This document shows positions 1 through 64,000 of a stretch of DNA of 64,000 bases, piece by piece. The translations under genes were made by a program, and so were the position numbers. Source of the DNA: Candidatus Tenderia electrophaga (GTDB lineage Bacteria; Pseudomonadota; Gammaproteobacteria; Tenderiales; Tenderiaceae); assembly GCA_001447805.1 (NCBI GenBank), contig CP013099.1, positions 558,001-622,000 of the forward strand. Reading direction: 5' to 3'. Under the pieces are notes generated by a model. It ran no database searches, was not told the DNA's origin, and was given only the letters and a program-made list of their open reading frames with translations. The first letter of the stretch is position 1. Every line of letters begins with the position of its first letter.

Positions 1-621
1 GTCGCCTTGCCGCCTTATGGGCGTAAGCTGCTGATGTTCGAGATGGGCCTGTTTAAGGATTGGTTGCTCGATAAGCAGCTGGGGCTGCGCTTGAGCCCGG
101 GGGTGTGCCAGGAACTGGAGGGAATCTTTATCTATCTGGCGGATCAGGCGCTGGCCCAACCCCGCGTGTGGGTGCACCGCGATTATCATTCACGCAACCT
201 GATGGTCACCGACGTGAATAACCCCGGCGTGCTCGATTTCCAGGACGCGGTGTCGGGACCGCTCAGCTATGATCTGGTGTCGCTGCTCAAGGACTGTTAC
301 ATCCGCTGGCCGCGTGCGCGGGTCGAAGCCTGGGTGAATGAATATTTTGCGCGCTTGGCCGAGGCCGGGCTGGCCGGCACGCTGAGCGCCGAACAGTTGC
401 TGCACTGGGTCGATTTGATGGGGACGCAGCGCCACCTGAAGGCGGCGGGCATTTTCGCCCGCTTAAATAAGCGCGACGCCAAACCGGGCTATTTGCAGGA
501 TATTCCCAGGACGTTGGGGTATGTCTGTGAAGCGGCGCAGTGGCAGCCGCGGTTGCGGCCCTTGGCTGATTTGCTTCAGGAGCGGGTACTGCCCGCGCTG
601 GATGCGTCTTCGCGGTCGTAG
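1..621 (+). CDS. amgK: AmgK-type sugar kinase, 3' part only
   Basis: This is the C-terminal part of an aminoglycoside-phosphotransferase-fold kinase; the 5' end lies outside the window and the frame is open from base 1. The catalytic loop VHRDYHSRNLM (about 170-205) and the metal-binding LDFQDAVSGP (about 232-260) are visible. In the AmgK family this combination phosphorylates the anomeric position of N-acetylmuramate or N-acetylglucosamine for peptidoglycan recycling. The usual partner murU is not in view and may lie upstream. The last 46 bases overlap the convergent pentapeptide-repeat gene. Family membership is well supported; the exact substrate is inferred from the family. Confidence 0.8.
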   Translation, partial: VALPPYGRKLLMFEMGLFKDWLLDKQLGLRLSPGVCQELEGIFIYLADQALAQPRVWVHRDYHSRNLMVTDVNNPGVLDFQDAVSGPLSYDLVSLLKDCYIRWPRARVEAWVNEYFARLAEAGLAGTLSAEQLLHWVDLMGTQRHLKAAGIFARLNKRDAKPGYLQDIPRTLGYVCEAAQWQPRLRPLADLLQERVLPALDASSRS

Positions 622-947
622 CGCATGCGGGTGCCGTGCAGCAGGGACAGTTCGAGTTCGCCGGCCGAAACCTCTTTGGGAAACAGGGCGCCGGAGATTT
701 TGGCGCCGTTGATGCTGGCGCCGCGCAGATTGGCCTCGCTGAAGTCCACCCCCCGCAGGTCGGCCTGGCGGAAATAACAGCCGCTGAAATCGACGCCGGC
801 GGCGTCTACTCCCTTCAAGTCGACGGTGCGAAAATCGCAGTTGGTGAGGTCGAATTTGGCGCCATTGCGCTTCTGGTCGTTGAATTCCTCGATATTGCCG
901 TCACGCAGCAGCCGGTACATCGGGTCATCGGTCTTGATTAAAGGCAT
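576..947 (-). CDS. Pentapeptide-repeat protein
   Basis: A 123-residue protein. Roughly residues 30-90 consist of consecutive A(D/N)LXX-type pentapeptides (for example CDFRTVDLKG, then ADLRGVDFSEANLRG), which fold as a right-handed quadrilateral beta-helix. There is no signal peptide or membrane segment, so it should be cytoplasmic. GAGGTAAG lies about 9 bases before the ATG at 947. The molecular role is unknown; pentapeptide proteins range from DNA mimics to scaffolds. Its 3' end runs into the convergent amgK. It lies 23 bases downstream of the large gene at 971-2818 on the opposite side of its start, so the two are not an obvious operon. Confidence 0.82.
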   Translation of the reverse strand: MPLIKTDDPMYRLLRDGNIEEFNDQKRNGAKFDLTNCDFRTVDLKGVDAAGVDFSGCYFRQADLRGVDFSEANLRGASINGAKISGALFPKEVSAGELELSLLHGTRMRYDREDASSAGSTRS

Positions 948-970
948 GGTGATTTCTTACCTCGTGCGAT

Positions 971-2818
971 TTACTTGAACAGCCGGGACGACTTGCGTTC
1001 TTCCTGGTTGAGGGATGTGGTCTTGAGTTTCTCGGGCGGCTCGACCAGTTCATATTGATATTGGGAAAACGACGTGGTCGACTCCAGCTGGCGTGTCAGT
1101 CGGGCATAGAGAATACGATTGCCCAGGTTGAGCATGATCACTGAGCCGATGTCATATACCGCCGCCGGTGTGACCAAGGTGGTGGGAAACTTTTCCGGGT
1201 CCAGGTCGGGCGCAATCAGGGCGCGGAAGTATTCGCCGCCGGTGCCGACGCCGGCCACCGCCTTGGCGGCCGTGGCACGGGCGTCCTCGGCGATGGTGCG
1301 CACCCCTATGTTGATGTCCTCGTCGACCACTTTCATCCAGCGGATGACGCCGATGGTCCAGCCTTCATCATAGGCGCCGCTGCGCGCCGCCAGCAGTTCG
1401 CCGGTGCGCGCCGGAGGGTTGGTGCGGGTCGGGCAGCTGAGGCCGTAGCCACCCTGATTGGTATTGATGACCTGACAATCGTAGACCTGGTATTCCACCT
1501 TCTCGTTATCGGTGAATTCTTCGATGGTCTGGGCCGAGGTGGCGAAGACCTTAATCCAGATATCCTTCTGGCTTTCCCCCTCGCTGCCTTCGAATATGGA
1601 ACGCCGCGGGTTGTCCAGGTCGCCGCGCAGGTGGTAATCACTGGCCTCGTGTTTCCAAGGCGTGTGCTCCTCCGGGATCAGGGACAGGGAGTCGCTGGTC
1701 AAGTGGGCACTGTCGTGGTCCTGGATCTCCAACTCTTTTTCTTCCGGGGAGAAGGCGCTTTCACCGCTGATGAAGTGATGCGCCAGGGTCAGGCTGCACA
1801 CCACTTGGGTGGGCGTCTGGGTCGGGGTACGGTGGCTCATGCGTTCGCGGCGGATGCCCCAGCTTGTCGACCAGCGGAAATACATGTCGCGCTCCATGCG
1901 CTTGGCGAGGTTGCTGTGCACGGCATTCTTGGTCTGGGTCGCCAGCACCCGGATCTCCTCATTGAGCGTGTTGAGGATGGCCTTGATTTCGAACAGCCGG
2001 CCTTCCTTGGGACGGATTTTGGTCGCGGTGTTGGGTGCGTACAGCGGCGGCGCATCCATGTTCAGGTCGACGAACAGTTGGCCTTCCGGCACGGTTTTAT
2101 TGCCCAGCGGCATGATCTTGCAGCTGGGCGCCCATTCGACCAGGCGCTTATACATCCTCACCGCCTCGCCCTGCATCAAATGATAGGGGTTGGCCAGCGA
2201 CAGCAGAATAATGCGCCGATAGGTGTTGGCGATGGTGGCCGGGGTGGGTTCGTCGCTGGCGTTGAGCGGGCTCAGACGGATATCGTGCAGCTGCTGTCTT
2301 TCGGCGTATAGGTAAAGCTGGTTCAGCTCCATCCAGATATGCGGCGGTTCATCGGCGTATAAGGCATAGGCATCCAGCAGCTGGCGCGCCAAAAAACTCA
2401 TGGCGTAGTAGATGGCCTGGGGCAGTTGCGTGGTGCCGCTGCCGGTGGCCGCCTGTTCTTCCAACAATTCCTGCACGATGATCTTGTAGCCGTAGCTAAG
2501 TTCGGTTTGCAGGTCGTGGATGATGCCGGCACTGCGGCCCTGTTTGGGCGCCAAAGGCAGAGGCATGTTGAGATAGGTGGAGCGTACACTGCTGACCAGA
2601 TCATCCAACAGCGGCAGGATCATGGCCATGATCTGGGTGCGGACATGCAGGTCCAGGGGCGCGCGGTTGAGCGGTTTGAGCAGGTCATGAATCCGGACAC
2701 AGCTCTCGCGCGCATTGGCCAGCGGCAGGGCATCCAGGCTGGCCCTGACCTGAGCGATGCTCGGGTTGATGGTGACGCTCGGGTTGTGCGTGCGCTCAGG
2801 GATACGTAATTTGATCAT
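971..2818 (-). CDS. Conserved gammaproteobacterial protein, possible C-terminal PilZ-like domain
   Basis: A 615-residue soluble protein. I chose the ATG at 2818 (MIKLRIPERT) because GGAG sits about 5 bases upstream; the frame stays open 50 codons further but with no comparable ribosome site. Residues 1 to about 400 look all-helical, with long runs rich in Leu and Gln. The C-terminal third has beta-strand patterning and a stretch resembling a degenerate PilZ core (QVINTNQGGYGLSCP, then WTIGVIRWMK). If real, that end could bind c-di-GMP, but the arginine-rich RxxxR motif of canonical PilZ domains is not evident. I recognise the overall type as a conserved hypothetical of gammaproteobacteria and assign no function. 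Confidence 0.65.
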   Translation of the reverse strand: MIKLRIPERTHNPSVTINPSIAQVRASLDALPLANARESCVRIHDLLKPLNRAPLDLHVRTQIMAMILPLLDDLVSSVRSTYLNMPLPLAPKQGRSAGIIHDLQTELSYGYKIIVQELLEEQAATGSGTTQLPQAIYYAMSFLARQLLDAYALYADEPPHIWMELNQLYLYAERQQLHDIRLSPLNASDEPTPATIANTYRRIILLSLANPYHLMQGEAVRMYKRLVEWAPSCKIMPLGNKTVPEGQLFVDLNMDAPPLYAPNTATKIRPKEGRLFEIKAILNTLNEEIRVLATQTKNAVHSNLAKRMERDMYFRWSTSWGIRRERMSHRTPTQTPTQVVCSLTLAHHFISGESAFSPEEKELEIQDHDSAHLTSDSLSLIPEEHTPWKHEASDYHLRGDLDNPRRSIFEGSEGESQKDIWIKVFATSAQTIEEFTDNEKVEYQVYDCQVINTNQGGYGLSCPTRTNPPARTGELLAARSGAYDEGWTIGVIRWMKVVDEDINIGVRTIAEDARATAAKAVAGVGTGGEYFRALIAPDLDPEKFPTTLVTPAAVYDIGSVIMLNLGNRILYARLTRQLESTTSFSQYQYELVEPPEKLKTTSLNQEERKSSRLFK

Positions 2819-3113
2819 CGAATCTCCACTTGAACGACCAATCTGGCATGGTTTATTGTCTGCATACTCAAGTATATCGGTAAGGCCCACAATAACTTGC
2901 AGCAATATAATCGGGGGAAGATATGGGCGACACCACACATCATTGTACAGGGGGCTAGCATAAACCAATTATGTATGAATCCGAAAGTCGGCTTAGACAC
3001 TGAACCCAAGCCCCGTACCATTGTCTTGGAATACAACGCCGCCGGGCGTTCGCCGCCCCAGGTCCGCAACTGGGGCTCGAATAAAAATAAAATCGCAGCC
3101 ATATCTAAGGAGA

Positions 3114-4187
3114 ATGCCCTTGGCATCCAGATTGACGCAATTCCTCGGCCGCTGGACGGCTGCCGCCTCGCTCTGTCTGAGCGTCGCCGTTTGGGCGCAG
3201 CAAGGCCCGCCCGCCGCCCCGGTGGAAGTCGCCGAGGCCCAGGTGCGCGCCCTGGCGCCGGTGATCTGGGTGGCGGGCACGGTGACCAGCCTGGATGACG
3301 CCAATATCGCCGCCGAAGTGGCGGGACGCCTGGTGACGGTGGCCGACGAGGGCGACCCCCTTGAACGCAATGACGTCCTGGCGCGCCTCGACGATACCCT
3401 GTTCAAGGCCGATGTCGCCGAGGCCCGTGCCGCCGTGGCCAGCGAACAGGCCAATCTGACCTTTTTGCGCCGCGAAGTGGATCGGCTGCAGCGCCTGGCC
3501 AGGCAGAACAATGCCGCCCAGACCCAGCTGGAGCAGACCCTGGCGCAGCGCGACGCCAGCCAGAACAACCTGGAGGCGGCCCGGGCGCGGCTGCAAATCG
3601 CCCAGGAACGCCTCGCGCGCACCGTGCTGCGCGCCCCCTTCGCCGGGGTGGTGGTGCGCCGCGCCAAGCGCGCCGGCGAGTGGGTCAACGGCGGCGACGC
3701 GGTACTGCAGCTGGTGGATACCGAACGCCTGGAGATCGAGACCACCGCGCCGGTGGCGCTGCGCCCATTTCTGAGTCTGGGGCAACGCCTGAAGATCAAG
3801 ACCGATCGTCAGCAGGGCACGGCCACGCTACGCGCCGTGGTGCCGGTGGCCGATGTCCAGTCGCGCCTGTTGCGGCTGCGGCTTGAGATTGCCGGCGGGG
3901 AGTGGCTGGCGGGCCAGCCCGTCAAGGTGGCCCTACCCACGGCCCAGCCGCAGGAGGTGCTGAGCGTGCCGCGCGACGCCTTGGTGCTGCGCCGCGGCGG
4001 CAGTTATCTGTTCAAGGTCAATACCGACACCACGGCGGAGCAGGTGTTTGTCGATGTCGGTATCGCTGACGGTGAATTCATTCAGGTCGGCGGCAACCTG
4101 GACGCCGGTGACCGGGTGGTGATCCGCGGCAACGAACGCCTGCGCCCCGGCCAGCCGGTGCGCGTCAAGGATGGGGCCGCGCAGTGA
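3114..4187 (+). CDS. RND efflux periplasmic adaptor (membrane fusion protein)
   Basis: A 357-residue adaptor that would link an inner-membrane RND pump to an outer-membrane channel. A hydrophobic signal segment ends near VAVWAQQG. It is followed by the lipoyl-like half (AEVAGRLVTVADEGDPLERNDVLARLDD), a coiled-coil hairpin rich in Ala, Gln and Arg (residues about 105-175), and the second lipoyl half (APFAGVVVRRAKRAGEWVNGGD). The start is ambiguous. AAGGAG at 3107-3112 is only one base from the ATG at 3114 but seven from the in-frame TTG at 3120, so the TTG may be the true start. The stop overlaps the GTG of the pump gene (GTGA), indicating translational coupling. Confidence 0.88.
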   Translation: MPLASRLTQFLGRWTAAASLCLSVAVWAQQGPPAAPVEVAEAQVRALAPVIWVAGTVTSLDDANIAAEVAGRLVTVADEGDPLERNDVLARLDDTLFKADVAEARAAVASEQANLTFLRREVDRLQRLARQNNAAQTQLEQTLAQRDASQNNLEAARARLQIAQERLARTVLRAPFAGVVVRRAKRAGEWVNGGDAVLQLVDTERLEIETTAPVALRPFLSLGQRLKIKTDRQQGTATLRAVVPVADVQSRLLRLRLEIAGGEWLAGQPVKVALPTAQPQEVLSVPRDALVLRRGGSYLFKVNTDTTAEQVFVDVGIADGEFIQVGGNLDAGDRVVIRGNERLRPGQPVRVKDGAAQ

Positions 4188-7100
4188 CCCTGACCCGACT
4201 TGCGCTGGGCAACCCGGTGGCGGTTGCGGTGGCCTTTATCCTGGTGGTGCTGTTCGGTCTGATCAGTCTGAGTCGCCTCCCCATCCAGCTCACCCCCGAG
4301 GTGCAGGAGCCGGAGATCAGCATCTCCACCACCTGGCGTGCGGCGGCGCCGGAGGAGGTGGAATCGGAAATCATTGAACCCCAGGAGGACGCCCTGCGCG
4401 GCCTGCCCGGCGCCACCCGCATCCTTTCGGAAGCCAACCGCGGCCAGGGCCGCATCAATCTCACCTTCGCTGTCGGCACCGACATGCGCCGTGCCCTGCT
4501 GGAGGTGATGAGCCGCCTCAACCGGGTGGCGCGCTACCCCGCCGACGCCGACGAGCCGGTGATCAGTTCGGTGGGCGGCGACAGCCGGCCGGTGGCCTGG
4601 TTCATCGTCAAGCCGGTGGCGGGCAACGAGCGCGACATCGCCGGCTATCAGGATTACGTCGAGGAGGTGATTCAGAGCCGCTTCGAGCGCGTGCCCGGCG
4701 TGGCCATGTCCGAGGTACGCGGCGGGCGCGAGAATGAACTGCGCATCACCTTCGATCCTTACAAGGCCGCCAGCCTGGGTATCGAACTGCCCGAGGTGGT
4801 AGAGCTGGTGGGCGCGGAGGACGTTTCCGCCGGTTTCGCCGACGTCGGCAAGCGACGCTACACCCTGCGCTATACCGGCGCCTATGAACCCGGCGACTTC
4901 GACGAGATGATTCTCACCTGGCGCGAGGGCCGGCCGGTGTATCTGCGCGACGTGGCCGAGGTGGATGTGAAAATGGTGGACCGCAGCAGCTTCGTCATCC
5001 AGAACGGCCAGGCCGCCATGGCGGTCAACGCCCACCGCGAGACCGGCGTCAATGTGCTGGAGGTGATGGCGGGCCTGCGGCAGGCGGTGGATGAGCTGCG
5101 TGCCGGGCCGCTCAAGCGCGCCGGTCTGGGCATCGAGCAGGTCTATGATGAGACCGTCTACATCGACAACTCCATCGCCATGGTGGCCAACAACCTGGGA
5201 CTCGGCGTGCTGCTGGCTATTGGCGTATTGTGGTGGTTCTTCCGCAAGTTTCGGGCGACCTTGATGGTGGCCCTGGCCATACCGGCTTGTATCCTCGGTA
5301 GTTTTCTCATCCTGGACGCCGCCGGGCGCACCCTGAATGTCATCTCCCTGGCCGGACTGGCCTTCGCCGTGGGTATGGTGCTGGACGCCGCCATCGTGGT
5401 GCTGGAGAACATCGTGCGGCTGCGCGAACAGGGGGAATCGCCGGAGACCGCCTCGGCCAAGGGCGCCGGGCAGGTGTGGGGGGCGCTGCTGGCCTCCACC
5501 GCCACCACCGTGGCTATCTTCCTGCCGGTGGTATTCTTGGAAGACGAGGCCGGTCAGCTGTTCGCCGACCTGGCCCTGACCATCGCCGTGGCGGTCTGTT
5601 TCTCCTTGCTGGTGGCGCTCACCGTGTTGCCCACTACCGCCATGACCTGGCTCAGGCGCGCCAAGCTGGAGGATCCCCATCATCATTGGTGGGAGGCCAT
5701 GAGCGGCGCCATCATGCGCCTCACGGGACCCGGGCGGCGGCTGATCTGGATCGCCGGGCTGCTCACGGTGCCGCTGATCCTGGTCTATTTCATGATGCCC
5801 AAGGCCGACTACCTGCCCGAGGGCAACCGCAACCTGGTATTCAGTTTCATTAATCCGCCGCCCGGCGCCAACATCGACTACATGGAAGAGGAGATGGGCA
5901 AGCAGGTGGCCGCGTTCATGGCCCCCTACGTGGCCGGTGAACAGCAGCCGCGCGTGGACAATTACTTCTTCGTCGCCTTCGCCAATGGCATGTTCATGGG
6001 CGCGCGCACCGTCGACCCGGCCCGCAGTGGTGAATTGATCCCCTTAATCAACGGCCTTATCGCCAGCTTCCCCGACACCATCGGCTTCGCCTTCAAGGCC
6101 TCCCTGTTCGGCGGCCTGGGCGGTGGGCGCGCCATCGAAATCGACATACAGGGGCGTGATCTGGAGGCCCTGCTGCAGGCCGCGGGGGCCGGCTTCATGG
6201 CGGTGCGCGAGGCCTTCGGTACCATGCCCCGGCCGTTGCCGGGCCTGGAGCTGGCCGAACCCGAACTGCGCCTGCAGCCCAAGGAGCGGCGCATCGCCGA
6301 GGTGGGTTGGGATCGCGGCGACATGGGCGGCATCCTGCGCGCCTTGGGTGACGGCCTGTTCGTGGCCGACTATTTCGATGGCGAGCAGCGCCTCGACGTC
6401 ATCCTGCGCAGCGACAAATGGACCACGCCCGAGGAGTTGGCCGCCTTGCCGCTGGCCACCCCTGCGGGCGGTATCCAGCCGGTGGGTGAACTGGTGGACG
6501 TGGTGCGCACGGCCGGACCCAATCAACTGCGCCGCATCGATCGGCGCCGCACCGTCACCCTGCAGGTGCGGTTGCCCGAGGGCATGTCGGTGGAAGAGGG
6601 CTTGGACCTGATCCAAGCCAAGGTGACCCCTGCCATCGAGGCGGTGCTGCCCGAGGACGGCTTCATCCAATACTCCGGCTCCGCCGACAAGCTCAAAACG
6701 ACTTTGGCCAGCATGAGCGGCGCCTTTCTGCTTGCAATCGCCATCTTGTATCTCTTGATCAGCGCCCTGTTCCGCTCCTTCAAGGACAGCCTGCTGGTGC
6801 TGCTGACCATCCCCCTGGCCACGGTGGGCGGGGTGGCCACCCTGTTCATGATGAACCTGGTGGGCATTAAACAGCCCATGGATCTGCTCACCATGATCGG
6901 CTTCGTCATCCTGCTCGGGTTGGTGGTCAACAACGCCATCCTGCTGGTGCACCAGACCCGCGCCGCCGAGCGCGAGGGACTGGCGCGGCGCGAGGCGGTG
7001 GAGCAGGCGGTGCACCTGCGCTTGCGGCCGATTTTGATGAGTACGCTGACCAGCCTGTTCGGGATGTTGCCGTTGTTGTTAATGCCGGGGGCGGGGACCG

Positions 7101-7219
7101 AGCTGTATCGCGGCCTGGCCGGAGTGATTGTCGGTGGTTTGGCGGTGAGTACCTTGTTTACTCTGATTCTGTTGCCGAGTTTGTTGCGGATTGGGGAGGA
7201 TAAGGTGGTTGGGTCTTGA
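4184..7219 (+). CDS. RND efflux pump, inner-membrane subunit
   Basis: A 1011-residue AcrB-superfamily proton antiporter with a GTG start overlapping the adaptor stop. The N-terminal helix (about residues 10-30), two large periplasmic loops and two blocks of five to six helices (about 335-490 and 840-1000) are visible. The helix bearing GMVLDAAIVVLENI, which carries acidic proton-relay residues, is present near residue 400. A second helix set starts around LLAIAILYLLISALF. The length is typical. No outer-membrane channel or regulator gene accompanies the pair. Substrate cannot be told; it is less close to the multidrug AcrB type than the pump at 10158-13352. Confidence 0.9.
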   Translation: MTLTRLALGNPVAVAVAFILVVLFGLISLSRLPIQLTPEVQEPEISISTTWRAAAPEEVESEIIEPQEDALRGLPGATRILSEANRGQGRINLTFAVGTDMRRALLEVMSRLNRVARYPADADEPVISSVGGDSRPVAWFIVKPVAGNERDIAGYQDYVEEVIQSRFERVPGVAMSEVRGGRENELRITFDPYKAASLGIELPEVVELVGAEDVSAGFADVGKRRYTLRYTGAYEPGDFDEMILTWREGRPVYLRDVAEVDVKMVDRSSFVIQNGQAAMAVNAHRETGVNVLEVMAGLRQAVDELRAGPLKRAGLGIEQVYDETVYIDNSIAMVANNLGLGVLLAIGVLWWFFRKFRATLMVALAIPACILGSFLILDAAGRTLNVISLAGLAFAVGMVLDAAIVVLENIVRLREQGESPETASAKGAGQVWGALLASTATTVAIFLPVVFLEDEAGQLFADLALTIAVAVCFSLLVALTVLPTTAMTWLRRAKLEDPHHHWWEAMSGAIMRLTGPGRRLIWIAGLLTVPLILVYFMMPKADYLPEGNRNLVFSFINPPPGANIDYMEEEMGKQVAAFMAPYVAGEQQPRVDNYFFVAFANGMFMGARTVDPARSGELIPLINGLIASFPDTIGFAFKASLFGGLGGGRAIEIDIQGRDLEALLQAAGAGFMAVREAFGTMPRPLPGLELAEPELRLQPKERRIAEVGWDRGDMGGILRALGDGLFVADYFDGEQRLDVILRSDKWTTPEELAALPLATPAGGIQPVGELVDVVRTAGPNQLRRIDRRRTVTLQVRLPEGMSVEEGLDLIQAKVTPAIEAVLPEDGFIQYSGSADKLKTTLASMSGAFLLAIAILYLLISALFRSFKDSLLVLLTIPLATVGGVATLFMMNLVGIKQPMDLLTMIGFVILLGLVVNNAILLVHQTRAAEREGLARREAVEQAVHLRLRPILMSTLTSLFGMLPLLLMPGAGTELYRGLAGVIVGGLAVSTLFTLILLPSLLRIGEDKVVGS

Positions 7220-7287
7220 GGTAATGACCGGCACTGAAATTTGTTACCAAGCCTGACTATTAGCGTTGTATTCCCTCTCCCCTCTAA

Positions 7288-7600
7288 GGGGGGTGAGGGG
7301 TTAAAATCCAAAAGCCTGCGTTTGTCGCAGGTTTTTTGTTTGTATCGCTCCGCGATGATTGATTTTGATGCGGGGTCTCGCCCCCGCGCGGCGAGGTACT
7401 TTTGTTTCGGCAAAAGTACCCAAAACCATTTTCCCGGCGACTTGCCCCATCAGCAAAAAGCGCTGCTGGGGTTCCCTGCGCTTCTCAGAAATTAAGGGGC
7501 TCTCCAGACAGGCCATCCCTGGCCTGACTGGAGAGTTCGCGCGTCCATGCGCGAACCCTGCCGGGCCTTTCCTTAATTTCCTCCGATGCTCGGCGGCGTC
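7288..7600 (+). repeat. Structured intergenic repeat, copy A (inverted partner at 7725-8037)
   Basis: This about 310-base element begins GGGGGTGAGGGGTTAAAATC and ends TGCTCGGCGGCGTC. It holds ordered hairpins. Stem 7395-7404 pairs with 7411-7420 (GGTACTTTTG/CAAAAGTACC). Stem 7444-7454 pairs with 7462-7471. An outer stem 7489-7497/7571-7579 (AAATTAAGG/CCTTAATTT) encloses hairpins 7500-7514/7521-7535 and 7535-7542/7549-7556. The reverse complement of 7725-8037 shares the linking segments (GTTTGTATCGCTCCGCGATG, GACTTGCC, CCCTG.GCT.CTC) and the same hairpin order with different stem sequences. No credible gene lies in 7220-8195; short open frames there fall inside the hairpins. Confidence 0.85.
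7315..7336 (+). terminator. Rho-independent terminator downstream of the RND pump
   Basis: CCTGCG-TTTGT-CGCAGG is followed by six T residues, about 95 bases after the pump stop. It is also the first hairpin of repeat copy A. The equivalent hairpin in copy B points the other way and faces the end of the TetR gene. Confidence 0.75.
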
Positions 7601-7724
7601 GGACGGGATTGGCGGGCAAGGTTCAAAGACGGTGGTACATCAAGGTTGGAATAGGCGGGTTTTCCAAACTACATAATGATTTCTTCCAACCGGTGGGGCT
7701 AAGGTGGGTTGGAAGATCACGTAT

Positions 7725-8037
7725 GACGCCGCCGAGCACCGCAGCCCATAGCGGGAATAAGCGCTCTTTGTCTGAGCCCGGGAGCGAAAGCGAGTGGGCG
7801 AGTTCTAGAGCGCGCCGCTATGGGCGAGGAGCACAGGGCACCGGATTGGCGCAGTTGGCCAATCCGGCAAGTCATCCGGGCGGCCTTTTCTTTGGTTCGT
7901 TTCTTTTGGCCGCGCAAAAGAAATGAACCCGGCCGCGGTCCGGAAACCGCATCAAAATCAACCATCGCGGAGCGATACAAACTCAAAGAAGCCTGCAAAA
8001 ACGCAGTCCTTTGGATTTTAACCCCTCACCCTAACCC
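7725..8037 (-). repeat. Structured intergenic repeat, copy B (inverted partner of 7288-7600)
   Basis: Read on the minus strand this copy starts with GGGTGAGGGGTTAAAATCCA near 8033 and ends with GCTCGGCGGCGTC at 7725. Its stems are 7894-7908/7915-7929 (GGTTCGTTTCTTTTG against CAAAAGAAATGAACC, one wobble pair), 7841-7850/7858-7867 (CCGGATTGGC/GCCAATCCGG) and the outer stem 7745-7754/7815-7824 (CCCATAGCGG/CCGCTATGGG). Each occupies the same place as a stem in copy A but has different bases. The 120 bases between copies contain GGTTGGAA/TTCCAACC inverted repeats. The stretch 8040-8195 shows nothing I can name. Confidence 0.85.
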
Positions 8038-8195
8038 TTTTATGCTCCGCGAGTACTCCCTTTATGCCCTGCGGGTGCTTGAAGCGGAGAGGGGATCATC
8101 GTGCCAAACTTGAGTTTTCTGAGTGCTTCCTTGGGAGGGCGAGAGGGAACCTCCGGGGCTTCGGCCAGGAGCGAGGCTGTTACCTATCACCCAGC

Positions 8196-8816
8196 CTATT
8201 TTTCAGCCGCCAACCCTTTCAAGTAACAATCAATAATCGGCCCCGCATATTCCGCCAACGGAAACAGCTTCGGCTCCAAGGTCCAATTCACAATCAAACC
8301 GTCCATCAAGGCCAATACCCCCACCGCGGCCTGATGCGGATCCACATGCTCAGGCAACTGCCCCAAGCCTTTAGCCTTGCGCAAGGCCCCCTCCATCATG
8401 CCGATATAACGATGACCGCACTCCAGATGTTTGTCACGGATCTCGGCCATTTCACCGACGTACTCGCATTTGTGCCAGGCGATCTCCAGTACGCGCTGAT
8501 AATGGGGGTCCTGGGTGAGGCGCTCGAGCACGTACATGGCGACACTGCGGGCCCAGTCCAGTGGTTCGCCGGCACGCAGCAGTTCCAGCTCCGCCGCCAT
8601 GGCCTCCCAGGGGGTGATGAGGCGTTCGATCATGGCGTCGAACAGGTCGGCCTTGTTTTTGAAATGCCAGTAAATGGCGCCGCGGGTGACGCCGGCGGCA
8701 GTGGCGATGTGCGCCAGTGAGGTGTGGGAGACCCCCTTGCGGTGGAATACCTCTTCCGCCGCATCGAGGATGCGATTGCGGGTCTCTTGGGCTTCTTCCT
8801 TGGTTTTTCTGGCCAT
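8196..8816 (-). CDS. acrR: TetR-family repressor, AcrR/TtgR type
   Basis: A 206-residue repressor. The N-terminal helix-turn-helix (residues about 10-55, RILDAAEEVFHRKGVSHTSL then GVTRGAIYWHFKNKADLF) closely follows the AcrR/TtgR consensus. The C-terminal ligand domain is helical and of normal length. It is transcribed away from the acrAB-like pair, with the operator in the shared 180-base intergenic region. The expected role is ligand-relieved repression of that pump and of itself. The specific inducers cannot be read from sequence. Confidence 0.92.
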   Translation of the reverse strand: MARKTKEEAQETRNRILDAAEEVFHRKGVSHTSLAHIATAAGVTRGAIYWHFKNKADLFDAMIERLITPWEAMAAELELLRAGEPLDWARSVAMYVLERLTQDPHYQRVLEIAWHKCEYVGEMAEIRDKHLECGHRYIGMMEGALRKAKGLGQLPEHVDPHQAAVGVLALMDGLIVNWTLEPKLFPLAEYAGPIIDCYLKGLAAEK

Positions 8817-8903
8817 GTCGCAGAGTCAGGTTGGGTACCGAGATGATTCAGGATTGCCGAGCGCTTGTTTTATCACGGTAACAAAATTTAACCTATTTTG
8901 AGA

Positions 8904-8931
8904 TTTACATACACATATGTATGTATATACT
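8904..8931 (+). promoter_or_regulatory. acrAB-like promoter with TetR operator in its spacer
   Basis: TTTACA (8904-8909), a 16-base spacer and TATACT (8926-8931) form a sigma-70 promoter. The palindrome TACATACA-CATA-TGTATGTA at 8906-8925 fills the spacer. It resembles the E. coli AcrR operator TACATACA...TGTATGTA. Binding there would block RNA polymerase directly. Confidence 0.85.
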
Positions 8932-8996
8932 CTTGCCCCATTATCAATAAGTTTCATTGCGATTTAGCCGACAATGTCATGCAAGGAATCAGCGTT

Positions 8997-10145
8997 ATGA
9001 TCATTCGCTTATGTCTCCGTTCCGCCGTTCTCGGTCTTGTGGCCTTACTGGCGGCCTGTGATCAGGCGCCAGCTGAGCCTCAGGGCGGGGGCGGCGCTAT
9101 GTTCGGCGGCCCGGCGGCGGTGGCGGCGGTCACGGTGCAGCCGCAAACGGTGCCGCTGCGGCTCGAGTCTATCGGTCGCACCCAGGCGCTGCGCGAGGCC
9201 CAGGTACGGGCGCGGGTGGAGGGCACCCTGATCAAACGCAGCTTTGTCGAGGGTGAGCCGGTCAAGGCCGGCCAGACCCTGTTCATCATCGACCCGGAAC
9301 CTTTCCAGGCTGCATTGGCCCAGGCCGAGGCGGCGGTGGCGGCGGCCCAGGCGCGCCTGGATCAGGCTCGGCGCGAAGTGGCCCGCCTAAAGCCGCTGTA
9401 CCAGGAAAACAGCGTCAGCCGGCGTGACTACGACGACGCAGTGTCGTTGGCCTCTATCAGCCAGGCCGATCTGCTGGCGGCCCAGGCGGCCTTGCAACAG
9501 GCACGTCTGGAGCTGCAATGGAGTCGCGTCCAAGCGCCCATCAGCGGCATCAGCGGCCGCGCCCTGGTATCGGAGGGCAGCCTGATCTCCGAGTCGGACC
9601 AGTTGCTCACCACCATTACCCAGCTTGACCCGATCCAGGTGCTGTTCGGTCTTTCCGACGCGCTGCGGTTGCAGTTGCAGCGGGAATTGGCCGCCGGGCG
9701 ACTGGAGTTGCCGCCGGAGGGGCGCTTCGAGGTGAGGCTGCAGCTGGCCGACGGCAGCGAATATGCCCATCGCGGCAAGGTCGATTTTCTCGGCGTGCAG
9801 GTGAGCGGCAGCACCGCCGCCAGCGAGGTGCGCGCTGAGCTGCCCAACCCGGACGCCTTGCTCTATCCCGGTCAGTTCGTGCGGGTGCAGGTCAGCGGCG
9901 CCCAGCGCACGGGGGTCTTCCTGGTGCCGCAGCGGGCGGTGCAAGAGGGGGCGCAGGGCAAGTTCGTGTACGTCATCAACGGCGAGGACAAAGCCGAGCC
10001 GCGCCCGGTCAAGGTGGCCGAGTGGCAGGGCAGTGACTGGGTCATCACCGACGGCCTGCAGGCGGGCGACCGGGTGATTGTCGAGGGCACCATGAAACTG
10101 TCCCCCGGCGCCCCGGTGAAGCTCACCGACGCCTCGGCGCAATAG
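8997..10145 (+). CDS. acrA: AcrA-like lipoprotein adaptor of RND multidrug pump
   Basis: A 382-residue periplasmic adaptor. The start at 8997 is set by AAGGA nine bases upstream; the frame remains open further upstream into the promoter. The signal peptide ends in a lipobox (ALLAAC, Cys21), so the mature protein should be lipid-anchored. The lipoyl halves (ARVEGTLIKRSFVEGEPVKAG and APISGISGRALVSEGSLI) flank an Ala/Gln-rich coiled coil (about residues 95-160). It is followed after 12 bases by the pump gene. No TolC-type channel gene is nearby, so one must be supplied from elsewhere. Confidence 0.93.
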   Translation: MIIRLCLRSAVLGLVALLAACDQAPAEPQGGGGAMFGGPAAVAAVTVQPQTVPLRLESIGRTQALREAQVRARVEGTLIKRSFVEGEPVKAGQTLFIIDPEPFQAALAQAEAAVAAAQARLDQARREVARLKPLYQENSVSRRDYDDAVSLASISQADLLAAQAALQQARLELQWSRVQAPISGISGRALVSEGSLISESDQLLTTITQLDPIQVLFGLSDALRLQLQRELAAGRLELPPEGRFEVRLQLADGSEYAHRGKVDFLGVQVSGSTAASEVRAELPNPDALLYPGQFVRVQVSGAQRTGVFLVPQRAVQEGAQGKFVYVINGEDKAEPRPVKVAEWQGSDWVITDGLQAGDRVIVEGTMKLSPGAPVKLTDASAQ

Positions 10146-10157
10146 GGGACCAGGTCC

Positions 10158-13100
10158 ATGTTTTCGCGTTTTTTCATTGATCGCCCCATCTTCGCGGCCG
10201 TCATCTCCTTGTTCGTCATTATCGCCGGGCTGGCGGCCATGCGTGTACTGCCGGTGGCCCAGTATCCCGAGATCGCGCCGCCGGTGGTGACCGTGGCGGC
10301 CACCTATCCCGGCGCCTCCGCCGAGGTGTTGGCCAATACCGTGGCCGCGCCGCTGGAGACCCAGATCAACGGCGTCGAGGGCATGCTCTACATGAGTTCC
10401 ATTTCGGCCTCCAACGGCCGGGTGGAGATCCAGGTCACCTTCGACATCGGCAGCGATGTGGACCAGGCGGTGGTGGATGTCAACAACCGCGTCAAACAGG
10501 CCGAGGCACGCCTGCCGCAAGAGGTGCGGCGCCAGGGGGTGACGGTGGAGAAGGGCTCGTCCTCGTTCCTGCAGGTGTTGGCCTTCCTTGCGCCCGACGG
10601 CCGCTACGACGACCTGTTCACCAGCAACTATGTCACCCTGAATGTGCTGGACGAGCTCAAGCGCGTACCCGGCACCACCAATGTGCAGATCTTCGGTGCC
10701 AAGGATTACGCCATGCGCGTCTGGCTCGATCCCGAGCGTCTGGCTCAGCTCAGCCTCACCCCCGGCGATATCGCCGGCGCCATCACCGAACAGAACGCCC
10801 AGTTCGCCGTCGGCCGCATCGGCCAGCCGCCCACCGCCGGCGATCAGGAACTGGCCCTGACGGTGAACGCCCGCGGCCGCATGTCCGAGGTGAGCGAATT
10901 TGAACAGATCGTAGTGCGTGCCGAGCCCGACGGCACCCTGCTGCGGCTCAAGGATGTGGCGCGGGTGGAGTTGGGGGCCAAGGACTACGACTTCATCGGT
11001 CGCCAGAACGGCCAGCCCGCCACCCTGGTGGGGATCTTCCTCAAACCGGGTGCCAACGCCCTGCAGGTGGCCGACGCGGTCAAGGCCAAGCTCAAGGAGC
11101 TGGAGCAACGCTTCCCGGAGGGGCTGGCCTATTACATCCCCTACGATACCACCCAGTTCGTCGAGGTCTCCATCCGCGAGGTGATGAAGACCCTGGCCGA
11201 GGCGATGCTGTTGGTGTTCCTGGTGGTGTTTCTGTTCCTGCAGAACTGGCGCGCCACCCTGATCCCGACCCTGGCGGTGCCGGTATCGCTGATCGGCACC
11301 TTTGCCGGGCTGTTGATGTTGGACTACTCCATCAACACCCTCACCCTGTTCGGCATGGTGCTGGCCATCGGCATCGTGGTGGACGACGCCATCGTGGTGC
11401 TGGAAAATGTGGAGCGCATCATGCACGAGGAGGGCTTGAGCCCGCGTCTGGCCGCCATCCAGGCCATGAAGGAAGTGACCGGGCCGGTGATCGCCATTGT
11501 GCTGGTGCTGGTGTCGGTGTTCGTGCCCATCGCCTTTCTCGGCGGTCTGGCCGGTGAGTTGTATCGCCAGTTCGCCGTCACCCTGGCCATCGCCGTGGCC
11601 ATCTCGGGGGTGGTGGCCCTGACCCTGACGCCGGCCTTGTGCGCCCTGTTTCTGCGCCCGGAGCACAAGCGGGTGGGCGGTTTTTTCCGTGCCTTCAATA
11701 ACGCCTTCGGCTGGGTGACGCGGCGCTACACCGGCGGGGTGGCCTTTCTCATTCGTCGCGGCGCGCTGGGTCTGATCCTGTTTGCCGGCATGGTGGCGTT
11801 GGCGGCGGGGCTGTGGCAGGTCACCCCGGGCAGCCTGGTGCCGGATGAGGACCAGGGCTTTTACATCGCCGCCGTCTACCTGCCCGACGGCGCCTCGCTG
11901 GAGCGCACCGACGCGGTGGTGGGCGAGGTGGATGAGATCATCCGCAGCAATCCGGTGATCAAATACTCCACCGCGTTTACCGGCTTCGACTTCATCGGCG
12001 GCAGTTTCAAGAACAACGCTGCGACGATTTTTGTGGTGCCGCAGCACTGGGATGAGCGCGAGGTGACGGCGCCCGAACTGGTGGGCGAGCTGTTCGCCAA
12101 GACCGCCCACATCAAGGAGGCGCTGGTGCTGGCCTTCAATCCCCCGGCCATCTTCGGCCTGGGCACCGCCGGCGGTTTCGAGGCCCATCTGCAACTGCGC
12201 GGTGAGGGCGGGCCGCAGCGCCTGGCCCAGGTGAGCCAGCAGTTCATCGGCGCCCTGCAACAGGATCCCACCTTCGCTATGGTCTCCATGCTGTGGCGGC
12301 CCAACGTGCCCCAGTTGCAGGTGGATGTGGACCGGGAGAAGGCCAAGGCCCTGGGCGTGCCTGTCGACGCCGTGTTCGATACCCTGTCGGCGACGATGGG
12401 GACCTTCTACGTCAACGACTTCAACAAGTACGGCCGCACCTGGCAGGTGTTGATGTCGGCCCAGCCGCAGGCGCGCAATGATCCAACCGACATCACCAAT
12501 CTCTATGTGCGCTCGAACGGCGGCGCCATGGTGCCCCTGTCGGCCCTGGCCCGGGTCAGCTTCAGCGCCGGGCCGGAGACCATGGAGCGCTTCAACAATC
12601 TGCCCGCGGTGAAGGTCATGGGCAACGGCGCGCCGGGGATGAGTTCCGGTCAGGTGATCGAACGCTTCGAGGCCATCGCCGCCGAAACCCTGCCGCCGGA
12701 CTTCACCTATGACTGGAGCGGTGCCTCTTTCCAGGAGAAAAACAGCGGGGGTAGTTCCGGACTGGCATTGGGCTTGGGGGCGTTGATGGTGTTTTTGATC
12801 CTGGCGGCCCAGTATGAACGCTGGTCGCTGCCCTTTGCCGTGCTGCTGGCCTTACCTTTCGGCACCTTCGGCGCTTTGCTGGCGGTATGGCTGCGCGACT
12901 TCACCAATGACGTCTATTTCCAGATCGGTCTGGTGACCTTGTTGGGCTTGGCGGCCAAGAACGCCATCCTGATCGTGGAGTACGCCATCTACAAACATCA
13001 GGAGGGCATGAGCGCGGCGGCCGCGGCCATCGAGGCGGCGCGGCTGCGTTTTCGCCCCATCCTGATGACCTCCATGGCGTTTATTCTGGGCGTGGTGCCG

Positions 13101-13352
13101 CTGGCGTTTTCCAGCGGTGCCGGCGCCGGGGCGCGCCAGTCCGTGGGGACGGGGGTGATGGGCGGCATGCTGGCGGCCACCTTCCTGGCCATCTTTTTTG
13201 TGCCGCTGTTTTATCGCCTGATCAGCGAGCGCAAGTTACGTGAGACGCGCAGCAGCGCCGAGCTCTTCGAGGAGGTGGAGCAACAGCAGGCCATTACCCA
13301 CGAACGCATCCAGGCCGAGGCCCGCGCCGAGCAGCAACGTACCCAGCACTAG
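10158..13352 (+). CDS. acrB: AcrB-like HAE1 multidrug efflux pump
   Basis: A 1064-residue inner-membrane RND transporter of the hydrophobe/amphiphile efflux family. It starts MFSRFFIDRPIFAAVISLFV, typical of AcrB. The proton-relay helix GIVVDDAIVVLENVERIMHE (about residues 402-421) carries the two adjacent aspartates. A second transmembrane block begins near residue 870, followed by FRPILMTSMAFILGVVPLAF. A charged Gln/Glu tail closes the protein. The last four bases are shared with the convergent REC-PilZ gene through a CTAG that supplies both stops. Confidence 0.95.
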   Translation: MFSRFFIDRPIFAAVISLFVIIAGLAAMRVLPVAQYPEIAPPVVTVAATYPGASAEVLANTVAAPLETQINGVEGMLYMSSISASNGRVEIQVTFDIGSDVDQAVVDVNNRVKQAEARLPQEVRRQGVTVEKGSSSFLQVLAFLAPDGRYDDLFTSNYVTLNVLDELKRVPGTTNVQIFGAKDYAMRVWLDPERLAQLSLTPGDIAGAITEQNAQFAVGRIGQPPTAGDQELALTVNARGRMSEVSEFEQIVVRAEPDGTLLRLKDVARVELGAKDYDFIGRQNGQPATLVGIFLKPGANALQVADAVKAKLKELEQRFPEGLAYYIPYDTTQFVEVSIREVMKTLAEAMLLVFLVVFLFLQNWRATLIPTLAVPVSLIGTFAGLLMLDYSINTLTLFGMVLAIGIVVDDAIVVLENVERIMHEEGLSPRLAAIQAMKEVTGPVIAIVLVLVSVFVPIAFLGGLAGELYRQFAVTLAIAVAISGVVALTLTPALCALFLRPEHKRVGGFFRAFNNAFGWVTRRYTGGVAFLIRRGALGLILFAGMVALAAGLWQVTPGSLVPDEDQGFYIAAVYLPDGASLERTDAVVGEVDEIIRSNPVIKYSTAFTGFDFIGGSFKNNAATIFVVPQHWDEREVTAPELVGELFAKTAHIKEALVLAFNPPAIFGLGTAGGFEAHLQLRGEGGPQRLAQVSQQFIGALQQDPTFAMVSMLWRPNVPQLQVDVDREKAKALGVPVDAVFDTLSATMGTFYVNDFNKYGRTWQVLMSAQPQARNDPTDITNLYVRSNGGAMVPLSALARVSFSAGPETMERFNNLPAVKVMGNGAPGMSSGQVIERFEAIAAETLPPDFTYDWSGASFQEKNSGGSSGLALGLGALMVFLILAAQYERWSLPFAVLLALPFGTFGALLAVWLRDFTNDVYFQIGLVTLLGLAAKNAILIVEYAIYKHQEGMSAAAAAIEAARLRFRPILMTSMAFILGVVPLAFSSGAGAGARQSVGTGVMGGMLAATFLAIFFVPLFYRLISERKLRETRSSAELFEEVEQQQAITHERIQAEARAEQQRTQH

Positions 13353-14122
13353 TGCGTGTCGTCCTCCGGATGGGCACTGTTGAGCGCGACGTAGTGGCGC
13401 AGTTGGGTCAGGGTCGCTTCGTCCACGCGGCCGAACTCAAAGGCTATGAGTACACTGTTGCAGTGGTTGCGGCTTCGCTGCGGGTCAACCTCGATGCGCA
13501 CAATCTGGCCATAGGTTTTGATGACCTGGCCGTCAACGGGCAGCAGGGTCAGGCTGACATAGTCGTAAATGCAGCTCAGCCCCGGCGCCGCGATAGGACT
13601 GCGTATCAGCACGCCGGTCTCGGAGATGTTGACCACCTCGGCGATATAGCTCTGTTGGGACGGGTCGAAGCCCAAATCCACCTCGCAGCGCGTCAGGGGG
13701 ATGACGCGTTTGGCGCGGCGACGTTCTATCGGGATATGCAATTCGATTAAACCGATCAGGTCGTCGGCATTGAAGGGCTTGGTGAGCACCGCCTTGGCTT
13801 GAATGGCGCGGGCGAGTTGCTGGGCCTGCGCGTCGCCGGTGGCGGTGAGTAAAAACAACGGGACAGCGCTGATATCGAGCTGTGCTTGTAGCTGCTGAAG
13901 AACCTTTTGCAGGGGCGTGCCGGGCATGTTCCAGTCACTGATGATGAGGGACAGGCGCCCCGGACGTTGTTGTATCAGCGCCAGGGCTTGATCGGGGCTT
14001 TCCGCTTCGACGACGTGTTGGAAGTTTGTCTCCTGACGCAAAATCAACGAGACGAATTTACGCATGGAAATAGAGTCTTCGATTACCAGGGCATAGTCGT
14101 TATGGTTCATAGTGTGCACCAT
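13349..14122 (-). CDS. Response regulator receiver-PilZ fusion
   Basis: A 257-residue two-domain protein. Residues about 8-125 are a CheY-like receiver with acidic residues in VIED, the phosphoacceptor Asp in IISDWNMPG, Thr in LLTATG and Lys in VLTKPF. Residues about 133-240 are a PilZ domain, with the arginine-rich entry IERRRAKRVIPL and VVNISETGVLI, the pattern that binds c-di-GMP. It should join a phosphorelay to c-di-GMP sensing, probably for motility or attachment. The ATG at 14122 has no clear ribosome site; the in-frame ATG at 14110 is an alternative. A c-di-GMP riboswitch lies in its leader. No cognate kinase is nearby. Confidence 0.9.
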   Translation of the reverse strand: MVHTMNHNDYALVIEDSISMRKFVSLILRQETNFQHVVEAESPDQALALIQQRPGRLSLIISDWNMPGTPLQKVLQQLQAQLDISAVPLFLLTATGDAQAQQLARAIQAKAVLTKPFNADDLIGLIELHIPIERRRAKRVIPLTRCEVDLGFDPSQQSYIAEVVNISETGVLIRSPIAAPGLSCIYDYVSLTLLPVDGQVIKTYGQIVRIEVDPQRSRNHCNSVLIAFEFGRVDEATLTQLRHYVALNSAHPEDDTH

Positions 14123-14246
14123 TCAATTCGCTGGGATATATCCTCACCTCTGCGCCTCGCGACACAGAAAGATCCTGTCGACCGGGGGTGCGGTCGGTAT
14201 TTTGAGTTTGAAACGCGAAGCGACCCCGCGAATGAGGCCGACAACT

Positions 14247-14332
14247 GTTCCGGCGGTCCCGCTGTCGTAGGGCCTCGCCCCTTAGACCGGTGACTTTGCG
14301 ACCCCGCGCTTTCGCCCGGGGGTGCCTTTTTC
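14247..14332 (-). promoter_or_regulatory. Cyclic di-GMP-I (GEMM) riboswitch
   Basis: On the minus strand the leader reads AAAAAGGCACCCCCGGGCGA, then AAGCGCGGGG, then TCGCAAAGTCACCGGTCTAA, then TACGACAGCGGGACCGCCGG. This matches the GEMM aptamer in order: the GGCA-CC entry, a GAAA tetraloop hairpin, the GGxCGCAAAGxCxCCGGxCTAA core, and the tetraloop-receptor helix with AGCGGGxxxCC. It lies about 125 bases upstream of the REC-PilZ start. The expression platform is not clear; a possible GACCG/CGGTC hairpin sits between aptamer and gene. Confidence 0.85.
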
Positions 14333-14339
14333 AAAACAG

Positions 14340-14724
14340 TCCTTTGAAATGTGTTAATCCCTGAAAGGTGTGAAGCGAATCACAAAAGGTTATCGGTAGG
14401 CCAGGCCTAAAGCTTTATTAAAATCGGGTTTTCCGGCTTGACGGACACGTAGAACCGCATGCGGATATCAAAAAATCGTTCACAATCATGTGAGTAGCGG
14501 GTCAAAGTGGTGTCGGCCCTGACACGTCTGTCTCGGTATCGCTCGCGCACGGCAGCCCCCAGGCCTTTCTCGTTGCCCTCGCCTTGGGGGTGTGGTTCGC
14601 CCGGTAAGAAATGCGGGCTACGCTCGGCTTCGAACCGGCCAGTGCGGACCCGTATGCCGGGTGGTGTGGCAGGGGGCTGGTCGGTACTGGCCGCCCCTAT
14701 TCCTAAGGGGTCGCGCTTGGCTGC
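14340..14724. other. Intergenic stretch without a recognised gene
   Basis: About 385 bases lie between the riboswitch and the purH stop. The part nearest the riboswitch must contain its promoter on the minus strand, but I see no strong -35/-10 pair. Imperfect inverted repeats occur around 14585-14715 (for example GGCCAGT near 14635 against ACTGGCC near 14688). No protein-coding frame with a plausible start is present. Confidence 0.4.
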
Positions 14725-16302
14725 TCAGTGACGGAAGTGGCGCATGCCGGTGAACAGCATGGCCATGTCGTGCTCGTCGGCGGCGGCGATCACCTCTTCG
14801 TCGCGCATGGAGCCGCCGGGTTGAATCACGGCGGTGATGCCGGCCTGCGCGGCGGCGTCGATGCCGTCGCGGAAGGGGAAGAAGGCGTCCGAGGCCATCA
14901 CCGAACCGGCCACGTCCAGGCCTTCGTCGGCGGCCTTGATGCCGGCGATCCGGGCGCTGTAGACACGACTCATCTGGCCGGCGCCGATGCCGATGGTCAT
15001 GCCGTTTTTGGCATAGACGATAGCATTGGATTTGACATACTTGGCCACTTTCCAGCAGAAGCCCAGGTCCTTCATTTCCTGCTCGGTGGGGATGCGTTTG
15101 CTCACCACTTCGAGATCGGTGACGCTGACCATGCCGTTGTCGCGGGTCTGGATCAGCATACCGCCGTTGACCCGTTTATAGTCCAGTGCCGCCATGGGCG
15201 CTTCGCTCCAGGTGCCGCAGGCCAGCAGCCGCACGTTCTTTTTCTCGGCGATGATGTCCGAGGCCTCGCGGCTGACGCTGGGGGCAATGATGACTTCCAC
15301 GAATTGACGTTCGATAATGGCGCGTGCGCTGTTGCCGTCCAATTCGCGGTTGAAGGCGATGATGCCGCCGAAGGCCGAGGTGGGGTCGGTGCGGTAGGCC
15401 TGGTCGTAGACGTCCAGTAGATCGGTCCCCACCGCCACGCCGCAGGGATTGGCGTGTTTGACGATTACGCAGGCCGGTTCATCGAACTGCTTGACGCACT
15501 CCAACGCTGCATCGGTGTCGGCGATATTGTTATAGGACAGCGCCTTGCCCTGCAGCTGCACGGCGGTGGCGACGCTGGCCTCAGTGGCGCGGTCGTCGAT
15601 ATAAAACGCGGCCTGCTGGTGCGGATTCTCACCGTAACGCAAGTCCTGCAGCTTGATGACCTGGCTATTGATGGTGCGCGGAAATGCGCAGCGGTTCTGA
15701 TTGCTGTGACCGCCGTCGGTAATACTGCCCAGATAGTTGGCGATGGCGCCGTCATAGGCGGCGCTGTGCTCGAAGGCCTTGGTGGCCAGGTGAAAACGGG
15801 TCTCGAAGTTGAGTGCAGCGTCGTTTGCCTTCATCTCGTCGAGTACGGCGGCGTAGTCGCCCACGTCGACCACGATGGCCACGTCTTTATGATTCTTGGC
15901 CGCGGCGCGCACCATGGTCGGGCCGCCGATGTCGATGTTTTCAATGGCGCTGGCAAGATCACAATCGGGTTTGGCGACGGTCTGCTCGAAGGGGTAGAGA
16001 TTGACCACCACCATGTCGATCGGGTCGATGGCATTGTCAGTCATAATGTTGTCATCGGTGCCGCGACGGCCGAGAATGCCGCCGTGTATTTTCGGGTGCA
16101 GGGTCTTGACGCGGCCGTCCATCATTTCCGGAAAGCCGGTGTAGTCCGACACCTCGGTGACCCGGATGTCGTTTTCAGACAGCAGCTTGAAGGTGCCGCC
16201 GGTGGAGAGCAGCTCCACATTCATATTGCTCAGTTGGCGGGCGAATTCAACCACGCCGGTCTTGTCGGACACACTGATAAGCGCACGTTTGATGGTTGCC
16301 AT
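14725..16302 (-). CDS. purH: Bifunctional AICAR formyltransferase/IMP cyclohydrolase
   Basis: A 525-residue enzyme of the usual length catalysing the last two steps of IMP synthesis. Residues 1 to about 200 are the MGS-like cyclohydrolase domain ([42 protein letters not shown]). The remainder is the AICAR transformylase domain ([36 protein letters not shown]). It lies 95 bases downstream of fis on the same strand, an arrangement common in non-enteric gammaproteobacteria. The purD partner is not adjacent but appears at 61384-62673. Confidence 0.98.
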
Positions 16303-16397
16303 GAGTCACTTTCCAAAGATGTGAAAAAAGTCGTCGTCGGAATGCCGCGTATGCAGGCGCAATCCGGGGGCAAGCCTGCGATGCTTGCCCTTGGTTG

Positions 16398-16673
16398 TTA
16401 ATCGATCAGACCGTAGAGGCGGAGCTTTTTGCGCAAGGTGCTGCGATTGATGCCGAGGATGGCGGCCGCCTTGGATTGGTTGCCGTGGGTGCGCTCCATC
16501 ACCGAGCTGAACAGTGCCTGTTCCACTTCAGCGATCATCATGTCGTAGAGGTTGCCCGGCTGTTGGCCGTCCAGATCGGCAAAATAATTGCTAATGGCGG
16601 TATAGGCGGCACTGCGCAACGGCTGTCTGCGACGCTCTTGAAACGGCTTCGGCGCGTCGTTTACCACAGTCAT
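16398..16673 (-). CDS. fis: DNA-binding protein Fis
   Basis: A 91-residue nucleoid and transcription factor. The C-terminal helix-turn-helix NQSKAAAILGINRSTLRKKL is nearly identical to E. coli Fis, and the N-terminal region is the dimerisation part. I start at the ATG at 16673, one base after the dusB stop. A longer frame overlapping dusB is open but the dusB-fis junction favours coupling. The dusB-fis pair is the classic gammaproteobacterial operon, in which fis is growth-phase regulated; the promoter would be upstream of dusB. Confidence 0.95.
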   Translation of the reverse strand: MTVVNDAPKPFQERRRQPLRSAAYTAISNYFADLDGQQPGNLYDMMIAEVEQALFSSVMERTHGNQSKAAAILGINRSTLRKKLRLYGLID

Positions 16674-16674
16674 T

Positions 16675-17661
16675 TCAGGCGGCTTGCTGTATGTCCTGCT
16701 GTAAGCGCTCAAAGAAGTCCTCGGTCATTTTAAGTTGTGCGTCGATCGAGTCGACACGGTTAACGGCTTGGCGAAAGGCGGCGCCGTGACGATGCCCCTT
16801 GCTGTACCAGGCGATATGCTTGCGCGCCATGCGCACCCCGGTGTACTCCCCGTAGAAATTATACAGATTGTGCAGGTGGCCGAGCAGGATGTCGCGCACG
16901 TCGGTGACCGAGGGTTCGGCCAGTGTTTCGCCGGTTTTCAGGTAATGCCCGATTTCGCGGAAAATCCACGGTCGCCCTTGGGCGGCGCGGCCGATCATGA
17001 TGCCGTCAACGCCGGTCTTGGCCAGCACCTGCTGCGCCTTTTGCGGCGTGGTGATGTCGCCGTTGGCGATCACCGGGATCGTCACCGCCTGCTTGATGGC
17101 GGCGATGGTGTCGTATTCCGCGTCGCCGCGGTACCCGCAGGCGCGCGTGCGGCCATGCACCGCCAGGGCCAGGATGCCGGATTCCTGGGCGATGCGGGCG
17201 ATGCGGACGCCGTTGCGATGGGCGGTGTCCCAGCCGGTGCGGATCTTCAGGGTGACCGGCACATCGACGGCGCCGACCACGGCCTCCAGGATGTCCTGCA
17301 CCAAATCCTCGTATTGCAGCAGCGCCGAGCCTGCGGCCACGTTGCAGACCTTCTTGGCCGGGCAGCCCATGTTGATATCGATGATCTGGGCGCCGTTGTC
17401 CACATTGTAACGGGCGGCCTCGGCCATCATCTTGGGATCGGCACCCATGATCTGGACCGATTTGGGCTCGGTCTCCCCTGTGTGGTCGGCGCGCCGTTTG
17501 GTCTTCTCGCTGCCCCATAGCAGGGAGTTGGATGACACCATCTCGGATACCGCCATACCGGCGCCGAGCTGTTTGCACAGCTGGCGGAAGGGGCGGTCGG
17601 TGACGCCGGCCATGGGCGCCAGCACCAGGTTATTGTTCAGTTTGTAGGGTCCGATTCTCAT
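16675..17661 (-). CDS. dusB: tRNA-dihydrouridine synthase B
   Basis: A 328-residue FMN enzyme that reduces uridine in tRNA. It has a TIM-barrel N-terminal part (NLVLAPMAGVTDRPFR), the catalytic cysteine in DINMGCPAKKV (near residue 100), and the RTG and HGRTR motifs contacting FMN and RNA. A small helical domain follows. It is the first gene of the dusB-fis unit and is separated from the upstream DUF3426 gene by 92 bases. Confidence 0.97.
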   Translation of the reverse strand: MRIGPYKLNNNLVLAPMAGVTDRPFRQLCKQLGAGMAVSEMVSSNSLLWGSEKTKRRADHTGETEPKSVQIMGADPKMMAEAARYNVDNGAQIIDINMGCPAKKVCNVAAGSALLQYEDLVQDILEAVVGAVDVPVTLKIRTGWDTAHRNGVRIARIAQESGILALAVHGRTRACGYRGDAEYDTIAAIKQAVTIPVIANGDITTPQKAQQVLAKTGVDGIMIGRAAQGRPWIFREIGHYLKTGETLAEPSVTDVRDILLGHLHNLYNFYGEYTGVRMARKHIAWYSKGHRHGAAFRQAVNRVDSIDAQLKMTEDFFERLQQDIQQAA

Positions 17662-17753
17662 GCTGATTGAGGCTTTCGCTGAGCCGACGGGGACGGTCCG
17701 TCGAGCCGGACGAAAAATGATACCGTTAAACAGGCGTATTAGAAAGGTGCCGC

Positions 17754-18497
17754 TTAAAGGAAATTGAATTCGAACCCCACCGCCTCGGCGCCGGGGTCGA
17801 CCAATTCCAACACAATGGTGACGCTGCTGTTGTCGCGGAAGCCCTGATCCACGTCCAGCGAGGGATCGACCAGATACTCGTCGGGCATGAAGCGGCGCCC
17901 GGCGATGGTGTGGCCGGTGATGTCGTGCAGCACCAACTCCACCACCGGAAAGGCCTGGGTGAAACCGGCCTGGTTGACCATGGTGGCCTGGACCAGCAGG
18001 ATGTCGCGGGTATCCGGGTGGCTACGGATGTCCCGTTCCGTGAGTGTGATCTGCTGCGGTGCACGCAGCAGCGGCACTTCGCAGTCGGCCACTTGGCAGA
18101 GCGCCGTCAGCGCCGGGCGCAGCTGCGGATTCTGGGACAGCTGATCCAGGTTGAAAAAGGCGTACTGGGCCGCCAGCAGCAGCACCAGGGGTAGGGCCAG
18201 TAGCCCCCAGAGCAGGCGTTTGCCAGCGCCGCTGCTGCCGTCTTGAGTCTGGAGTTCCTCGATCAGTTGTTGCGAATGATGGCGTTGTGTGGTGCTGCCG
18301 TCACCGGCCTTGGGCGCCGCGCCGCCGGCGGGGGGCGCGACCGACTGCCCGGCCTTGGCCGGCGGCTCGTCGATCAGATGTTGCAGGGCATTGAAGGTGC
18401 CGAAGCAGCGGCCGCAGCGTACCTCGCCGTGGGCGCGTTTGAGTTGCTCCGAGGTGATCCGGAAATAGGTGTCGCAGTGGGGGCAGTGGGTATACAT
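17754..18497 (-). CDS. Zinc-finger/DUF3426 membrane protein
   Basis: A 247-residue protein. The N-terminal MJ0042-type finger has CPHC and CGRC pairs (residues about 5-30). A Pro/Ala-rich linker follows, then one transmembrane helix (LLWGLLALPLVLLLAAQYAFF, about residues 93-113). The rest is an extracytoplasmic DUF3426 domain of beta-strand character (VQATMVNQAGFTQAFPVVEL). The family is regularly found beside prmA in proteobacteria, as here, 43 bases downstream of prmA. Its function is unknown; the layout would allow sensing across the inner membrane. Confidence 0.85.
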   Translation of the reverse strand: MYTHCPHCDTYFRITSEQLKRAHGEVRCGRCFGTFNALQHLIDEPPAKAGQSVAPPAGGAAPKAGDGSTTQRHHSQQLIEELQTQDGSSGAGKRLLWGLLALPLVLLLAAQYAFFNLDQLSQNPQLRPALTALCQVADCEVPLLRAPQQITLTERDIRSHPDTRDILLVQATMVNQAGFTQAFPVVELVLHDITGHTIAGRRFMPDEYLVDPSLDVDQGFRDNSSVTIVLELVDPGAEAVGFEFNFL

Positions 18498-18540
18498 TCA
18501 GGCGTAATTGTTTCGCTGTGCTGCTGCTGTGATCCGCTCA

Positions 18541-19419
18541 CTAGCGGCGCCGGCCGTCGATCCTGACCCAGTCTTCGAGTTGGGTGGGCGCATCCACGTC
18601 GAACCAGGTGCTGTAGCGCTCCGTGATTTGCGGCGCTTGTGCGGCAAGGATACCCGATAACACAATCCGGCCGCCAGGCTTGACCAGTTCGGCGAAGCGC
18701 GGCGCTAACTCCAGCAATGGGTTGGCGAGGATGTTGGCCAGGACCAGGTCCACCGGCTTGTCCTGGAACTGGCGCGGCAGTAGGGCGCTGATCTTGGCGC
18801 CGACGCCGTTGTTGGCGGCATTGTCGCGGGTCGCCAGTATGGCCTGGGGGTCGTGGTCCACCGCCGCAATATGGCGGGCGCCGAGCAGGGCCGCGGCAAT
18901 GGCCAGGATGCCCGAGCCGCAGCCGTAGTCGATGCATTCGAGATCCACGGGCGGGTGGGCGTCCAGCCATTGCAGGCACAGGGCGGTGGTGGGATGGGTG
19001 CCGGTACCGAAGGCCAGGCCCGGATCAAGCATGAGGTTGACGGCCGTGGGGTCCTCGGGGGTATGCCAACTGGGACAAATCCATAGCGTGTCGCCGCAGC
19101 GGATCGGTTTGAAGTTCTTCATCCAGGCCCGCTCCCAATCTTTTTCCTCTACCGGGTTGAGCTGGAATTCGGCCGGGGCCGCGTCTCCCAGGGCCGATTT
19201 CAATGCGGCGATGACAGCGGACATGTCGTCGGCGGCGTCGAACAGGCCGACGATGCGAGTGCGGTCCCACAGCTTGGTCTCGCCTGGGTCGGGCTCGAAC
19301 AAGGCTTGGTCGGCGCCGTCCTCGAAGGTGACGGCGGCCGCGCCCAGTTCACTGAGTAGATCGCTGATGTGCTCCGCCCGTTGCGGGTCGCTGTCGAATT
19401 TGAGTTGTAGCCAGGGCAT
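18541..19419 (-). CDS. prmA: Ribosomal protein L11 methyltransferase
   Basis: A 292-residue SAM-dependent enzyme that trimethylates ribosomal protein L11. The N-terminal substrate-recognition domain (MPWLQLKFDSDPQRAEHISD) is followed by the Rossmann methyltransferase fold, with GLAFGTGTHPTT, the SAM loop DYGCGSGILAIAA and the NILANPL catalytic-type motif. The length matches the family. It lies between accC (42 bases upstream) and the DUF3426 gene, probably in one transcript. Confidence 0.97.
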   Translation of the reverse strand: MPWLQLKFDSDPQRAEHISDLLSELGAAAVTFEDGADQALFEPDPGETKLWDRTRIVGLFDAADDMSAVIAALKSALGDAAPAEFQLNPVEEKDWERAWMKNFKPIRCGDTLWICPSWHTPEDPTAVNLMLDPGLAFGTGTHPTTALCLQWLDAHPPVDLECIDYGCGSGILAIAAALLGARHIAAVDHDPQAILATRDNAANNGVGAKISALLPRQFQDKPVDLVLANILANPLLELAPRFAELVKPGGRIVLSGILAAQAPQITERYSTWFDVDAPTQLEDWVRIDGRRR

Positions 19420-19461
19420 GGCGCGTCCTGAAGGGCGCGGGGCGAGGCGCCCCGCGCGATT

Positions 19462-20805
19462 TTATTTAAGGCCCAGCTTCTTTTCCAGATAGTGGATGCT
19501 GGTGCCGCCGGCGCGGAAGGCGGCATCGCGTACCAGGCGGCGGTGCAAGGGGATGTTGGTCTTGATGCCGTCCACCACCAGTTCGTCCAGGGCCGTGGCC
19601 ATGCGCGCCAGGGCCGAATCACGGGTGCTGCCGTGGGTGATCAGCTTGCCGATCATGGAGTCGTAGTAGGGCGGGACGATGTATCCGCTATAGATGTGGG
19701 AGTCCACCCGCACGCCGAGGCCGCCCGGGGCATGATAACTGGAGATGGTGCCGGGACAGGGCATGAAGTTGTCCGGGTCCTCGGCATTGATGCGGCATTC
19801 GACGGCATGGCCGTTGATGCGGATGTCTTCCTGGCGCAAGGACAGTTTTGCCCCGGCGGCGACGCACAGCTGCTCCTTGACCAGGTCGACACCGGTGATC
19901 ATCTCCGTGACCGGGTGTTCTACCTGCAGGCGGGTATTCATCTCAATGAAGAAGAATTCGCCCTTTTCATATAGGAATTCAAAGGTGCCGGCGCCGCGAT
20001 AGCCGATCTTGCGGCAGGCCTCGGCGCACACCTCGCCCATCTTGTTGCGCAGCTTGGCGCTGAGCCCGGGGGCGGGCGCCTCTTCGATGACCTTCTGGTG
20101 GCGGCGTTGCATGGAGCAGTCGCGCTCGCCCAGGTGGATGGCGTTGCCGTGGGTGTCGGCCATCACCTGGAACTCGATATGGCGCGGGTTTTCCAGGAAT
20201 TTTTCCATATAGAGCGTATCGTTGCCGAAGGCGTTGCCGGCCTCGACCCGGGTGAGCGTGATGGCGTGCAGCAGGGTGGCCTCGCTGTTGACCACGCGCA
20301 TGCCGCGGCCGCCGCCACCGCCGGCGGCCTTGATGATGACCGGGTAGCCGATGTCGCGCGCCAGGCGCAGGATCTCGTCAGTGTCATCGCCCAGCGGTCC
20401 GCCGGAGCCGGGTACGCAGGGCACGCCGCTGGCCTTCATGGCATTGATGGCGGAGATCTTGTCGCCCATCAAGCGGATGGTTTCGGGCTTGGGGCCGATG
20501 AAGACGAAGCCGCTTTCCTCGACCCGTTCGGCGAAGTCGGCGTTTTCGGAAAGAAAGCCGTAGCCGGGGTGTATGGCCACCGCATCGGTGACTTCCGCGG
20601 CGCTGATCAGGGCCGGAATATTGAGATAACTGTGGGTGGAATCGGCCGGACCGATGCAGACCGATTCGTCCGCCAGGCGCACATGCTTCAGGCCGCGGTC
20701 GGCGGTGGAGTGCACGGCCACGGTCTTGATGCCCAGTTCACGGCAGGCGCGCAGGATGCGCAGGGCGATTTCGCCGCGGTTTGCGATAACAACTTTCTCG
20801 AACAT
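19462..20805 (-). CDS. accC: Acetyl-CoA carboxylase, biotin carboxylase subunit
   Basis: A 447-residue ATP-grasp enzyme that carboxylates biotin on AccB in the first step of fatty acid synthesis. It starts [20 protein letters not shown] as in E. coli. It has the glycine-rich ATP loop ([13 protein letters not shown], about residues 160-172), the HIEFQV and [12 protein letters not shown] catalytic segments and the [13 protein letters not shown] motif. It follows accB by 64 bases in the aroQ-accB-accC order. Confidence 0.98.
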
Positions 20806-20869
20806 AGATTTCTAAACCATTCCTTGAGCTGACGTGGTTGAGGGGATAACCCGGAAAGGTGTTCCGCAA

Positions 20870-21316
20870 TTACTCGATGACGAACAGCGGCTGGCCGTAT
20901 TCGATGGGCTGGCCGTTGTCCACCAGGATGGCGGCGATCTTGCCCGACTTGTCGGCATCGATGTGATTGAGCATCTTCATTGCTTCGATAATACACAGGG
21001 TGTCGCCGACGCTGACCTGCTGGCCGACTTCGACAAAGGGTTTGGCGCCCGGTGAGGGGGCACGATAAAAGGTGCCCACCATCGGGGAGGTGACTTCGTG
21101 TCCCGTGGGGACGGCGGGTTCCGGCGTCGCCGCCTCGGTGGCGGGCGCGGCGGCAGGTGCCGGAGCCGCTGCCGGCATGGCCGGCATTACCGGTGCCGGG
21201 GTTTGGGCCGAATAGCGGCTGATACGCACCGACTCCTCGCCTTCGTGGATCTCGATCTCGGCAACATCCGATTCTTCCAGTAATGCGATTAGGGCTTTGA
21301 TTTTACGTGTGTCCAT
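20870..21316 (-). CDS. accB: Acetyl-CoA carboxylase, biotin carboxyl carrier protein
   Basis: A 148-residue carrier. The biotinyl lysine is in [11 protein letters not shown] (near residue 114) within a C-terminal barrel domain. An Ala/Pro-rich linker (about residues 38-68) separates it from the N-terminal segment [16 protein letters not shown]. It works with accC, the next gene, and with carboxyltransferase subunits encoded elsewhere. Confidence 0.97.
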
Positions 21317-21342
21317 GTCTGTAACCGTCGTTGTCAGTTGTT

Positions 21343-21780
21343 TTAGGTGATCTGGTCGATGGCCGCCTGCAAGGCCAGGTAGTAGCCTTTGGGCCCCAGG
21401 CCGCTGATCACGCCCTGCGCCAGGTCCGATAAATAGGAGCGGCGGCGAAACGCTTCACGGGCGTGGATATTCGATAGATGAATTTCAATAAATGGAATCC
21501 CGACTGCGCTCAGGGCGTCGCGGATGGCGACACTGGTGTGGGTGAAGGCGGCCGGGTTGATGATGATGAACTCGACCTTTTCGCCGGGCGCGTTCTGGAT
21601 CTTGGTCACCAGTTCGTGTTCGGCATTGCTCTGATAGCAGCTCAGGTGATGGCCCGCCTGCTGCGCAGCCTGGATCAGCTCGGCTTCGATGTCGGCCAGG
21701 CGCGTGGCGCCGTAGTGTTGGGGTTCGCGACTGCCCAGCAGGTTGAGGTTGGGGCCGTTAAGCACCAGGATGTTGGCCAT
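21343..21780 (-). CDS. aroQ: Type II 3-dehydroquinate dehydratase
   Basis: A 145-residue shikimate-pathway enzyme. The ATG at 21780 ([20 protein letters not shown]) is preceded by GAGG about 6 bases upstream and gives the family N-terminus; a start 5 codons earlier is possible. Motifs include the [10 protein letters not shown] loop, NPAAFTHTS and [11 protein letters not shown]. It lies 26 bases before accB, an order conserved in many proteobacteria. Confidence 0.97.
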
Positions 21781-21983
21781 TGATGTCCTCGACATGTGCG
21801 CGTGATGGTCGATTGCCGTCCAGTGCGCGCCAGTTATTGTTGTACTTACACGAATGCGGCGCCGCCGGTGATTGGCGCGATTTTGTCATGTTAGTGTGGT
21901 TATTGTCCAGTTTTTGTCAAGCTGGCGTATGATCGCTGCAAATTGGCAGCATTTAACGACGATTGTCTCAAATGGGGCGAGGT

Positions 21984-22526
21984 CTAAATCAGCTTGCGAA
22001 TCTCCGCTTCTAACGTCTCCCGGTCCACTTCACCGTAGCGGATAAAGCGGATATTACCGGCTTGGTCGGTGACCACGGTATAGGGCAGGACGCCCATGTC
22101 GTTGCCGAGTTGTTCCGCCACCTCGATGGCGTCGCTGTCCCCCACCAAGACCGGGTAGTTGATGCTCATCTCCTGGGCGTATGCGCGTACCGGCTCCACA
22201 TCGTCCAGGGCGATACCGATGACCTGGAGGTTGTGATTGGCGTAATCCTGCTGCAATTCGATCAGGGCCGGGATCTCCCGCTTGCAGGGCGGGCACCACG
22301 TCGCCCAAAAGTTGATGACTTGCACCTTGCCCAGCCATTGCTCGCTGCGTTCGCGTACCCCGTCCAGGCCCAGCAGGCTGTAACTGGGCACGCGCAAACC
22401 AATCAGTTGCTGGGTATCGGCGGACGGTTCGGGCGGCTGGCGCAACATTTTGATGAAATAGTTGCCGCCCACGGCGCCGACTAAAAAGATAACCACGGCG
22501 CCAATGATGATCTGTTTGTTATTCAT
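21984..22526 (-). CDS. TlpA/ResA-like periplasmic thioredoxin
   Basis: A 180-residue protein. An N-terminal hydrophobic helix (IIIGAVVIFLVGAVGGNYF) anchors a thioredoxin-fold domain facing the periplasm. The active site is FWATWCPPCKREIPAL (near residue 80), followed by the AhpC/TSA-like strand QVIGIALDD and the cis-proline region GVLPYTVV. It probably reduces disulfides in exported proteins, for example during cytochrome c maturation. It follows dsbD by 15 bases, so DsbD is the likely electron donor. A di-haem cytochrome c is encoded at 58567-59616. Confidence 0.9.
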   Translation of the reverse strand: MNNKQIIIGAVVIFLVGAVGGNYFIKMLRQPPEPSADTQQLIGLRVPSYSLLGLDGVRERSEQWLGKVQVINFWATWCPPCKREIPALIELQQDYANHNLQVIGIALDDVEPVRAYAQEMSINYPVLVGDSDAIEVAEQLGNDMGVLPYTVVTDQAGNIRFIRYGEVDRETLEAEIRKLI

Positions 22527-22541
22527 GGCTGTCCTAGGTGT

Positions 22542-24461
22542 TTATAGATTGAGTGCCGCGCGGGCGTGGTGTTCGAAATCCTCGGCATCGAGAAAGCCCA
22601 TCAGGCGATAACGCGGTAGCTCCTGCGCGTCGGTGTCAAAGAATAGTATAGAGGGGGGGCCGAACAATCCAAACGCCTGCATCAGGGCCTGATCCTGGTT
22701 GTCATTCAGGGTGACGTCGGCCTGAAGTAAGACAGTGTCGGCAAGTGCCGCCTGGACCGTCGGGTCGGAAAAGGTCTCACGCTCCATCTCGATGCAGGAG
22801 ACGCACCAGTCGGCGTAGAAGTCCAGCATTACCGGCTTGCCCTGCGCGGCGGCCCGTTCCAGTTCCTGTTGCAGCCCGGCAAGCCCCTTGATCTGCTTGA
22901 ATTCCAGGCCGTGTTGCGTCGTACCGCGCTCGCCGTTGGCCGCCAGGCTCAGATTGGCCAGCGGCTGGAACATGTCCCGCGCCCCGCTGGAGGCGCCCAC
23001 CAGCAGCATGCCGCCGTAGATCAGCAGTACTACACCGACGCCCTTCCAGAGTTTGTGCCAGCCGCCGGCTTCGGGCTGGAGCCGTTCGAAGGCGCCCAGA
23101 TAAACGGCGCAGACCACCAGCAAAATACCCCACAGGGCCAGGCCCACAGCGGCGGGGATGATGCGTTCGATCAGCCAGATGGCGACGGCGATCAAGAGCA
23201 CGCCGAACACCGCCTTGACGGTGTGCATCCAGGGGCCCGCCTGGGGCATGAATTTCCCCGCCGAGGTGCCGATCAGCAGCAGCGGGATGCCCATGCCCAT
23301 GCTCAAGGCGAACAAGGCGGCGGCGCCCAATAGGGCGTCGCCGCTCTGGCCGATATAGATCAGCGCCCCGGCCAGCGGCGCCGCCATGCACGGGCCGACG
23401 ATCAGGGCCGAGAGAAAGCCCATAATGCCCACGCCGAAAAAGGTGCCACCACGCTGGCGGTTGCTGAGCTCGGCGAGTTTGCTCTGGATGCGTTGCGGCA
23501 TCTGCAGCTCGTAAAAACCGAACATGGACAGGGCCAGCAGCACAAAGATCAGACTGAAGCTGCCCAACACCCAGGGGTTCTGAAAGGCGGCCTGCAGATT
23601 GGCGCCGAACAGGCCGGCCATCAAGCCGGCCAGGGTGTAGGTCACCGCCATCGCCAGCACGTAGGTCAAGGACAGGGAAAAGGCGCGCCGCGTGGTGATG
23701 TCGCTGCCCTGGCCGGCGATGATGCTGGAGAGAATGGGGATCATGGGGAATACGCAGGGCGTGAAGGTGAGCAGCAGCCCCAGACCGAAGAAGCTCAGCA
23801 TGCTCAGCCACAGACTGTTCTCGGCCAGGCCGCGGGCGTAGCGGTCCTGTTCGGAGATGAAGCCAGCGCCGACCGCCGTCCGTTGCGGCGCCGCTGTCGT
23901 GGCCTCGGGCAGGCTCAGGGTGACCACCTGTTTCATGGGCGGATAGCAGAAGCCGGCGTCGGCGCAGCCCTGGTACTTGATCTCCAGGTCGATGTCGCCG
24001 GCGGCGCGCATGCTGCGCGCCAGGGGCAGGGCGGTCTCCACCTCGTGGTAGAACACCTCCATCAGGCCGAAGACCTCGTCCTGCTTCTCCTTGCCGCGCG
24101 GCAAGGCGAAGGGCTCGACCTTGACGCCCTCGGTATTCACGACTTCGAAGGCGAATTTATCGCGATATAAATAATAGCCATCGGCGACATCGAAGCGCAG
24201 TCGCAGGGTGTAAGGGTCCGCCACCTCGGTGCTGAGGATGAAGGCCTGGTCCGGCGGCAGAAAGCCGTTGTCGCTGCCGCCGAAGCCCAGTTTTTGGCCG
24301 AGGCCGGAGAGCTTGTCCAGCAGGCCCTGTTCTGGCTGCGCTTCGATGGTGACCGTGGTGGGGTCTTCCTCGGCATAGCTCGGCAGCAGGCTCAGCCAGC
24401 TCAGGAGCAACAGCGCCAGGCATAGGCGCCAGGCGGTCAGGGTCGGATTCGCAGGTCTCAC
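22542..24461 (-). CDS. dsbD: Thiol:disulfide interchange protein DsbD
   Basis: A 639-residue three-domain reductant carrier moving electrons from cytoplasmic thioredoxin to the periplasm. It has a signal peptide, an N-terminal alpha domain with its cysteines (KYQGCADAGFCYPP), eight membrane helices (about residues 210-470) with TPCVFP and GPCMAAPL cysteines, and a C-terminal thioredoxin domain with YADWCVSCIEME. The start is GTG, overlapping the cutA stop (GTGA). cutA-dsbD-thioredoxin form a compact operon. Confidence 0.97.
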   Translation of the reverse strand: MRPANPTLTAWRLCLALLLLSWLSLLPSYAEEDPTTVTIEAQPEQGLLDKLSGLGQKLGFGGSDNGFLPPDQAFILSTEVADPYTLRLRFDVADGYYLYRDKFAFEVVNTEGVKVEPFALPRGKEKQDEVFGLMEVFYHEVETALPLARSMRAAGDIDLEIKYQGCADAGFCYPPMKQVVTLSLPEATTAAPQRTAVGAGFISEQDRYARGLAENSLWLSMLSFFGLGLLLTFTPCVFPMIPILSSIIAGQGSDITTRRAFSLSLTYVLAMAVTYTLAGLMAGLFGANLQAAFQNPWVLGSFSLIFVLLALSMFGFYELQMPQRIQSKLAELSNRQRGGTFFGVGIMGFLSALIVGPCMAAPLAGALIYIGQSGDALLGAAALFALSMGMGIPLLLIGTSAGKFMPQAGPWMHTVKAVFGVLLIAVAIWLIERIIPAAVGLALWGILLVVCAVYLGAFERLQPEAGGWHKLWKGVGVVLLIYGGMLLVGASSGARDMFQPLANLSLAANGERGTTQHGLEFKQIKGLAGLQQELERAAAQGKPVMLDFYADWCVSCIEMERETFSDPTVQAALADTVLLQADVTLNDNQDQALMQAFGLFGPPSILFFDTDAQELPRYRLMGFLDAEDFEHHARAALNL

Positions 24462-24784
24462 GGTAGTTTACTGTTATCGTTAATCCAATCGAGATAGGCG
24501 GGCAGGCCGGCCTCTATTGGGACCGCCACGATCTCCGGGAGTTCATAGGGATGGAGGCTTTGCAACGCCTGTTCCAGGTCGGGGTAGGCGGCGCGACTGC
24601 ACTTGATGAGCAATACACACTCCGTGTCGGTTTCGATCTTGCCGCGCCATTCATACACCGATTCCACACCCTTGATGATATTGACGCAGGCCGCCAGGCG
24701 GCGCTCCACCAGCGCGCCGGCGATACGCCGTGCCGTGTCGGCGTCGGGACAGGTGTTGAGCACGATCAATTGTTCTGCAGTCAT
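24458..24784 (-). CDS. cutA: CutA divalent-cation tolerance protein
   Basis: A 108-residue cytoplasmic trimer-forming protein of ferredoxin-like fold. Recognisable stretches are NTCPDADTARRIAGALVERRLAACVN, the central VYEWRGKIETDTECVLLIK and the C-terminal HPYELPEIVAVPI. The ATG at 24784 gives the family start; a TTG three codons earlier is possible. cutA next to dsbD is a common pair, though the functional reason is unclear. Confidence 0.95.
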   Translation of the reverse strand: MTAEQLIVLNTCPDADTARRIAGALVERRLAACVNIIKGVESVYEWRGKIETDTECVLLIKCSRAAYPDLEQALQSLHPYELPEIVAVPIEAGLPAYLDWINDNSKLP

Positions 24785-24876
24785 GGCCGGCAAGATACCG
24801 GAAGCGGCCCGTCAGGGCAAAGGGCGGGTCGCCATGCGCGTGTTTCCCGTGTCCAAGCCGTGTAGAATGTCCTTCC

Positions 24877-25329
24877 ATGTTTTCCTTCCGCAGCTTGCTG
24901 GCACTGTTTCTCATCGTGCCGCTATTCGAGATCTACCTCTTGATCAAGGTGGGCGGCGTGATCGGCGCCATTCCGACCGTGTTCATGGTGGTTTTCACCG
25001 CCGTGGTGGGCGCCCTACTGCTGCGGCAACAGGGCTTTTCCGTGTTGGCGCGGGTGCAGGCGATGCTGGTCCGCGGCGAGATCCCGGCCATCGAGATCCT
25101 GGAAGGCGTGATGCTCTTGTTCGGCGGCGCCCTGTTGCTGACGCCGGGTTTTTTTACCGACACCATCGGTTTCATTTGTCTGATCACACCGCTGCGCCGG
25201 CGCATCATTTTATGGGCCTTGCGGCGCGGCATCATCGGCCCCGGTGACGGGCCGCCCCGGCGACCTCAGGGACCGCGCACCCTTGAGGGTGAATATTGGC
25301 GCGACAGGGATCGTAATGGTCGCGACTAG
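24877..25329 (+). CDS. fxsA: FxsA family membrane protein
   Basis: A 150-residue inner-membrane protein. Helices are LLALFLIVPLFEIYLLIKVG, IPTVFMVVFTAVVGALLLRQQ, and, after a short cytoplasmic segment, VMLLFGGALLLTPGFFTDTIGF. The DT-G pattern of the family is present, followed by a basic, Pro/Arg-rich tail. In E. coli the overproduced protein relieves phage T7 exclusion by F plasmid PifA; its native role is not known. Its position just upstream of groESL is conserved in gammaproteobacteria. Confidence 0.93.
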   Translation: MFSFRSLLALFLIVPLFEIYLLIKVGGVIGAIPTVFMVVFTAVVGALLLRQQGFSVLARVQAMLVRGEIPAIEILEGVMLLFGGALLLTPGFFTDTIGFICLITPLRRRIILWALRRGIIGPGDGPPRRPQGPRTLEGEYWRDRDRNGRD

Positions 25330-25338
25330 GCCACCCGC

Positions 25339-25395
25339 TTGACTCCGTCGTTCGAGTCACTATCATAGTTGGCACTCTTACAGGGGGAGTGCCAA
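25339..25395 (+). promoter_or_regulatory. groESL promoter with CIRCE operator
   Basis: TTGACT (25339-25344) and TATCAT (25361-25366) are spaced 16 bases. Immediately downstream lies TTGGCACTC-N9-GAGTGCCAA (25369-25395). This has the exact 9-9-9 geometry of CIRCE (consensus TTAGCACTC-N9-GAGTGCTAA), with one symmetrical change. It is the binding site of the heat-shock repressor HrcA, so groESL is expected to be HrcA-controlled here. Confidence 0.9.
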
Positions 25396-25446
25396 GAGCG
25401 GCGCTCCGAACTTCACAATTCAAAAACTTATCTGGAGATGACAGTA

Positions 25447-25737
25447 ATGAATATTCGTCCTTTGCACGATCGTGTCGTAATTCGTCGTATGGAAGAGGAG
25501 CGTACCACCGCTGCCGGGATCGTAATCCCCGATTCGGCCGCCGAAAAGCCCCAGCGCGGCGAAGTGATCGCCGTGGGCAACGGCAAGATCCTGGATAATG
25601 GTGAAAAGCGCGCCCTCGACGTCAAGGTGGGTGACAAGGTGCTGTTCGGCAAATACGCCGGCACCGACATCAAGGTCGAAGGCGAAGACCTGCTGGTGAT
25701 GCGCGAAGACGACCTGGTCGGTGTCATTGAGGGCTGA
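25447..25737 (+). CDS. groES: Co-chaperonin GroES
   Basis: A 96-residue lid subunit of the GroEL chaperonin. It starts [14 protein letters not shown] with GGAG eight bases upstream. The mobile loop ([19 protein letters not shown]) and the [18 protein letters not shown] roof/base segments are intact. The length is normal. It is co-transcribed with groEL, 58 bases downstream, behind a CIRCE-controlled promoter. Confidence 0.99.
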
Positions 25738-25780
25738 ACGCCCAGGCACGGCTTGTTGCATAACAGATTCTAAATATTAA

Positions 25781-27437
<1,657 letters not shown>

Positions 27438-27534
27438 GCCGAGAAGTGTTGTAAGGGTCTAGCGACGCGGGCTATGTGTCAGAGGGAGAGTTTTTAGTGT
27501 CTCTTCCTCCCCGCAGAAATAGCCCTTAAGCAAT

Positions 27535-27584
27535 CCGGTGACGGGCGTTTGTCGAGCCCGTCACCGGTATCCCTCTAAGGGATA
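27535..27584 (+). terminator. Two tandem hairpins downstream of groEL
   Basis: CCGGTGACGGGC (27535-27546) pairs perfectly with 27556-27567 across a nine-base loop. It is followed directly by TATCCCT-CTA-AGGGATA (27568-27584). There is no T tract, so this is not a classic intrinsic terminator. It could protect the groESL message 3' end or act with Rho. Confidence 0.5.
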
Positions 27585-27589
27585 ACAGT

Positions 27590-28073
27590 GTCGGCTGTCT
27601 TCTTGGTCGGCCTCAATAAATAGATACGCATCTCGACGCTAGTGGTGTGTGTCCGGTCGTCCACCGGCAGGCTGGAGATTTCTTCAAGGAATCCATCAGA
27701 TCTGCTGCGGAGACGGTCCAATGTGCTTACAGAAATGTAAGGGCAATCTCGTCCAATGCAGAGCAGGCGGCACAGCTCGTCTGCTTGTCATTGCGTCCAT
27801 CGTGGTTACGCTGTGAAGGCGAGCCCGGCTTTTTCGTCACCCTCCTGACTATGACGGCCCGCGGGCGCGTCCTGAGCGGCGTTTTTTTCGGTCGGCGTCA
27901 AGATACCCTGGGCCTTGGCGGTCGGCGCGCTGGATCATACGCTGCCGAGTTGTTCCCAGCACCCTGGCGTTACGCGCTATTTCATGGCACACCATCCGCC
28001 TTTCGCCGGTTGAGATTGTGTGCCAGCACGTCAGCCCAGGCGAGTTTTATCAGCGTTTCGGTGCAACACGGAC
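27590..28073. other. Intergenic stretch downstream of groEL without a recognised gene
   Basis: About 480 bases separate the groEL hairpins from the end of pldA. An open frame of 149 codons on the plus strand (27647-28096) lacks a ribosome site, has irregular composition and no recognisable domain, and I do not believe it. I see no repeats, tRNA or phage-like sequence here. It could be decayed sequence. Confidence 0.4.
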
Positions 28074-28925
28074 TCAGATCCAGTCGGTCAGGATAATGCC
28101 CACGCTCAAGCGATTGCTGGAATCATCGTAGTCGATCAGATTTTCGCCGTAGCCATTAAAGTATTGCAGATAGCCGTTGAGGCGGTCGTGATAGATGGGA
28201 AAACTCCAGTCCAGCTGCATCGCGCCGCGGCTTTGCGCATCGAGGTTGTGGCGTAGGGTAACGCCGACGTTGTGTTGTCCCAGTTTGTATATCAGGCTGA
28301 GTTCGCCATGACCCATATAGTCGACAATATCCGGATTGTCGTCGTCATCACTGTCTTCCGGAATGCGCCACCAGGGTTTCAGGCTAACGGCGAGGTGCTC
28401 GCGTTCGAAAATGAAATTGACGTAGAGGCGGTTCCAACTGCGTGACAGGTTGCCGGTGCGACCGTTGGATTGATGTGACAGACCGACCAGATTGACGCGG
28501 TTTTGAAAGCCGAAGAATGTTCGCTCGCTGGGAACAAACAGGATGGCCTCGGGTTCGTGGTTGGTTTCGCGAAACGGTGAGGAGTTATCGCGTTGAAAGG
28601 CCTGCCAATAGGACTGTTGGGTATAACCGAAAAACAGATGGCCGCGCGCGCCGATAAGGTTACGCCACACCAGAAATTTCAGGCTGATTTGAAATTTTAC
28701 CTCCAGCCGGTCCAGTTGCTTTCCGCTGTTGTCGAAGGGCTGGTTGTTGGGTGAATCATTATAGCTTAGCGGTAGCAGATAGGTGGGTTTATGGGGGGTG
28801 AGGGTAAAGGGATTTGCCTGCGCCTTTTCTTCCCAGTTAAGCCGGTTTTGCAGCGGGCTGGTCTGTTGGCCCAGCGCTGGGGTGCACAACAACAGCATGA
28901 TTAATAAATACGTCAGATGAGACAT
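28074..28925 (-). CDS. pldA: Outer-membrane phospholipase A1
   Basis: A 283-residue outer-membrane beta-barrel enzyme that hydrolyses misplaced phospholipids in the outer leaflet. A signal peptide ends near PALGQQ. The catalytic His and Ser lie in GLSHQSNGRTGNLSRSWNRL (near residue 150), followed by the Asn, matching the OMPLA Asn-His-Ser triad. Alternating strands continue to the C-terminus. Calcium-dependent dimerisation is expected from the family. It is a single gene, with the tRNA about 100 bases upstream on the same strand. Confidence 0.93.
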   Translation of the reverse strand: MSHLTYLLIMLLLCTPALGQQTSPLQNRLNWEEKAQANPFTLTPHKPTYLLPLSYNDSPNNQPFDNSGKQLDRLEVKFQISLKFLVWRNLIGARGHLFFGYTQQSYWQAFQRDNSSPFRETNHEPEAILFVPSERTFFGFQNRVNLVGLSHQSNGRTGNLSRSWNRLYVNFIFEREHLAVSLKPWWRIPEDSDDDDNPDIVDYMGHGELSLIYKLGQHNVGVTLRHNLDAQSRGAMQLDWSFPIYHDRLNGYLQYFNGYGENLIDYDDSSNRLSVGIILTDWI

Positions 28926-29023
28926 GATGAGAATGCGAGACTATAGGTAACGTCAGTGTAACGCAAAGCGAGGCTTGGGCCGGATTTGAGCGATGTCACC
29001 TGCCTGTGAAGTGCTTGATGTGA

Positions 29024-29100
29024 TGGTGGGCCCACCAGGACTCGAACCTGGGACCAATGGATTATGAGTCCACTGCTCTAACCAACTGAGCTATAGGCCC
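29024..29100 (-). tRNA. tRNA with CAU anticodon, probably tRNA-Ile2
   Basis: The full cloverleaf is visible on the minus strand. The acceptor GGGCCTA pairs with TGGGCCC, followed by A and an encoded CCA. The D arm is AGCTCAGTTGGTTAGAGC, the anticodon loop CTCATAA, and the T arm CAGGTTCGAGTCCTG. CAU can be elongator Met or the Ile2 species whose C34 becomes lysidine. The TTGGTC variable region and GC-rich acceptor resemble E. coli tRNA-Ile2 more than tRNA-Met, but this is a judgement. Confidence 0.9.
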
Positions 29101-29153
29101 TTGATATGCAGCTGCGTAGTATAGCCCGCGTGACGGTGGCTCGCCAGCCTGAC

Positions 29154-29188
29154 AAAAAAACACCCGTCGCGGCATTGCCGGACGGGTG
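29154..29188 (-). terminator. Rho-independent terminator of rpoD
   Basis: On the minus strand CACCCGTC (29188-29181) pairs with GACGGGTG (29168-29161) around a CGGCA/TGCCG inner stem, followed by seven T residues. It lies about 17 bases past the rpoD stop. Confidence 0.92.
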
Positions 29189-29204
29189 GCTGTGGTGCTG
29201 TTTG

Positions 29205-31010
29205 TCAGTCTTGTAAGAAGCTGCGCAGTGTTTCCGAGCGGCTGGGGTGACGCAGTTTGCGCAGGGCTTTGGCTTCGATCTGGCGAATGCGTTCGCGCGT
29301 GACGTCGAACTGCTTGCCCACCTCTTCCAGGGTGTGGTCGGTGTTCATGTCGATGCCGAAGCGCATGCGTAGCACCTTGGCTTCTCGGGCGGTGAGGCTT
29401 TCCAGGACGTCGGTGGTGGCTTCCTTGAGGCCTTCGAAAGTGGCCGAATCCGGCGGCGCCAAGACGCTGGTGTCCTCGATGAAGTCACCCAGGGATGAGT
29501 CTTCGTCATCACCGATGGGGGTCTCCATGGAGATCGGTTCCTTGGCGATCTTGAGCACCTTGCGGATTTTGTCTTCCGGCATTTCCATGCGTTCGGCCAG
29601 TTCTTCGGGGGTGGCTTCGCGGCCCATCTCCTGCAGCATCTGGCGCGAGATGCGGTTGAGCTTGTTGATGGTCTCGATCATATGCACCGGGATACGGATG
29701 GTGCGTGCCTGGTCGGCGATGGAGCGGGTGATGGCCTGGCGAATCCACCAGGTGGCGTAGGTGGAGAACTTGTAGCCGCGGCGGTATTCGAATTTATCCA
29801 CCGCCTTCATCAGGCCGATGTTGCCTTCCTGGATCAGGTCGAGGAATTGCAGGCCGCGGTTAGTATATTTCTTGGCGATCGAGATGACCAGACGCAGGTT
29901 GGCCTCGACCATCTCTTTCTTGGCGCGGCGGGCTTTGGCTTCACCGATAGAGATCATGCGGTTGATGTCTTTGATGGCGGTGATGCTGAGGCTGCAGATC
30001 TCCTGGATGCCGACCAGTTTTTGCTGGGCGCTGCGGATTTCGTCTTCATGCTCCTGCAGGATCTTGGCATATCCTTCTTTGGAATCGATCTGCTGATCGA
30101 ACCAGTCCAGGTTGGTCTCGTTGTCCGGGAAGGAGGTGATGAATTCCTTGCGTGGCATGTGCGCTTCGTTGACACAGATGTCCATGATAATGCGTTCGTG
30201 GCCACGAATCTCATCGATAATACCGCGCAGATTGGTGACCAAGGCATCAGTGAGCTGGGGCGAAAGTTTGAAGTCGAGAAAGATCTCGGCCATTTCGTCT
30301 TGCAGGGCCTTGACCTTGGGGGCGCCGATGCCATGTTTTTTTAAGGCGTTGTGATGCTTGGTATAAAGCTTGGTGAGCTTGTCCATGCGGGCGCGGACTT
30401 CTTCCGGGTCCGGGCCGTTGTCGGTGGTGTTATCGTCCGAGTCGTCATCGTTGTTGCTGGTATTGCTGGCCCCGGCCACGGGCAGTTCGCCGTTATCATC
30501 GGGGTCGCTGAAACCACGCACATAATCGGCCAGGCGCGCTTCGCCCTTTTCGACTTGGGCATAGCCTTCCAGCAGCAGGGCGATGCTGTTGGGGAAACTG
30601 GCCAGGGCGCGATAGACCTGGTTGAGGCCGTCTTCGATACGCTTGGCGATCTTGATTTCGCCCTCGCGGGTGAGGAGTTCGACGGTGCCCATTTCGCGCA
30701 TATACATGCGCACGGGGTCGGTGGTGCGGCCGAATTCGCTGTCGACGGTGGCCAGGGTGGCGGCGGCCTCTTCCGCGGCTTCGTCGTCGGTAACGGCGTT
30801 GTCGGACAGGATGAGGCTGTCGGCATCAGGCGCGATTTCATGGACAGGGATGCCCATGTCATTGATCATGTTAATGATATCTTCGATTTGTTCAGGATCG
30901 ACGATCTCATCGGGTAGATGGTCATTGACCTCACGATAGGTCAGATACCCTTGCTCCTTGCCTTTGGCGATGAGGAGTTTGATCTGTGATTCCTGTTGCT
31001 CGCGACTCAT
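29205..31010 (-). CDS. rpoD: RNA polymerase primary sigma factor RpoD (sigma-70)
   Basis: A 601-residue housekeeping sigma factor. Region 1.1 begins [20 protein letters not shown]. Region 1.2 ([20 protein letters not shown]) is followed by the non-conserved domain with an Asp/Asn-rich stretch. Region 2 ([20 protein letters not shown], then [20 protein letters not shown]) and region 4.2 ([20 protein letters not shown]) are canonical. I use ATG 31010, the usual family start; a TTG 11 codons upstream is open. It is the last gene of the rpsU-yqeY-dnaG-rpoD unit. Confidence 0.98.
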
Positions 31011-31129
31011 GTTCACGTAATATTCTCGCTCGTTGATATCCAAAAATTTCCAGGGCCAAAAAAACGGCCGCCAATTGTAGCAAATCCTGGCCCGCCTTTA
31101 AACTCTGCGAGCGGCTTCGTCAAGTTTTT

Positions 31130-32917
31130 TTAGGGGCTGTCCGGGCGCCGATTAGGTTGGCTGAGCGCCTGTTTTTCCTGCAGCAGCTGGGTAAGGAGCT
31201 GTTTCTCTTCAGGGCTCAGGCCGCCTGTTTCACCTTTTCTCAGCAATGCCCGGTAGCTGCGGTCCACCCTTTGTTTGTCCAGTAGCCGCAGGGCGTCATT
31301 AAACTCATGCTCGTACCCGTCGCTGGGAATGGCGCTGGAGGCGCTGGCGAGCCGGTTGAGATGTTTGCCCTCGGGCCGGTCACGCCAGTGTTCAAGGATG
31401 GCGCCACAGCTGATATTGGGGCGTTTCTGGATCAGTTCAAGTAATTCGACCAGCAATCCCATGCCGGGTTCCTCCAGGTCGCGGAAGCGCGCCGGGTCGG
31501 CAACATGGCCGGCCAGGTCGGGGCGTTCCAGCAGCAGGCTGATGGCGGTGCGTACCGGCGACAGCGTGCGCGATTCGCCGCTTTGCATACGACTGTTCGC
31601 GGGTCCGCGCCTTTTGCCGGGGCGTTCTCCTAAAAGCTGTATCATTTCCGCGCTCGGTATATTGACGCGGTTGGCAAGCTCGTTGATGAGCATGTGTTTA
31701 AATACCGTGTTGCTGATTTTTGCCAGTTTGGGCCGGGTCAGGTCGACCAACCGGGCGCGTCCGTCGATAGCGCTCATATCGACGCGCTGGGTTAGATTCT
31801 GCAACAGGAAGTCGGAAAGTGAGAGGGCGCTCGCAGTGCGCGCTTCGAAGGCCGGTTTGCCGATGGCGCGGACCAGGCTGTCCGGGTCCTCACCCTCGGG
31901 CAGGAACATGAAGCGCGCGGTGCGACCGTCTTTGAGTTCGGGCAGCATGATGTCCAAGGCCTTCCAGGCGGCATCGCGGCCGGCGCGGTCGCCGTCGAAA
32001 CAGAATACGACCTCGCTGCTGATGCGAAACAGGGGGGACAGGTGCTCCGGGGTGAGGGCGGTGCCGAGGGTGGCGACGGCGTAGCGGATGCCGTGCTGGG
32101 CCAGGGCGATCACGTCCATATAGCCCTCGACTACCAGCAGGCGGTCGATTTGGCGCAATGCCTGGCGCGCCTCAAACAGACCGTACAGCTCGCGTCCCTT
32201 GTGGAATAGGGGGGATTCCGGGGAGTTCAGGTATTTCGGTTTGTCTGCATTGTCGATCACCCGGCCGCCGAAGGCGATCACCCGCCCGCGACGGTCGCGG
32301 ATGGGAAACATAACGCGATTGCGAAAACGGTCGTACATACCGCCGCCGTCCTTTTCTATGGCCATGCCGGTGGTGATTAGCTGCTGGCGGCGTTGCGCGT
32401 CGACGCCGAGACGGCTGCATAGGGTATCCCAGCCGGGCGGGGCGAAGCCGATGCCGTATTCGGCGGCGATCTCGCCGGTCAGCCCGCGCTGTTTGAGATA
32501 GTCCACTGCCTTGGTGGCGTCGGCATGATGTTTGAGCTGATGACGGTAGACGTTGGCGGCCTCCTGCATGATGGGGTGGAGGTCTTGCTGTTGTCGCTTG
32601 TCCGGCGTGTTCCGTTCCAGGGTGGGCAGTTCCATGCCGCTGCGTTGGGCCAGCTCCTTGACCACCTCAATGAAGTCCATGTGCTCGTAGTCCATCAGGA
32701 AGCCGATGGCGCTGCCGTGGGCACCGCAGCCGAAGCAATGGTAGAACTGTTTGGTCTGGCTGACAGTGAAGGAGGGGGTCTTTTCCTCGTGGAAGGGACA
32801 GCGCGCCTGGTAGTCGCGGCCAGTCTTGCGCAGCGGCACACGGCTGTCGATGACGTCGACGATGTCGATGCGGCTGAGCAGCTCGTCAATGAAATGTTGT
32901 GGGATGCGGCCTGCCAT
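31130..32917 (-). CDS. dnaG: DNA primase
   Basis: A 595-residue primase making RNA primers at the replication fork. The N-terminal zinc-binding domain has CPFHEEKTPSF and YHCFGCGAHG (residues about 40-65). The TOPRIM domain has VVEGYMDVIAL and FCFDGDRAGRDAAWKA (about residues 260-320). A C-terminal helical part would contact the DnaB helicase. It lies in the macromolecular synthesis operon, 119 bases before rpoD. Confidence 0.98.
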   Translation of the reverse strand: MAGRIPQHFIDELLSRIDIVDVIDSRVPLRKTGRDYQARCPFHEEKTPSFTVSQTKQFYHCFGCGAHGSAIGFLMDYEHMDFIEVVKELAQRSGMELPTLERNTPDKRQQQDLHPIMQEAANVYRHQLKHHADATKAVDYLKQRGLTGEIAAEYGIGFAPPGWDTLCSRLGVDAQRRQQLITTGMAIEKDGGGMYDRFRNRVMFPIRDRRGRVIAFGGRVIDNADKPKYLNSPESPLFHKGRELYGLFEARQALRQIDRLLVVEGYMDVIALAQHGIRYAVATLGTALTPEHLSPLFRISSEVVFCFDGDRAGRDAAWKALDIMLPELKDGRTARFMFLPEGEDPDSLVRAIGKPAFEARTASALSLSDFLLQNLTQRVDMSAIDGRARLVDLTRPKLAKISNTVFKHMLINELANRVNIPSAEMIQLLGERPGKRRGPANSRMQSGESRTLSPVRTAISLLLERPDLAGHVADPARFRDLEEPGMGLLVELLELIQKRPNISCGAILEHWRDRPEGKHLNRLASASSAIPSDGYEHEFNDALRLLDKQRVDRSYRALLRKGETGGLSPEEKQLLTQLLQEKQALSQPNRRPDSP

Positions 32918-32974
32918 CAGCTGTCGTGTCCGGAGTGCGGCAAAACGATCAGTTTAGCCGCCGGGCAGGTATTT

Positions 32975-33427
32975 TTAAACAGAACTGAGCTTGCTTTTGA
33001 CCAGTTGGCTGGCCTGGCCCATGTCGGCGCGGCCTTGGATGCGGGGCTTCAGAACGCCCATCACCTTGCCCATGTCTTGCGGGCCGCTGGCGCCGGTGGC
33101 GGCGATGACTTCGGCAATGACGGCCTCGAGTTTGGCGCTGTCCATCTGTTCAGGCAGGTACGCCTGCAGGATGACGATCTCTTCCTGTTCCTTGTCCGCC
33201 AGTTCTTGGCGGCCGGCGTCTTGGTAGTGTTTGATTGAGTCGCGCCGCTGTTTGACCATCTTTTCCAGTAGCGCCAGCACTTGGTCGTCATCCAGGCTGA
33301 TGCGCTCGTCGATCTCTTTCTGCTTGATGGCGGCGAGGATCAGACGAATAGTGCCCAGACGCGCCTTGTCTTTGGCACGCATGGCGCTTTTCATGTCGTC
33401 CTGGATGCGGTCTTTCAAGGCGGGCAT
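32975..33427 (-). CDS. yqeY: GatB/YqeY domain protein
   Basis: A 150-residue helical protein with a domain shared with the tRNA-binding tail of amidotransferase subunit GatB. It begins MPALKDRIQDDMKSAMRAKDKARLGT and ends with GASGPQDMGKVMGVLKPRIQGRADMG, the family hallmark. A role in tRNA or translation is inferred from the domain. It sits between rpsU and dnaG, as in most gammaproteobacteria outside the enterics. Confidence 0.95.
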   Translation of the reverse strand: MPALKDRIQDDMKSAMRAKDKARLGTIRLILAAIKQKEIDERISLDDDQVLALLEKMVKQRRDSIKHYQDAGRQELADKEQEEIVILQAYLPEQMDSAKLEAVIAEVIAATGASGPQDMGKVMGVLKPRIQGRADMGQASQLVKSKLSSV

Positions 33428-33461
33428 GGTGGCCGGAGGTCCTTGAGCGGGCGGCGTCGTC

Positions 33462-33677
33462 TTAGTACAAACGCTTGCGATTGGAGTGTTCGCGCATCAG
33501 TTTTTTGTGCTGGCGCTTGACCGCGGCGGCGGCTTTGCGCTTACGGGTCTCGGTGGGTTTTTCATAGAATTCGCGGCGGCGAATTTCAGATAGGACGCCA
33601 GCCTTTTCGCAGGTGCGCTTGAAGCGGCGCAGGGCGATTTCGAAGGGCTCGTTTTCTCTAACGCGTACCGATGGCAT
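33462..33677 (-). CDS. rpsU: 30S ribosomal protein S21
   Basis: A 71-residue basic ribosomal protein ([20 protein letters not shown]) with the Lys/Arg-rich C-terminus. It is needed for efficient initiation by base pairing at Shine-Dalgarno sequences. First gene of the operon leading to yqeY, dnaG and rpoD. Confidence 0.98.
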
Positions 33678-33731
33678 ATATATCCGTTTCCTTTGTGCTA
33701 ATGGTTCACATGTACAGGTGAAAGGGGCGCC

Positions 33732-33759
33732 ATTTTAGAGCAATAACGCCGATTTGCAA
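33732..33759 (-). promoter_or_regulatory. Promoter of the rpsU-yqeY-dnaG-rpoD operon
   Basis: On the minus strand TTGCAA (33759-33754), a 16-base spacer and TAAAAT (33737-33732) give a good sigma-70 promoter about 55 bases upstream of the rpsU start. Confidence 0.6.
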
Positions 33760-33770
33760 AGCTTTTGCGG

Positions 33771-34538
33771 CTATCTTTTGTCGCCGCACGCGGGGCAGAG
33801 GGGGTCTTTGGAGAGTTTTACCAGGCGTGGCGTCATGGTAAGGGCGTCGATGGTCAGCAGGCGGCCGCTCAGGCCCCGGCCGATGTTGAGCAGGAGTTTG
33901 ATGGCCTCGGCGGCTTGGATGCTGCCGATGATGCCGACCAGGGGGGCGAAGACGCCGCGGTCACGGCAGGTTTCCTGAGGGGTGTCGGCCTGTTCGGGGT
34001 AGAGGCAGCGGTAGCAGGGGGCCGCCACTTGGCGCGGGTCGAAGGTGCAGACCTGGCCCTGGAAGCCGATGGCGGCACCGCTGATCAGTGGTGTTGCGCA
34101 GCTCAGGCTGGCCTGGTTGGTGGCAAAGCGGGTTTCGAAATTGTCGCTGCAGTCGAGCAGGACATCAGCGTTGGCGGCGGCGTCGGCGAGCAGGCTGGCG
34201 TCGGCGCGCCGGTTGACGGCGTCGACGCGGATTTCAGGGTTGAGAGTTATCAATGCGGCGCGCAGGCGATCCGTCTTGGCTTGTCCTAAGTCGCTGTTAC
34301 GAAAGGCAATCTGGCGCTGAAGGTTGCCCAGGTCGATGTCGTCGTCGTCGATAATGGTAATTCGGCCTATGCCGCTGCTGGCCAGGTAAAGCGCGGCGGG
34401 GGCGCCCAGACCGCCGGCGCCGATAATGACGATGCGGGCCTGTCCCAGCCGGGTTTGGCCGGCGAGGTCAATTTCCGGGAGGAGTAGATGGCGGCTGTAG
34501 CGGCTGAGTTGGTCGTCGCTGAAGTCGGGCGGTTTCAT
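33771..34538 (-). CDS. moeB: Molybdopterin-synthase adenylyltransferase MoeB
   Basis: A 255-residue E1-like enzyme that adenylates the C-terminal glycine of MoaD before sulfur transfer. It has the nucleotide-binding VIIGAGGLGAPAALYLASSG, the arginine/aspartate motif of the family (NLQRQIAFRNSDLGQAKTDR), a zinc site of two pairs (CYRCLYP and CPACGDKR) and a CxDRG-type segment (ETCRDRGVFAPL). It overlaps the Kelch gene by four bases (ATGA). MoaD, its likely substrate, is at 37701-37937 on the other strand. A ThiF-type role in thiamine synthesis is the alternative. Confidence 0.88.
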   Translation of the reverse strand: MKPPDFSDDQLSRYSRHLLLPEIDLAGQTRLGQARIVIIGAGGLGAPAALYLASSGIGRITIIDDDDIDLGNLQRQIAFRNSDLGQAKTDRLRAALITLNPEIRVDAVNRRADASLLADAAANADVLLDCSDNFETRFATNQASLSCATPLISGAAIGFQGQVCTFDPRQVAAPCYRCLYPEQADTPQETCRDRGVFAPLVGIIGSIQAAEAIKLLLNIGRGLSGRLLTIDALTMTPRLVKLSKDPLCPACGDKR

Positions 34539-35473
34539 GGGGTGTAGCGGAAGCAGGCGTCGATCGGGGTGCGTCCGTCGTCGGCCCAGCCGCCGACAGT
34601 ATAAATAGAATCATCGCAGACCGTGACGCCCATGGCGCACACCGGGCTGGGCAGCGGTGTGACCTGCTGCCAGCCGTCCTGCGCGGCATTGTAGCGTGCG
34701 GTGCGCGGATGGATGCTGTCGTCGCTGTAACCGCCGAAGACGTACAGTTCATCGCCGAGCATGGCGCTTCCCAGTCCGGCGGCGGGCCAGGGCAGGCTGA
34801 AATCTGCGTCGCTGCTCCACTGGTTGGTCGCCGGGTCATAGCGCTCGATGACGGTGAAATTGTTGAAGCCTTCGGGACGGAAGGCGACACCGCCCATGGC
34901 GAGAATTTTGTCGTCGTGGGTGACAGCCGACAGGGCGAAGCGCGGCGTCGGCAGCGCCGCGATTTGTTCCCACGAGCCTTTCTCCAGAACCAGCCGTTCG
35001 CAAAAATCGAAGCCGGGGTCTGTTTTGGGGCCGCCCTGGGTGGCGTCCGGGTGGTGCCCGCCGATGACGTAGATGGCGTTATTCACAACGGCCACGGCCG
35101 GGTAGTCATGAGGCATCAGCAGGTCCGGGCCCATTTCCCAGCTGTCGGAGTCGGGGTGATAGATTTCGACCTTGGTGAGAAAACGAAACATGCCGTCGTC
35201 TTGGCGAAAGCCGCCGCCCATGACATAGATTTTATCGCCAATCGTGGCGGCGACAGTGCCGGAACGCAGGGTGGGCATTTGCCGGCGTTTTTGCCAGTTG
35301 TTTGAATCAGGATCGAAGCAGATGACTGAGTTCAGGCTTTTGAATTGCGGGCCGCCGCCGCCGAATGCGTAAATTTTTCCTGCATAAGTCGCGACCGACG
35401 GATGGGAGCGGGCGATCTGTAATGGCGGGAGGCGGGTCCAGCAACCGGCGGAGTTGGTCTTGGTTGTGTTCAT
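34535..35473 (-). CDS. Kelch-repeat protein
   Basis: A 312-residue protein with five to six Kelch motifs. Each has the G-G doublet followed by a spaced Tyr and Trp (YAFGGGG then NNWQKR, YVMGGGF then DSWEMG, YVIGGHH, LAMGG then NQWSSD, YVFGGYS then DGWQQV, YTVGGWA). It should fold as a six-bladed beta-propeller. There is no signal peptide. Cytoplasmic bacterial Kelch proteins include sialate mutarotases and proteins of unknown role; I cannot assign a substrate. Its stop overlaps the moeB start, so the two are translated together, an unusual pairing. Confidence 0.85.
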   Translation of the reverse strand: MNTTKTNSAGCWTRLPPLQIARSHPSVATYAGKIYAFGGGGPQFKSLNSVICFDPDSNNWQKRRQMPTLRSGTVAATIGDKIYVMGGGFRQDDGMFRFLTKVEIYHPDSDSWEMGPDLLMPHDYPAVAVVNNAIYVIGGHHPDATQGGPKTDPGFDFCERLVLEKGSWEQIAALPTPRFALSAVTHDDKILAMGGVAFRPEGFNNFTVIERYDPATNQWSSDADFSLPWPAAGLGSAMLGDELYVFGGYSDDSIHPRTARYNAAQDGWQQVTPLPSPVCAMGVTVCDDSIYTVGGWADDGRTPIDACFRYTP

Positions 35474-35956
35474 GGGCTCAATCTGGCTATCTTGGAGTAA
35501 TGAATAACTAAGTCGGCCACTCTACCCAACTGGTGGGGGGTGTCAATAGCGCCGGGGGTATGGCCAAAGCGGACTTTGCTGTATATCTTTTTGAAAATCA
35601 AAAACAAAATACCCATGCGGGCTGTCGGTTGTTTGTCATTAGGGGATTGGTTATGATGACTCGTTAGGAGATGACGTAGCTACATTTGGGTTGTACTTTG
35701 GTTGGCCATAAAGTTCTGACTCCCGGCCGCCGATAAAATATTGTGAAAACACAGGTTTACTGCTGCCGAAACGCCGGTATGCGAAATGGGACATAGGCGT
35801 GATTCCGGTGTCTCATAATTCCAATGGAAGGGATTATTGATCGAGGATAGGCCAGGAAGGAAGCCTTGTATATATGAGGCCGAGTTTGGCTGAGTAGCGA
35901 ATCCTGTCGGAGGTGGTCGGCGCTATATCCGTCGGCTGTTGGTTTGGAGATAAGCG
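35474..35956. other. Long AT-richer leader region between the Kelch gene and moaA
   Basis: About 480 bases between divergent genes. It must hold promoters for both the moeB side and the moa side. Composition falls to roughly 48% GC here. I considered a molybdenum-cofactor riboswitch but could not fold one convincingly. GGAGA at 35946-35950 serves the moaA start. Confidence 0.4.
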
Positions 35957-37081
35957 ATGAGGGCTGTCAGCCAGTCTGAGATTATGAAGATTAATCAGAA
36001 AACACAAGTGGACGCAGGTTCCACACGTCAGGTTCAGGAGAGTGCTCAGAATCAAGTTTTAGAGCCCTTGCCCCCTTTGCAGGATCGCTTCGGCCGTACG
36101 TTCGACTATGTGCGGATTGCCGTCACCGAAAAGTGCAACCTTCGCTGTACATATTGCATGCCCGAAGAGGGTGTGGATTTTCAAGGCAAAGAAAAAATCC
36201 TGCACAGCGAGGAGACGCTGCGCATCATCGGTGTGCTTGCGCGCATGGGGGTCAAAAAGGTGCGGTTCACCGGCGGTGAGCCTCTGGTACGAAAAGACAT
36301 CGTCGATCTGATCGAAGGTTCGGTTGCCACCCCTGGTATCAAGGCCGTACACCTAACCACTAACGGATTACTTTTCGACCGCTATGCCCAGCGTCTACGG
36401 GATGCGGGATTGACCGGTGTCAATATCAGTCTCGATACGTTGGATGCTGACAAGTTCGTCCGTATCACTCGCCGCGAAGGCTTAGAAAAGGTTAAAGATA
36501 GCATTAAGCTTGCGCTCGATATGGGATTTCCTCGCGTCAAGGTCAATGTGGTTCTGATGCGTGGTTTCAACGAAGATGAGCTTAAAGACTTTACCGAGAT
36601 GGCCCGTGACCATCGCTTAACGGTGCGTTTTATCGAGTTCATGCCTTTCGACGGCCACCAGATTTGGGAGACTGGCGGACACTTTGCCAGCGCTGAAAGT
36701 TTGGTCAAGCAGATTGAAACTTTGTATCCCGGTATACAGCCTGCACCGGGAACCCGTACCGAGCACCACATCTTTCAAGGCAATGATCACCAGGGCAAGA
36801 TCGCCGTGATTCCGGCCTTTACCCGCAGCATGTGCGGTAACTGCTCCCGTATTCGCGTGACCGCAGACGGCAATATCAGAAATTGTCTTTATTCCGATAA
36901 GGAATACAGTTTGAGAGAGCTGATCCGCTCCGGTTGCAAGGACGATGAAATCGCCGATGTCTTTCGTAAGGCATTTGCCGAGAAAGAAAAAGATGGCTTT
37001 GAATCCAAGAAGGCTTCATCGGCACAACGTGTGGCGGTAGAGGATATCGGTCGGGTTAGTATGACCCAGATCGGCGGTTAG
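35957..37081 (+). CDS. moaA: GTP 3',8-cyclase (radical SAM) MoaA
   Basis: A 374-residue enzyme that, with MoaC, converts GTP to cyclic pyranopterin monophosphate. The radical-SAM cluster is CNLRCTYC (near residue 61) after the Tyr-Val-Arg segment, then FTGGEPLVRKD. The C-terminal second cluster is CGNCSRIRVTADGNIRNC, and the chain ends with the conserved Gly-Gly. The N-terminus is about 40 residues longer than in many homologues, but GGAGA six bases before ATG 35957 supports this start. First gene of moaA-moaC-moaD-moaE. Confidence 0.96.
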   Translation: MRAVSQSEIMKINQKTQVDAGSTRQVQESAQNQVLEPLPPLQDRFGRTFDYVRIAVTEKCNLRCTYCMPEEGVDFQGKEKILHSEETLRIIGVLARMGVKKVRFTGGEPLVRKDIVDLIEGSVATPGIKAVHLTTNGLLFDRYAQRLRDAGLTGVNISLDTLDADKFVRITRREGLEKVKDSIKLALDMGFPRVKVNVVLMRGFNEDELKDFTEMARDHRLTVRFIEFMPFDGHQIWETGGHFASAESLVKQIETLYPGIQPAPGTRTEHHIFQGNDHQGKIAVIPAFTRSMCGNCSRIRVTADGNIRNCLYSDKEYSLRELIRSGCKDDEIADVFRKAFAEKEKDGFESKKASSAQRVAVEDIGRVSMTQIGG

Positions 37082-37199
37082 TAGCCGCTGTTAATTATTT
37101 TTTCGCCTATGTAGACGTCGCGTGACACCCGGTCTGGAACAGATATCGTCCTGCGGCCAAGCATTTGCGTTCATACCACAGTTTAGAGAGTATTACAGA

Positions 37200-37679
37200 A
37201 TGAGTGAGTTGACCCATTTCAATGCTTCGGGCGAGGCCTACATGGTTGATGTTGGCGAGAAGTCCGAAACACAACGCGAAGCGATCGCAGAGGGGCGCAT
37301 TTTTATGGAGCCCGAGACGCTGGAAAAGATTGTTCAGGGGGATCACAAGAAGGGCGACGTTTTGGGGATCGCGCGCGTGGCGGGAATTATGGGTGCAAAA
37401 AAAACACCAGATTTGGTGCCGCTGTGCCACCCGATTATGCTCACCAACGTAGAGTTGGACTTGACTCCAGAGCCGGAAAAGAACGCCGTGTATTGCCAAG
37501 CGAAGGTGCGCTGTAAAGGCCAAACAGGCGTCGAGATGGAGGCGATTACAGCTGTCCAGGTGGCATTGTTGGTTATCTATGATATGTGCAAGGCGGTTGA
37601 CCGCGGTATGGTGATGGGCGGCATTGGCCTGTTGGCAAAATCAGGCGGTAAATCGGGCACATGGCGTCGTAGCGCATAA
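37200..37679 (+). CDS. moaC: Cyclic pyranopterin monophosphate synthase MoaC
   Basis: A 159-residue partner of MoaA. It starts [20 protein letters not shown], with AGAGAG about 10 bases upstream. Conserved segments are [27 protein letters not shown] and the C-terminal [20 protein letters not shown] with KAVDRGM. The reading frame is open 26 codons upstream but nothing there looks coding. Confidence 0.96.
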
Positions 37680-37700
37680 CTGGCTTGGGGAGTTGAGTAG

Positions 37701-37937
37701 ATGAATATTACAGTAAGGTATTTTGCCAGCATGCGCGACAAGATGGGGCGTGCTGAAGAAACCCTGACGATAGACGGCGATACCGTATCGGTGGCGGATG
37801 TATGGGCCAAAGTGGCTGCCGGCCAGCTGATCCCCGACAGCACCCTTATCGCTGTTAACATGGAATATACGGATGCAGATGCCGTGCTCAAAGATGGTGA
37901 CGAACTGGCGTTTTTTCCGCCTGTAACTGGAGGTTGA
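37701..37937 (+). CDS. moaD: Molybdopterin synthase sulfur-carrier subunit MoaD
   Basis: A 78-residue ubiquitin-fold protein ending FFPPVTGG. The C-terminal glycine is thiocarboxylated after MoeB-type adenylation and donates sulfur in molybdopterin synthase. GGGGAG lies eight bases before the ATG. It is 21 bases after moaC. Confidence 0.95.
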   Translation: MNITVRYFASMRDKMGRAEETLTIDGDTVSVADVWAKVAAGQLIPDSTLIAVNMEYTDADAVLKDGDELAFFPPVTGG

Positions 37938-37941
37938 TGAC

Positions 37942-38427
37942 GTGAAGGTAGTGGTTCAGGAGCAGCTGTTTGATCCGGGCAAGGAAGTCCGGGTCCATCA
38001 AGACAATCTGCCGAAAGGCAAGCATGGCGGTGTCGTGACTTTTGTCGGCACCATGCGGGACTATAACGACGGTGAAGATGTGGCCTCCATGGTTTTGGAG
38101 CACTATCCAGGCATGACGCAGAAGCACATTGAGCAGGTTTGTGATGAGGCGGCTCAGCGCTGGGAAATTGTCGACAGCCTGGTGGTGCATCGCTATGGCG
38201 AAATGCTGCCGAATGAACCCATCGTCTTGGTTGCCGTCTGGTCTGCACACCGTGCCAATGCCTTTGATGCTTGCCGCTTCATCATCAATTACTTAAAAGA
38301 ACGGGCCCCTTTTTGGAAGTGTGAGACCACGCCGGCCGGCGAAAAGCGTTGGGTAGAACACAACTCACGAGACGAGAAGGCCGAAGTCGCGGATGTCGAT
38401 GCTGTCACTGTCAAGCGTAGCGCGTAA
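37942..38427 (+). CDS. moaE: Molybdopterin synthase catalytic subunit MoaE
   Basis: A 161-residue subunit that inserts two sulfurs into precursor Z together with MoaD. It has the GVVTFVGTMRDYNDGE core, YPGMTQKHIEQ, the HRYGEM strand, AHRANAFDACRFIINYLKE and the catalytic lysine in APFWKCE. The start is GTG at 37942, with GGAGGT eight bases upstream overlapping the moaD end. Confidence 0.95.
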   Translation: MKVVVQEQLFDPGKEVRVHQDNLPKGKHGGVVTFVGTMRDYNDGEDVASMVLEHYPGMTQKHIEQVCDEAAQRWEIVDSLVVHRYGEMLPNEPIVLVAVWSAHRANAFDACRFIINYLKERAPFWKCETTPAGEKRWVEHNSRDEKAEVADVDAVTVKRSA

Positions 38428-38505
38428 TTTGAGTTGGGTGATTTTTGACGCATCACCGCCTGATAAAACTTGGGTTAGTGAGTTAACATCGGCGGCACTT
38501 GAGGC

Positions 38506-39150
38506 GTGAGAGAAAAAGAAAACACAACCCGGGTAATTTATGTTAGGCATGGCGAAACAGACTTTCCGCTCGATCGGATTTACTGTGACAGTCAAGAAGA
38601 CCCTGTCTTAAATCCTGCTGGAATAAGGCAAGCCGAGCAGGCGGCTGGGTATCTAGCCGATTCGGATATAGCGGCCATATATGCTAGTCCCTGTAGTAGG
38701 ACGCGGATGACGGCAGAGGTGATCGCCAGTTATCACAGTGATTGTCAGATTGCTTTCGATAAGTTTTTGATGGAGCGTCATTTTGGTGTCTGGGAGGGGC
38801 TCTATTTTGACGAGATTGAGTCTAAGTATCCGGTTCAGCACCAAGCGTGGAAACGCAACCAGGCGGCTTTCAAGCCAGAAGCGGGGGAGTCAGTGTACGA
38901 CCTGGCGGAGCGGGTCCGCCTCTCGCTGAAGCAAGTGATCGCCGATAACCAGGGCAAATGCATTGTTGTCGTGTCGCACGTCGGTCCAATTAGGACATTG
39001 ATTGCCTCAGCGGTGGGGATGCCGCTAGAAAGATACCGACAAATCAGTGTCGATCCAGCCTCGGTGAGTTGTGTTGATTACGGTAGAAGGCAGAACAATT
39101 TGATTCTACTGAATTTCCACGGTCGACACTGGGGCGGTGGTTGGGCATAA
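38506..39150 (+). CDS. Histidine-phosphatase (phosphoglycerate mutase-like) family protein
   Basis: A 214-residue cytoplasmic phosphatase. The phosphohistidine motif is VIYVRHGETDFP (near residue 14). The second His is in VVVSHVGPIRTL and the substrate arginine in SPCSRTRMTAE. Family members include GpmB and CobC, but the substrate cannot be assigned. The GTG start at 38506 has only a weak ribosome site. It lies 78 bases after moaE and might be read through from the moa operon. Confidence 0.82.
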   Translation: MREKENTTRVIYVRHGETDFPLDRIYCDSQEDPVLNPAGIRQAEQAAGYLADSDIAAIYASPCSRTRMTAEVIASYHSDCQIAFDKFLMERHFGVWEGLYFDEIESKYPVQHQAWKRNQAAFKPEAGESVYDLAERVRLSLKQVIADNQGKCIVVVSHVGPIRTLIASAVGMPLERYRQISVDPASVSCVDYGRRQNNLILLNFHGRHWGGGWA

Positions 39151-39263
39151 ATAAGCCCTAAACTCGCCAGGTGGTTGGCCGATAACCTATTTAGGACGAT
39201 AGGATATCGGCTTGTTAGGCATGGATGACCCGGAGCAGATTGTGTATTGTCGCTGGAAACAGC

Positions 39264-39324
39264 TTGACACCTCCTGGGCCGACGTTATACATTGTCTAAC
39301 AAGAAACAGTTTTGTGCTCGACAG
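39264..39324 (+). promoter_or_regulatory. Promoter and candidate operator upstream of the secreted protein
   Basis: TTGACA (39264-39269), 16 bases, TATACA (39286-39291). Directly after the -10 comes TTGTCTAAC (39292-39300) and, 15 bases on, GCTCGACAG (39316-39324). These resemble the half-sites TTGTTGAAC and GTTCGACAA in the promoter at 41347-41396. A second possible promoter, TTGACG-N17-TTAAAT, is at 39337-39365. Confidence 0.55.
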
Positions 39325-39439
39325 GGCAATGAACTATTGACGACGGTGTTATATGGATGTTAAATGTAACGCCAGGGTAGATTGAGGAGGAGATGTTGTC
39401 ATCTCTGCAACTTGATGATGTATTCAGGAGGCTTGAATA

Positions 39440-40357
39440 ATGAACAAGGCATATAAAGCAGCAAGTTCCATGGGTGCCGCTGCGCTCGTGCTTTCAGGTG
39501 CGGCGATGGCGGCAGCACCGGCAGACGGATTTGATCAGTGGACGGCGAGCAGTGGCGCTATCGCTTCAGACTGTCCCGCGGGTTTCACCTGTAGCGGTGA
39601 AGTGACCGGCGACGGTTTCTTTCAACGCCAGATTAGTGACGGTACCAACGACTATTTTCAGACCATCATTACCGATGCCGGTGTCAGTGGCACCGCAGGT
39701 AATATGAGCTTCTCTGATGAAAGCTTTGTCAGGACCGGTAATGTAGGCGGCTTGGCAGACAAGTCATCCATCACAGATAGCACTACCACTGGTGCCTTAG
39801 TCGAGACGTTCGATACCGCAACTACCCTGCTGACAGGTTGGGCCAGCACCAACGGCACTGATGACGAAGTGATGATTTATCAAGGTATTTCCGCGGTTGA
39901 CGACGGGGCTACCGCCGGGGGTGAAGATTTTCGCACGGACTTCTGGCTTGATCAGACGGGTACTCTAGGGTCTGTAGGCAAGATTATGCGCATCACCAGT
40001 GGGGTCGATATCCAGGAGCAAACCACCAGTACGGCTGCGCAGGTACAGGACTTCGTCTTGGTCGATCGCTCCGGGAGTGAAGTCGGCGTCGGCGGTGTTG
40101 ATATTGATGGTGACGCCAGCGATGACCTGACATGGCTTGCTGGCGAGAATGTGAAGGCTATCTGGATCGGCCAGGATATGTCGTTGATTGAAGGTGTCGG
40201 TCAAGAGTTCGGCTTCACTAGCTATACTAACGTGACCACAAGTAACGCAGTGAGTGATTTCAGTCTCGTTGATTCAACTGCGATCGACTGGGATACCACT
40301 GCACCACCTGCTGGTTGGGGCAGCCTTGCCACCGATGGTACGGGAGGTCCGTTCTAA
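39440..40357 (+). CDS. Secreted protein of unknown function
   Basis: A 305-residue protein I do not recognise. A clear Sec signal peptide (MNKAYKAASSMGAAALVLSG, ending near AMA/AAP) is followed by a region very rich in Thr, Ser, Gly and Asp, with almost no Lys, giving a strongly acidic mature protein. One Cys pair occurs early (SDCPAGFTCSG). The predicted pattern is beta-strand-rich. AGGAGG sits nine bases before the ATG, the promoter is strong and an intrinsic terminator follows, so it is likely made in quantity as its own transcript. It could be an exported or surface protein and may be a client of the envelope system encoded just downstream. Confidence 0.75.
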   Translation: MNKAYKAASSMGAAALVLSGAAMAAAPADGFDQWTASSGAIASDCPAGFTCSGEVTGDGFFQRQISDGTNDYFQTIITDAGVSGTAGNMSFSDESFVRTGNVGGLADKSSITDSTTTGALVETFDTATTLLTGWASTNGTDDEVMIYQGISAVDDGATAGGEDFRTDFWLDQTGTLGSVGKIMRITSGVDIQEQTTSTAAQVQDFVLVDRSGSEVGVGGVDIDGDASDDLTWLAGENVKAIWIGQDMSLIEGVGQEFGFTSYTNVTTSNAVSDFSLVDSTAIDWDTTAPPAGWGSLATDGTGGPF

Positions 40358-40388
40358 CGGTTAAGCAACAACCTAGAACAGGCACGTT

Positions 40389-40420
40389 AAAAGAGAGGGG
40401 CTTTATGCCCCTCTTTCTTT
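40389..40420 (+). terminator. Rho-independent terminator
   Basis: AGAGGGGC-TTTAT-GCCCCTCT followed by a T-rich tract, 32 bases after the stop of the secreted protein gene. It separates this gene from the LolA-like gene. Confidence 0.93.
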
Positions 40421-40478
40421 GTGTGGAAAAACGGGTTTTTGTTATTGTCTAAGGATAGTTGGTAAGGGTTATGTCGAT

Positions 40479-41282
40479 ATGAAAAAGAGCGCACTTTTTT
40501 TGTTCATTGTGTCGGTTTCGACCTTGCTATTCCCGGCTGCGTATGCAGAGCAAGATGTCAGGGAGATCATCAGGCATTGTGAATATAAAAATCCCGGAGA
40601 GGATCAGCGTTCATTGTTGACCATTACCTTGATCGATAAAGATGATAATGAGCGTGAAAATATCTATCGACGTCTATGGAAAAATTACCACGGCCAAGAA
40701 GGAGTCTTGGACAAGATGGTGCTGTTCACTGAATTTCCCCCGGATGCCAAGGGAACCGGATTCATGCGCTGGGGCTATAAGTCATCTCTCGATAAGATGG
40801 CGGATCAATGGCTGTATCTGCCGCATTTAAGAAAGGTGCGCAGAGTCTCGGTTAGGGACCCTGGAGACAGTTTTCTGGGCTCTGATTTAACCTATGGTGA
40901 TATCGAAGACCGCGATATCAGCGATGATGAATACAAGTTGCTTCGCCACGATGAGCAAGACGGGGGCGATATCTATACAGTTGAGATCAGGCCAAAAGAG
41001 CAAAATTCGATCTACAGCAAAAAAATCTCCTGGTATGCAAAGCGGTCTAGTTGGGATGACTGTGTCCGCGTTAAAACCGACTATTACGACCGGCAGGGCA
41101 ATCTTCTAAAGAAACAAAGGTTAACTTGGCAAAAGGTCGACGACGCGTGGATATGGGATCGCGTTACCGTCGAAAACGTGCAAACCAATCATAAGTCGAT
41201 ATTCACGGTCACCGATGTAAAAGTGAATATCGGGCTCGACGATGACATATTTACCGAGAGGGCATTAAGAAAGGGGCTTTAG
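40479..41282 (+). CDS. LolA-like periplasmic protein (outer-membrane lipoprotein-sorting type)
   Basis: A 267-residue exported protein. The ATG at 40479 starts MKKSALFLFIVSVSTLLFPA, a signal peptide ending at AYAEQ; AAGGG lies about 10 bases upstream. The mature part resembles LolA-like proteins that accompany MMPL/RND exporters (VLFTEFPPDAKGTGFMRWGY, QWLYLPHLRKVRRVS, SFLGSDLTYGDIEDRD). Such proteins have a half-barrel fold that holds acyl chains. The expected role is to carry a lipid or lipoprotein across the periplasm. It has its own terminator but lies immediately before the operon carrying the exporter. Confidence 0.82.
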   Translation: MKKSALFLFIVSVSTLLFPAAYAEQDVREIIRHCEYKNPGEDQRSLLTITLIDKDDNERENIYRRLWKNYHGQEGVLDKMVLFTEFPPDAKGTGFMRWGYKSSLDKMADQWLYLPHLRKVRRVSVRDPGDSFLGSDLTYGDIEDRDISDDEYKLLRHDEQDGGDIYTVEIRPKEQNSIYSKKISWYAKRSSWDDCVRVKTDYYDRQGNLLKKQRLTWQKVDDAWIWDRVTVENVQTNHKSIFTVTDVKVNIGLDDDIFTERALRKGL

Positions 41283-41307
41283 TCAGAATTTTAACTCACT
41301 ACTCAGA

Positions 41308-41339
41308 GGCGTTTCCCGGGGGTTAGAAACGCCTTTTTT
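41308..41339 (+). terminator. Rho-independent terminator after the LolA-like gene
   Basis: GGCGTTTC (41308-41315) pairs with GAAACGCC (41326-41333), followed by six T residues. Confidence 0.93.
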
Positions 41340-41346
41340 ATGGTCC

Positions 41347-41396
41347 TTGACACGACTGGGATTAATGTATAACATTTGTTGAACAGTGTTCGACAA
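41347..41396 (+). promoter_or_regulatory. Promoter and palindromic operator of the RHH-exporter operon
   Basis: TTGACA (41347-41352) and TATAAC (41368-41373) are spaced 15 bases. The palindrome TTGTTGAAC-AGT-GTTCGACAA (41376-41396, one mismatch) lies just after the -10, over the likely transcription start. This is a typical place for autorepression by the ribbon-helix-helix-like protein encoded 18 bases further on. Confidence 0.65.
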
Positions 41397-41414
41397 CTGA
41401 CGTGCGAGGACAAA

Positions 41415-41825
41415 ATGTCTAAAGAGATAGGGCAGGCAGGAAAGGCCAGGCGAGACAAAGCGGTTTCGATGGCAATGAAGCGCAAAGAGGAATACCTCGG
41501 GGCGCGGGTACCCAAGGAGTTGCGTGATAGGGTGATCCAAACCGCAAAAGAGATGGGAATCCCCGTTTCCATCCTGATTCGAAATACCCTGGAAGACGCT
41601 TTTGGGATGGGACCACCGGCGCGTGCCCCATCCTCAGCGAGTAAAGAAACGCCCGCCGACGCCGATATATTTAACACGGTTCTCGGATGGGAAAAGATCC
41701 AGTTAAACAAAACCGTCTCATGTTTAGGCTGCGGAACGGTGCTGCAACAAGGTAAAAAGGCCTTTCTCGGGTTAGGGGCTTCAGAGCCGGTTGTGATTTG
41801 TGATGCCTGCAAAGGGCATGTCTAA
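41415..41825 (+). CDS. Small protein with RHH-like DNA-binding domain and zinc-binding tail
   Basis: A 136-residue protein. Residues about 25-65 (KRKEEYLGARVPKELRDRVI, then TAKEMGIPVSILIRNTLEDAF) fit a ribbon-helix-helix fold: a short strand followed by two helices. After an Ala/Pro/Ser linker, residues about 103-133 have CLGCGTVLQQGKKAFLG and then CDAC, a Cys4 zinc-ribbon pattern. I do not recognise the combination as a named family. The start at 41415 has GAGG about 7 bases upstream. As first gene of the operon behind a palindromic operator, it is the likely regulator, possibly responsive to metal or redox state through the cysteines. Confidence 0.72.
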   Translation: MSKEIGQAGKARRDKAVSMAMKRKEEYLGARVPKELRDRVIQTAKEMGIPVSILIRNTLEDAFGMGPPARAPSSASKETPADADIFNTVLGWEKIQLNKTVSCLGCGTVLQQGKKAFLGLGASEPVVICDACKGHV

Positions 41826-41845
41826 CAAGGATGTGGTGACATGGC

Positions 41846-43327
41846 ATGATAAAGCAGTTATGGCAGTTTATCGTCGCTGTCGCATGCTGTTCGGTCATAT
41901 CATCAACAAGCGCGCAAGAGACTGATCTTAACCTTGACTTCGATTCCCTTTTTACCGAGACGGTGCAACAACAGGAAGAGGAATCCAGTCTCTGGTCTGA
42001 TTTACGTCTGAGCGGCTACCTCAAAAACGAAACGGCCTATCGGCTGCGCGAGCCCCGTTCGATTACCAAAATTCGCAATATCGGCTATCTAAACGCTCAA
42101 TATCCCTTCGGAAACAGGGTCGATTTTAATTTTACCGGTTGGGCCTACTACGACCTTGCTTATGATCTGTTTAATTACGAAACGATCGCCGCAAGGCTCG
42201 AACGAAACTCCGAAGAACCCCTTGCCTTTGTCGAAAATCTGGCGCAAGAGAAAGACAGCCCGGTTGCCCAGATCCGCGAGCTATATTTCGATATGGCTTA
42301 CGATACGCTGGACCTTCGAATTGGTAAGCAGTACGTCATTTGGGGAGTGTTGGAAGGCGTCAGAGTCGTTGATGAAATCAATCCCATGGACTTTCGCGAA
42401 TTGATCCTTCCGGACCTGATTGACTATAGAATTTCACTGTGGACAGTAAAGCTCGATTATTATGCCAATGCCGGCGATGTGCAGCTGTTGTGGATCCCAG
42501 ACCTGCAATTCCACGAGCCCGCGCCCCCCGGCTCTGAATGGGAGTTATTGCAGGAAGTGCCGGGTACCCGCAAACCAGAAAGCTGGACGCTGGAAAACTC
42601 GGAATTCGGTATCAAGTTTGACACTTACCTGGCTAACACTGAATTATCATTTAGCTATTTTTATACTTGGGACGACTTCCCGGTCATATTTAGAACGGTA
42701 AAAATCGGTGCCAGCGCAAATGAGGGGCCAGTCTTTTTTCCTTCGTACACCAGAATATCCATGTATGGAGCGACCGCGGTTCGCCCGGTAGGCGAATATA
42801 TTTTAAAAGGCGAGCTGGCCTATGTAGAGGACAAGTTTTTTGGTCGCAGTAACGTGGCGGACGCTAACAACGACGGATTTGTCGACACTAATGGTGAGGC
42901 GCAAAAGGACCACATCAGATGGGGGATGGGGGTAGATTTTCTCGCGTTCGGCTGGGATGTCGCAGTGGGCGCCACGCAGTGGATAATTCTCGACTATGAA
43001 CCGAACCTTATCCAGGATCGGGTCGACACCTCGTACAATCTGTTTGTGCGGCGTGAATTTCCACAATATGCGCTGACTGTTCAGGGGTTGTGGATATTTC
43101 TTCAGCAAATGAACGAATCCTACATGAAGCCAAAAGCAACATTCCAATTATCGGATAGGTTCCAAATTGCCGTTGGCCTGGATTTGTTTGATGGTGAGAA
43201 GTCAGATTTTGGGTTGTCGACCGTAACTGCACAGGGGCAGTTTAATGCTGATGTTCAGCGCGCCCAATTTCTGGGGAATTTTCACAATAACGACAGAATA
43301 TTTTTTGAGTTTAAATATTCGTTTTAG
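41846..43327 (+). CDS. Outer-membrane beta-barrel protein, DUF1302-like
   Basis: A 493-residue exported protein. The signal peptide ends near SSTSAQETD. The remainder consists of alternating amphipathic strands with many Tyr, Trp and Phe (LRLSGYLKNETAYRL, RVDFNFTGWAYYDLAY, LRIGKQYVIWG). It ends FFEFKYSF with a terminal Phe, the outer-membrane insertion signature. The arrangement resembles DUF1302-type proteins that accompany RND/MMPL exporters and LolA-like partners, but I cannot confirm the family. It is followed after 16 bases by the exporter. A segment DANNDGFVDTNGE looks like a calcium-binding loop. Confidence 0.75.
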   Translation: MIKQLWQFIVAVACCSVISSTSAQETDLNLDFDSLFTETVQQQEEESSLWSDLRLSGYLKNETAYRLREPRSITKIRNIGYLNAQYPFGNRVDFNFTGWAYYDLAYDLFNYETIAARLERNSEEPLAFVENLAQEKDSPVAQIRELYFDMAYDTLDLRIGKQYVIWGVLEGVRVVDEINPMDFRELILPDLIDYRISLWTVKLDYYANAGDVQLLWIPDLQFHEPAPPGSEWELLQEVPGTRKPESWTLENSEFGIKFDTYLANTELSFSYFYTWDDFPVIFRTVKIGASANEGPVFFPSYTRISMYGATAVRPVGEYILKGELAYVEDKFFGRSNVADANNDGFVDTNGEAQKDHIRWGMGVDFLAFGWDVAVGATQWIILDYEPNLIQDRVDTSYNLFVRREFPQYALTVQGLWIFLQQMNESYMKPKATFQLSDRFQIAVGLDLFDGEKSDFGLSTVTAQGQFNADVQRAQFLGNFHNNDRIFFEFKYSF

Positions 43328-43343
43328 GGGTGAGAGCTAGATC

Positions 43344-45806
43344 GTGGCTGCATATTATAGATTTGTAACGACCTACCCAAAGCTGATTATTGGCATGGTG
43401 ATGCTTGTTACGCTGGCTTTGGCGTCACAGATTCCAAGCTTGGAATGGGAGACCGATGCGCGAGTTTATATGCCTAAAGGGCATCCGGCGATAGAATATG
43501 ACGAAAAAATCGAAAATCTATTTGGTGCAAAGGACGCCATTATCATTGCAATCGTTAACCGAGACAAGACGATTTTCAATGCCGAAACACTTGCCAAGAT
43601 TCAGCGTGTCACCGAAAAAATAGCAAAACTACCCTCCGTCGTCGCTAATCGGGCGCTGGACGTCGCATCTCCGACTACAGTGACTTTATTCGAAGGTGAC
43701 GAAGAGAGCGTCGGGGCGGTGCGGCTGATGCCGGTGGCCCCAGTTAGCCAGACCGACATTGAGAATATAAAGCAAAAGGTTTCGGATCATGAAGATATCC
43801 TCAAAGGCAATCTGATATCCGCAGACGGCAAAGCCGCCATGATTCGGGCCAAGATAGAGGAAGGCGCGGCGAATCGTTACCAAGCTTATTGGCAGATCAA
43901 AGGCATCTTGGCGGCAGAATCGGGTGGTGGTGACGCTTGGGGCGGATGGCAGGGTGGCGACTGGGGTCAGAGCGGCGGCGCGGCGCAAACTGACGAAGGA
44001 CGAACCGGTGATGCTCCCGAAGACGCTTGGAAACAATGGCAGACCGCTGAGACAACGGACGACTATGACGATAACGGTGACCAATTTTATGTCTCAGGTC
44101 GGCCAGCGATAGAAGTAACCTCCGGGCTCAATGCGCTGGAAGACATCAAAGTGATGATTCCGCTGCTGCTTGCGACTATGGCTGTGGTCCTTTTTATGAT
44201 ATTCAAGACTGCGCGCGGCGTGTTGCTGCCGCTCAGCGTAATGATAGGAGCCATTATCTGGACTCTGGGGATAATGGCAATCCTTAAGGTGCCGATGTAT
44301 ACCATATCCACCATGCTGCCGGTCATTTTGGTCGCCGTAGGTATCGGTGACTCGGTGCACTTTTTGAGCAATTATTACAATAAGGTGCTCGAAGACCCCT
44401 ACAGAAAAAGCACTGAGATTGTGGGTGCAGTGATTACCATGCTAAGTCGACCGCTGATCACCACATCGCTTACGACTGGGATTGGGTTTATGGCGCTTTT
44501 GTTTGCCGAGATGCCACCATTTAAGCTGTTCGGCCTATTCACTGTATTGGGTATCTCGATCAGCTGGTTTTTAACAGTCACCTTTGTAGCGGCGATGTTG
44601 GTCATTTTAAAACCCAAGGTGGCGGATTACCTGGAGCGGAAAAGATCGCTGCGTGTTCACGACGGGCAGGACGTCTTGACGCGCGCATTGGTGTCCGGCG
44701 GGATTATGATTACCAGGAATAGCCGTTCGGCCGCGCTGATCGCAATCATTATTGTTGTGGCCATGTCTATAGGCGCTTCGCGTCTATACGTCAATTCCAG
44801 CTGGATGAGCGATTTTAAGCCGGAAAGTGAGGTATCACAGGCCACCGACCTCATTAATGAGAAATTTGACGGTTCTATTACCCTCAACGTGGTGTTGGAG
44901 GCGGACAAAAAAGACGCCCTCAAGTCGCCCGAGCTGCTGAATAAGATTGACCGTCTTCAGCGCTATGCAGAGACCCTGCCGCTGGTTGGCGATAGTTTGT
45001 CGATGGTGGATTATTTAAAGAGCTTAAATAAGTCGTTGCACTCAATGCAGCAGGCCTACTACCGCATTCCCGATAGCCAACGTGAAATCGCCGAGGGGCT
45101 TTACCTGTATTCGGTTTCCGGGCAGCCAGAGTTATTGGACGAGATGGTAGATTACGATTATCAGCGCGCCAATATTGTCGTTATGATTAAAACCGATGAA
45201 ACTTTACATCTTAGGCGAATTATCGATTCGATTGACGCCTATGCCAACGATGTGTTTGCGGGTTCAGGCGTGCAAATCAACTACGCCGGCCCCGGCAACA
45301 ACTCCTATGTTTGGGCCGATCTCCTGATTGATAGTCAGACTGTCGCGCTGTTGTTTTCGAAAATCGCGATTTTTTTGATGGCGTTGTTATTGCTGCGTTC
45401 AGTTATCGGCAGTGTTGCTATCGTATTGCCGGTTGTGGTGACCACCACAATCGTCGCCGGCATGGCTGGATGGCTGAGCATACCGATGGATGTTTCAACC
45501 GTCCTTGCTGCCGGTATCGCCATTGGGGTCGGTGTGGATTTCGCCGTCCATTACGTCTTCCGCTATAAGATCCACAGGGACGCCGGGCGAACTCATGAAG
45601 AAGCTGTTGCCGGCACTATGAAAGGTGTGGGTAGAACCATCGTCTTCAACGCAGTAGTGGTATCCGCCGGGTTTGCGGTATTGCTGCTGTCGCAATTTCC
45701 GCCCCACGTGAAACTGGGTGTGTTTGTGATGGTCTATATGGTTATCAGCTGTATAGTTGCGCTTTATCTGCTGCCGCTGATTTTGCGTAAGTTTTCCGTG
45801 CACTAG
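43344..45806 (+). CDS. MMPL/RND superfamily exporter
   Basis: An 820-residue inner-membrane transporter of the COG1033 type, shorter than AcrB. An N-terminal helix (LIIGMVMLVTLALASQIP) is followed by a periplasmic loop, helices at about residues 265-425, a short loop, then the second half (helix near 470, periplasmic loop, helices about 670-815). GIGDSVHFLSNYY and GIAIGVGVDFAVHYVFRY are the charged relay-type motifs. These exporters move lipids and other hydrophobic molecules. The first periplasmic loop carries an unusual Gly/Trp/Asp insertion (about residues 191-250, DAWGGWQGGDWGQSGG). GTG start with GGTGAG upstream. Confidence 0.9.
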   Translation: MAAYYRFVTTYPKLIIGMVMLVTLALASQIPSLEWETDARVYMPKGHPAIEYDEKIENLFGAKDAIIIAIVNRDKTIFNAETLAKIQRVTEKIAKLPSVVANRALDVASPTTVTLFEGDEESVGAVRLMPVAPVSQTDIENIKQKVSDHEDILKGNLISADGKAAMIRAKIEEGAANRYQAYWQIKGILAAESGGGDAWGGWQGGDWGQSGGAAQTDEGRTGDAPEDAWKQWQTAETTDDYDDNGDQFYVSGRPAIEVTSGLNALEDIKVMIPLLLATMAVVLFMIFKTARGVLLPLSVMIGAIIWTLGIMAILKVPMYTISTMLPVILVAVGIGDSVHFLSNYYNKVLEDPYRKSTEIVGAVITMLSRPLITTSLTTGIGFMALLFAEMPPFKLFGLFTVLGISISWFLTVTFVAAMLVILKPKVADYLERKRSLRVHDGQDVLTRALVSGGIMITRNSRSAALIAIIIVVAMSIGASRLYVNSSWMSDFKPESEVSQATDLINEKFDGSITLNVVLEADKKDALKSPELLNKIDRLQRYAETLPLVGDSLSMVDYLKSLNKSLHSMQQAYYRIPDSQREIAEGLYLYSVSGQPELLDEMVDYDYQRANIVVMIKTDETLHLRRIIDSIDAYANDVFAGSGVQINYAGPGNNSYVWADLLIDSQTVALLFSKIAIFLMALLLLRSVIGSVAIVLPVVVTTTIVAGMAGWLSIPMDVSTVLAAGIAIGVGVDFAVHYVFRYKIHRDAGRTHEEAVAGTMKGVGRTIVFNAVVVSAGFAVLLLSQFPPHVKLGVFVMVYMVISCIVALYLLPLILRKFSVH

Positions 45807-45822
45807 ATGGGCGCAAGTGTTG

Positions 45823-46707
45823 ATGCTCAGAACACTCTTTTGTCTATTGTTATTGCTTTATCTGCCGCCTGCGTTTTCTGAGCCAGGACGTTTGAGCGTC
45901 GGTGTCTATCTAGGGTTCCACGATCCGGCCCTGGAAGACCTCAATCAGCACGAGTTCAAATCCCCAATCGCCGGGACCGCCGAGGTTATCCTCGGGACCG
46001 GAACTAACGATAGTAGTGCCGTCCTATTTCCCAACCCACTGCCTGAATTCACGCCGGGCGCCAATGGCGGACTTGAGTTTATGTGGGAGCTCAGTGACAG
46101 ATATGACTTTATCGTCGGCGGCGGTACCTGGGAGGTTACGTCGCGCGCCCTGGCTCAAGGCGGTCTGTTTTTGCAGGGGCAGCCAGCCGACGTCTTTAAC
46201 GAGCGCACTGCCAAGCTGTCTTATAACGAGTTTTATTTTGGTCTGCGCTATAACCTGATTAATTCAACGGAAAAGTTTAAGGGCTATTATCGCCTCACCC
46301 TAAACGAAGTTTTTGATATTGATTATCGCGAGGATTTGATTTTTTTGTTTACGTCGGGGGATGCGGCAGGAGTAAAAAAATCGATTATCCTTCAATCACA
46401 GGCCACGGGTTTGTTAATGCTGCAGCCCGGTATTGGCATGGAATACGCGTTTAACGATTTGATATCGGTCGGCGTTGAGGCCTCCTACCTGTTCGGGTTT
46501 CGCCGCATAACCTTGCGTGATGGTAGATCAAGTGTCGACTTCCTTTCTACGGATAACCTGTCTTTGTGGTTGCCGCAGCGGGTCGATCCGCAAAGCGGCG
46601 ATTTGCAGTATTTGGCGCAGCGGCCCGCCGATGACGAAGATTATTCCAAGATCCGCTTGAGTTTCGATGGCTGGAAAGTGCTGTTTAAAATGAATATCCA
46701 TTTCTGA
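45823..46707 (+). CDS. Probable outer-membrane beta-barrel protein
   Basis: A 294-residue exported protein of unknown family. The signal peptide is MLRTLFCLLLLLYLPPAFSE. The mature part has strand-type alternation (RLSVGVYLGFHD, YDFIVGGGTWEVTS, YNEFYFGLRYNLIN) and ends LFKMNIHF with a terminal Phe, consistent with a small barrel of roughly 8-12 strands. The ATG at 45823 is used; a GTG two codons earlier is possible. Its TGA overlaps the ATG of the TPR gene (TGATG), so the two are translationally coupled. Confidence 0.7.
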   Translation: MLRTLFCLLLLLYLPPAFSEPGRLSVGVYLGFHDPALEDLNQHEFKSPIAGTAEVILGTGTNDSSAVLFPNPLPEFTPGANGGLEFMWELSDRYDFIVGGGTWEVTSRALAQGGLFLQGQPADVFNERTAKLSYNEFYFGLRYNLINSTEKFKGYYRLTLNEVFDIDYREDLIFLFTSGDAAGVKKSIILQSQATGLLMLQPGIGMEYAFNDLISVGVEASYLFGFRRITLRDGRSSVDFLSTDNLSLWLPQRVDPQSGDLQYLAQRPADDEDYSKIRLSFDGWKVLFKMNIHF

Positions 46708-49436
46708 TGAACCGTACATTCGCTCATCGCCCGGTTCTATTGCTGCGCACTATGGTGGTCCTGGTGCTGTTGTATACGTCAAGCGCCGTGTCGCAGGAGT
46801 TGTTGCCGGAAGTTGATACCGAATCCATGGTGCCGGCGGTCGAAAAGTTGATTGAAGCGGGTAGGCAAGCACTGCGCGCGGGTGATATCGAGGCCGCTGC
46901 GCGCGCCTATAGTGAGGCTCTGCGTCTGCAACCGAAAACGCCCGAAGCCCTGTACCAAATGGCGATCTACTATTTCCGCAAGCAGGATTACGTGCGTGGT
47001 TTCGAATTGATTCGTAAGGCTATCGAGGTTGCGCCCAACAATCCGTTTCCGCGGCTGGCATTGGCCAAAGGATTGGGTGAAGTGGGTGACTTCGAGGCTG
47101 CCATCGCGCAGTACCAGCAGATTCTAGACATGCTCGATCCTGATTCTCGCCCGGCCCAAGCCGCGGCACTTGAAATGAATTTGCTCAAGTTCAGGTTGGC
47201 GACGCGCGATCGAGATAGGGAGCAGTTGCAGGAAATCGGCGATTTGCTGGTAAGCAGATATTCAAACAATCCCTCTGTATTGGAGCTGGTTGCCAACGTT
47301 TATGTGCGTGCCGGCTTCTACAACCAAGCCAGGGATATCTATTTTTCGCTTTTGAATATGATGCCAGACAATCCCCAGATCGAGTTTTACCTTGGAGATC
47401 TCTACGAAGCTATGCGTGATCCAGAAAAAGCCGTCATCCATTACGAGCGCGCCATGGACAAGGGCCAGGGAACACCCCTGGAGCAATCTGCACACATTCG
47501 GGCGGCCATCTTGAAGGCGATTTTGCTACTGCAGCAAGGTGAGAAGGACTTGGCCCAGCAACACTTCCTTGAAGTGCTGGAGTTGGATGAAAATAACGTG
47601 ATCGCCAACATGAACGCGGCGGCCTATTTTCATGAGCAGAGAGACTTTGAATCGGCCAGGCAGGCTTATCAGCGCGTCATCGAGCGCCAGCCAGATAATT
47701 TGGAGGCGCATTACCGTTTGGCCATCGTGTCGCTGGATATGGGGGATTCGGTTAACGGAGTGCGTCACCTCGATTACGTACTGGCGCGCGCTCCGGATTC
47801 ACCTATCGGTCAAGCCGCACAAGACACCATGGGGCGGGTGCAGCAACGCTTCGATGTGGAAGTTATTCGGCAAGTGATCGCCGATGAGCAAATGCTGGCC
47901 CAACAGCTGCGCGAAGATCCTGATGATCCCGAGGCGCTGACCGCCATGGGCGATGTGCTGTTGCGCCAGCAACGTCGCGAACAAGCGCTGGAGTATTTCG
48001 AGCGCGCCATGCAGGCCGCCCCCAATTATGGCGCGGCGTTTGTAAAAGCAGGGCGGGCCTATGACGAGGCGCGCCAACACGCCAAGGCAAAGGAGGCCTA
48101 CCAGCGCGCCCTGGCGTTGCTGTCTGATGATGACAAGGCGGCGCAGATCAGGGAACGGCTGGTGGTGGTGTCCGGCAATCTATATCTCGACGACAAGGAA
48201 TTCGAAAAGGCAGAGGAAAATTTTCAGCAAGCCTATCAGATCTTAAGGGCCAAGGAGGATGTGGATGATGTCGATTTGGCCGAGGTGTTATGGGGGCTTG
48301 CCATGTCGAACGCACAGCAGGGCGATCTGGAGGAGGCCGCAACATGGTACGAAGAATTGATCGCCGTTGTGCCGGGACACTTGGGTGCCAGGATCAACGC
48401 GGCCTTCGTCTATGAGCAGCTGGAGGAAGAGGAAAAGGCCAGTGCGCACTATAACGCGGTCAGACTGGCCGACAACGCACCACCCGCTATGAGGCAGCGT
48501 GCCGAAGATCGCCTGGATTATATTCGACGTCAAACCAACGGTTTCAGTTACATCGTTGGTTACGTTATGGGGTTTGACGATAATCTTAATAGCGCGCGCA
48601 GCAACAAGTTTTTCGAATATCGGTCCGACCTATTTGCGTCGGCGATCTATCGCTACAAATTGAGAAAGGGGATGAAACTCTCGGTAACGGTTTCACCGTC
48701 GTACTCGATTTATCATCGCGCCGAGTTCGACTTTTTCAATTTTACCGTCAGCCCCGATTTATTGTTCGAAAAATGGGGCTACGACTGGACCGTGGGGATG
48801 AGCCGGAACAGTCAGTCCAGTGTGCTCAGGCCCGAACAGAGCTCGACGGTCACCGATACCTTCAGTGCGGATGCCAGTTGGCTCACGGACGACAAGGTGG
48901 GGTATCGTGTCGGGCTTGATTACCGCGGTTTCGGCTCGACCCAAAACCCCTTCTTCGATGCCAATACTTATAATCTCGGCCTCAGCGCCAATTTCGCCGG
49001 TCCCGATAACAGCTTTCTGAGTTACGGTTATAGCCTCACGGTCAATAACAACAAGAACCCCTTGGGCAGCGATTACGCCTATACCGGTCATGGTCTCAAC
49101 GGGCGTATCGATAAGCGCATCGACGAACGCCTGACCGGCTACATCAGCGGACGTTTGGGGTTGAATTTGTACAAGAATGCCGATTCATCCACCAATTTTC
49201 AGCGCCAGCGGCGAACCTTCAGCCTTGGCTTCGGTACAGGGCTTACGTTCCGCATCGATTCATGGGTGAGCTTCTTTACCAGTTACAATTTCACCACGCA
49301 GTATGCCAATCTGCCGGTCGGGGTTATCTTGACGGAACAGCAGTCGGCCGAAGTGCCGGAGAGGGTTCGACAAAGCAGCTCGGTGGGCAGCTTTGTGCGC
49401 CATTCCATCAGCGTCGGCATTCGCATGAATTTCTGA
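46707..49436 (+). CDS. TPR protein with C-terminal outer-membrane barrel
   Basis: A 909-residue exported protein. After a signal peptide (ending SSAVSQELL), residues about 45-610 are tetratricopeptide repeats (AGDIEAAARAYSEALRLQPK, YKAM-type units such as EQALEYFERAMQAAPNYGAAF). Residues about 612-909 have strand-rich sequence (SYIVGYVMGFDDNLNSARSN, VSPSYSIYHRAEFDFFNFTV) ending SVGIRMNF with a terminal Phe. The TPR-then-barrel plan is that of BcsC, PgaA and Slam-type exporters, in which the TPRs handle a substrate in the periplasm and the barrel passes it out. It is the last gene of the operon, and I do not recognise a closer family. Confidence 0.82.
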   Translation: MNRTFAHRPVLLLRTMVVLVLLYTSSAVSQELLPEVDTESMVPAVEKLIEAGRQALRAGDIEAAARAYSEALRLQPKTPEALYQMAIYYFRKQDYVRGFELIRKAIEVAPNNPFPRLALAKGLGEVGDFEAAIAQYQQILDMLDPDSRPAQAAALEMNLLKFRLATRDRDREQLQEIGDLLVSRYSNNPSVLELVANVYVRAGFYNQARDIYFSLLNMMPDNPQIEFYLGDLYEAMRDPEKAVIHYERAMDKGQGTPLEQSAHIRAAILKAILLLQQGEKDLAQQHFLEVLELDENNVIANMNAAAYFHEQRDFESARQAYQRVIERQPDNLEAHYRLAIVSLDMGDSVNGVRHLDYVLARAPDSPIGQAAQDTMGRVQQRFDVEVIRQVIADEQMLAQQLREDPDDPEALTAMGDVLLRQQRREQALEYFERAMQAAPNYGAAFVKAGRAYDEARQHAKAKEAYQRALALLSDDDKAAQIRERLVVVSGNLYLDDKEFEKAEENFQQAYQILRAKEDVDDVDLAEVLWGLAMSNAQQGDLEEAATWYEELIAVVPGHLGARINAAFVYEQLEEEEKASAHYNAVRLADNAPPAMRQRAEDRLDYIRRQTNGFSYIVGYVMGFDDNLNSARSNKFFEYRSDLFASAIYRYKLRKGMKLSVTVSPSYSIYHRAEFDFFNFTVSPDLLFEKWGYDWTVGMSRNSQSSVLRPEQSSTVTDTFSADASWLTDDKVGYRVGLDYRGFGSTQNPFFDANTYNLGLSANFAGPDNSFLSYGYSLTVNNNKNPLGSDYAYTGHGLNGRIDKRIDERLTGYISGRLGLNLYKNADSSTNFQRQRRTFSLGFGTGLTFRIDSWVSFFTSYNFTTQYANLPVGVILTEQQSAEVPERVRQSSSVGSFVRHSISVGIRMNF

Positions 49437-49452
49437 CCCGGGGCCGTGGTTC

Positions 49453-50214
49453 TCAGTCGCGCAGGCCGTTGAAGGCGCGTACCGCCCAGGCCAGTGATAC
49501 GCCGGCGAAGACCAGCATGACCGTGGCGCCGAAGATGTAAGTATTCATGTCAGGGCTGCCAACCAATACGGCGCGCACCGATTCCACCGCATAGGTGATG
49601 GGATTGATCACTGAGATGGTCTCGATCCAGGCCGGCATGAAGGGCTTGGGCACCATGGCAGTGGACAGAAACATCAAGGGCAGGGTCATCAGATTGCCGA
49701 TCATCACCAAGGGTTCTTCGCGTTGCAGGATGATGGCAAAGCCGTTGGACAGGGCCGCCAGTGCCACGCCCAGCAGAAAGATGCTGATCATGGCCAGCAG
49801 TAGATTCAGCGGCCCCAGGTTGAGCTGGGCGCCGAACAGCCAGGCCACCAGCATGATGATCAGGGTCTGCAATACCACCTGCACCGCTGAGTGCATCACC
49901 CGGCTGAGGACGATGGCCACCCGCGACACCGGCGAGGCCAGCATCTTGTCCACGGTGCCGGCGGTGATCTCGCGCAACAGGCTCACGCCCGACCACGAGG
50001 AGCCAAACAGGGCCGTCATCACCAGTACACCGGGGACGAAAAAGTCTATATAGCTGCCACCGCCGGTAGGCGGCGCCTGGACAAAGTTCTTGAACAGCTG
50101 AGTGAAGATGATCAGCCACAACAGCGGTTGGATCAGGGTGAACAGGGTCCACATCGGCATGCGCAATGTGATCTTGGTGTATTTCAGAAATAGATGCCAG
50201 GTATCTGCGAACAC
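49453..50214 (-). CDS. ABC-2 type transporter permease
   Basis: A 253-residue inner-membrane permease of the DrrB/ABC-2 export class. It starts with GTG at 50214 after GAGAGAG. Six helices are visible, including FTLIQPLLWLIIFTQLF near the N-terminus and VMLVFAGVSLAWAVRAF at the end, with the signature VFLSTAMVPKPFMPAWIETI and INPITYAVESVRAVL. It forms an exporter with the ATPase 51 bases upstream. Substrate unknown; relatives export drugs, polyketides or glycans. Confidence 0.92.
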   Translation of the reverse strand: MFADTWHLFLKYTKITLRMPMWTLFTLIQPLLWLIIFTQLFKNFVQAPPTGGGSYIDFFVPGVLVMTALFGSSWSGVSLLREITAGTVDKMLASPVSRVAIVLSRVMHSAVQVVLQTLIIMLVAWLFGAQLNLGPLNLLLAMISIFLLGVALAALSNGFAIILQREEPLVMIGNLMTLPLMFLSTAMVPKPFMPAWIETISVINPITYAVESVRAVLVGSPDMNTYIFGATVMLVFAGVSLAWAVRAFNGLRD

Positions 50215-50265
50215 GGTAATTCTCTCTCGATGGTGGGTCTTGGCGGCGGAGTTTCTGCGCCACAG

Positions 50266-51489
50266 CTATTTATTCTTGTCGGTCCCCTGCCGTTGCTGCC
50301 GATCGCCCTGTTCCTTGGGCCACTGTTGATCGGATGGTGCGGCGCTGCCGGTCTTGGTTTCAGCCGCGTTGCCTGTGTCGTCCTTTTGCCAGTCTTGCCA
50401 TTGCTGTTGCCAGCCGGCCTTCTCTTCCTCGGAGCCAGTCTCCTCGATCTTCTCTTGCCACTTTTCCCAATTCTTTTGCCACTTGCCACCACCGCCGCCT
50501 TTGCCGGCCCATTGGTGCCACCATTCCTCGCCGCCTTCTTCCTCCGTCGCGTCTTCCAGCGTGCTGCCGGTGTATTTGAGAAAGACATCGTCCAGGGTGG
50601 GATGGGCCAGGGACAAAGTCTCGATGACCAGCCCCATCTCCTCGGCCAGGTGGACGAACTTGGGCACGGCTGTGCCGCCGTGGTCGACATAGATATGCAG
50701 CTTGTCGTTCTGCCACACCACGTCGTTGACGTCCGGGTCGTCATGCAGGGCATAGGTGAATTCGCCCACCTTGGGGTCCTGGCTGTCGAAATTGAGAATC
50801 ACTGCGTCGCCGTGAATGGCGTCTTTTAGATGCTCGGCGGCATCGATCACTTGGATCCGGCCTTGGTTGATAATCGCCACGCGGTGGCTGAGGTGGTCCG
50901 CCTCTTCCAGATAGTGGGTGGTGAGCAGGATGGTCAGGCCGTGTTCCCGGTTCAGCGTTTCGATGAGTCGCCACAGGTTCTGGCGGCTTTTGATGTCCAG
51001 GCCCAGGGTGGGCTCATCCAGGAATAGCAGCTGGGGGCGGTGGATCAGGGCCGTGGCGATGTCCAGCTTGCGCCGCATACCGCCGGAATAGGTCATCACC
51101 TGGCGGTCCAGGGCGCCGTCCAGCTCGAAATAGCCGGCCAATTCCTCGATGCGGGCGTCAATATCGCGCCGCGCCATGCGGTAAAGCTGGCCCTGTAGCA
51201 CCAGGTTCTCGCGCCCGGTGAGGAAATAATCCACGCCGGTTTGTTGCGCCACCAGGCCGATGGCGGCGCGGACTTTTTCGGGATCGCGGTCGACATTGTG
51301 GCCCGCTACCTCAACGTCGCCCTCGTCGAAACCGCTGAGCGTGGTCAGCACGCGGATGGTGGTGGTCTTGCCCGCCCCGTTTGGGCCCAGCAGTGCCAGG
51401 ATCTCCCCCTGCTCTACCTTCAGCGAGAGATCGTCGATGGCCTTGTGGCCGCCCGCAAAAATCTTGGTTAAGCCGCTGACTCGGATCAT
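50266..51489 (-). CDS. ABC transporter ATP-binding protein with Trp-rich C-terminal tail
   Basis: A 407-residue DrrA-type ATPase. Walker A LLGPNGAGKTTTIRVL, the signature YSGGMRRKLDIATAL, Walker B LLFLDEPTLGLD and the switch His in LLTTHYLEEADHL are all present, followed by the usual DUF4162-type domain ending near LDDVFLKYTGSTLEDA. The family normally stops about there (310-330 residues). This protein continues for about 90 residues of charged low-complexity sequence with nine or more Trp (EEWWHQWAGK, KWQKNWEKWQEK, GWQQQWQDWQKDD). The ATG at 51489 is used; a TTG nine codons earlier is open. Confidence 0.92.
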   Translation of the reverse strand: MIRVSGLTKIFAGGHKAIDDLSLKVEQGEILALLGPNGAGKTTTIRVLTTLSGFDEGDVEVAGHNVDRDPEKVRAAIGLVAQQTGVDYFLTGRENLVLQGQLYRMARRDIDARIEELAGYFELDGALDRQVMTYSGGMRRKLDIATALIHRPQLLFLDEPTLGLDIKSRQNLWRLIETLNREHGLTILLTTHYLEEADHLSHRVAIINQGRIQVIDAAEHLKDAIHGDAVILNFDSQDPKVGEFTYALHDDPDVNDVVWQNDKLHIYVDHGGTAVPKFVHLAEEMGLVIETLSLAHPTLDDVFLKYTGSTLEDATEEEGGEEWWHQWAGKGGGGGKWQKNWEKWQEKIEETGSEEEKAGWQQQWQDWQKDDTGNAAETKTGSAAPSDQQWPKEQGDRQQRQGTDKNK

Positions 51490-51608
51490 AATCACATCGA
51501 ACTCTGTTTCGGACAATAGCCCGGCATTATAGCCTACTGACGTGCAAGTGATAGATCTGGTTGGTATTTTCTGCTGTTAGAATAGCGGCGCCAATGGAGA
51601 AAGTATAA

Positions 51609-52622
51609 ATGCGTATATTGGGAATCGAAACCTCCTGCGACGAAACCGGGCTTGCCGTCTATGACAGCGAACGCGGGCTGCTGGGCCACGCCCTGCACAG
51701 CCAGATCGAGCTGCATCTGGATTACGGCGGCGTGGTGCCCGAGCTGGCCTCCCGCGACCATGTGCGCAAGACCCTGCCGCTGATCGATCGGGTGCTGGCC
51801 CAAAGCGGCCTGGCCAAGACCGACATCGACGGCATCGCCTATACCGCCGGTCCCGGCCTGATCGGCGCCCTGCTGGTGGGCGCCGCCATCGGCCGCAGCC
51901 TGGCCTGGACCTGGGGCGTGCCGGCGGTCGCCGTGCACCATATGGAGGGCCATCTGCTGGCACCGATGCTGGAAGCCGAAGCGCCGGATTTTCCCTTCGT
52001 TGCCCTGCTGGTGTCGGGCGGCCATAGCATGTTGGTGCGGGTCGACGGGGTGGGGCGCTATGCCCTGCTGGGGGATACGGTGGACGATGCTGTCGGCGAG
52101 GCCTTCGACAAGACCGCCAAGCTGTTGGGGTTGGGCTATCCGGGCGGTCCGGCCATCTCGAGGCTGGCCGAGCAGGGCGATCCTGAACGTTTCCAGTTTC
52201 CCCGCCCCATGACCAACCGGCCGGGCCTGGATTTCAGCTTCAGCGGCCTCAAGACCTTCGCTGTCAATACCCTGGCCCAAAATGGCGATGATGCGCAGAC
52301 CAAGGCCGACATCGCCCGCGCCTTCGAGGAGGCCGTGGCTGAGACCATGGCCATCAAATGCCGCCGCGCCCTGGAACATACCGGCCTGAAACGCCTGGTG
52401 CTGGCCGGTGGCGTCAGCGCCAACCGCCGCCTGCGTCGGCGGCTGCAACGGCTGGCCGAGGAGCGTGGCCTGCGGTTGTATTATCCGCGCGCCGAATTTT
52501 GCACCGACAACGGCGCCATGATCGCCTATGCCGGCTGCCTGCGGCTTGCCGCCGGGCAGACCGAGCCCCTGGTGATCCAGGCCCGGGCGCGCTGGCCGCT
52601 GGAAAGTCTGACTCCCGCTTAG
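51609..52622 (+). CDS. tsaD: tRNA N6-threonylcarbamoyladenosine transferase TsaD
   Basis: A 337-residue enzyme that transfers threonylcarbamoyl to A37 of ANN-decoding tRNAs. It begins [20 protein letters not shown]. The metal-binding HHMEGHLLA, the nucleotide-site [11 protein letters not shown] and [19 protein letters not shown] are typical. TsaC, which makes the threonylcarbamoyl-AMP it uses, is encoded at 60833-61387. Confidence 0.98.
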
Positions 52623-52789
52623 CGGATGGCCTCGGTACGCACTTCGTAGCCGCGTTCCTTGTGGGTCCTGTCCCACTCTGCGCAGGCGTACCGCGCCTCG
52701 CTCAGGCTGTCGAACGTAGCCAGTGCATAGCCGTTCTCGGTCATGAGTGTGGCGCTTTGGTCGGGCCACTGCTTGATGATGAATTTCAT
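52619..52789 (-). CDS. Small 56-residue protein of unknown function
   Basis: A short gene with strong support. It has an ATG at 52789 preceded by GAGGTGAGG, normal codon use, and a stop that shares three bases with the tsaD stop. The protein begins [20 protein letters not shown] and continues [19 protein letters not shown], ending in a charged helix. It has a beta-beta-alpha look with Trp and acidic residues. No membrane segment or signal peptide. I do not recognise it. Confidence 0.7.
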
Positions 52790-52947
52790 GCCTCACCTCA
52801 TCTGAAAAGCCTATGACGCGAGTTATACGCGCACCATGTGACAGCCTCAAGACATCGCCGCCGCGCCCATAAATCCGGGTATTGAACCCCGATTTACGCT
52901 ATAATCCCGCGTCATTTTTGCATTCCTTCTTTCTTTGAGGTCCCGCT

Positions 52948-54756
52948 GTGATCGAAAATCTCCGTAATATCGCCATCATTGCCCACGTCGACCATGGCAA
53001 GACCACCCTGGTGGATCAGCTCCTGAAGCAGTCTGACACCCTGGGCGAACGCACCCAGCTGGAAGAGCGCGCCATGGATTCCAACGACCAAGAGCGTGAG
53101 CGCGGCATTACCATCTTGGCCAAGCCCACCGCCATCAACTGGGGCGACTATCACATCAACATCGTCGACACCCCGGGCCATGCCGACTTCGGCGGCGAGG
53201 TTGAGCGTGTGTTGTCGATGGTCGATTCGGTGCTGCTGCTGGTGGATTCGGTGGAGGGCCCCATGCCCCAGACCCGCTTCGTCACCGAAAAGGCGTTGCA
53301 GCGCGGCCTCAAACCCATCGTCGTGATCAACAAGATCGACCGTCCCGGCGCCCGCCCGCAATGGGTGCTGGACCAGACCTTCGACCTGTTCGACCGCCTC
53401 GGCGCCAGTGACGAGCAGCTCGATTTCCCCGTGGTCTACGCCTCGGGCCTGAACGGCTTCGCCGGTCTGGACGACAGCGTGCGCGAGGGCGATCTGTCAC
53501 CGCTGATTCAGACCGTCATCGATAAGGTCCATCCGCCCCAGGTGGAGCTCGAAGACCCCTTCCAATTGCAGGTCTCGCAGCTGGACTACAACAGCTACGT
53601 AGGTGTCATCGGCATCGGCCGCATCAGCCGCGGCCGGGTCAAGACCAACACCCAGGTGGTGATCGTGGACAAGAACGGCAAGCGCCGCAACGGCCGTATC
53701 CTGCAGCTGCTCGGTTTTCTCGGCCTGGAGCGCATCGAGGTGGACGAGGCCCAGGCCGGCGACATCATCTGCTTTACCGGCATCGAAGGGCTCAATATCT
53801 CCGATACCCTGTGTGATCCCAATGCGGTGGAGGCGCTGGCGCCGCTGTCGGTGGACGAGCCCACCGTGAGCATGACCTTTCAGGTGAATAACTCGCCCTT
53901 CGCCGGCAAGGACGGCAAGTTCGTCACCTCGCGCAATATCAAGGAACGCCTGGAGAAGGAGCTGATCCACAATGTCGCCCTGCGCGTCGCCCCCACCGAA
54001 GATCCGGACAAGTTCCGCGTCTCCGGCCGCGGCGAGTTGCACCTGTCGGTGTTGATCGAAAACATGCGCCGCGAGGGTTTCGAGCTGGGCGTGTCGCGCC
54101 CCGAGGTGATCATCCGCGAGGTGGACGGCGAGAAGCATGAGCCCTTCGAGCAGCTCACGGTGGACGTGGAAGATCAGCACCAGGGCACGGTCATGGAAAA
54201 GCTGGGCACGCGCGGCGCCATCATGAATAATATGGTGCCCGACGGCAAAGGCCGCGTACGCGTCGACTTTATTATTCCCTCGCGCGGTCTGATCGGTTTT
54301 CGTACCGAGTTCCTTACCGCCACCCAGGGCTCGGGCCTGATGTTCAGCGTCTTTGACCACTACGGTCCCATGAAGAGCGGTGATTTCGGTTCGCGCAACA
54401 ACGGCGTATTGATCGCCAATGGCCCGGGCAAGGCCTTGGCCTATGCCCTGTTCAACCTGCAGGACCGCGGCCGTCTGTTCATCGGTCACGGCGAAGAGGT
54501 CTACGAAGGCATGATCATCGGCATCCACTCGCGCGACAACGACCTGGTGGTCAACCCCCTCAAGGCCAAGCAGCTCACCAACGTCCGCGCCGCCGGCACC
54601 GACGAGGCCCTGACCCTGACGCCGCCCATCCGTCACAGTCTGGAACAGGCGCTGGAATTCATCGACGAAGACGAGCTGGTGGAGGTGACGCCCAACCACA
54701 TTCGTCTGCGCAAGAAACTGCTCAAGGAGCACGAACGTAAGCGCGCGTCACGCTAA
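52948..54756 (+). CDS. typA: Ribosome-associated GTPase TypA/BipA
   Basis: A 602-residue translational GTPase active in stress adaptation and 50S assembly. The start is GTG with GAGGT upstream. GTPase motifs are [35 protein letters not shown] and [10 protein letters not shown]. The EF-G-like domains III and V and the TypA-specific C-terminal domain ([19 protein letters not shown]-type region) follow. Length normal. Confidence 0.98.
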
Positions 54757-54862
54757 ATTGAGTGTTGCAGAGGCTGTGATCAATGGGGTGCGCCGCGCGC
54801 ACCCTACCTGCGCACGCGTTCGGACGGTATAGTGGAGACAGGTAAGCAGCACGAGATAAGGC

Positions 54863-55813
54863 ATGGCCGATCTGTATCCCGCAATCGAACCCTACGTCAA
54901 TCATCGCGTCGCCGTTGATCCACCGCATACGCTGCACATCGAGGAGTGCGGCAACCCGCACGGCATGCCGGTGGTGTTTCTTCATGGCGGGCCGGGCTCG
55001 GGCTGCGAGCCCTATCATCGCCGTTTTTTCAATCCCGGCAAATACCGCATCATTTTGTTCGATCAGCGCGGCTGCGGCCGGTCCTCGCCCCATGCCGAGC
55101 TGCAGGGCAACACCACTCAGGCCTTGGTCGCCGACATGGAACGCATCCGCGTAAAACTGGGTATCGACGCATGGCTGGTATTCGGCGGTAGCTGGGGCTC
55201 GACCCTGGCCTTGGTCTATGCCGAAACCCATCCCGGGCGGGTGCTGGGCCTGGTGTTGCGCGGTATTTTTTTGTGTCGACCGCGCGAGATCCAGTGGTTC
55301 TATCAGGAAGGCGCCTCGCGGATTTTTCCCGATTACTGGCAGGCCTATGTCAAACCCATCCCCGCGGCCGAGCAGGACGATTTGTTGGCGGCGTTTTATC
55401 GCCGTTTGACCTCCGACAACGAGCTGGAGCGCATGGCCGCAGCCAAGGCCTGGTCCTTGTGGGAGGGGCGCTGCGCCACCCTGAGGCCGTCACAATCCGT
55501 GGTGGATCATTTCGGTGATCCCTTCACCGCCCTCAGTCTGGCGCGCATCGAGTGCCACTACTTCGTCAATAACAGCTTTCTCGAAGAGAACCAGATCCTG
55601 CGCGATGCGCACCGTTTGCAGCATATCCCCGGTATTATCATCCATGGCCGCTATGACATGGTCTGCCCTGTCGAGAGCGCCTGGGAATTGCACGCGGCCT
55701 GGCCCCAGGCCGAGCTGCAGATTATCGACGCCGCCGGCCATTCCGCCAGCGAGCCCGACATCCTCGGTGCCCTGGTGGACGCCGCCGACCGCCTGGCGGA
55801 GCGCCTGGCATGA
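54863..55813 (+). CDS. pip: Proline iminopeptidase
   Basis: A 316-residue alpha/beta-hydrolase removing N-terminal proline. The oxyanion segment [20 protein letters not shown] and the [10 protein letters not shown] loop match the family. The nucleophile is in [19 protein letters not shown], the acid in [16 protein letters not shown] and the His in AAGHSASEP. It overlaps dtd by four bases (ATGA). Confidence 0.95.
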
Positions 55814-56262
55814 TTGGGCTGTTACAGCGTGTCAGTCAGGCCAGTGTTGCGCTGGAGGATGAGGTCGTCGGCTGCATCGAGTGCGGCCTGCTGGTCTTGG
55901 TCGGTGTGGAACGCGGCGACGGCGAGGCCCAGGCCGATCGTTTGCTGGAACGCCTGCTGACCTACCGCGTCTTTCCCGATGCGGGTGGCAACATGAACCT
56001 CAGTGTCAGCAATATCCGCGGCGGCCTGTTGCTGGTGCCGCAGTTCACCCTGCCGGCGGATACGCGCAAGGGCACGCGCCCCAGTTTCAGCCCGGCGGCG
56101 GCGCCCGAGGACGGTGAACGGTTGTTTAATTATCTGGTGGATCAGGCGCGCTGTGCCGATGTGCAGGTGGCCACCGGCCGCTTCGGCGCCGACATGCAGG
56201 TGGCCCTGGTGAACGACGGTCCGGTGACCTTTTGGTTGCAGGTGCCGCCGCTGAACAAATAG
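55810..56262 (+). CDS. dtd: D-aminoacyl-tRNA deacylase
   Basis: A 150-residue proofreading enzyme that hydrolyses D-aminoacyl-tRNA. It begins [20 protein letters not shown]. The catalytic-pocket SQFTLPAD-type strand reads [18 protein letters not shown], and the GxPVTxxL-type motif reads [10 protein letters not shown]. Length normal. Overlap with pip and a 12-base gap to apaH indicate one operon. Confidence 0.97.
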
Positions 56263-56274
56263 GAGAGTGTGGCT

Positions 56275-57111
56275 ATGGCGGTGTATGCCATCGGCGATGT
56301 GCAAGGCTGCTTCGATGAACTGCAACAGCTATTGCAGGTGATGGACTTTGACCCACAACGCGACCGTTTGTGGTTCTGCGGCGATCTGGTCAATCGCGGC
56401 CCCCAATCGCTGGCGACCCTGCGCTTCGTCAAAGGGTTGGGCGAGGCCGCCGTGGCGGTGCTGGGCAATCATGATCTGCACTTATTGGCCAAGGCCGAAG
56501 GCTGCGGCAAGGAATTAAAAAAGGACACGCTGGACGCCATTCTCAATGCCCCGGATCGGGATGAGCTGATGACCTGGCTGCGCCATCGCCCGTTGCTGCA
56601 CTATGATGCCGAGCTGGGTTGCATCATGGTCCATGCCGGTCTGGCGCCGCAATGGGATCTGGCCACCGCGCAACGCTGCGCGCGGGAGTTGGAAGCCAAG
56701 TTGCGCGGCCCCGATTATCATGAATTCGTGCGCGTCATGTACGGCAACCAGCCTGACCGGTGGTCCGATGATTTGCAGGGCATCGACCGGTTGCGGTTTA
56801 TTACCAACGTCTTTACCCGCTTGCGCTATTGTTATCCCGACGGCCGCCTCGAATTAACGGCCAAGGGCGCGCCGGGCACACAGCAGGCGGGGACCTTGCC
56901 CTGGTTCCAGGTGCCCGGGCGTAACAACGCCGCTCACCGTATCGTGTTCGGTCATTGGTCGACCCTCGGGGTGGGGGAGTGGAACAATGCCCTGTCGCTG
57001 GACGGCGGCTGTCTGTGGGGCGGTTGTCTGGCGGCGGTGCAGCTCGATCAGGATGTGCCGGTATGGACTACACTGGATTGCGATGCCGCTGTGGCAGCGG
57101 ATTCCGATTGA
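56275..57111 (+). CDS. apaH: Diadenosine tetraphosphatase ApaH
   Basis: A 278-residue metallophosphatase that splits Ap4A symmetrically to two ADP. Metal-site motifs are AIGDVQGCFDEL, CGDLVNRGPQSLATL and GNHDLHLLA, followed by HAGLAPQWDL and FGHWSTLG. The ATG at 56275 has AGGAGAG seven bases upstream; a GTG two codons earlier is possible. Confidence 0.97.
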   Translation: MAVYAIGDVQGCFDELQQLLQVMDFDPQRDRLWFCGDLVNRGPQSLATLRFVKGLGEAAVAVLGNHDLHLLAKAEGCGKELKKDTLDAILNAPDRDELMTWLRHRPLLHYDAELGCIMVHAGLAPQWDLATAQRCARELEAKLRGPDYHEFVRVMYGNQPDRWSDDLQGIDRLRFITNVFTRLRYCYPDGRLELTAKGAPGTQQAGTLPWFQVPGRNNAAHRIVFGHWSTLGVGEWNNALSLDGGCLWGGCLAAVQLDQDVPVWTTLDCDAAVAADSD

Positions 57112-57238
57112 CATCGACGCTGGGCGACTGTCGGGTTCAGGGGGATGTTTGGGCCGCTCTCCCGCCGCCCATTCATCCTCGATCCGACAGACTTCCGGTC
57201 AACAACAATAAACAAACGTGTAGCAGGGAGGGTTGAGA

Positions 57239-58516
57239 ATGGTGCTATCCGCTTCGATTCGCGCGACGGGGCTCGCCGTCTGTGTGTTCTTACTCAGCGG
57301 CTGCGCCGCCAACGAGCTCTACCGGCATCAATTCAGCCCCTGTCTGGCCACGGTATCGCAGAACTGTGAGGCCCACGCCATCCAGATCCACCAGCCCGAC
57401 AGCGAGCGTCAATATCTGCTCGGTTTTGTCGAGATCGATGATCAGGGTCAGCTGCGCGATCGCGCCCAGCTGCAGGCCTTGCTGAACGAACTCTATGTCG
57501 TGGCGGCGAAGCAGAGCCTGCTCATCAATGTCTTCGTCCACGGCTGGCATCACGACGCCCGGCCGCAGGATTCCAATGTGGAAAGTTTCAAACACAGCCT
57601 GGCACAGCTGAGCGAGTTGGAAAGTCAGCTCAGCCGGGCGGAAAACAAGACGCCGCGCCGGGTGGTGGGTGTCTATGTGGGCTGGCGCGGCGAGTCGGTC
57701 GACGTGCCGGTATTAAATCAACTCACCTTTTGGGAGCGTAAAAATACGGCCCAGGATGTGGGGCATCTGGGCATGGCCGAGTTGCTGTTGCGCCTGGAGG
57801 AAATCAGCAATGTGAAAAACACCCAGGAGCCGCCCATCAAGAGCCGCCTGGTGGTGGTGGGGCACAGCTTCGGTGGCGCGGCGGTCTACAGCGCCACGGC
57901 CCAGATCCTGGCCGATCGTTTTGTCGACAGCCGCGCCGGCAAGAGTTTCGTCGATAGCGCCAAGGGCTTCGGCGACCTGGTGGTATTGCTCAACCCCGCC
58001 TTCGAGGCGCTGCGTTATGCGCCGCTGTACGATCTGGCCCAGGCGCGTTGCAGCTATTTTCCCGAGCAGCGGCCGCGGCTGGTGATCTTGACCTCGGAAT
58101 CGGATTACGCCACCAAGCTGGCCTTTCCGGTCGGGCGTTTTTTCTCCACCTTGTTGGAGAACCATGACAGCATCGAGCGCGACGACTGCCAGCGGCCGCT
58201 GCGTTATCAGGAAGGTGCGGCGGACCGTCACACGGTGGGCCATTTCGACCCCTTGCTGAGTCATGAGCTGCGGCCGGCAGCGCGCCAGCAGGCGCCGGCC
58301 TACACTGGCGTGCAGGATGTCTGGCGCCAGCAACAGGAAGGTGGCGTGCAACCCTATGGGTCCACCGAATTGGTGCATTTGGGGCGCACTGCGGTGCGCA
58401 ATCCCTATCTCAATATCCGTGTCGACAAGCGTCTGATCGAAGATCACAACGACATCTTCCGCGAGGAGATCGCCGAGTTTCTGCGCATGTTGATTGTGTT
58501 GTCGACGCGCGAATAA
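57239..58516 (+). CDS. Lipoprotein with alpha/beta-hydrolase (lipase-like) domain
   Basis: A 425-residue exported protein. The signal peptide ends in a lipobox (CVFLLSGCAANEL). The hydrolase domain has the oxyanion-type INVFVHGWHHDA (about residue 97) and the nucleophile elbow RLVVVGHSFGGAAVYSA (about residue 205). Aspartate and histidine candidates occur later (ESDYATKL and GHFDPL). It resembles predicted esterase/lipase lipoproteins; the substrate is unknown. The ATG at 57239 is preceded by GGAGG. The gene end overlaps the terminator of the convergent peroxidase gene. Confidence 0.78.
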   Translation: MVLSASIRATGLAVCVFLLSGCAANELYRHQFSPCLATVSQNCEAHAIQIHQPDSERQYLLGFVEIDDQGQLRDRAQLQALLNELYVVAAKQSLLINVFVHGWHHDARPQDSNVESFKHSLAQLSELESQLSRAENKTPRRVVGVYVGWRGESVDVPVLNQLTFWERKNTAQDVGHLGMAELLLRLEEISNVKNTQEPPIKSRLVVVGHSFGGAAVYSATAQILADRFVDSRAGKSFVDSAKGFGDLVVLLNPAFEALRYAPLYDLAQARCSYFPEQRPRLVILTSESDYATKLAFPVGRFFSTLLENHDSIERDDCQRPLRYQEGAADRHTVGHFDPLLSHELRPAARQQAPAYTGVQDVWRQQQEGGVQPYGSTELVHLGRTAVRNPYLNIRVDKRLIEDHNDIFREEIAEFLRMLIVLSTRE

Positions 58517-58538
58517 AAAAGGGCGCCCGGGGGCGCCC
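58515..58538 (-). terminator. Rho-independent terminator of the cytochrome c peroxidase gene
   Basis: On the minus strand GGGCGCC-CCCG-GGCGCCC followed by six T residues, about 28 bases past the stop. It overlaps the stop codon of the convergent lipoprotein gene. Confidence 0.88.
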
Positions 58539-58566
58539 AAAGTGGGGTGGGAGGCGCAACGACGCC

Positions 58567-59616
58567 TTACTTAACCGCGCCGACGATGCTGCTGTTGGGG
58601 GTGTCGGGTAGGCGCGGCAGGGTGATGTCGGGGAACTCACCCGTCAGGCTGTTGAGAAAGGCCACCATATCGGCGACTTCCTGATCGTTCAGCGCACGGT
58701 CGAGCTGGGTCTTGGCCATGACGCGTACCGCCTCGTCCAGGGTCTGCACCGACCCGTTATGGAAATAGGGTGCAGTCAGCGCCACGTTACGCAACGTCGG
58801 CACCTTCCACATGTGCATGTCGGCCTCGTCGCCGGTGGCCTCAAAGCGGCCCTTATCCTGTTTCAGCTGGTACTTTTCGGTGTACTCGCTGTCGAAGCTG
58901 GGAAACATCTGGTAGAAGCCCTCGCCCATGGGCAGTGACAGCGGCCCGGCGAAGTTGGCGCCGCTATGGCAGGCGTTACAGCCGGTCTGTTGGAACAGCT
59001 TCATGCCACGCTGGGCCTGTGCCGAAAGCGCCTGCTTGTCGCCCTTCACATAGCGGTCAAAAGGGCTGTTGCGGGTGACCAGGGTGCGCTCGAAGGCGGC
59101 GATGGCGCGCGCCATATTGTCGTAGCTGACTGCGTCCTGGCCGCCGAACACGGCCTCGAACTGTTGCACATAGCCGGGGATTTGTTGCAGCCGTTCTTCC
59201 ACGGCCTCAGCGCTGGGCATGCCCATTTCAATGGGGTTGAGGGGCGGTCCCTTGGCTTGGTCTTCCAGGGTGGCGGCGCGGCCGTCCCAAAACTGGGCGG
59301 TCATGAAGGCGGCGTTCCACACGGTGGGCGCATTGCGACCGCCGCGCTGGCCGTCCACACCCACCGAGGTGGGGCGGTTGTCGGTGCCGCTGGACATGAC
59401 GTTGTGGCAGGAATTGCAGGACACCGTACCGTCGATGGACAGGCGCGGGTCGAAATAGAGCTGTTTGCCCAATCCCACCTTGGCGGCGGTGGTGGGGTTG
59501 TGCGCCGGTGCGGGGACATCCTGGGGCAGGGCTTGGTTGGCGTAGGCGCCGCTGTAGGCGGTGAGCATGAATGCCGCCGCGCTGCCCATCAGCAGGTTCC
59601 GTGTGTGGATTTTCAT
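58567..59616 (-). CDS. ccpA: Di-haem cytochrome c peroxidase
   Basis: A 349-residue periplasmic enzyme reducing hydrogen peroxide with electrons from small cytochromes. The signal peptide ends near SGAYANQ. Two c-type haem sites are present, CNSCH (about residue 70) and CNACH (about residue 215), with the TPPLNPIEMGMP-like loop reading GPPLNPIEMGMP and the conserved FHNGSVQTLDEAV near the end. The ATG at 59616 has AGGAAGGAG upstream; a TTG two codons earlier is open. Single-gene transcript with its own operator-bearing promoter. Confidence 0.95.
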   Translation of the reverse strand: MKIHTRNLLMGSAAAFMLTAYSGAYANQALPQDVPAPAHNPTTAAKVGLGKQLYFDPRLSIDGTVSCNSCHNVMSSGTDNRPTSVGVDGQRGGRNAPTVWNAAFMTAQFWDGRAATLEDQAKGPPLNPIEMGMPSAEAVEERLQQIPGYVQQFEAVFGGQDAVSYDNMARAIAAFERTLVTRNSPFDRYVKGDKQALSAQAQRGMKLFQQTGCNACHSGANFAGPLSLPMGEGFYQMFPSFDSEYTEKYQLKQDKGRFEATGDEADMHMWKVPTLRNVALTAPYFHNGSVQTLDEAVRVMAKTQLDRALNDQEVADMVAFLNSLTGEFPDITLPRLPDTPNSSIVGAVK

Positions 59617-59688
59617 TGTCAAACTCCTTCCTAAAAAGCGTATTGTGCGGTTTTGTGAGAGTGCGGCCGGATTGCTAAGCCGGTCTCC

Positions 59689-59717
59689 ATATTAGACTTG
59701 GTCTAAAATCAGGTCAA
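59689..59717 (-). promoter_or_regulatory. Cytochrome c peroxidase promoter with palindromic operator
   Basis: On the minus strand TTGACC (59717-59712), exactly 17 bases and TAATAT (59694-59689). The spacer and -10 are covered by the perfect palindrome TTAGAC-CAA-GTCTAA (59692-59706). A repressor must bind here; the regulator type is not certain. Rrf2-family or other redox/iron repressors are candidates. Confidence 0.75.
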
Positions 59718-59807
59718 TATATATCTATATGTTTTTAATGAAAAAATAACCGATAATTGTGATCGGGTTTTTCGATGGAGCGAAGGATAAGGAGGTTTTG
59801 GAGCGCC

Positions 59808-59835
59808 AAAAAAAAAGGCCCCTTAAGGCCTTTTT
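59808..59835 (-). terminator. Rho-independent terminator of hemF
   Basis: AAAAAGGCC-TTAAGG-GGCCTTTTT followed by more T residues on the minus strand, just past the hemF stop. Confidence 0.88.
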
Positions 59836-59840
59836 CGCGG

Positions 59841-60779
<939 letters not shown>

Positions 60780-60832
60780 TCATTGGATTAGCGGCAAGAT
60801 TCTAGCAGGTTCCCCCTGGCGCCGCATGTCGC

Positions 60833-61387
60833 CTAGGCGCGGATTACTGTATCGCTGACCAGATCCACGATGCGGCTCGGCCGGGCATGACGGTCACAGC
60901 GGTCGCTGAGGATGTAATCAAGTCGGTCGCCGAAATAGCGCCGCACCGTCAGCGCGTCGCTGGCCGGGCGCAGGCCGGCCGGGTTGGCGCTGGTGGAGAC
61001 CAGGGCGCTGCCGAACTGCCGGCAGAGCTGTCGGGCGACAGGGCTGTTGGTGATGCGCACCGCGATGGAACTGTGGCTGCCGCATAGCCAGGACGGGACA
61101 CGCGTTCTGAGCGGACAGATCCAGGTGGTGGCGCGCGCCTGGGGTGCCGCCAGTTTGTTCAGCAGTGCGGCATCGTCGACGGCGATATAGGGCAACAGTT
61201 GCTCCAGGGTGGCGCCGATCAGGATCAATCCTTTTTCCGCCGGCCGTTGTTTCAGGTCAAGGATGCGCTCCACGGCCAGGGCGTCCAGTGGGTCACAGCC
61301 CAGGCCGAATACGGTCTCGGTAGGATAGGCGATGACGCCACCGTGACGCAGGGCGCGCACGGCTCGGCGCAATTGCCACGGCCTCAT
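60833..61387 (-). CDS. tsaC: Threonylcarbamoyl-AMP synthase TsaC
   Basis: A 184-residue YrdC/Sua5-domain enzyme making threonylcarbamoyl-AMP for tRNA A37 modification by TsaD. It has the substrate loop [30 protein letters not shown] and the [11 protein letters not shown] motif. Length is that of the short TsaC type without the Sua5 tail. The ATG overlaps the purD stop by four bases. Confidence 0.95.
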
Positions 61388-62673
61388 ACGCCCTGTTCGC
61401 GCGCCACGGCGCGGTAGCCGATATCCTTACGATAAAACATGCCGTCCCAATGGAGCGTTTGCGCCAGTTCGTAGGCCCGGGCTTGAGCCGCGCAGACGGT
61501 TTCGCCCAGGGCGGTGGCGCACAGTACCCGCCCGCCGGCGGTGACCACCTGGCCGTCTTGCAAAGCGGTACCGGCGTGGAAGATTTTGGCATCGTCCGTC
61601 TCGGCGTCATCCAGACCCTGGATCACCGCGCCCTTGGCGTAACTCCCGGGATAGCCGTCCGCCGCCAGCACCACGCCCAGGGCGGCACGGCTGTCCCACT
61701 CGGCCTCGGCCTGGTCGAGACGCCCGTCCAGGGCCAGTCGGCACAGCGCCACCAGGTCGGACCTGAGGCGCAGCATGATGGGCTGGGTCTCGGGATCGCC
61801 GAAGCGGCAATTGTATTCGATCACCTTGGGGGCGCCGTCGGCGCTGATCATCAGGCCGGCATAGAGAAAACCGGTATAGGGGTGGCCTTCCGCCGCCATG
61901 CCCTTGACCGTGGGCTCGATAACGTCGCGCATGATGCGCGCATGCACCGCGGGCGTCACCACCGGTGCCGGCGAATAGGCCCCCATGCCGCCGGTGTTGG
62001 GGCCGCTGTCGCCCTCGCCGACGCGCTTGTGATCCTGACTGGTGGCCATGGGCAGGATGTGCTGGCCGTCCACCATGCAGATGAAACTGGCCTCTTCGCC
62101 GTCGAGGAACTCTTCGATCACCACACGATGGCCCGCCGCGCCGAAGGCGTTGCCGGCCAGCATGTCGCGCACCGCCGCCTCCGCCTCTGCCAGCGTCATG
62201 GCGATGATCACCCCCTTGCCGGCGGCCAGACCGTCGGCCTTGATGACGATGGGGGCACCCTGCTCGCGCAAATAGGCCAGCGCCGGCTCGATCTCGGTGA
62301 AGTTGGCGTAGGCGGCGGTGGGAATATGATGGCGGGCGAGAAAATCCTTGGTAAAGACCTTGGACCCTTCCAGCTGGGCCGCGGCCTGTGTCGGGCCGAA
62401 GCAGGGCAGGCCGGCGGCCTGGAAGGCGTCTACCAGACCACGCACCAGCGGCGCCTCGGGCCCGACGATGGTGAGATCGATGCCCTGGCGGCGGGCGAAA
62501 TCCACCAGCGCTGCCACATCTTCCGCGCCGATGGCGAGGTTTTCCAGGCCGGGCTCGCGCGCCGTACCGGCATTGCCGGGCGCGACGAAGACCCTGTCTA
62601 CCTGGGGCGATTGGGCCGCCTTCCATGCCAAGGCGTGTTCGCGACCGCCGCCGCCGATGACGAGTACCTTCAT
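61384..62673 (-). CDS. purD: Phosphoribosylamine-glycine ligase
   Basis: A 429-residue ATP-grasp enzyme of purine synthesis. It begins [20 protein letters not shown]. It has the [14 protein letters not shown] loop, [29 protein letters not shown] and [11 protein letters not shown]. Usually next to purH in gammaproteobacteria, but here about 45 kb away. It is coupled to tsaC downstream. Confidence 0.98.
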
Positions 62674-62920
62674 TATCGCTATGATTCCTGAGCTGTTTTT
62701 ATCGAATAACCGGTGCCGGCCATTGTAACTCAGGCCAGCCCCGCGGGAACAGCGGTTCAGCTAGGCCCTGGGGCGCATGGATGCTAGAATGGTTTTGCGT
62801 TTGGGATAAATATATAAAGCTTTGTAATTGGGAGAGCAGGCCAGTCCCAAGTGGCCATGCAAATAATAACACTTTGTCAGGCAGACGCCGTTCGTCTGTT
62901 CAGCAAGGAGGGTGTAGGGG

Positions 62921-64000
62921 ATGTTCATGTCACGTCGCTGGGTTTGTGCAACTATATGTCTGTTGGGGTGTGCCGCTGTCACGTCCGCGTCCGCCGCGGT
63001 GTTCAACGTCAACACCACCGTCGACGCCATCGATAACGATACCTCGGATGGTGTGTGTTTGATAGCAAGTGGCGGCTGCAGTCTGCGCGCCGCCGTTCAA
63101 CAGGCCAATGCCAATTCCGAGCCCGATGAGATCAACGTGCCGGCCGGGCTTTATAATTTGAGTGTGCTCGGCGCCGAAGAGGACGCGGGGGAAAGCGGCG
63201 ACCTCGACATCGTCAGTGGCAGTGAGATCACCATCAACGGCGCCGGTGCCGACGATGTGGTCATCGACGGTATGCGCGAAGACCGCGTCCTCCACGTCCT
63301 TGCCAACGCCACGCTGACGCTCAATGGCGTGACCGTGCGCAATGGCTCACTGGGCCAGTCGAGCAGCGGCGGAGGTATCAATAATAACGAGGGCACGCTT
63401 ACCGTCAATGACAGCCACATCACCGGCAATATCACCTTCGGTCAGGGCGGCGGCATCAGCAATTTCCGCGGTACGCTGGAGGTCAATCGCAGTGTGATCA
63501 GCGGTAATCTGGCGCTGAGCACCGGCGGCGGCATTATGAACCAGGACGGTGATGTCACCATCAACTACACCACCCTTCGCGCAAACCAACTCTCGGATAG
63601 CCTGGTCACAAGCTTCGGCGGCGGGATCTACAATTCGGCGCTGTTCAATACGATGGTGATCAACAACAGTACCATCAGCGATAACCGGGTGTTTCTCGAC
63701 GGCGGCGCCGTTTATCACCTGATCGGCAATCTGCGCATCACCAATACCACCCTCAGCGGCAATACGGCGACACGCTATGGCGGCGGGTTGTTTTACAGCA
63801 GTGGTAACAGCAATTTCGGCATTTCGTCGGGCGGCAACCGGCTGGTGAACGTGACCGTTACCGACAACACCGCCTTCGGTATCGACAGCAGCGATGACTC
63901 GCCTTCCCCGGGCGGGGGCGGTATTTTCGTGCGCGGTGCGGTGCCGCTGCGCCTGACCAATACGATCGTTGCCGACAATAACACGGGGGGCGACTGTTCC
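62921..64000 (+). CDS. CSLREA-type right-handed beta-helix secreted protein, 5' part
   Basis: At least 360 residues; the frame is open to the window end, so the C-terminus is missing. A signal peptide (MFMSRRWVCATICLLGCAAV, ending near SASAAV) is followed by VNTTVDAIDNDTSDGVC and the CSLRAAVQQANA motif of the CSLREA domain. Repeating Gly-Gly-Gly-Ile/Asn turns then occur every 20-25 residues (SGGGINNNEGTL, QGGGISNFRGTL, TGGGIMNQDG, FGGGIYNSAL), a parallel beta-helix resembling surface adhesins and polysaccharide-binding proteins. AAGGAGG lies nine bases before the ATG. A CAGACG/CGTCTG hairpin (62881-62898) is just upstream in the leader. Confidence 0.85.
   Translation, partial: MFMSRRWVCATICLLGCAAVTSASAAVFNVNTTVDAIDNDTSDGVCLIASGGCSLRAAVQQANANSEPDEINVPAGLYNLSVLGAEEDAGESGDLDIVSGSEITINGAGADDVVIDGMREDRVLHVLANATLTLNGVTVRNGSLGQSSSGGGINNNEGTLTVNDSHITGNITFGQGGGISNFRGTLEVNRSVISGNLALSTGGGIMNQDGDVTINYTTLRANQLSDSLVTSFGGGIYNSALFNTMVINNSTISDNRVFLDGGAVYHLIGNLRITNTTLSGNTATRYGGGLFYSSGNSNFGISSGGNRLVNVTVTDNTAFGIDSSDDSPSPGGGGIFVRGAVPLRLTNTIVADNNTGGDCS

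Follow-up and report, generated by a model that had tools for sequence, protein, structure and literature searches.

The route of hydrophobic cargo through the Gram-negative periplasm and outer membrane, beyond the MMPL/HAE3 pump, is largely an open question. In Castellaniella defragrans, deletion of ameABCD reduces monoterpene tolerance (PMC6394551). In Pseudomonas putida, PP_0765 and PP_0766 are required for growth on Tween20 and are predicted to form complexes with a periplasmic protein and an RND transporter (PMC10866462). In mycobacteria, DrrABC, MmpL7 and LppX are all needed to export PDIM; within DrrA, the C-terminal region is required and has been proposed to bind substrate (PMC11539658). 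At the outer membrane, strand number separates the barrels of type XI secretion systems (T11SS, 14 strands) from PgaA (16 strands) (PMC8406197).

Here, a locus of Candidatus Tenderia electrophaga is compared with these systems. It lies in a 64,000-nucleotide stretch of contig CP013099.1, hereafter called the window. Its genes supply candidates for every part of such a route, the ABC and MMPL pumps as well as the outer-membrane barrels, together with a co-inherited secreted family that could be assayed.

Gene content and layout of the locus

Inspection of the open reading frames and Pfam searches confirmed the seven collinear plus-strand genes of the initial annotation at 39440-49436, i.e., those of a secreted protein (secr), a LolA-like protein, an RHH-Zn regulator, a DUF1302 protein, an MMPL transporter, a second barrel (OMP) and a TPR-barrel (Table 1). 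The proposed tight run of five genes was recovered as well, with gaps of 20, 16 and about 10-16 bases followed by a 1-base overlap. As claimed, hydrophobic N-terminal sequences of the signal type are carried by secr, the LolA-like protein, DUF1302, OMP and the TPR-barrel, and are absent from the regulator and the MMPL transporter. The secreted protein had also been called abundant, which cannot be read from sequence. According to orthologue alignments and signal peptides, the starts of the LolA-like, regulator and OMP genes are probably the ATG codons at 40479, 41415 and 45823. Besides, a convergent ABC-2 pair at 49453-51516, overlooked in the initial annotation, is part of the set.

The G+C content of the region drops to about 49-53%, versus about 61%. 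A mobile island was considered and set aside: in family members, the set likewise sits between moaA and a histidine-phosphatase gene, and looks old there.

Table 1. Coordinates, in the window, of the features of the locus
Feature	Coordinates	Strand	Evidence
Predicted secr promoter and overlapping operator	39264..39300	+	TTGACA 39264-39269; inverted repeat GTTATACA-T-TGTCTAAC 39284-39300
secr, all-beta secreted protein of 305 aa from a multicopy family	39440..40357	+	AF2 model, co-occurrence
Terminator-like hairpin 3' of secr	40392..40416	+	10-pair stem, then T-rich tail; aligned in related genomes
LolA-like periplasmic carrier with a signal peptide but without a lipobox	40479..41282	+	PF17131, 164.7 bits
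Predicted regulator promoter and operator half-sites	41347..41385	+	TTGACA 41347; TGTATAAC 41366-41373, GTTGAACA 41378-41385
RHH (ribbon-helix-helix) regulator, CxxC...CxxC zinc-ribbon-like end	41415..41825	+	Orthologue alignment
DUF1302 outer-membrane beta-barrel	41846..43327	+	PF06980, 53.2 bits, cut-off 23.2
MMPL/HAE3-type RND transporter, 820 aa	43344..45806	+	PF03176, 112.3 bits
MMPL Trp-rich low-complexity insert, residues ~194-247	43923..44084	+	Between TM1 and TM2
Second outer-membrane barrel, OMP, 294 aa	45823..46707	+	Weak OMP_b-brl
TPR-barrel: TPR repeats ~45-600, C-terminal 14-strand barrel ~612-909	46707..49436	+	TPR families, AF2
DrrB-like ABC-2 permease	49453..50214	-	PF01061, 107.6 bits
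DrrA-like ABC ATPase; Trp-rich C-terminal tail about 50266-50541	50266..51516	-	TIGR01188, 321.3 bits

Envelope components

In line with the suggested profile searches, PF17131, DUF1302, MMPL and TPR models matched above their cut-offs and the second barrel matched OMP_b-brl weakly; neither secr nor the RHH regulator reached any Pfam family cut-off. The MMPL protein, above the cut-off of PF03176, scores 219.9 bits with the HAE3 model TIGR00921 (cut-off 351.9). Two aspartates lie in its transmembrane segments, of which D732 is invariant and D336 nearly invariant among 16 orthologues. The LolA-like protein exceeds the cut-offs of both PF17131 (30) and DUF1329 (35.4 bits, cut-off 23.1), and its matches in the PDB are 9tp6 (E=2.4e-37), 3bk5 and 4z48; its signal peptide is devoid of a lipobox cysteine. 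A LolA-like fold is also that of LppX. A second, plain MMPL-LolA-DUF1302 trio is present in the same genome (L044).

Homologues of the second barrel were found in nine of ten tested genomes. Many TPR models match the TPR protein above the Pfam cut-off, and its C-terminal domain is modeled with 14 strands (AF2 pLDDT 85), CymA and OmpG being the best PDB folds and BcsC appearing at Foldseek rank 45. At E<=0.1, none of 17 barrel sequences matched DUF560/PF04575. Hence, of the BcsC/PgaA/Slam plan initially ascribed to this protein, the Slam-like arrangement of TPR and 14 predicted strands holds, whereas the barrel neither matches DUF560 nor has, in the model, the 16 strands of BcsC/PgaA. According to this model, it may work like a T11SS barrel.

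Conservation of the gene set

About 30 related loci, spread over some ten bacterial families, were compared, and most of them keep the core order RHH-DUF1302-MMPL-OMP-TPR. In a set of 18 loci, it is retained wherever the contig reaches, one locus being without the RHH gene; there, the MMPL, DUF1302 and LolA-like proteins are the most conserved, and secr and the TPR-barrel the least. The LolA-like and secr genes lie upstream of the core in nearer relatives. Further loci from other families retain most of the set, the RHH gene missing in one family, and in one genome the MMPL gene sits in a second cluster. The MMPL orthologues form a distinct group with 47-75% identity, all other MMPL paralogues being below 30%. 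Such recurrence of the core order across about ten families is far beyond chance, and the genes form one conserved unit. Because the core order and most of the set recur across families, the possibility that the parts are scattered and do not co-occur does not hold.

On a TypA tree of 30 genomes, the bearers of the system do not form a single clade and require at least five state changes. This argues against common descent alone as the explanation of the co-occurrence, with the limited weight of one gene and a small sample; comparison by TypA controls only weakly for shared ancestry.

An ABC-2 pair with tryptophan-rich arms

The ATPase passes the drrA model TIGR01188 (cut-off 312.45), and the permease scores 124 bits with the drrB model, under the cut-off of 223. 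The pair was followed in 44 genomes: 23 that carry the system, and 21 that do not and are near the window by TypA similarity. A permease orthologue was found in 23/23 system-bearing genomes and in 0/21 comparison genomes (Fisher p about 5e-13), with 58-86% identity in other genomes. In several bearers the pair is located away from the operon, usually adjoining tsaD. The ABC-2 pair therefore belongs to the system by its phylogenetic profile, and not by position alone.

The ATPase tail and an insert of the MMPL transporter carry the same unusual kind of Trp-rich sequence. In the first periplasmic domain of the transporter, the insert contains 9.3% Trp (0.9% elsewhere in the protein), is found in every orthologue spanning the region and reaches up to ~330 aa. 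The ATPase tail contains 11% Trp (0.6% in the core), is Trp-rich in 23/23 orthologues and opens with a conserved EWW.QWAGKGGGGKW-like stretch. Both arms vary greatly in length among orthologues. A closely similar repeat, W[QE]GN[EK]WV.xDGxxK, builds the MMPL insert in some genomes and the ATPase tail in another. A scan of all the retrieved loci revealed no third protein with a Trp-rich arm. The arms may bind cargo, a role proposed because the C-terminal region of DrrA, a proposed substrate binder, is required in the PDIM exporter (PMC11539658). The tail is cytoplasmic and the insert periplasmic, so that their shared role is one that we infer. Such arms on two unrelated pumps are unusual and make the cargo-binding hypothesis directly testable.

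The secreted protein family

No match to secr was found in Pfam, NCBIfam or the PDB, and BURRH matches of its profile in the PDB were taken as repeat artefacts. The AF2 model (pLDDT 76) is all-beta with about 17 strands and a disordered C-terminal tail; it has no structural match in the PDB at E<=0.001. An alignment of 33 family members displays a signal peptide, a conserved Cys pair and a recurrent W...FG..P-type end, the latter motif being loose (18/33 by a first pattern, 23/33 by a laxer one). The secr protein is low in Lys/Arg and high in Gly/Thr/Asp. Its family is scattered, with several copies in many genomes, and some copies have two domains.

Of 369 genomes from the class, 21 carried RHH-Zn, 24 carried secr and 20 had both (Fisher p about 4e-28). 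Accordingly, secr occurs in 20/21 genomes with RHH-Zn versus 4/348 without it, and three of the latter four carry the OMP of the system, being without the RHH gene alone. In a phylum-wide sample of 399 genomes, secr and OMP were each found in none besides the own genome. The secr family and the ABC-2 pair share the phylogenetic distribution of the system.

Regulation

The four Cys and the RHH core of the regulator are invariant in 17/17 aligned sequences. Few promoter-like sites in the region score as high as the secr and regulator promoters, which have an operator half-site in common: within the window, the 9-mer GTTATACAT has two occurrences, both at these promoters (0.15 expected). The exact sequence GTTATACATTGT is found a single time in the whole genome of 3.76 Mb. 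The secr promoter region, including the inverted repeat, is aligned in related genomes; the operator site is retained in several relatives, and the regulator site is a perfect palindrome, ATGTATAACATTGTTATACAT, in two of them (L035 and L037). The natural reading is that the RHH-Zn protein would control secr and its own gene (autoregulation); in the proposed mechanism, it would repress both. The strong terminator-like hairpin that follows secr suggests that this gene is probably a separate transcript. A toxin-antitoxin module was rejected, the RHH protein missing the CopG_antitoxin cut-off and a toxin partner being absent.

Proposed function and alternatives

The set could represent machinery dedicated to exporting a hydrophobic or amphiphilic (lipid-like) cargo across the envelope, a reading to which we give even odds (probability about 0.5). 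It is favored because of the conserved synteny, the profile of the ABC pair, the confinement of the Trp-rich segments to two proteins, the family matches, the shared operator and the kept MMPL aspartates, together with the precedents of AmeABCD, the P. putida Tween20 genes and PDIM export. In this scheme, the DrrAB-like transporter would move cargo across the inner membrane, from which the MMPL transporter, presumably proton-driven through D336 and D732, would then extract it. Cargo would be bound or gathered by the Trp-rich arms, one on the cytoplasmic ABC face and the other on the periplasmic MMPL face. The LolA-like protein would then ferry it across the periplasm to DUF1302, the second barrel and the TPR-barrel for transfer to the surface; there, secr proteins may act as acceptor, coat or co-exported partner. 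Of the complete trans-envelope route initially proposed, the conserved trans-envelope system is strongly supported, whereas its direction, its cargo and the hand-over sequence are what we infer from the three precedents. No lipid biosynthesis gene is linked to the locus, which counts against lipid export. The relatives function not only in efflux but also in growth on hydrophobic substrates, an observation against the export direction. Likewise, secr is without a recognisable fold, and lipid binding by it is conjecture.

The main rival, a tentative but serious one, is the secretion of secr itself: it would reach the periplasm through Sec and leave it through the TPR-14-strand barrel as in Slam/T11SS, the MMPL, LolA-like and ABC proteins providing acyl or lipid modification or energy. 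The initial annotation had likewise suggested the secreted protein as the client; the co-occurrence and the shared operator lend support to this putative cargo and its presumed direction. The multicopy, scattered and sometimes two-domain family resembles client families; in many loci, its gene directly precedes that of the LolA-like protein, the TPR-plus-14-strand layout is the T11SS plan, and the Lys/Arg-poor, Gly/Thr/Asp-rich composition and the recurrent, disordered tail are in line with secretion. However, the C-terminal motif is loose, the barrel is devoid of a DUF560/PF04575 match, the 8-strand C-terminal barrel of known T11SS cargo is not evident in the all-beta secr model, and T11SS does not require MMPL, LolA-like, DUF1302 or ABC proteins.

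Uptake or efflux (tolerance) of environmental hydrophobic compounds, aided by accessory barrels, appears unlikely. The core families are identical to those of the AmeABCD and Tween20 systems and the plain trio L044 occurs in the same genome, but an AmeC-like gene is absent, no hydrocarbon catabolism genes were seen adjoining the locus, and the described systems have neither a constant DrrAB-like exporter nor a dedicated secreted family. Polysaccharide export around a TPR-barrel of the BcsC/PgaA plan, evoked by the TPR-plus-barrel layout and the rank-45 match of BcsC, is very improbable and was rejected on strand number (14 rather than 16) and on the absence of a glycan synthase from the conserved loci. 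Returning to lipid-type export, a bolder form of it would make the locus a new class of about nine parts, in which the ABC-2 and MMPL transporters, each from its own side of the inner membrane, act on one cargo via matching disordered arms rich in Trp; from them it would go on through the LolA-like carrier and three outer-membrane proteins, with dedicated secreted beta-proteins. We regard this form as possible, though rather doubtful.

Comparison with described systems

No described system with the whole set, the Trp-rich arms or the secr family was found in the open-access literature. By family assignment, the MMPL + LolA-like + DUF1302 core is of an already described kind (AmeABCD; PP_0765/0766/2018/2019), and the novelty initially claimed therefore has to be narrowed to the full set. 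The BcsC/PgaA exporters have a 16-strand barrel and a linked glycan synthase, in contrast to this locus. Type XI secretion (Slam/NilB, DUF560; PMC8406197) shares a periplasmic TPR domain, a 14-strand barrel and a co-occurring secreted family, but here the DUF560 match is lacking, the TPRs are many more and the candidate cargo appears to be of another fold. DrrABC-MmpL7-LppX (PMC11539658) similarly combines a DrrA-type ABC exporter having a C-terminal extension with an MMPL transporter and a lipid carrier; here, a single permease stands in place of DrrB and DrrC, the carrier is not a lipoprotein, Gram-negative outer-membrane parts are present and lipid synthesis genes are not linked. The P. putida genes PP_0765/PP_0766 and PP_2018/PP_2019 (PMC10866462) likewise comprise a DUF1302 + DUF1329 pair, a periplasmic protein and an RND-type transporter acting on a hydrophobic substrate, but they are split between two loci and the further parts of this locus are not reported there. 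AmeABCD (PMC6394551) unites a DUF1302 outer-membrane protein, a LolA-superfamily/DUF1329 periplasmic protein and an HAE3-type RND transporter in one cassette; its AmeC (COG4447) is not among the ORFs of this locus, which adds a second barrel, a TPR-barrel, an RHH-Zn regulator, a Trp-tailed ABC pair and secr.

Genomic context and related loci

The G+C content of the window falls to 49-57% around the set, against ~61% for the chromosome; despite this drop, the flanking moaA and histidine-phosphatase genes are also found beside the set in relatives. The ABC pair with a Trp-rich tail is usually adjoined by tsaD where it is unlinked from the operon (L187, L190, L191, L192 and L193), and tsaD adjoins it in the window too.

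Coordinates of the features
Feature	Locus	Position
Low G+C	window	36001-50000
tsaD reading frame	window	51609-52622
Second secr-family gene	own genome, C1:1008079-1009080	L128:8077-9081
Tandem secr proteins	L123 (G010:C10:345000-360000)	
DUF1302 - OMP - TPR-barrel - TPR-barrel	L115 (G304:C49)	1-11540
MMPL - LolA-like - DUF1302	L044 (own genome, C1:2503000-2522000)	8224-12561

The second, unlinked gene of the family of secreted all-beta proteins (secr) lies between unrelated housekeeping-type genes. In L123, the neighborhood of the tandem two-domain family members (664 and 739 aa) includes a two-component system as well as a secretin-like N-terminal protein. A second barrel cluster, in L115, encodes TPR proteins of very large size, one of 1257 aa and the other of at least 1628 aa.

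The genome carrying the window's set also harbors a plain trio of the known kind, resembling AmeABCD of Castellaniella defragrans, which lacks OMP and TPR-barrel and shares 27% (MMPL), 29% (LolA-like) and 21% (DUF1302) identity with the window counterparts.
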